Translations under genes and position numbers: made by a program
The notes under the pieces: model-generated
Database searches by the model: none
What the model was told of the DNA's origin: nothing
What the model saw: only the letters and a program-made list of their open reading frames with translations
In this document: piece by piece, positions 1 through 64,000 of the stretch
How positions within the stretch are numbered: position 1 is the stretch's first letter
How the letters are laid out: each line of letters starts with the position of its first letter
From: Stictocephala bisonia
Taxonomy: Eukaryota > Arthropoda > Insecta > Hemiptera > Membracidae
Reading direction: 5' to 3'
Assembly: GCA_035578905.1 (NCBI GenBank)
Contig: JAQJVL010000200.1
Coordinates: 62,001 to 126,000, forward strand
DNA: 64,000 nucleotides

Positions 1-819
1 TGTTGTACCTGGAGGTAGGTGGAGTTGGGATTATTCTCTTCTTTTTTTTTTTCTTCAGACAATAAAATTATTATGACGAAATAAATTCTTCAAATTAGGA
101 GTTTACTATATATATATATATATTTTAATAAGAGAGATGGGAAACTATGAAACTTGCTTTTGGAATTTCTTAGCATATATATATAGCATATAATTATTTT
201 CATTTAACAAAATTAGTAAGGTGAATGAAATTTGATGATTGATTTATCATGATTTGATTCTGAAAACTAAAACAAAAATAATAAGAAACTAAAATGATTC
301 TTGCTCAATTTTTATGGTATATGATGCTTCAGATGTTCAAACTTGGTTTAGAAATTTTTTCTAGTCTAGACATACTTATCCATTAATAATAGAATTGCAC
401 ATTGTGCAATTCATGATTATATTATGGAGTTATTGATCCATTTGGTATTTTATCCAAATATCTTGATTTGCAGATCTTAGCTAAAATTCCCAAAATAATT
501 CACATACTGTAATATTTCTCTAAACTCTTACATTCCCGGTGTTATTTTTCTTTCATTGTTAATGAATTAATATGTCCTTGTTTATATTTTTAATTTTTTA
601 TATATACATTTTTTAACTAGTCTTATAAACTTGTCCTATGAGATAACCATGCTCTTTATTATCCTTTTTAAAATTAAATGAACGTGCAATTATAAAAAGA
701 AAAACCTATTGATAAGTATTCTTCTCCTCCTATTAGAAGTAAAAAGTGGCAAATCAGGTGTTGTACAGTGCAATTATTACAGAAACACTGATCTCATCAA
801 TTTCCAACTCCCATGCTTG

Positions 820-985
820 ACACTGTTTATTTAAGGAGGGCCATACGCCACTATGTCACAAACCAGTGTATCTAAAGAGTTGCACGGTAAAATGTACCAG
901 CCCAAGCTGGATTCGAACTGACGATCCTCAGCACAGTACCTGGCCACAGAACAACGCCTTAGACCACTTGTCCGTTTTTCATCTT
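820..985 (-). repeat. tRNA-derived SINE-like repeat
   Basis: On the - strand a box A-like stretch and GTTCGAATCCAGCTTGGGC (box B) are followed by a short unrelated body. Not a tRNA gene: no complete cloverleaf could be drawn. Lies about 100 bp before the first myosin exon. Confidence 0.55.
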
Positions 986-1085
986 TTAACATGCCGCTCC
1001 ATTGTTGGGACTCTGGGCATATATGGGTTTTAATTATATTAATTACCACATTGTTTATTCAAATTATAACTTTGATCTGTTACAG

Positions 1086-30076
<28,991 letters not shown>

Positions 30077-30235
30077 TTTATAGAATTGACTTGTCTTAAT
30101 AACCTTAAAATGATCATTATAAAATATTTCATTAAGCTTTTACAAAAAACGATATTCCTTCATCTGGTGAATGATGCCTGAAGTATATCATCCTCTATGT
30201 AGTTTTAATTTGTTAACTTACATGGAGGATTATAC

Positions 30236-30480
30236 TAGAGGTTTATATTACCTTATATTCAGTCAAGTGGCCCAACACGTCGTCAGATGGCGACCGGTTT
30301 TGACTAACTCATGTAGTCATTCTCAAGCCGAAAATACATAAAATCTTCATTCTTGTGAGGTCGTCATAAGTCTTAAAAAATACTGAACACATACGAACAG
30401 ACGGCACAAGAAACACAAAGTGGCCATCTAACGACATGAAGGTAAACTTGACTGAATATAAGGTAATGTAAACCTCTATT
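30236..30480. mobile_element. MITE in the 3' flank/UTR of the myosin gene
   Basis: Inverted ends of about 33 bp: TAGAGGTTTATATTACCTTA at 30236 and, inverted, TAAGGTAATGTAAACCTCTA ending about 30479. It begins 160 bp after the myosin stop codon. A TTATA-like flank occurs on both sides. Confidence 0.75.
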
Positions 30481-31365
30481 ATAATTAGACAGAGGTCCGG
30501 AGACTTATGAAATGGAGGATTAACCAAAAATAGAACCCAGTTTTACGGCATTTATTATTTCAATAAAAAAATTTTAGTTTTATTGTCATCAGTACTATGT
30601 CCTTATTTTATCAACAAATAACACAGGTGCTTTTAGTCTCACTGTTACATAAATGTGTAAGAGGGAAGTATCCATTCTGAATCTATCTATTGTTTAAATT
30701 TTACGTATTTAACTTTTTCTAGACATTTTTCCTGTATTGTTATTTATATTTATTATTGATTTATAATAAATATTTATATTAACACTTAAATTTAAATAAC
30801 ATTGATTTATATGTTAACCTATCTTATTTAGCTATAAGCAATTTAAAATATCTTTAATTGTAAGCTTAAGCCATCGTTGTTATAAACAGACACTAGAGCT
30901 TCTGGTGTTAGCGGTACTATTTACAATACTTATATTATCACTAATCATTTCTCTTCCATGCTGATGTGGTATCACAGGCACTGAGGATGCACATAACGTG
31001 GACAAAATGTCTGATGATAGCATAAATGTTGTATCCAGCATCTTGAAACGGTTGAAATTAGAAATCAATTTAAAAAAGTTTATTGAAGAAAATAAGTTAA
31101 GCTAACTTACTAAATAAAATTAGTTTTTGAAACATGTTCTATTCTCACTGTGAAGCTTCCAAAAATATATTACAATAAATGACTTAGCATTAACTTTCTC
31201 TTTTCAATGCTAAAAGATATAATTTTAACAGATACACCTCTGACATACAAAATGACTATCTTGGCTGTGTTCAAAGTTCCTATTGATCCTTCACAATCTC
31301 TTTTAGAAGATAAAAGGAAATAAAACTGAATAAATCATCTATCAGAATGATATATATATATATAT

Positions 31366-31530
31366 TTTTTTTTTTTTTCAACTTCACTCGCCAGTTCACA
31401 TTGCCTCACAGGCTTGTGTGTGAATTTAATTCAACGAGTGAAGTACCGAACGTTGGCTCAGTGGGGATTCGAACCTTGGACCTTGCCCTCCGCAGTCCGA
31501 AGCCTTAGCCACTGAGCCACCACGCCAGCA
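31366..31530 (-). repeat. tRNA-derived SINE, family A copy 1
   Basis: Head on the - strand: GTTGGCTCAGTGGCTAAGG (a box A-like sequence) and GGTTCGAATCC (box B). A body with AGTGAAGT/ACTTCACTCG inverted repeats follows, then an A-rich tail. Same family as 32463-32631, 33318-33478 and 59631-59780. Confidence 0.85.
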
Positions 31531-32462
31531 AATAGATGAATAAGTTTAAGTCTTGTAGACTATATTCTTTAAAACAAAATTCATTAAGTTTTTACTAAAC
31601 AAATTTCAAACCTAAAATAATCCTTGTGCTGTATCCTTTGCTTTTGATTTAGATTCAAAATGACATTTTATAACACTAAATTGAATGTAATAAGAGTATT
31701 TATTAAATCTTGTTTAACTTCAATTGCAGGTTTAAATCCAATTGTGTATCCCTATTTCAGCTTGTTCTCTATTTTACTTGTTACGTTTATATTCTGGGCT
31801 GGTGACAATGCTATAACTAGTTGTAGTATAGTACAAATGTATTTATAATTGTTTTAACAAATTTAAGTATAGAGTTACAATATTTTATTGCCTGATGTAA
31901 ACTATGCAATAAAACAAAACACTGACACAATTTTAAAAAATTTTTTGAGTTTATATTTTTATCTGGAAAATCCCAATTTTTAGTTCCTACAGTATTCAGC
32001 ATGTGCTAATAAATTTTCATCACATAATCTATATTCTCAAAATTTGTTCCCAAAATGTAACTCTAGTTATATTTGTATGATACAAAATATATACTATATT
32101 TGTATTACCATATTATTATTACTATAAAAAAGGTTACTGATTAAGTGATTATGTGGGTAGGACCATCATATTAACACTGTACATGTCGGTGGGTCAATAC
32201 TACTGTACATGTATGGGTCGGCAGGTGGCTTTTTGATTTTAAAAATATAGAACAATGAAACTTAGAAAAGAAAACTGAAAATAAAATAGCTCTCAAAGTT
32301 CTATATTACTTTATTATTTTGTTTCATTTAGGATAAAACTGCTGTTTTTTATACATACAATTGTTTTGATTTGATTGATAGAGAAATTCCATTTAAAAGA
32401 GTTTTATGAAGCCATAAAATTCTCGATAAACAGATAATTAGTCAAAAATTCACTCTAAAAAT

Positions 32463-32631
32463 ATTTTTTTAAATAAACTTCACTCGCTAGTTGACATGGG
32501 CCTACCTACATACCTATGTGTCAACTTTATTCAACGAGTGAAGTACAGACCGTTGGCTCAGTGGGGATTCGAACCTTGGACCTTGCCCTCCGCAGTCCGA
32601 AACCTTAGCCACTGAGCCACCCCACCGGCAA
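32463..32631 (-). repeat. tRNA-derived SINE, family A copy 2
   Basis: Nearly the same head (box A- and box B-like sequence) and body as copy 1, about 1 kb away in the same orientation. Several substitutions suggest an independent insertion. Confidence 0.85.
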
Positions 32632-33059
32632 GTAAAAAATAAATGTCCATGGAAGTAAAAAATAAAACATGATGAAATAATTGTATACCTACTTATTTGT
32701 TACAATAACAGCAGTAACATCATTATGAAAACACAAATCATAATTAAGTAACCCGTATTAAATATATTCCTAAACATTTTCCAAGTTATAGAACCTATGA
32801 TTGTTAATTTATTGGCCTTTTCAAACAACGTTTTGACAAGTATAAAAACTCCTATTATCATCAGAGATTATTTACTACTTTTTCTACGTTTCAGTAAAAT
32901 TTAACTCTTTCAGAGTAAATCAAATTATACATAACAGTAACACCTAGACAAAATTTCTCAATAGTAGTATAAATGAATATATGTCATCTTTACTCTACCT
33001 GACATATCTTGTTCTTCTTTCGCTCGTGTGCATCTAAGTAAATAAAATGTTTTTAAATA

Positions 33060-33660
33060 CACGATTCATGTATTGATCCCAGTAACAGAATTAAACACAA
33101 AAGCAATTAAACAAAAGCATCCCAAAAGTCAGTTGATAAACATTCATCTAGTCGCTATTGTTGTGTCTAAAACTGTGAGGCATCAATTGGAAAATTACTT
33201 GTACAAAATAACATTCTTTTTGATAATCAATTTGGGTTTCAGGGGGGATATAATCCAAACATCAATCTGTTTCAATTTATAAAGGAGATTTATGATATTG
33301 AAAGAGGCAATTTTTTTGCCGCCGTGTTGGCTCAGTGGTTAAGGCTTCGGACTGCAGAGGGCAAGGTCCAAGGTTCGAATCCTCACTGAGCCAACGGTCG
33401 GTACTTCACTCGTTGAATAAAGTTAACACTCAGGCTTGCAAGCCCATGTAAACTGGCAAGTGAAGTTTAAAATAAAAAGCCTCTTTTGATCTTCGCTGAT
33501 TAAGCCAAAGCCTTTGATAGAGGCTTTCTATAATAAAAAACTTGAACGTTCTAGGCTCTGAGGATCATTTGGTTCAATAATTACCTTAGTAATCGCTTCC
33601 AGATAGTCTCAATTATTGATCAGAAAGTAATACTAAAGAAATTGATGATAATTTACCAAG
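33060..33660 (+). pseudogene. Reverse transcriptase fragment split by a SINE
   Basis: Before the SINE the frame reads HQLENYLYKITFF and a GFRGG-like box, and then, in a shifted frame, FIKEIYDIERGNFF. After the SINE it resumes with ASFDLR, a degenerate K-A-F-D box, within six bases of where it stopped. This is a CR1/RTE-like fragment. Confidence 0.78.
33318..33478 (+). repeat. tRNA-derived SINE, family A copy 3, inside a LINE fragment
   Basis: Full head GCCGTGTTGGCTCAGTGG, box B GGTTCGAATCC, body ending TGAAGTTTAAAATAAAAA. It interrupts the reverse transcriptase fragment of 33060-33660, so it is younger than that fragment. Confidence 0.87.
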
Positions 33661-34255
33661 GGAAGTTTTTTTAATTATATTTTTTGAAGTATTATTATAA
33701 TATTAAAGTACTATAGTAATATTTTTGAAAAAGGGAAGATATTAGCCAATATATCCAGACTATTTTTTCACTTTTTTGAAATTTTATTTATTTTTTTTAT
33801 TTTGATAGGCAAAAAACATACAAAAATGGAATTTTCTCATAAACGACTCTAATGAATTTGATTAAATTTTGAAGAAAGGTGTAAAATTCTTAAGAAAGAA
33901 AATTGTGTAAATCACAATTTTTTCATTATTGATCAGTTGTTATATTAAATATTTCTATTATTATTCTTATATAGGTCTTATTTTCAAAAGGAATATTTTA
34001 CTTTATAGGGATTACATTTCAATGATTTAAGTATGCATATGAATGGAAATGAAATGTTTAGTAAAGTTTCAAAATATTTGCGGTATGCCAAACAATGTAA
34101 TAATAGTGTTTTATTGTTTAATAAACCATGAACTGAATACAGCTAAAATAAATTTGTACAATCAAGAAATTTCGAAGCGGTTTTTTATTAATCTTCTTCT
34201 AAGTAGTTGAGTTAATTATTTCAATTTATTTAATCTTCAGGCAATTGAGTTAAAC

Positions 34256-34504
34256 CTAATTAACTTCTTTAGTTATTTTATTTGAAGCATTGCAAACATA
34301 ACAACTGTAGGAAAAGTTGGTCCAGCACTCTTTGCAGTAGTATGAGTTACACACCTCACATCTGTGATAAGGAGTTGACCAGAAAAGGAAAAGAGCTTCT
34401 TCCTCCTCACAGATGGCACACCTTGGACGAGTGGACGGTATAATCCTCAAAATAAAACACCTGGGGTAGCGCTTCTGTAGGCGCCAGAGACATTTCAGAT
34501 CAGA
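34256..34504 (-). CDS. DC-STAMP gene last exon: C4C4 RING-like domain
   Basis: Acceptor TTGTTATAG, phase 0, stop TAG at 34256-34258. Encodes SDLKCLWRLQKRYPRCFILR, then a zinc-binding pattern: CAIC, an acidic stretch, CEVCNSYYC, KECW and CYVC. Eight cysteines in C-x2-C pairs agree with the C4C4 RING-like end of DCST/SPE-42 proteins. The protein ends KEVN. Confidence 0.93.
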   Translation of the reverse strand, partial: SDLKCLWRLQKRYPRCFILRIIPSTRPRCAICEEEEALFLFWSTPYHRCEVCNSYYCKECWTNFSYSCYVCNASNKITKEVN

Positions 34505-37500
34505 CTATAACAATAAACTATTTTCTTGGTGTCATATAAACAAAGTAAAATAATTAAAAGGAGAAAACTGAAATAAACACTATCAACATAACAACATTGA
34601 CTATAGGAACAAGAAGATTGTCCGCTTATATGGATCCCATGTAGCATGAGTGGTATCCCTCTCTATCTCTCTTTATACTTTTCTCTCTATCTAGGACACA
34701 ATGAAGTGACTAATAACTGACCTGATAGTAAGCGAAATAGTCGTCTTAGTGTTTATATGTGACCATTCACCATTAGAGATAGCAGTACGGGCGAGCGTCT
34801 GCAGCAAAAGCATTGCCTTGGTCTGTATGTTTGTTTCTATAGTCAATTGATAGCTAAAAATTGTATACATTTTTTTTAACTTTTCAGTTAAAAATAAATC
34901 TGTTCATAATCTCACAAAATTTTTGAGGCTTACCAAACTTTTTGAAATTTGTATTCCACCTTTTTGGTTTTTTTTACCAATTTTTTTAAAAGATTAATCT
35001 CATGTTAACTGGAGCTGCTGAGGTTGGCTGATGTCAGTTTTGTTAGCAAAATACAAATCATCTTATAGATTAACAGAGCAGAGCCAACATGGGCGAGGTT
35101 TAAGACCACTGTGGCGACATGCCTGTTCTGAAGCTGGTGCCACAATCAGCTGAACAACAATACAAGAATAATATCAGCATGACACTGAGGTCAGGAAATT
35201 TGAAGAGCAAAGTATATTTGCTTCAAGCCTGCAGGGGGAGGGGTAAGATAAAATTAAGGGGTAGTGATATGGGTGCGAAATTCAAATTCCTTATCACATA
35301 CTTGAAGCTATACTCTACAAGATGATAAGGTGAGAGGTGGAGGGGGGCAAGATAAGCTTGCCAGTTTCAATATACACTCTCAATGGAGCAGTGGCCTTAC
35401 ATGGTTCAAGAGGTCCCGTGAAGACTGCCAGCGTCAAATCATAGACAGATAATAAGACTTGAATAATAATTTAGTTTTATACATATTAAAAAATCACTTC
35501 CCGTTTTATAGTTATTATATAAAATTCATATACATTGTAAACAAAGCTGTTTGCTGATATTAGTCAGTGTTGTATCCACGGACTCTGATTCATTAGTTTC
35601 AGTTCCCTTGCCCGATTTAATTAGTTGATAACATTAAGTAGTCTAAACCACTTTTTTTAATTCTAAATTCAATATTTCTGGTCTATGACGCTCCAGAGTC
35701 CAATGCACCAACAAATGCCAAGCCGTATACTTGAGCATTTTCTGGTTTGAAGATAGCTTCCATTCAACACGTGATTTCTAGAAAATCCCTCATCACCACC
35801 TACTGCTCTTTGATCAATAAAAAAGAGATGGTGATCAAACACCTGCAACCATCAATTTGCACTGATTGATTAAGCGTGCGACTCACCTATACAATAAATA
35901 TGTTACATTTATTGTTTTTTAAACTAAATAAAAATGTATATGATATTGGTTGCTGTCTCAAAATACTGATTAATTTTATAATAAACAAGACAGGTTTAAT
36001 ACTGACTGATTCACTGGACTAATCTAGGAGTTAATATGTTAAACGTAGATTTGACATGCAAGGTATGTATGTAACAGGCGTAAATTTATAATATTTTTAA
36101 TTATTTTCATATTCAAACATGCAAATCAGGTGTATAGCTTACATTGTATGTCGAGCGCTAACAACTTCATCAGTTTAAATGTACTTATTTATTTATAGTT
36201 TGAAAATAATATAGAGTCATTCATGGTATTGTTTACTAGAATCTCAGAAAATGTTACCTGCACTCTTAATTTTAAACACAAAAACTAAGTTAACATGTTA
36301 CCTGAATTTCAATATTTGATGCTCTTTTGTATAAAACTTCAATTTGCCGATCAAACAGCTGTTTTCGATAATTCAGTGTTTTGCTATATAGAGTTTTTAT
36401 TCTTTGTTTTTCTTGCTGAAAACAATAAAATCACAGTAAGTTTACTAAGACAAATATTATCTATTCTTGAAAATATGTGTGAACATTTTTTATTGATTTA
36501 GTTAAAATTAATAAGAATCTATAATATTTCTACCTTTTCTACTTATAGTGAAGTAAATTTTTGTTTTGTGATGTTCCTTATTTTGTATTTCTATCAACAA
36601 ATAACATGCTAGTTAAAAAACCATTTAATCTATTTTATTTCCTAGGCTAAAGTGGCCGGTATCATTACTAAAAACTAAAGCTTCCGGTAACGACCACGTC
36701 AAGGTGTTATTTGCAGTATTTACATCACCAAACATTTTGCCCATGCTGTGATGTGGCATCCTCAGGGGGCTAGTTCCTACACTCTCCAACTTAGGGCTTA
36801 CTGAGCGTTCATTCTCCAATCTAGTATTTACTTACCTGATCTGGAGAGCGTAGCTCCAACTTGGGACTTACTAGACCTACACTCTACAACTTAAAACTCA
36901 CTTATTGGACCTACACTCCTCAACTTAGGAGTTACTACTCATTTAAGATAATGGACACACCTGGCCAAGTCACCTTAGATCGTGTGAACCAGCACTATGC
37001 ACAACTACCCAGTGAAAATAGGAAATTTTCTTTTCAACACCATTTGAGTATTTCCCTGGAGAGTTGATCAATAAACAGAAAAGTGTAGTTTCCAATCCAA
37101 CGAAAGCAGCCTATGGTTTGAAATCCTTGGAAGAAATAGGTTTTACTTTAGTGTTTTCGATCTAAAATTTGTAGAAGTTGAAATGGCACATGGCGTTAGA
37201 CTAGGCACTTGGTTGTGGTGTGGAGTCTTAGTGAACGACTGTTGTGTTGTTACCTTTGATTCTGAACAGGGTGGAAAACAAAAAATTGAAAGGTTCATGG
37301 ATATGGACTTGGCTTTGTGATTGGACACATACTTTCTTTTAACAAATGAAAATATTAATATGCACAGATAAGCTGGCTAACAAACAAAATTGTATATTCT
37401 CCACTTGTCTATGGATAGTATTTTTATTGATTTTATTGCAAAACAATTTGAAAAAATAATATACATATTATGTTTTTTGACTGGTTAAAGGTTGTGCATC

Positions 37501-40500
37501 ATCAACAAACTTGAGCTGTTCATGTATGTTTTCTGCCAAATGCATATTACTAATATTAGTAAAACAAACTTTTTTTTTTTTTGTATGTTCATCCCACTTG
37601 TTAAAATATAAATAAATGAGACATTCCTGCAAAAATCTTGTGCTAATCCTACTATTTACTAAATTGTCTATACCTTGGCCTTTAGCCTATCTACTTCAGC
37701 CATAATTTGGATTCTCATCTTACAAAAGGATTAACAAAGAATGTGTTATAGGTTGAGTAAAATTATATTGTCTCCTGAGTGATTTGGTATGCACAGGGAA
37801 TGAGTATGACACACTTCTTTTCAAAAGGAATTTCTTTTCCTGAAATAACTATTGAGATAGAGAAAAATGCAGAGAAACCAAAGTTGTAGAGAATGTAATT
37901 ACTGCCTTTAAAAACCCATCATGTTTTAATTTCGAGCAACTCTTTTTAAAGTACAGCCCAAAAATGCACGCTGTACACAATCTGTTTCCGCCTACCATTT
38001 TACTTATAACTAAAAAATAGTGTTCATGAATTTTTTCATGAGATTTCAGGGAGAGGGCTTTAACTTAAGTATAATATGAAGAAGTTTGGATGCTAGAGAG
38101 CTTCAAAATGTTGATGAATAAGTCAGGGTAAATGGTATCAGGTAGCTTTTTACTATAAAATATTTTAAACATAAAGTTATGAAAAACTTGCTGAACCTTA
38201 CCTCAGAATAGTAGTAGGTACAGGTAGATCCCCTTAATTGGTAGAACCTTACCTCAGGATAGTAATAGGCACTATCCTTAATTGATATCCTTAATAGATA
38301 TCCTTAATTGGTTGAACCTTACCTCAGGGTAGTAATAGGCACAAATAACTTGCCTTAATTGGTTGAACCTTACCTCAGGGTAGTAATAGGCACAAATAGC
38401 TTGCCATAATTGGTTAAATCTTACCTCAGGGTAGTAATAGGCACAAATAGCTTGCCATAATTGGTTGAATCTTACCTCAGGATAGTAATATGCACAAATG
38501 GCTCACCTTAATTGGTTGAACCTTACCTCATGATAGTAATTGGCACAAATAGCTCGCCTTAATTGGCTGAACCTTACCTCAGGGTAATAATAGACACAAA
38601 TAGCTTGCCTTAATTGATTGCATCTTACCTCAGGGTAGTAATAGGCACAAATAGATATCCTTAATTGGTTGAACCTTACCTCAGGGTAGTAATAGGCACA
38701 AATAACTTGCCTTAATTGGTTGAACCTTACCTCAGGGTAGTAATAGGCACAAATAGCTTGCCATAATTGGTTAAATCTTACCTCAGGGTAGTAATAGGCA
38801 CAAATAGCTTGTCATAATTGGTTGAATCTTACCTCAGGGTAGTAACAGGCACAAATAACTTGCCATAATTGGTTGAATCTTACCTCAGGGTAGTAATAGG
38901 CACAAATAACTTGCCATAATTGGTTGAATCTTACCTCAGGATAGTAATATGCACAAATAGCTCACCTTAATTGATTGAACCATACCTCAGGATAGTAACA
39001 GGCACAAATAGCTCGCCTTAATTGGCTGAACCTTCTCTCAGGGTAGTAATAGGCACAAATAGCTCGCCTTAATTGGTTGAACCTTACCTCAGGGTAGTAA
39101 TATGCACAAATAGCTCGCCTTAATTGGCTGAACCTTACCTCAGGGTAGTAATAGGCACAAATAGCTCGCCTTAATTGGTTGAACCTTACCTCAGGGTAGT
39201 AATAGGCACAAATAGCTCGCCTTAATCTTCTGAAGTAATTCCCAACCAGGCCCATTAAAACCAGAAAGAAACACATTGAGTACAATCTGATATAAAAAAA
39301 TGTATTCATGTACTTTGGATGAGGAAGGCAATCTGAAACAAAACTTTACTTACAATGTTAACCAACTTTATCCAGCCTAGGTTAAAAATGTTAATTTTGA
39401 CAAAAATATAAAAAAAGGAAAATCTATGAGGGGGTGATGTGTTAGATAAATTAATTAGTATGTATTAATTAGTTTTATAACTTGGGTAAAACAAGTTTCC
39501 TATCGTGTTAGATAGTGACTAAATCATATTAATAATGTAAACTGCTGTTTAATTTAACTATTGATCTTTATTGAATTTATTTAAACATTTTACGTTGTTA
39601 TTCCATGTACTTACGTTTATTAGAAACTTCTCCTTTCAACGTTTTCTTGAAATGAAATCCTTTTATTATTGACCTGACAATATTAGCCACAAAGCCCATG
39701 CCTTTGACTTCTACATTAAAGCTGTGAAGCCCTAAAACAAATAAATTCAAAGTAAATGACTTGGTAAGTAAGTACAATATTTTGTGATATAAATGATTTT
39801 GACTATCAAGAAATTTTCCAAAGATATATTATCAGAGAATAAATCATATAAATACCATAGTTGAAACATGTACAATTTACATAGTTTGTATTTAGTTGAA
39901 AAAAGATTATTTTTGAAGGACTGAATTAACAATTGAGGTTTAGATAAAGCAAAATGTGTTCAGCTGCCAAAGCGCTTTAAAAGAGGCATCTTTCAATTTA
40001 TGGGAATATTTTAAATTGTCCTATCCTTAACACCATACATGTGTGGGTGGGTCAATAATACTGCGCTTGTTATTGACCCACTCACACATGTATGGTGTTA
40101 AGTATGGGACAATTTAAAATGTTCCCATAAATTGAAAGATGACTCTTTTAAAGCGCTTTGGCATCTTTCAAGGGCCACTTTCCACTACCTGTTTCAAGGG
40201 CCTCCTTTTCCTCAATAACAAACACCAAGGATGCTCAGCCAAGACCCTACCTCTATCTACATCACCGTCATCCATCCTAACCTCATGTATGCACAACCAA
40301 TCCTTACCACCATCCCCGACAAACACCTTTCCAGCCTGGAAAAATATGAGCGATGCCCATGCGCCTATCTTAACACCGGGACCCCCATCGCAGCTCCCAG
40401 AATCCTTTAAACTCTGCTCCACATCCCGAACTTACGTGAGTTCCTTAACCATATAAACCAAAATTACCTGCCAAAGCCATTTATACTCCTCATGGCAGAG

Positions 40501-43500
40501 TACTTTATACCACAAACCCTTACTTCACCATCAACCACCTGATCCATGGCCAGTTCTGATCCAATCCCCCCCCCCCCCCAACTAGCCCTCCAACGTACAA
40601 CACACGCAACACTGACTCAGTTCCCCCTCTCTCCTCGTCCACTCCTCATCAGACAACCCTAAAAGCATAGTTAGCCTTAAACTGCTATTGCAATCCCCAT
40701 ATTCTTCCTTGTGTTTCAGTCCTCTGTTCCAGGTCTGATGTTTCCTTAGGGCCTTTTCTCTAGGGACCCAAGCTGTCTGCTTGCCTCATCATCTACCCAT
40801 CTATTCCTATCCTAGGGTGATGAGGCCCTTGTGGCCTACAACAGCCGTATCCCAACCCGATCATGCTCAAATTCATAATATCAAAAAAGTGGATTGTAAA
40901 ACAGTTGCATTAAAAGAACTGAAACATGGCAACAATGCTAGACGTAAAAACCTTCCTATTGTTGCATCTGGTTTACATCACCATGCCACTTGACCTAGTT
41001 TTTACCACTAGTTTTAGCAATTGCTGTAAGAGAGCTTTGAAATCAAGTCAGAACATTTGTTAAATTAAGTATTCATAATTCAATAATATATTATACAACA
41101 ATTTCAAGTTTGGTTTATTCAATAAATGGATAAATCATACTTAAAACTAAAATATGAGTTGTTATTTATGAAACTAATATTTACCAGATTCCATATAAGA
41201 AAATGCAAGGTTATCTCTCATCCATTCTAAAGCCATCGTTAATGATTTATCAATGAACACGACTATAGTAACAACAATAATCATTGCAAGAATTGTCCAA
41301 AACTCTGTCATCTAAAACAAAATCATTAATTGCCTTTTCATTTTGGTGTATTTAAATACTATACAAAATTAATATACTCTATATTAATTTAAATTATATT
41401 CTTTAAAAATCTAATGAAATCTGCAAGCTACCAAGACTTGCAAATTTATCATTCAAAACCAACAAATATGTTCTACACTGAATAAAACTATAATTCTGAT
41501 AAATATCCCATAGCTAATTGCTCTATTGAAAATTATAATCAGCTGATTTATTTATGAGTCTTTAAATAGTACGTACGATTGTAGGATCAGTAATTTAGAA
41601 TATAGAAAATAATGCTGTGTACATAAACATATTTACTTAACTCACCCAGGTTTTAATTTCTAGTTTAGCCAATACTAGGTCATATGGATCAATCAATTTG
41701 TTTTTTTCAATTTTTGTTAGTGGAAGAACTGTTGGCTTTTTTGAGATACGCCTTCTGGCATCCAAAACTCTAAAGCTTTCTGTAATATAGACGTTATCAT
41801 TGTCGAGGGTTTTTATATAACTAGTGTGGTATTTTGCAGCACTGAAATCAATACAAACTACATTAAAATGACAAAAAAAATTCAAATCCATATTTACAGT
41901 AAAATCATGTTCCATAAAGACCAAAAAGTCTGTGAACAGCATTTTCTTTTATGAACCACTACAGATTAAGAATTTATACTTAAAAAATCAATTTTAAAGA
42001 GAAAATACTTGTACTTTTTGAAGCAACAAAAATTTTTCATCACATCAGGGGACGGCCCACAAATAATTGGAGAAAATCTTAAAGCGTAAGTCAAATTGTA
42101 AATCAAATTAAAAGTCTTTTATCAGCTGGAACTTTAAACTACAGGAATTAGAATAGTATTTTTGTGTTTCTTGTTACCATTTTGCCCATGTGACATCATA
42201 GGAAATGCGTGTAATACCTACTGTCTTTTTGCTAAGGGTACCGTGACCACAATACACCTTTGCATTATATAGATGCCAGTAGGTACATGTTTTGTATTAC
42301 TGAATGCAAAAAGCACAATATAAATCAACCTAAACCCCGTACGAAGGACGGGTACTCTGCTAATAATACATATTAATGAACTAAAATCTACATTTTCCGG
42401 TGACAACCACGTCAAGGTACTAAATGTAGATTCTAGTTCATACTTGTACCTTGGCGCGGTTGCACCGGAAAATGTAGATTCTAGTTATGACACCGGCCGC
42501 TTAAGCCTAAGCTCTAAGACATATTTAATGAAATTAATTTTTCATATTAATAATCAAATAAAAATGATTCCAAAATACACACACTACAACTATGTATGCA
42601 GTTCACTCACGTGTACAACCAGTCCACACCCCATCCCCACCACTACTGCAATCCTCGTAACAATAATCCCTTATAATTGTTAATAAAAGAAAGCTGTTAC
42701 CGATTTCAGTCAGATAAAAACGTTATAAGTTTGGTGGTTGTGCTAATAGATGACAACAGTGACATAGATGCAGGTGGTTGTGACGCGGTGGGTCCCAAGC
42801 CCAATCTGTGCATCTGGCAGATCCATCTTTGCATCTTTGTAGTAAAGCATAAAATAAATATATTTAAAGCATAAAAGAAATATAATTCAAGCATAAATTG
42901 ATGATAAATATTTCATCAAATTTATCTCTCATTATGTTTGATGACACCTGCCCATGTCATCAAACATCATCTTCTATGAATAGATAAACAAATCTCTTGA
43001 AATTAAATTATTTTATTCTTTAAAAACATGAAATTTAAAAACAAAATAACTATATTCAGCTTACCTGCTGATGACCAAAATGAACATGAATGCCAAAACA
43101 GTTTTAACAACTGAAACAATAGCATCGGCATATGACTTTACAGTAAATATTTCATGGGTGAACTCCTTCGTGATTGTTATAACAGAAAATACTCCAACCT
43201 GTAAAAAACATTTAAGTGGTTCCAGATTTTATACAAACGTAAATAAATAAATAGTTTAGTAGTGATTATGTTTAACTGTTACCTCATAGATGTTAAAGTT
43301 AATATTAAAGAATAAATGAATGAATGGATGTCTTTATTGAAAGGTGGAGTTAGGACTATTAGGTCTTCTCCATGAAACCATACAACAATGTAAAAATATA
43401 ATTTCAAATAAACCAAAAATAAAATTAAAAACACTCAATTTTCAAAGTGAAAACTAATCAAAGACAATATAAAAGTTAGTAACAATTATAAACATGAAAC

Positions 43501-46500
43501 TAATATAATTTAACATTTACTAAAAATCTAATAAACTTATAAATTAACTCAATATAATCAAAATTAAATCCATACAGATTCATTCTTTCAGATAATCTAA
43601 CATGAAACAATTCCCCTCAACAACCCCATCACGCAAGCCCTGCAAAAGCAGGTGCTTCAAACCCGCACTATCGTCCATATTTCTCAAACTATCAGCATGA
43701 GAAGATTCCTATCGAGTGGCATGAAAATTTATCTGAGAAAAAAATTTTAAACAATCAAATATGTGTACCTAGGTTAACCAGTTTTTAGTACAGCGTGGAG
43801 GAAAGTAAAAATGAGAGCTTGATACTGTTGGAGTTCCTTAAGTTTAAGGAGAGATAGATAATTAAAGAAGACATGACATAAGTTTCACGCCTTAAATTGA
43901 AGATGAAACTTATATAATAATTCTTTGAATGCTGTAACTTATCATAGAGTTCAACAGTCATGTCATCGTACTGAACTGCAGAACTTTAAACTCTGTTTAG
44001 AGTTATGAATTTTTAAGGTAAAACACAGAGGCAGACAGTTAGGTGTTAAATGCAAAAGAGGGGAGGAGGTCAGACACTTTTAAGTAACCATCCCCACCCT
44101 TCCGCTGTTTACTGGGAAATCTCAAGGAACGAGTCTCCTGGAAGTCAAATTCTGGATATACCCTTGATCTGCACTACTCCTGAGATTCAATTAAGTTAAA
44201 AGACTATAATCAACTCAGCAAAGTTTACAAGGGCATATTATTGGAATAAATGCAGGACTGATTTGGTTTGAATCGGTTTATGTTTTAATTAATTTTGTCT
44301 TGAAATAGTTGTTATACAAATATTTGACTTTATTGTGGTAAAACAAATAATCATAATCACAGTAAATACAAAGGTATTATAGCTCTTAATAATTTAAGAT
44401 GTCAACAACAAAAATTAAAAACATAATCCGAATGTAACTCTAGCAATGTGTCTACATTATTCAAAATAAGAATTGCATTGGTATAAGTGTTCAGAGAATT
44501 GAATTAAGCACTGAGTTAAAAATAGTACACTAAATATATACTAAAACTCAAGTACAATATTTAACTTTGGCAAATGTGTATTATAAATATTTGTTATAAA
44601 AAACTACACTACTGGATCTAATGCTTGGCAACAAACTATTTAACCATTCATATTTTTTAAGGCATCTACTACACTTGTTTTTTTTTTTTTTTTTTTATGA
44701 AATATTTATGTTCAATTTAATTTGAATTTACATTAAATTCATCTTCAAAACCTGAAATAAGGTAGATATCTTGAAAACACGATATTTGGCTAAAATCATA
44801 CTACAATGCATTTCTTATTTAATCTATTCAGCTATTGTACTATACAGACAAGCCTTACTAAATTAGGAGGATCCTTCAATTTGTACTGCATTCTCTCTTC
44901 GGCCACACCTTCCCGCATTGTTTTACCTGCACCCAACAGTTTGACGTACCCATTTCCGATTTCACCACTCACCACTTGTTTGGGATCACAACTATACCCT
45001 CCATATGTAAATACTGAAACATTTTTTTTTAAATCAATTTCTTTTACAATTTACATAAAGGAGGAATATTTAGAATTGACTTATGGATTATTTGGCCCTG
45101 AATGTGTAAATAGCCAGTGCTTAAGGTTTAATTAGCTGTGTTTAAATTTTTGTTTATTTCTATGATTGTTAGCAAGCTCTCTTAAAAACTGCATTTTAAC
45201 ACACCAAATTTATTGGTATAAATTCCCTTGGACAATTTAACCATTATTGATTAATTATAATGCTTTTTCGAGGTTGGCAAACTTAATTTGGTCTTTAAAA
45301 TAAATTACCAATTAATTTAATGTGGTTATTAAAACAATAGGTAGACTGTGTCATGTAACCAGGAAGTACCGAAGTGGAGGATCGAAAGAGGAAGTTCAAG
45401 GGGGGGGTAAAAATGTGGAAATTTTAAATCCTGTAACAAAATCAACATTAAAGACAGCTTAATTTATCAACAATGACGACAGACATTACAGAAACGGACC
45501 TCATTGTACGCACAGTGAAGGGTGTTTGGCTAACACTGTCGCCTGCTTATCACAGCTGAGCTTGTGCTGGCTACATTTTGACCTGGAACAGTTCATGTTA
45601 TACAGCAGATAAATATAATTTTGTCAGATTAGATTCAAAATTCTAATCTTACTAGCATATTTAGTTTATTTAAAAAAATAACACATCTGTTTAAAGTGAC
45701 TGATGTAAGTAAATAAAAGTATAGTATTAATATCAATAACGTCATTAATGACATTATAGTTTTACTTATGTTTATTTTTTATGGGTGGTGAGGGGATATA
45801 ATTTGACTTTAACAGGGGGCAGGGGGTTCTGATCCTAAGTTATACTAATGTAGCTACACCACTGCTGTGTTATAAGCCTCTGAAAGGTTTATAAACACTG
45901 CTAATGTTTTCTTTTTCTTTTCAAACCCTTTCTCAATCACGTTACAAAGTAAGTACCTGGTTGTAACAACTTCTACCAGGTCTAAATCTAGCTTATTCAA
46001 CAGGGCTGCTTTCTTTGAGAATAGATTATATTCATTTATAAATCAGCCTCTTCAACAACTTATAGCAGACACTTAAAGATATATCAACAGTAAATTTTAC
46101 CTTGTTTGGTTCTTTAGTTGACTTTAAATAATTATTATTTTAGGTCTTAAAAAAATGTATGCATTTCTCCACTTGAAAATAAGGAATTATGAATGTTATA
46201 AGCCAATGTTTTATCGAAGTATTATCACTATGTTTTATAAATGCCATAAATATGTCAGGCAGCTGCCTTCCCAACTGTCAGAACAGTGACTGCCTCATGT
46301 AACTCTTAGACAGTAAATGATCTTGAAACCTAGCGTGCTCACCGTTAAGCTTAGTTTTCAAAGTAAGGACTAAACCTGTCGGCTCCTTTGGGGCTTAGTT
46401 TAGATCGATCTCTCTGTTTTAATTTTCATCTTCAGTTTTTACCCTGGGTTACCCACCCCACTGTTGAATATTGTGGGACAAGAATATGCATATTTGAAAG

Positions 46501-49500
46501 TTTGATTTTCAACTAAATAAGGTAATAAGGACTAATACCATTGCAACTCTTCTATCATGGCTTCCTGTAATGTGCTCCCTCAGTGTTTTATTCCAAACAA
46601 AAAATGCAGATTGTAATAGCCCATTTTAATGATTTCGGGAAATCAAACTTTACCAAAAACATGAGGTGAGTAGAGCCCAAATTTTTACATCATGGTCGTC
46701 CCAGGTCAGTTCTCAATGTCAGTTAGGGATTGGTGAAATATTACGCTATGGCTTCAAGGTTAACTTACAACACACAACGCAAGATGTTTTTATTCACAAG
46801 TAAGGATAGTGAATAAAAACATTACAGTACGCTAATGAATTACAATGATTTTCCTCTCTATAGTACACTAATGGATTATGATGATTTGTCCTCTCTTTAG
46901 TGTAGTGTACGCTAATGGTTTATGATGATTTGTCCTCTCTTTAGTGTAGTGTACGCTAATGGTTTATGATGATTTGTCCTCTCTTTAGTGTAGTGTATGT
47001 CATTGGATTATGATGATTTGTCCTCTCTTTAGTGTAGTGTACGCTAATGCATTATGATGATTTGTCCTCTCTTTAGTGTAATGTACGCTAATGGATTATG
47101 ATGATTTGTGTAGTGTAGTGTAGTGTAGTGTACGCTAATGGTTTATGATGGTTTTCAGTTCATGAGAGCTTACAATTTACTAATCTCTAGTGAGCAGGAA
47201 ATTGATATATTTTTTGACCCTCCAAACATTTTTAAATCAAAATGCCTAACAGCGTTGAGTTTATTAAATGTATAACTATTTTTATTTTTATACCTTGTTG
47301 TAAAATAATCTTGTTATCTGATGTATGTTGATTACCATTTTTTACTGTATTATTATTATTTATTTATTTGTTTTTGTTTTTCATATGTATTTATGTGTAT
47401 GTATATATATATGTGTGTATGTGTATGCGCGCTTAAATGTTGTTAAGGTTAAATTGTATTTCTTACTGTTTGCATTTGGTTATTAGAAATGATCAGTCCC
47501 TAATTTATACAATATTAAGTTACTGTTATGAATCTTCAGAGTAGGCTATATTTCTCATTTGTTATTTATTATATTACTGTATTTATTATTACTTTTAGGT
47601 TAAAGCATGTCACTGTTGGTAATATTTTTAGTTATTTATTTAACTTATCTATTAATAAGAGTAATATTATGTGCATGAAGTGAGCTCAAGAAACCCCAGC
47701 ATGAACTTTAAGAATAAATTGAACTGCTTTAGTGTAATTGGTTTTGTAAACTGTTCTAAAGCATGCAAATAAAATAAAATAAAAATAAAAAATAAAAATG
47801 ATGATTTGTTCTCTCCATAAAGTTAGGAAAAAGTTATATAGAGGCAGATTGGGAGCTAAAGATTAATTTTTAATCAGTATACATTTAATTCTTGTTCTCA
47901 ATAGTGAAATAAAAAAGAGGGAGAACTACTACAACATTTCTGCAATAGAAATATCTACTGAGACTATATAAATGTTGAAACATTTGGCAAGACTTACGAT
48001 AACAAAACTGTAACATATATGGGCACAGTCTTGCTATCAGGTTGGTAGGACCAATATCTAGATCTAACCATAGAAGACCTATTGGGATGCTATATCAAAT
48101 TAAAATAGTTGGATTGAAAATGTACACTACTGAATCAAATGCAAAATATTCTATTTCATACAAAAGCTTTGTCCATAGTCCAATGTTGTATGCAGTGAAG
48201 TTTTGCCAATTTTATGACATTTTCTTCTGTGACTTTAAACAATTTGTTTTAATAGGAGGACTTTCTTTTAATTTTTCAACATGACAGGCATTCTTTCTTA
48301 TTGTTTTTCAGCCTGATAATATGCTACAAAACTTGAGTTATTTATATAACAATCTAATAAAAAACAACTTTATTATAATGTTGTACTATTTTACAAGCTA
48401 AGAAACTTGTAAAATAGTACAACATTATAATAAAGTTGTTTTTAATAATAAACATATTATTATTTTTTTTTTAAGTGTGATAGTATGTAATTCAATGAAA
48501 ACTGAGAATATTTTCAAAACATCCCTGGACTAATCATAGTAATTAATTATTAAAACATTTATAATACTATAAAATATGACATAGATGAAATAATCATTAA
48601 ATTGGCTTATTTGATTTAGAACTTACCTTTGACAAGATCACAGATAATACTCAATTGCATGGGCCAACACACAATCCACGAGATGGACCAATGTACTGCA
48701 TCCTCACAATTAGCTTTGAACTTTGCAAATCGCTCCCTGCACATTCTGCCCATACCAGTTTTTACATCTAAACAAAAACATAATTTAAGGAAAAATCCAG
48801 CAAAATAGTATTTTAATACTCAAATAAAGTTTGTAAGGTGTGTATGATCGACTTTATTCAAAAGTTGTCTGAACACAGTTATTAACTTTGTTAATTTCAT
48901 GCAGGGTATATGTAGAAATTATTTTATATAAAAACATTGTAGCAGTGACCAAATGTGATATTTAAAATATTGATACAGAAGTGGCATCAGCAAACATAAG
49001 TCAACTAACACAATAAACAGAAATACACAAAGAAAAAACACATAACACAAATACTCAGTGCCATACCTGATTTAGAAGATTATTGTATCTTTAACATATC
49101 CATTTCCTATCTAAAATTCAAGAGTCATAAAAAAATATTTATGATTATCTTAAATATGAGACACAAATACAACTTTGTGCGTATTTCAAGGTGAACATGA
49201 ATGATTACATGAGTGCAGTATGTAAGAGGATGACATGGTAGTCTGGTTACTAACTGAGGTTGACTGTTCCTCAGAAAGGGCCGTTTATTAATAGCCCAAT
49301 AGCCAGAGCAGCTAAGTGACCTACAGCTTTACATGGAAACTGAACCACGTAGTATTGGTCTTTACAGCTAATTGAGGAGCCTGATACTAAGTTCTCTCTC
49401 TTGCACAACATCCAGACACTGACTACCATCCAACCTGGACACCCTAGACTCTAGTAGTTTCCACGCTGATAGAAACCATTGAGTGGACGCTATATGTTGG

Positions 49501-52500
49501 TATTAAGACGACCGAGCATAGAATCTATTGCTTTAATCTCCACAAAACTTTGACCTCAAATAGTTGCAGCACTGCACTTCTAGTGTAGACAGTATAAGTA
49601 TTGACAAATCACTTAAATTTACATCATAAGTATTTTTTTTCTTGAGTGGATAGGAGGAAAATGACATACATTCAGAGCTTCAGAGGCTGTCAGCAATGTT
49701 ATTTTATTTTTATTTATTTAATTTTATTTATGTATAATAATCATAGACACCTTATACGCTAAAATAGAGCTAGGCAGATGACTTGTCAAGTTACAACAGT
49801 GAAATAAAACAAAATAAAACAACAATAAATATATAACAATCATAGATGAGCAGCTAAAAATATATACACCAAATAAGCAGTTTCCACTATTGATAAACCA
49901 CCAGTCCCGACGTGGAATACAGGTGGAACCAAACATGGACACCCCAGACTTCTCTAGCAGTGTCCACGTCGATGGCAACCATTGAGGGGATGCTGTGTCA
50001 ATACTAAAAGGACCAAGCACAGACCCTATCGCTTACAATCTCCTCAACACTTTGTCCCCAAGTAGCTGGGTTACAACACAGCGCCACAAGTACCAATGTA
50101 TTTATTATATTTTTTTGCCATTATAATAATGGAGTGAGATTTCAATTAATTGAAAAGTAACAGCTGTTCAAATGTAAATAATGATCTTTATAACAGCTGT
50201 TAGAATGTAAATAATGATGTTTCATAATTAAGGAGGTTAGAGCTTTCATACGTTCAATAGGGTAAGTTTGTATATATATATATATATATATATATATGCT
50301 AAATAATAATATTTGGTGTTTACATCAATAAATTAATAGTTAGCAATGCAAGTGTAGTGAATGAAATAATGATTTATTTTTTATAAATAATAACAACAAA
50401 ATTACAATATACTTATTTGAAAATACTAAACCATCTTTAACCAGTTGTGATGGTTTAGTAATACATAAAGAATACATAGCTTAGAGTGTACCTTAATAAA
50501 AAAATAAATAATGTGATAAGCCTGTGCAGCATCTTAACTTAAACAGAATTTACACTTCCTAATCGTTAAATAACAAACTAATGAATAAAAGATAATTACC
50601 TAATAAGCTACTCTAAATAAATTTACATATGGTTTTACTTGACATAGTGTACCTACTAATATTTTAAGTTAATAAATTAAGTCACAGACCGAAGCCGAAG
50701 CCCGAGTTGTCACGAGCACAGCAAGTAATGGGGTTGGCATGCAAAGCATGCATGGTTGTCCCCTAGTAATTCATAAATAGGTGAATTTACAAAGGCCAAG
50801 TTTAATACCATATAAGTAAAAATAAGAAGGATGGCAATACAAGTTTTAATTATTTTTTAAACATTTTGAACAAAGGTTTGTTGAATATAGTTTTGAATTA
50901 TGTAATATAAGCATTTTGTACTTACTTTCACACCTGGTTTCCAATTTTTTTAAATACTTCTGCTGATATTCATCTGCCATTTTTTTCTGTTCAGTAGAAT
51001 TTTTATCAAGAGTGTCAATTAACATGCTGCTGGCATTTTGATTTGTTTCATCATCCTCCCTTTTCCTTCTTTTTATTAATGATTTATATTTATTTTTGAG
51101 TTCATCACTTCTTTTTGTATCATTCTAAAAAAATTTAATGAAAAACAATTGATAGTTTTAAAAACTGTTTACTTGTCTGTTCAGTTTCTTTGAGGTAGTC
51201 AAAGTGTGTGGAACTAATGCTAGATCCCTGTGTAGGGATTAAACCGTCGACAAGTTGAATCCCTTGTATTGTGGAAAATTAAAAAAATCTGGTCAGTCCA
51301 AATGATGTCTGTTACATAATTCATTTTTACCCTATGCTTTGTAATTGACATTTTTTTATAGTACTGGAAATAATTTCTTGGTATTTTCTAGGGTATTTTT
51401 TAAACTCAAGACAGTATTTACTTGCTGGAATTCTATGTAGTAAATTACATTTTACAGCAAAATTTCTTAATAAAATAAAATAAACACATATTATATTGTA
51501 ATTACTTTTATCTACTAAAGTAACATATTTTAAATATGCGTAAAAAGAAATATCAAAACCAAAGCAATATCTAAAACCTTTATTCTCTAAAATCCAGGAT
51601 ATCAAATATTAACACGCCAGCACACGCACCCTTTTTTCTATGTGAGGACACAGACAACTGCAATCTGCTCACACATTACTAACACACCAGCACATGCACA
51701 ACGACAATCTGCTCACACATTAATAACTAATGCTTTACGTAATTAGTAGTATTTTGATATTTGAATACATACAATATTGATATTGGAATACAAATTTAAT
51801 ATTTACATCTTCTATAGCTGTAAACATAATATCGTGTTGCTATATTTGAAAAAAGAGTGTAGCTTATTCTAAATTTGACAAGGTAAAATTACTCCATTAT
51901 ACTCAAAGATAAAAATATAAAATATTTACTAACAATGGTAAACCTACATCACTTTGATGTATTGAAGAACTAAGAAAGTGTTCTACATATTTAAAACAAA
52001 AAATAACTTAATTACATTTGAGTTAGTAGTTACATTGAGGTCACTTACAAGTAACCTTGCAGCCCTCGAAGAATATTTTAGAACCTGGAAGCTGAATCCT
52101 AACCCATCAAAAACCGAAGTAGCCTGCTTCCACTTAAGTAACAGACTGGCTAATCGAAAACTGAACATCTTCCTAAATGGTGTAAAACTTCATCATAATG
52201 AGCCTCCACAGTACCTGGGAGTAATGTTGAGATCGATCACTGACCTTTAAAGGCCATCTTTAAAAACAGCAGCTAAAATTAAAACCAGGGCAAATGTATT
52301 ACATCATATTGCTGGAACAACTTAAAGAGCCAACGCTCACGTCCTGTGTACTACTGCTTTATCACTGGTCTATTTAGCTGCTGAATATAGTGCTCCTGTT
52401 TGGCTTAATGTGTTCATACTAAACCGGTCAATGTCCAACTTAATAAGGTCATGAGAGCTATTAGTGGCACTCTCATGTCAACTTCACTTCCTTGGGTCCC

Positions 52501-55500
52501 AGTGCTATGCAATATAGCTCCTCCAGATATAAGACATCAGGAGGCACTACTCAAAGAATTCAATAAGATCTGGAATGCCCTGCACATACCCATTATACAG
52601 GATCTCCCACGTCTGAAAGGTCGCTTAAAATATGGAAACCCACCTCTACGTACTGCTTTCCATTTGGGCAGATCAAACTACTTGCCCAATACCAGCTGAG
52701 CCATAGCGTGAAACAGTTTTGATGGACGTAATAAGTTCCTTATTAACGATCCGTCAATATCTATAGGTGGGATGAACCTCCTTCGTAGGGAGTGGACACT
52801 GTTAAATCGGTTCCAAACTGGCATTGGCGGATGCAATTACTGGAAGTATAAATGGGGATTGACAGTAGATCAGTCATGTGATTGTGGTGAGTATCCAAAC
52901 AATTGATCACATAGTTACAGAGTGCCCCCTGCGCCATTTTACAGAGGGATTGGTCAGCATACACAGAATCAGTGAGGCAGGTGTTAGATGGCTCGATGGA
53001 TTGGACTTAGCTTTGTGACAGGAGATCACTTTACATATTATAATAAATGAATATATAATCATGACTTTTTGATATTTATTCAAATATACATCGCAGCTTT
53101 ATAATTAACAAACGGTAGCTGACAACAAATCATACGAGATATATATATATATTTTAAATTTAAAAAAAACATGTAAGATGTTTACATATCTAATAACTAT
53201 AAACCTAAATTACTTTACTATATTTAATAACAATAAAAGAATTCTTCATTTGTAATTAAGAAAATACTTTGTTTGATTTGTAAAAAAACCTGATTAGAAA
53301 ACATTACAATAAACGTTAACAAATGTTCATATGTGTGCTATACTATAATATAGTAATGAATTTTCGATTAGAAATAAAACATGAAATATGTAAAAGTAAA
53401 CATAATGGTGTTCCTATATTCAAAGTAATAAATTAGCTTATTCTGTATTTGGATGAATAAATATCCAGATATATTGAATATATTTGAAATATAAAATATT
53501 TACTAATCTAATAGCATAACCTTAAATCACTTTGCTGTATTAAATAACAAAGAAAGTATTCTAAACATTGGAAATAATAAAATTACTTCATTACATTTGA
53601 AATAAAAGAAATAAGATATTTACTTATAAAACAACTGCAAAACTAAATTAATTTACTATATTCAATAACAAAGAAAGTATTGCTCATTTGCAAAAAGAAA
53701 ATTTCTTTGTTTGATTTTAAAAAATAATCCTGAGTAGAAATCTATGCAACCAACGTTTATAAAAATGTTGAAGTATTGCTATAATATTACATAGCAATTA
53801 AATTTTGAACAGACTTATCAAATATAAAATATGAGAATTCAGCAATTGTACATGTATACTCGATATCCATATCATTATTGTCTGACATTCTTTCATTAAA
53901 GCACCTTTCACATGAAGATTTTGTATGTTCCTTGCGTATAGGAGTCTGGCATGAACTGCATACTACAGTTGTTTTTCGATTCTTTCTTCTTGGACATATA
54001 CTACATATTGCGTAGCCCTGACGAACAACTGGTTGCAAAGGAGCTGGTTGCTCATTTGGAAAATTGAAAATGTCTTTCAGTTTGTTTTTGATGTGGGATG
54101 GGAGGGATAGAGGATTGTCATTCACTCTTCTCTGTGCATGGTCAGTTACTATAAGTTGTTTTCCCAAATTTAACAAAAATGTTCTTCTTTGCAGAGAAAC
54201 ATTATCTTCTAGCCCTTGGTTGTTTGCTTTGTGAATTATAAGGGCATTTATTCCTCCTACATTAAGAATGAAATAAAACAATGTTAATGGCCATCGATAG
54301 ATATTCTTGAAAGAGAATATTGCTTTTGCAATGCTTCACATATATCAACACCAATTTTATTCTTATTATATTAAGTGATCATTGTTGGTTTGTATGCCTC
54401 ACCAGACTCTTCATTGATTTCATCATCGATATGGTACGTAGAGAGCACAAACTTCTTCATTGAAGGTTTGTAAGATACCTATGTCTCCGTAGGAGTAAAA
54501 GCAACCATCGAACTTTTTGGTGGCCTTTCATTCCCTTTAGTATCACTTACCATCTGTACAGGAATTTCAGGTTTTTTTTTATAGTACCAACAGTTATTAG
54601 TTTCTTTAATAGCAGATCATAGGCTAGTGGCACAGAGATAAAATAATTATCAAGAGTGATATTTCTTCCAGTGTAAGCTATGTGTAAAACAAGACGATTT
54701 ACCAAGTCACGAGTAGAATTACTTACAGCAAAGGGTCTTCTATGTTGATTCGAAATTCAAACCTCAAGATTTGATGTGTAATATGTTTTGGCGTCTGTCA
54801 CTGACCAAACTTAAATCCCAAATTTTCCCGGCTTATTGGGCATATAAACTCGGAAATTGGGTAGTATTTCATCCCTTGTAACAAATGCTCCATGAGAATA
54901 ATGTTGTTTACAGTTTTGGACGAAGGTTCCAAATAGCTCTAGAAAACAGTACATTCTATCTAGGCTTTTTCGAACCTGTCTGTCTTGACTATCGACTTCA
55001 TCAAATCTTAGTTTTTGTAACAAAAACTTTAATCGATTAACGCCCATTGTTAGTCGAAAGATCTCCACTCCAAATCCATCACTTCGCCATAAATCTAGCA
55101 TATTTTGCACATTAGAGCTGCAAACACCAGCCAAATATAATAAGCCTAACAAAGCTTTCATTTCAATTAAATCTCTTGAGTCTCGTTCTCTAGAATACTG
55201 TGCTCTTGTGAGTGCAATTTTTTTATTTGTATATTCAACTAGCTTTTCTATAAAAGAGTCTAGGAAAAATAATGACCAACATTCTGATTCAGATTTAGCC
55301 CTGTTTGCCTCATGAACAGGACCAGGTAGTTGTGTAATCAGGTTATGACTTCTGGTACGAGATGCATTGTTGTAGTTTATTATACCAAACCACAGGAATG
55401 GGGTAAAGTATAATATGTTGGTAGAGTCGTATGGCCAACCCATATGTTGGTAACTAAACCATATGTTGGTAGAGTATCACATTACTAGGAAATAGTTAGT

Positions 55501-58500
55501 AAGGGCCCTATTTCCTAACTGTAATAGATGTTGTTTATTACCTGGAAGAAGTAACGGATTATTTTTAGTACGGTCAACTTCACCAGCTGTATGGCCTTGA
55601 GAACCTGAAGGATCTTGGATGCACGGTGCGGCTATAGCAGGTTGCTGACTTGGTCCAGGTATATGATCACCAACATCGTCCATTAGAACCTCATCAGGAC
55701 AATTGATAACTTCGTCTTGGTCACCAATACTTTCTTCACTGTCACTGACATTATTACAGTTTTCTATTATATTCGTTTCATCCACGTCACTTATATCCGA
55801 TATATCATCACCTATTTCACTTGTGGTGGGTTCTGGAATATCCTCTAATATTTTTCTAATGTTTCCTTGTCATTCTTCATATGTATCCATATCACTACAG
55901 ATCAATATACAATATAATAGTAGACAGTAAACAATATAATATACTCAGTAGACAGAATATTACGTTATATCAATAAAGAAAACAATATCAACAATTGGGC
56001 ATCATAGCACGCATGTTAGCAAAAAGAATACACTCACTAAAACGCCATAGCACGCTCGTTAGCAAACTGCTCACAAATCATAACAATGTTTCGGAAATAG
56101 CGTCACTAATCACTTAAGAGGCAGAGAAACTACTGGCCTCACTCAAGGTCACAAAGAGTAGACCCTTACAAAGGATTAGCAGGCCCGCCAACCCTCTCGA
56201 CCAACAAACAAAATTCCCACAGCTAAATTTTGACAAATGCGGCAATTTGCCGCGTGTGTGTGTGCTAGCGTGTTAAAAAATCGACTTCACTGGAGGTAAA
56301 GACCGTATTTAGTTTATCAAAAACATAAAATATTAATATCACAGACAGATTATTATATGATCTTAATAAATGTTTATAGTGATTGCCTTGTTAACATAAA
56401 ATAGCCATACGACTAATGATGTTGTATTGTTTACAAGTTGACTTGGGGTGTAGGATGCAGATCCCTTGTCGCACACTGGGTAACGGACCATCACAATCCG
56501 TGGTGTCATGACTACTACAGATTAAATCCCCTCAGTTCTGCAGTATCCAGGAGCCAATCTTAGTTCTTCAAGGGACCAAATTGTGCGTGATATGACCCAG
56601 CCATCAAGAATGTACATTTTTTTTCTTTTCGATGGCAGATCTCCCTTGAAGACAGTTTCATGAAGCATTCAAGTTTCCATGGAGAAGATATAGGGTGGAA
56701 GAAATCTAGGTGGATTTTCCTAAAGTGGGAAGAATTAGGAAAATGATTTTACAAGAAGACAAATCATAATCAGAAGTCTACTACGCTCATGGATTATCAC
56801 TGCAGCATGATTGGATGGTTTTGGGTGAGACTGTATCCCTCCAAAACTAATATCGAAAGCGTTTCTGTTTGAGGGGTCTCTAGATTTAATTAAATTCTAC
56901 GCAAACACTCTACAATGTTCTCTACCAGATCAGAGAAACTTGAAGAGGTGGGGATTATCAGAGAATGATTGTTTTGTCTTCAAGGTCCAGCTTCAGCTCT
57001 TCATGTTTTGACAGGGTGCCCAATAGCATTAAAAGAAGGAAGATTTACTTGGAGACACGATAGGGTTCTAGGTATAATAACAGAGGAATTATACCTTTTT
57101 ACTGTGAGTTTGAAGCTTAATACTTTATCAAAAACAGCTGGTATTCTTTTTATTAAGTCTGGAGAAAAAGTCATAGAAAACCCTATTAAGTATGAATCAT
57201 CAATATTTGAGAAATGTAAGGACTGGATTTTGTGTTCAGATGAGGGAAACTAGCATCATGATTTTCTTGCAGATCTTGCAGTTACTTCTCTCTTCCTGGG
57301 CTTACCAGTGTGGTCTAAATCACTTAAAAGTGCTGTTCTTATATAATTAACTGTACCATGAGAAACAAAATTCCTAGACAGCATTAATATAAAATTAATA
57401 AGTATGCTGATCTTTGTGTCAACATAAGGATGAAAAGATACTAGTGCCAGTTGTATGCAGTTGAAGTTGGTGCTAGAGGACTGACTGCCAAGTCACTCAG
57501 TTTGTTTTTTTAAAGATCTTGGTCTCGGAAGAAAAATTCTAAACTCCTTTTTGAAAAGAGCGTAAAAACTGGCAGTAGAATTCTCATACGAACTCTTAAG
57601 AGATCTGACCCTTGGACTCAGCGAGAAAACAGTTGTGGCCACACAAAGGATCCTTAACCCTCCACATTGGGTCTGCAGTCTGGGGCTAAATGCCAAAAAT
57701 AAAAAGGATAAGAAACCATGAAAATTACATAAAATGGTAAGATATTTAATTCCAGAACAGACCTCACCAAGTGAGAGATACCCTCATTTTGCATTTATTA
57801 CTCTATATTCAAATCTTCATTTTCTTTCTAATTTAAATAGTTAGTTTTGGTTTTTAAATCATTGTTTTCTATTTTTTTTTTTTTTTTTTTTTTTTAGACA
57901 CCATTTCTGGTATCATCCTAACCGAGCAAAGGGTAGACCTACAGTTTAAAGCTAGTGTTTCCGTACCTCTCCAGGTCACAAGATAGTAGAGGACCCCATG
58001 CCTACTTAGCCTGCAGTGACCTTATTCATTTTTTTTCCAGATGAAAAAAAGTGAGAAAAACAATTATATTTTCAGCACTTTAAGTTACTATGCAATTTAT
58101 TGCATCAGTTTAACAGTGTAAGAAACTGTTACTATCCAATATCGTAGCAAAACCACTTACGTTACTGCTGACTTTTTCAGGCCTGAATCAGAGGCATCTA
58201 TAAGCTACAAGTACTAATAAACAAGTTTTGTCATCATCACATTATGTCAGTTCTTGTTCTATTTTGCAAAATATAAGAAAGTGTGAGGAAAAGTTTGGGG
58301 ACCCCCAATCACAACAACTGAAGAGCAAGAGAGGAACTTCCACTTCCTGATTCCCCCTTCCAGAACAGCAGCTTTATGCTGAGATCTCCGTCTTAGGATA
58401 CTCAAAAATAAACTGGTGAAATCCAGGAGAAAATGGGAATTCTAAGGTCACAGATCTTACTATAAAAGATCCTAATAATGACACATTTATGAAAACAAAA

Positions 58501-60113
58501 ACAAAATAGGTTTTGTTTACATTTTCTTCTTTACAGATATATTTTTTAAATTGAAATTGTCTATTCCTGGTGTATGGACTTTGTTCGGTGACGTAAGTTA
58601 CAGTGTCAATATAAAGAACAAAGTACAACAAAAATATAAAACTCACAGATTGCTCACAGTGCATTCATGATTGTTTTTGGGATTAATCTATACATCAATT
58701 TAAAACATAAGAGGTGTTGCAGTGAGCCACTGACCTATATGCGTATGCAGTCTGCACTCAACCCCGACGGATAAATACATTAATAACACTAGGATTTAAC
58801 TACAAATATTTTCATCTATGACGTAAGAAAAAGTGTTGCCTGTTGCATGTGTGCTGTAATTGAAATAATGAACTTTGTATTTCTGTCCTTTGAAGTGAAA
58901 TTTCATATTTGAATACTTAGATTTCAAATATTTCTGATAACATATATATCATGTTACTGCATGACGGAGAACTACATAGCCCATGTATGTACGTAATTCA
59001 GTTGTTTTCATCCATGTACTTTTGTGCCATCAGTGAACAAGACAAGGAAGATCCTTCAATCAATTAGAAAATATTCACTCTGCACAATTCCAAAAATTGT
59101 CACCCCCAAGATTACAAACAAAAAGCTAAGGAGCTTACTAAGGTGTCAAGACATCCCAGTATGCCCCCTTCCCTTCCCCCGTGTTTTATGGTCTGTAGGA
59201 ATGTTTGTTTGCCACTTTGTAACCTAAAAAAAAGCAAACTTTTCTTCTATCAATCAAATAACAATGCTCCTTAGCCGCATACAAATGGAAAGTGATCATT
59301 TGATGTGCTACTGGACATGAAAATTAAAATAAATTAATACTTAAAAATTTGTTACTATTATAGCTAAAGGTGTTAATTGTTAATAAGCTATTGTTGGTTT
59401 TTCCTGCTAAATATTGTTTATCTCAGAATTGTTTATTTTATGTTTGTTTAGGCTAGTAATGCAACTTTTAATGCATATATCTTTCATCATAATTTGTTAT
59501 GTTTTACAGTATTTATTAATGCACATGTAGCCTAGTGCTTAGCTATAGTTATTACAGATTTTATGTCCAATTTAATTTTTCTTGCTTTTTTTCGTTTTCT
59601 TGTTTTTTTGTTTTCTTTCTTCATTTCTTTTAAAAAAACTTCACTCACCAGTTCACATGGGTTTGCAAACCTTTGCGTGAACTTTATTCCACGAGTGAAG
59701 TACCGACCGTTGGCTCAGTGGGGATTCGAACCTTGGAACTTGCCCTCTGCAGTCCGAAGCCTTAGCCACTACGCCAGCAAATTGTTTTTATTATTATTTT
59801 GTTTTTAGCTGTGGAGTTTATTGTATATATTATTATTGATGCATTTCACTTGTTTGAATCTACATAAATAATAAATATGTCGTAGCCATGTTGTTGCCAC
59901 AGTAGGTTATAAGCTCAATTTTTAAAAAGGGTGTAAACCGTAAACAATATAATAAATAAATACTCTGACAGACAACTTTACCTGCTCCTGGTCCATATAA
60001 TCATTCTCTTCTTGAATATACTTGACATCATCAACACCTTCTATTTCCTGAGAAAAGGGCTCAACTACATTGTCCACAGAGCCAAGCATGTCTCTAAGCT
60101 CTTCAGTATTCAT
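34256..60113 (-). CDS. DC-STAMP domain-containing protein (DCST1/sneaky/SPE-42 class), 11 exons, 5' end missing
   Basis: DCST proteins are multipass membrane proteins of sperm; sneaky in flies and SPE-42 in worms act in fertilisation. Exons on the - strand: 60113-59982, 51124-50926, 48767-48627, 45013-44859, 43198-43065, 41841-41646, 41311-41185, 39731-39615, 39332-39190, 36415-36302, 34504-34256. All junction phases agree, giving about 568 residues. Landmarks in order are a charged coiled segment, a Cys-rich loop with IVCWPMQLSIICDLVK, KYHTSYIKTLDNDNVYITES, RRRISKKPTVLPLTKIE, a membrane helix (FWTILAMIIVVTIVVFI), a helix followed by YFRRLRRAICAYYYPE, QEKQRIKTLYSKTL, and a C4C4 RING-like end. 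These match the DC-STAMP family order. The N-terminal helices are not in view. DCST1 versus DCST2 is not settled; the ARRR-PTVLPL segment leans to DCST1/sneaky. The gene converges on the myosin, about 4.2 kb apart. Confidence 0.9.
36302..36415 (-). CDS. DC-STAMP gene exon: QEKQRIKTLYSKTL
   Basis: Acceptor TTGTTTTCAG, donor ATTCAG|GTAACA, phase 0-0, 38 codons. Encodes QEKQRIKTLYSKTLNYRKQL and FDRQIEVLYKRASNIEIQ. It matches the family's R-E-K-x-R-x-x-x-L-Y-N block, which directly follows the YYYPE motif, so it shows what the upstream donor must join to. Confidence 0.92.
36640..36720. repeat. Partial copy of the 42378 palindromic MITE
   Basis: Shares GGCCGGTATCATTACTAAAA, then TTCCGGTAACGACCACGTCA and AGGT, with the arm at 42378-42510 (GGCCGGTGTCATAACTAGAA on the - strand). 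Confidence 0.5.
36945..37320 (+). pseudogene. Frameshifted coding-like segment, family not recognised
   Basis: Three + strand frames succeed one another without overlap. First MDTPGQVTLDRVNQHYAQLP SENRKF; then FFSTPFEYFPGELINKQKSV and KAAYGLKSLEEIGFTLVF; then VFDLKFVEVEMAHGVRLGTW, LWCGVLVNDCCVVTFDSEQG and FMDMDL before a stop. The composition looks protein-like, and frame changes without gaps suggest a decayed gene or retrocopy. It lies in a DC-STAMP intron on the opposite strand. Confidence 0.5.
38190..39250 (-). repeat. 51-bp minisatellite, 20 copies, each with a 5' splice site
   Basis: On the - strand each unit reads about 34 nt of exon end (AAGGCGAGCTATTTGTGCCT, then ATTACTACCCTGAG) plus about 17 nt of intron start (GTAAGGTTCAACCAATT). 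The copies that would end an exon fall at 39190, 39139, 39088, 39037, 38986 and so on, every 51 bp to 38323, then at 38253 and 38202. The copy at 39037 has lost GT (GAGAAGG); the other 19 keep GTAAGG, GTAAGA or GTATGG. Read as protein a unit is LRRAICAYYYPEVRFNQ, 17 residues. Confidence 0.95.
39190..39332 (-). CDS. DC-STAMP gene exon: last helix and RRLRRAICAYYYPE, followed by splice-donor array
   Basis: Acceptor TTGTTTCAG (an alternative TATATCAG 46 nt further in breaks the phase), donor CCTGAG|GTAAGG at 39190, phase 1 in and 0 out. Encodes CLPHPKYMNTFFYIRLYSMC, a helix, and YFRRLRRAICAYYYPE, the conserved motif that closes the membrane region. Its last ~34 nt with the donor are the founder of the 51-bp tandem array that follows. 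The frame stays open through five copies to a TGA near 38962. Confidence 0.92.
39615..39731 (-). CDS. DC-STAMP gene exon: VEVKGMGFVANIVRSI loop
   Basis: Acceptor TTGTTTTAG, donor AATAAAC|GTAAGT, phase 1-1. Encodes LHSFNVEVKGMGFVANIVRS and IIKGFHFKKTLKGEVSNK. The V-x-G-x-G-F core recurs in DCST proteins ahead of the final helix. Confidence 0.92.
39967..40163. mobile_element. Near-perfect palindromic MITE
   Basis: GCCAAAGCGCTTTAAAAGAG on the left pairs with CTCTTTTAAAGCGCTTTGGC on the right. The inner arms hold CACCATACATGTGTGGGTGG and its complement. About 95-bp arms with a small loop near 40065. Lies in the DC-STAMP intron. Confidence 0.85.
40168..40422 (-). other. GC-rich coding-like frame, family not recognised
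   Basis: 84-codon - strand open frame with a protein-like composition (GSCDGGPGVKIGAWASLIFF, VFVGDGGKDWLCIHEVRMDD, EHPWCLLLRKRRPLKQVVES). The surrounding 40160-40850 is much GC-richer than its neighbours and carries a poly-C run near 40567. It starts right after the palindromic MITE. Possibly a transposon piece; not a DC-STAMP exon, as phases and family do not fit. Confidence 0.4.
41185..41311 (-). CDS. DC-STAMP gene exon: membrane helix
   Basis: Acceptor TTTGTTTTAG, donor GAATCTG|GTAAAT, phase 0 in and 1 out. Encodes MTEFWTILAMIIVVTIVVFI, a clear membrane segment, then DKSLTMALEWMRDNLAFSY. Confidence 0.93.
41646..41841 (-). CDS. DC-STAMP gene exon: core DC-STAMP domain
   Basis: Acceptor GATTTCAG, donor ACCTGG|GTGAGT, phase 2 in and 0 out. 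Encodes AAKYHTSYIKTLDNDNVYIT, LDARRRISKKPTVLPLTKIE and KLIDPYDLVLAKLEIKTW. The order Y-H-x-x-Y, D-N-x-Y-I-T, R-R-x, L-P-L is the most conserved stretch of the family. Confidence 0.95.
42378..42510. mobile_element. Palindromic MITE
   Basis: CTACATTTTCCGGTGACAAC and, inverted, GTTGCACCGGAAAATGTAG flank a CCACGTCAAGGTA/TACCTTGGCGCGG stem. A related partial copy is at 36640-36720. Confidence 0.65.
43065..43198 (-). CDS. DC-STAMP gene exon: helix before YHxxY block
   Basis: Acceptor TTTTTTACAG, donor ATCAGCAG|GTAAGC, phase 0 in and 2 out. Encodes VGVFSVITITKEFTHEIFTV, then a hydrophobic membrane helix (VVKTVLAFMFILVIS). Confidence 0.9.
43300..43460 (-). mobile_element. LINE 3' end-like fragment
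   Basis: On the - strand it ends CAATAAAGACATCCATTCAT and TCATT repeats, preceded by a conserved-looking TGGTTTCATGGAGAAGACCT. No coding sequence was identified upstream on that strand. Confidence 0.4.
44859..45013 (-). CDS. DC-STAMP gene exon: loop after the Cys cluster
   Basis: Acceptor ATGTTTCAG, donor AATTTA|GTAAGG, phase 1 in and 0 out, exactly bridging the flanking exons. Encodes FTYGGYSCDPKQVVSGEIGN, then GYVKLLGAGKTMREG and a basic QYKLKDPPNL end. It was found by phase matching; alone it looks like an unidentified open frame. Confidence 0.85.
46840..47150 (+). repeat. 44-bp tandem repeat, about 6 copies
   Basis: Unit close to GTGTAGTGTACGCTAATGGT followed by TTATGATGATTTGTCCTCTC and TTTA. 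The last copy ends in GTGTAGTGTAGTGTAG. Sequence like one more part-unit (ATGATGATTTGTTCTCTCC) reappears at about 47797 beyond a LINE-like 3' end. Confidence 0.85.
47155..47800 (+). mobile_element. LINE 3' UTR-like insertion
   Basis: AT-rich noncoding sequence ending in AAATAAAATAAAATAAAAAT and more A/T. It interrupts the 44-bp tandem array, with ATGATG on both sides as a possible target duplication. Confidence 0.5.
48360..48443. repeat. Perfect 38-bp inverted repeat with 8-nt loop
   Basis: Arms 48360-48397 and 48406-48443 are exact complements (38 of 38), for example TAATGTTGTACTATTTTACA against its complement, with loop CTAAGAAA. No coding sense. Could be a tiny MITE. Confidence 0.9.
48627..48767 (-). 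CDS. DC-STAMP gene exon: conserved Cys loop (CWPM)
   Basis: Acceptor TTGTTTAG, donor GTCAAAG|GTAAGT, phase 1-1. Encodes VKTGMGRMCRERFAKFKANC and IVCWPMQLSIICDLVK. The spaced cysteines with the CWP-hydrophobic-C pattern are a hallmark of DC-STAMP proteins and the best single identifier of the gene. Confidence 0.9.
49193..49380 (+). repeat. Dispersed repeat D copy 1
   Basis: Matches 61370-61545 in reverse orientation, sharing GAATGATTACATGAGTG, TAGTCTGGT, TCAGAAAGGGCC and the CTTTACATGGAAAC-like region. Probably a SINE-sized element. Confidence 0.7.
49410..49590 (+). repeat. Direct repeat pair, copy 1
   Basis: Shares an order of blocks with 49885-50095: CTGGACACCCTAGACT, TCCACGCTGATAGAAACC, ATTGAGTGGACGCT, CCTCAAATAGTTGC. 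Diverged; no coding sense seen. Confidence 0.6.
49885..50095 (+). repeat. Direct repeat pair, copy 2
   Basis: Second copy: ATGGACACCCCAGACTTC, GTCCACGTCGATGGCAACC, ATTGAGGGGATGCT, CCCCAAGTAGCTGG. Confidence 0.6.
50265..50297. repeat. (TA)n microsatellite
   Basis: Uninterrupted TATATA run of roughly 30 bases in the DC-STAMP intron. Confidence 0.9.
50926..51124 (-). CDS. DC-STAMP gene exon: charged coiled segment
   Basis: Acceptor TTTTTTTAG, donor TGTGAAA|GTAAGT, phase 0 in and 1 out. Encodes NDTKRSDELKNKYKSLIKRR, a highly charged helical stretch, and ends KKLETRCE. This suits the extracellular loop that precedes the conserved Cys cluster. Confidence 0.85.
51985..53050 (+). pseudogene. Non-LTR retrotransposon fragment nested in piggyBac
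   Basis: Encodes a reverse transcriptase thumb (LAALEEYFRTWKLNPNPSKT, LNGVKLHHNEPPQYLGVML), a thumb/RNase-like region (RHQEALLKEFNKIWNALHIP), and a Cys/His tail with CDCG and a shifted HIVTECPLRHF. Stops and shifts break it. It lies between the piggyBac end at 51609 and the transposase. Confidence 0.85.
53787..55890 (-). pseudogene. piggyBac transposase pseudogene
   Basis: Starts with ATG at 55890, but the sixth sense codon is followed by an in-frame TGA. An acidic N-terminus follows (ISDVDETNIIENCNNVSDSE), then after a frameshift near 55480 the DDE_Tnp_1_7 core (LGLLYLAGVCSSNVQNMLDL, FRLTMGVNRLKFLLQKLRFD). More stops occur at 54811 and downstream. The C-terminus holds a Cys-rich zinc domain (CSICPRRKNRKTTVVCSSC, CERC). 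It cannot make transposase as it stands. Confidence 0.9.
56560..57710 (+). pseudogene. Retroelement-like pseudogene (HVLTGCPIALKEGRFTWRHD)
   Basis: Several + strand frames together follow a protein commonly found 3' of reverse transcriptases in animals: LPDQRNLKRWGLSEND, ALHVLTGCPIALKEGRFTWR, HDRVLGIITEEL, a shifted TVPWETK-like block, a shifted VEVGARG-like block, and an end resembling a Ser/Ala-rich helix with W. Stops and shifts are frequent. The family recognition is from memory. Confidence 0.65.
59631..59780 (-). repeat. tRNA-derived SINE, family A copy 4
   Basis: Same body and box B. The head lacks about nine bases that other copies carry near GAGCCACC. Lies just downstream of the 60-kb DC-STAMP exon, in its intron. 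Confidence 0.83.
59982..60113 (-). CDS. DC-STAMP gene exon (5'-most seen)
   Basis: On the - strand the acceptor TTGTTTTAG precedes ATGAATACT, and the donor is GAGCAG|GTAAAG, phase 0-0. Encodes MNTEELRDMLGSVDNVVEPF, then an acidic stretch ending DYMDQEQ. Membership of the DCST gene is inferred from strand, phase and fit to the loop before the coiled segment; a ~8.9-kb intron separates it from the next exon. It could be an internal exon or hold the start of a shorter form. Confidence 0.7.
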
Positions 60114-60954
60114 CTAAAACAATTACACTTTAACAAATTGTGAACAAAATGACAAATTATTATGTTATTTAACTACTGTACCGGTACTTCAGCTGTTGCA
60201 GTTTAGCGTAAAGCACAAGAAATTCACCCTTACCCTTCTCTCATAGTCCCCCATTCCCCAGCAACGTGATAATAAGTTTTGTTCTCTCATTTATCTATTT
60301 CAGCCTTTAGCTTTGAAACATTTAACTTTATACCATAGTTGGACACAATGTTTACAACATGTAGGTCCACCCTCTTTTGAATACCCCAACCAGTCACAGC
60401 TCAAATTCTATCATCAGATTAGAATCTGGATGTAAGTAACAATAAGACGCCCTTCTTTATATATCTCTCTTTCTTCACCCCCAGTCTATTATATTTTTGT
60501 AGATTTCAAATTTAATCCTAATTTGTTAATTTTTTCACAAAAAGAATATGAATTCATACAATTTAAGTGTTTTTACCGTACTGTTTATAACTTGCTTTCA
60601 TCAGAGTAGTAAACAAAAGTAAATCTTGTTATAGACGTAACAATTGGTTTTAAAGTTATATTTCCCCCATTATTAAAGCTATTAAACCAAAACAATAAGT
60701 GAAGTTGGCAACAATTAGTATAGTCTGCTTTGATTTGATTATCATCACCAAAAAACTAATAATTTTATTTTTAAATTTAATTTACTATTAAAATAGAATA
60801 TGTCTTTACTGTCACAAAAACATTTCATATTTAAGTGCAAACTGAAGAAAAAGGTTAAACTTAGTCCGAGTATAATCCTATAATTTTGGCAGGTCAGAAT
60901 GGATCTGATTAGCTTCCTATCATCTTTACCACAAATAATGGCAGGTCTGGATTA

Positions 60955-61352
60955 GGGATGTGCCAACCTGCTACTTTTGCTTAACTGATATAACAGTTCA
61001 ATTTGCCAGCATGTATCAGTTTAAATTAACTGATGCAAAGTAACAGGAAGTCAAGCATTCAGTTACTGTTGAAACTAACCGCATCAGTTCAAACGATCTA
61101 GCAAGTCGTCTTGAGTATTCACTGAATGACAAATACAAACTGATTTATATAAGACTCGCATCAGTTGTCATATTTCAACAGGAAATCAACCGACTGTTGT
61201 GTTGTCTGATACAAATAGGAGCAGTCCAGGCTTGCAGTTCTGTTGAATCAGAATATCCATTTCGTGTTGCATCAGGTGGTCTTGCACATCAGTTAATTTT
61301 CGCATTAGTTAAATTGAATCAACTGATGCGGTTACTGTTGGTCATCCCTAGA
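60955..61352. mobile_element. hAT-like MITE candidate
   Basis: Ends in TAGGGATGTGCCAAC and, inverted, CATCCCTA. The interior is rich in AACTGATGC/GCATCAGTT repeats. No matching 8-bp target duplication is visible. Confidence 0.45.
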
Positions 61353-61369
61353 ATGCAGTGAAAATATGG

Positions 61370-61545
61370 CCAACACTACGTGGTTTGGATTCTACATAAA
61401 GCTGTAACTCCCTTAGTTGCCTAGGCTAAATAATTGGCCCTTTCTGAGGGACAGTCGAACTCAGTTAGTTACCAGACTACAACACAGGTCATCCACACTC
61501 ATGTAATCATTCATAGTCTTAAAATACGCACCACTGGGTATCGGC
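61370..61545 (-). repeat. Dispersed repeat D copy 2
   Basis: Reverse-orientation, diverged copy of the repeat at 49193-49380: CCCTTTCTGAGG, AGTTACCAGACTAC and CTCATGTAATCATTC are shared. Confidence 0.7.
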
Positions 61546-62429
61546 ATCGGTTTTAAACACAAATAGATTTCCCATCCAATGTTAAATTTGGAGTCTCAAA
61601 ATATCAGCTGTTTATGTGATCTATTGTGGAGCGCTAGTGTAGTCCCATGTAAATGTAATGCAGTTTAAACCAGCTGTGGTTGCAGGCCACACAAACTAAC
61701 AAAATTACTGCCACAAATATTCCTATTAGATGGTTTATCTATTGTAGGTTTATATAATCAATGGTATTGGCGTCTTGTATCAGGAATCTAAAAAATATAT
61801 GTATATATATATATAACTGAATATCTTAATGTACTGTAAATGACTTGGCTGAATCTACTTTCAATACATATATGTTGTAATGTTTATAGAAATTATCTTT
61901 GTCAAATAGTTACTATAAATGTTTGGATTTAACCCGCTTTGTATTTTGCATAATCATATTTCTGCTGGGCTTATGTCACAGCAGGGATTAGGGTGGGAAA
62001 GTAAAGTTATGCTAAGATAAATGTAATATATTGTGGTAATGTGGTAAGGATGTGGATTGCGCTAAGGATGTGTACATATTTTATTCATAAGGTTGTATTA
62101 AAATTTTGAAGTGAATATGTTACAATCCAACAACTGGTGTAAAATAAAACTGTCAATACTACATTAAACAAACCATAAAAGTGCATGTATACAGCATAAA
62201 CATTTAATTGGAAAAATCTCTCCTGTTAAAACGTTCTTTATAGTATAAAAACCATATTAAAGTGTATTTTGATTTTTATAGCTAATTAACAACTCCATAT
62301 TGTTCTTTTGTTCTTTCTGTAATTTGGAATATTTTTTAAATCTGATGTGCTCCAAATTCCAATCTTCCTGGATTATAGATGAATCTTGTGCTGAAAATGC
62401 ATTCCTGTGGTGACTCACGCCCTGTTACT

Positions 62430-62645
62430 TGCGGATGAGGGGTAGTTGAACGTCTGGAACAATACAAATACTTAGATATAATGAACGATAAAAAATTAAG
62501 TTGGAGTTCACATGTTCAATCCATTAAACAGAAATTAAGGAAAATGCGTTATGCCTTTGCTCAACTTAGTTACGTGTTGACCGTTGAAGACTGCAGGACA
62601 ATTTACAATATTTTGCTTACGTGCAGTTGGTATATCAAATAATTA
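62430..62645 (+). pseudogene. Reverse transcriptase thumb fragment
   Basis: One frame reads VERLEQYKYLDIMNDKKLSW, then SSHVQSIKQKLRKMRYAFAQ and a TVEDCRTIYN end, the usual K-Y-L-G-x-x-x-D segment with G replaced by D. It is a short dead piece of a LINE. Confidence 0.78.
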
Positions 62646-64000
62646 ACGTTATCCCTATAATCTACTCTTTACAATTTTTCCAGTAATAAATATGAGACAA
62701 ATTTTTACTAAAACATTTTAATAATACTAATGGTTTTTACCTTATTACAACATAATTACGCTACTAGGAACCATGGTCTATTGAGAATTCAAATTCTATT
62801 ACTAACTTTCAGATTCCTAGAATATTTTTCACATTGCAAATAGGCTGTATTTAAATTTACCCCCGAACTATTACAAGCCGTGGAGGGGGTGCTGCTGTCT
62901 CCGGGTGGAGAGTGAGTGAGCAGCTTTTGAAATTTGGTTGGGAAAGTGCGGACGCTTTAGTTAGATCTCAGTATGCATAACAATAGAAAATTGAGACACT
63001 AACGTCCTTATGTATGTGTAGTGAGCCTGTCTTATACATATAAATACATTGCAATACAATACAGAAATTATATACCATACAGACCAGCAAAACCACTTTA
63101 TTAAATTATTTTTCTAGTTAAATGGATGTTCTGGTGAATGTAACAATTTTGGAAAATTTTAGTTTCAAAGAATGTTATTGTTAAATTTGTAAGTTTTTCC
63201 ATACAAATGTTGCTTTTATCTTGTACACTTAAGTTTACATTTAGACTACTATAGTTTTCAGTTACATAACAAGTTATGGATTAATTTTATATATTAATTA
63301 AGATATGTTTTTTTAAAGTAATTCTTTACTGATACAATTGGACTGTTTCCGCACAGACATATAGGCTATGTCAAAATGTATTCGTTATTTTTTCTGTTAA
63401 TTTGAGTTTTTTCTTTTTTAGAATAAACATGCTTTTGAATATGAAAACGTTTTATGTATAACCTATAAACAACTAATACGAGTACTGTATTACCACAGTC
63501 GTTACTGTATATAATAAATACAGTATATTATATACAGTACTATATATATATAGTAAGGAAGCTCAGCCGTTTTACTTACAACCAAGCTATGCTAGCGAAC
63601 CTATTGGTGAGGTAGTAAACAGATGGCGCGGTTTTGTAGCACACGTTTTTGATGTTTATATCAAAAGTGATGTTTTAAGGCTTAATTAACCCTTTGAGTG
63701 CCAGATATTTTTACATGTTGAACCTCAAGAGTTGCCAGAAGTTTCTGCATATGACTACCCAAGAGTGCCAGATAAAAAATGCAGTTTTTGCAATAGTTTA
63801 GTAAAATTGCCATAGAAACGCTAAATCTCATCAGAAAATAGTAATTCTTGTTTTGCTTTCTTACCAAATAAGTTCTCTTTAAATTAAGCTGAAAAATTAT
63901 ATGAATTTATTATTTATTTTTTAGTAATTTTTATTTTTATTTTTTTTAATTTTTTATATTATTTATGACTTTGAACCCATAAATCATGTGATAATATTGA

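What the first reader, a model, noticed from the sequence alone, without database searches (positions are those of the whole stretch)
38190..39332. A minisatellite made of an exon end plus its 5' splice site, repeated 20 times in a fertilisation-family gene
Seen: a 51-bp unit (about 34 nt of exon, about 17 nt of intron) is repeated 20 times directly after the DC-STAMP exon that ends RRLRRAICAYYYPE. Nineteen copies keep a GT donor (GTAAGG, GTAAGA or GTATGG). The unit length is a multiple of 3 and the frame is open through five copies, so donors at 39139, 39088 and 38986 would add 17, 34 or 68 residues, each a repeat of VRFNQLRRAICAYYYPE; the copy at 39037 has lost GT. Later copies lie beyond a TGA at 38962. 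Known: the next exon (QEKQRI) joins in phase 0 at each donor. Inferred: this may be a splice-site array that varies a membrane-proximal segment, or buffers donor use, in a fast-evolving sperm protein. A passive satellite is also possible.
Basis: partly seen in the sequence, partly recalled or inferred. Interest (0 to 1): 0.88.

Follow-up and report, generated by a model that had tools for sequence, protein, structure and literature searches.

The report
Repeated splice-site minisatellite in sperm-fusion-family gene
In a gene related to insect sneaky, of a family needed for sperm-egg fusion elsewhere, the end of a predicted exon and the start of its intron are repeated in tandem, so that 19 predicted splice-donor sites stand in one array; the first likely makes the normal protein and the others are predicted to be mostly passive competitors, much like a repeat known from the human IFI6 gene.

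Summary
A 51-bp unit (37 nt of exon end, 14 nt of intron) is repeated on the minus strand at about 39226-38191; of 20 exon/intron borders 19 keep GT. Donors 39189, 39138, 39087 and 38985 keep frame (+0, +17, +34, +68 residues); the 15 later ones include a TGA. The gene looks real: eleven collinear exons match a profile of relatives; DC_STAMP scores 165.7 bits.

The adaptive reading is not supported: donor columns vary as much as the rest (4 of 9 against 18 of 42), 19 GTs kept is passive expectation (P 0.30), and the repeat shows no coding constraint; power is low. Of 187 relatives fetched, 174 cover the junction and none has an insertion, so the first donor makes the family-standard protein. 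One genome match and a 357-bp block duplication fit a minisatellite.

Closest precedent: the human 6-16/IFI6 minisatellite with multiple splice donors (Turri 1995; seen only as a reference). A new, longer-unit member of a known kind; donor use in RNA is untested.

The parts
39190..39332 (-). Predicted exon (143 nt, phase 1 to 0) encoding the last part of the DC_STAMP domain; ends ...RRLRRAICAYYYPE
   Evidence: Pfam DC_STAMP match, profile 132-182; relatives' profile 546-593, i-E 6.6e-12; acceptor ...gtttcag, donor GAG|gtaagg
38191..39226 (-). 51-bp minisatellite: 37 nt of exon end + 14 nt of intron per unit; 20 border copies, 19 with GT (lower end approximate)
39184..39189 (-). Donor 0 (GTAAGG): the predicted canonical donor
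   Evidence: Joins YYYPE to QEKQRI without extra residues, as in the 174 relatives that cover the junction
39133..39138 (-). Donor 1 (GTAAGG), in frame, +17 residues
39082..39087 (-). Donor 2 (GTAAGG), in frame, +34 residues
39031..39036 (-). Lost donor (AGAAGG)
38980..38985 (-). Donor 4 (GTATGG, weaker U1 pairing), in frame, +68 residues
   Evidence: duplex -6.3 against -10.1 kcal/mol
38962..38964 (-). In-frame TGA; the 15 later borders (38934 to 38201) include it
38253..38322 (-). Scrambled 70-nt unit, from its GT up to the next GT; shifts the frame of the last two donors
38296..38883 (-). Block duplication inside the array: 38526-38296 resembles 38883-38653 (offset 357 nt = 7 units, 95.7% over 231 nt)
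36302..36415 (-). Next predicted exon QEKQRIKTLY..EIQ (phase 0)
   Evidence: i-E 0.013
34256..34504 (-). Last predicted exon with paired-cysteine RING-like tail and stop
   Evidence: profile 635-710, i-E 1.1e-10
39615..39731 (-). Predicted exon GLHSFNVEVKG..SNK
   Evidence: i-E 5.7e-9
41185..41311 (-). Predicted exon MTEFWTIL..MESG
   Evidence: i-E 0.0074
41646..41841 (-). Predicted exon SAAKYHTSY..EIKTW
   Evidence: i-E 1.3e-23
43065..43198 (-). Predicted exon VGVFSVIT..LVIS
   Evidence: weak profile match (i-E 0.12)
44835..45050 (-). Open stretch holding an upstream exon (profile 307-355); exon ends not fixed
   Evidence: i-E 1.8e-5
48619..48819 (-). Open stretch holding an upstream exon (profile 263-303); exon ends not fixed
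   Evidence: i-E 3.4e-10
50849..51124 (-). Open stretch holding an upstream exon (profile 205-261); exon ends not fixed
   Evidence: i-E 0.0008
59925..60113 (-). Open stretch holding an upstream exon (profile 176-219); exon ends not fixed; earlier exons not found in the window
   Evidence: i-E 9.6e-8

Best explanation
This is a minisatellite whose 51-bp unit copies the end of a predicted exon and its 5' splice site in a DC-STAMP family (sneaky/DCST-like) gene; splicing likely goes on using the first donor (39189), and the 18 other GT copies are predicted to be mostly passive competitors that would now and then add 17-residue repeats or run into a stop codon. Inferred origin: slippage or unequal crossing-over between the similar words TTCAGAAG (exon) and TTCAGCAAG (intron), which hold the same place in the unit at the two array edges, gave the first duplication; unequal exchange then lengthened the array. 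Because the unit is 51 nt, splicing at donors 39138, 39087 and 38985 would keep frame; donors from 38934 on would take in the TGA at 38964-38962, at least 141 nt upstream of the last exon junction, and so be predicted targets of nonsense-mediated decay. Shown: array, GT copies, frames, stop, gene context, no detectable selection signal on the donors. Inferred: origin, donor choice, rarity and fate of longer products.
For: Array and 19 of 20 GTs. Donor columns -3..+6: 10 minor letters in 9 columns (7 of them at +6) against 46 in 42; variable columns 4 of 9 against 18 of 42; 34 of 51 circular 9-column windows, and for the core -1..+5 14 of 51 6-column windows, vary as little or less (18 clean borders of 20). 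GT kept in 19 of 20 where 17.6 are expected passively, P(>=19) = 0.30; 30 of 50 dinucleotide positions are kept as well or better. 24 distinct variants in 17 units, scored one change at a time: 8 synonymous, 15 not, 1 stop, against 23% synonymous expected, P = 0.17. Block duplication at 357 nt, 95.7%. TTCAG words at both array edges. One match of the array in the own genome (a capped first look). Of 187 relatives fetched, 174 cover the junction and none has an insertion there. Of four isoforms compared, only the first-donor product has DC_STAMP unbroken to its end (97-191). Eleven exons collinear from profile position 176 of 753.
Against: No RNA evidence, so first-donor use is inferred. 18 of the 20 borders, the first included, pair with U1 at -9.6 to -10.1 kcal/mol, so competition is expected. 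In the one fold of the native exon copy long enough to show it, the first donor pairs with exon sequence upstream (9-bp stem, z -1.66, 15 of 200 shuffles as good), which might weaken it. Two of five borders in the open-frame block are damaged or weakened against none of 15 beyond (Fisher P = 0.053, a comparison chosen after looking). Units 1 and 3 are identical to the exon end over 36 nt, which recent expansion or selection could both explain. The selection tests have little power because the copies share ancestry. The gene is only 32-36% identical to its 20 best-scoring relatives.
Confidence: 0.7

Rival explanations
1. A functional donor ladder: regulated or individually variable choice among donors 0, 1, 2 and 4 varies the length of the cytoplasmic segment after the last membrane helix, and later donors act as a poison tail that lowers output.
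For: 51 is a multiple of 3; four borders keep frame; equal U1 pairing at 0, 1 and 2; units 1-3 differ from the exon end by 0, 1 and 0 of 36 nt, later units by 2 to 4.
Against: No donor conservation, no coding constraint detected, no insertion in the 174 relatives that cover the junction; 15 of the 19 GT donors would be non-productive.
Confidence: 0.12
2. The AG|GT at each unit border also works as an acceptor, so pieces of the array are removed as mini-introns of n x 51 nt or stepwise (recursive splicing), as in intron gain by AGGT tandem duplication.
For: The clean units end in AG and all but one start with GT; in the five units printed 10-11 of 14 bases before the border are pyrimidines, as many as or more than in the gene's own acceptors (8-10 of 14); the AGGT duplication model and fission-yeast AGGT repeats are in print (PMC4974935, passages).
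Against: Units end in GAG with 5-6 T of 14 in the five printed; the gene's seven predicted acceptors end in CAG or TAG with 8-10 T of 14; 51 nt is near the lower limit for an intron (recalled).
Confidence: 0.05
3. The gene is losing function: the array already pushes most transcripts to the late donors and the gene is drifting towards a pseudogene.
For: Low identity to relatives, 32-36%; 15 of 19 GT donors lead to a stop; intron-proximal donors are favoured under SRSF1 in some human genes (PMC5585400, passages).
Against: The exons placed from 43198 on are open, with GT donors and AG acceptors, and the cysteine tail is kept; the DC_STAMP search of the genome, a lower bound, shows no other sneaky-like gene.
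Confidence: 0.08
4. Assembly artefact.
For: Reads were not available; copy number could be mis-assembled.
Against: Units 1-17 differ from one another (mean identity 90%, a few pairs identical), contig of 1.53 Mb, array about 1 kb in all.
Confidence: 0.05

Closest known systems
Human IFI6 / 6-16 (G1P3) minisatellite (Turri, Cuin and Porter 1995, NAR 23:1854)
   Same: [quoted passage not shown] a citing paper says two downstream repeat units serve as donors and three mRNA species result (PMC4526556, passage).
   Different: Unit longer here (51 bp; 12 bp there, recalled); different gene family; use of extra donors reported there, not tested here; here an in-frame stop caps the useful donors. The 1995 paper itself is not held and was seen only in reference lists.
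Internal tandem repeats at exon-intron boundaries of human segmentally duplicated genes (PMC2812944, passages)
   Same: Minisatellites at exon-intron boundaries that can change splicing; variable repeats there have on average 30-bp units repeated 4 times.
   Different: Human paralogues with transcript support, found by varying repeat number between copies; here one locus, more copies, no transcripts.
Intron gain by AGGT tandem duplication, incl. fission-yeast 24-bp AGGT repeats (PMC4974935, passages)
   Same: Tandem units bordered by AG|GT.
   Different: There a new intron arises from an exonic segment; here an existing 5' splice site is copied and unit ends are GAG, poor in T.
sneaky / DCST1 / DCST2 / SPE-42 / SPE-49 (PMC8989947, passages)
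   Same: DC_STAMP domain and cysteine-rich tail (intracellular in the relatives).
   Different: 32-36% identical to its 20 best-scoring relatives; array at the exon end.

Membership tests
Splice-donor minisatellite (IFI6 type) | Tandem unit spans an exon/intron border | tested here: met
   (border predicted from sequence and relatives)
Splice-donor minisatellite (IFI6 type) | Most units carry a donor consensus | tested here: met
   19 of 20 GT; 18 of 20 with U1 duplex -9.6 or better
Splice-donor minisatellite (IFI6 type) | More than one unit used as donor in mRNA | not testable with these tools
   no RNA data
DC-STAMP family, sneaky/DCST-like | DC_STAMP domain above curated cut-off | tested here: met
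   165.7 bits, cut-off 25, profile 2-191 of 191, on the exons joined by me
DC-STAMP family, sneaky/DCST-like | Cysteine-rich RING-like tail | tested here: met
   Four CxxC pairs in the last exon read by eye; profile match 635-710. No RING model passed its cut-off
DC-STAMP family, sneaky/DCST-like | Nearest relatives are sneaky proteins | tested here: met
   best by score: P0176 Aromia moschata 36% (named hypothetical protein / DC-STAMP domain-containing protein 1), P0160 sneaky of Halyomorpha halys 35%
DC-STAMP family, sneaky/DCST-like | Male germline expression and role in fertilisation | not testable with these tools
   reported for relatives (PMC8989947, passages)
Selected splicing device | Donor letters kept better than the rest of the unit | tested here: not met
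Selected splicing device | Coding constraint on the repeated peptide | tested here: not met
   8 of 24 synonymous, 23% expected, P 0.17; low power
AGGT-duplication intron gain | AG|GT borders | tested here: met
AGGT-duplication intron gain | A new intron is spliced between borders | tested here: inconclusive
   GAG ends and few T, but pyrimidine share no lower than in the gene's own acceptors; no RNA

The most novel reading that the evidence does not exclude
A hypervariable splice-donor ladder in a gamete-fusion protein: copy number and donor choice set how many 17-residue copies of a strongly conserved membrane-proximal motif are added, and a downstream stop turns excess donor use into a brake on expression, giving males different sneaky lengths or doses.
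Probability: 0.1. Interest if true: 0.78.

Novelty: new member of a known kind. Interest (0 to 1): 0.42.

Why it matters
It is a natural test of how the spliceosome chooses among near-identical 5' splice sites at 51-nt steps, with a built-in reporter: residues added, then a stop. It also shows a minisatellite seeded by a strongly conserved coding motif in a fertilisation-family gene. If the donors proved to be used variably, it would link repeat instability to the length of a sperm protein.

Tried and rejected
Donor conservation above background: rejected. Coding constraint on the repeat: no signal. Divergence of units from the exon end rising along the array: not significant (Spearman 0.33, P 0.19). 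Pfam scores of the isoforms with 0, 1, 2 and 4 extra units: the total score rises with repeats (98.6, 105.3, 111.3, 122.3 bits) because the motif is matched again, so it cannot rank isoforms; only the unbroken span was used. RNA folding: local 9-mer accessibility is low at every border (0.000-0.010 against a median of 0.019) and does not single out one; five unit folds have z from -1.66 to 0.58. The profile search (run without filters) gave 31 rows: 11 exons, 7 in the array, and 13 I dropped as chance (i-E 0.35 to 9). Paper searches bearing on such repeats and on the gene family listed the precedents named above and, in the listings and passages that I saw, nothing on repeats in sneaky; one search was on donor competition. 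C. elegans intronic minisatellites linked to splicing (PMC4039745, passages) are, as far as seen, another kind. PMC8830517 (passages) reviews repeat expansion in fertilisation proteins; the passages seen tell of none in DCST. Species: not identified; the mitochondrial marker search never ran. Flanking DNA beyond the window was asked for and not delivered.

Full report
Observation. On the minus strand, directly after the predicted exon 39332-39190, a 51-bp unit is repeated down to about 38191 (Tandem Repeats Finder, 18.1 copies, 91% matches). Aligned on the exon/intron border there are 20 copies: 11 GTAAGG, 7 GTAAGA, 1 GTATGG and 1 without GT (39036). The unit repeats 37 nt of exon (39226-39190) and 14 nt of intron. 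The unit from 38322 is scrambled to 70 nt, so the last two donors leave the frame.

Gene. The exons from 43198 to 34256, joined at predicted splice sites, give 359 residues with a full DC_STAMP domain, 165.7 bits (splice sites). A profile of 187 fetched relatives finds eleven exons in order, four of them upstream at about 60113, 51124, 48819 and 45050, from profile position 176 of 753 to the stop (three of the eleven are weak, i-E 0.0074, 0.013 and 0.12, and 13 further weak rows were taken as chance); the start of the gene was not found in the window. The 20 best-scoring relatives are 32-36% identical, the two best from Aromia moschata and Halyomorpha halys. The DC_STAMP search of the 1.68-Gb genome, a lower bound, gave two pieces of this gene and one other gene, a one-frame 759-residue ORF whose best matches, among the 71 relatives then on hand, are vertebrate DCST2. 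Relatives have an intracellular C-terminus with a cysteine-rich RING-like domain and act in fertilisation (PMC8989947, passages); for this gene that is inference.

Which donor is canonical. The relatives are those listed by three searches (one search listed 120 of 202 hits, and searches scored only the candidates sharing most words). Of these 187, 174 cover the junction and none has an insertion; three of the 174 have gaps of 4, 6 and 8 residues there. The first donor gives that spacing (YYYPE|QEKQRI). Two of the gapped relatives (P0105, P0111) end shortly after this very point with a V next, which would fit intron read-through at a conserved exon end (inference). Donors 39138, 39087 and 38985 would insert 17, 34 or 68 residues; the 15 later ones would include the TGA at 38964-38962, 141 nt or more before the last exon junction by the coordinates, which predicts decay.

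Selection. Donor columns are as variable as the rest: 4 of 9 against 18 of 42 (18 clean borders of 20; the two after the scrambled unit were left out). Keeping 19 of 20 GTs has P = 0.30 under passive sharing. 24 distinct changes in 17 units are 8 synonymous, 15 not, 1 stop; 23% synonymous expected, P = 0.17. Two of five borders in the open block are damaged or weakened against none of 15 beyond (P = 0.053, compared after looking): not a result, but told. These tests have little power, since the copies share ancestry.

Origin. The exon word TTCAGAAG and the intron word TTCAGCAAG stand at the two array edges in the same place of the unit; slippage between them would give the first duplication (inference). 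A 231-nt stretch recurs 357 nt away at 95.7%, as unequal exchange leaves. The array gave one match in the genome, itself.

Other readings. Each unit is bordered by AG|GT, so mini-intron or stepwise removal was weighed. The units end in GAG and hold 5-6 T of 14 before it in the five printed, against CAG or TAG and 8-10 T in the gene's seven predicted acceptors; but their pyrimidine share, 10-11 of 14, is no lower than the acceptors' 8-10. It stays a weak rival.

Precedent. The title of Turri et al. [quoted passage not shown] a citing paper says two downstream units are used as donors (PMC4526556, passage). Minisatellites at exon-intron borders of human paralogues are in print too (PMC2812944, passages), as is AGGT-repeat intron gain (PMC4974935, passages). 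So this is a new member of a known kind, notable for its long coding unit, its 20 copies and the built-in stop.

Verdict. Observation confirmed; adaptive reading unsupported but not excluded, since donor use in RNA was not testable.

Noticed in passing
54325-55290 (minus strand): piggyBac-type transposase (Pfam DDE_Tnp_1_7, E 1.9e-35; 'piggyBac' is recalled) between two exons of the same gene, broken into several open stretches.
   Followed up: no
46863-47154: A second minisatellite between exons of the gene: 44 bp, 6.6 copies, 89% matches; not at an exon border that I placed.
   Followed up: no
39960-40220 (minus strand): Long inverted repeat with two near-matching arms, looks like a MITE; seen by eye.
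   Followed up: no
L002:328-2607: One-frame 759-residue DC_STAMP ORF elsewhere in the genome, closest to vertebrate DCST2 among the 71 relatives then on hand.
   Followed up: partly
39230-39240 with 39185-39195 (minus strand): In the fold of the native exon copy UUACUUCAG pairs with CUGAGGUAA over the first donor (9 bp; z -1.66).
   Followed up: partly
28273-28689 (minus strand): Open stretch that looks like the end of a retrotransposon reverse-transcriptase ORF; by eye only.
   Followed up: no
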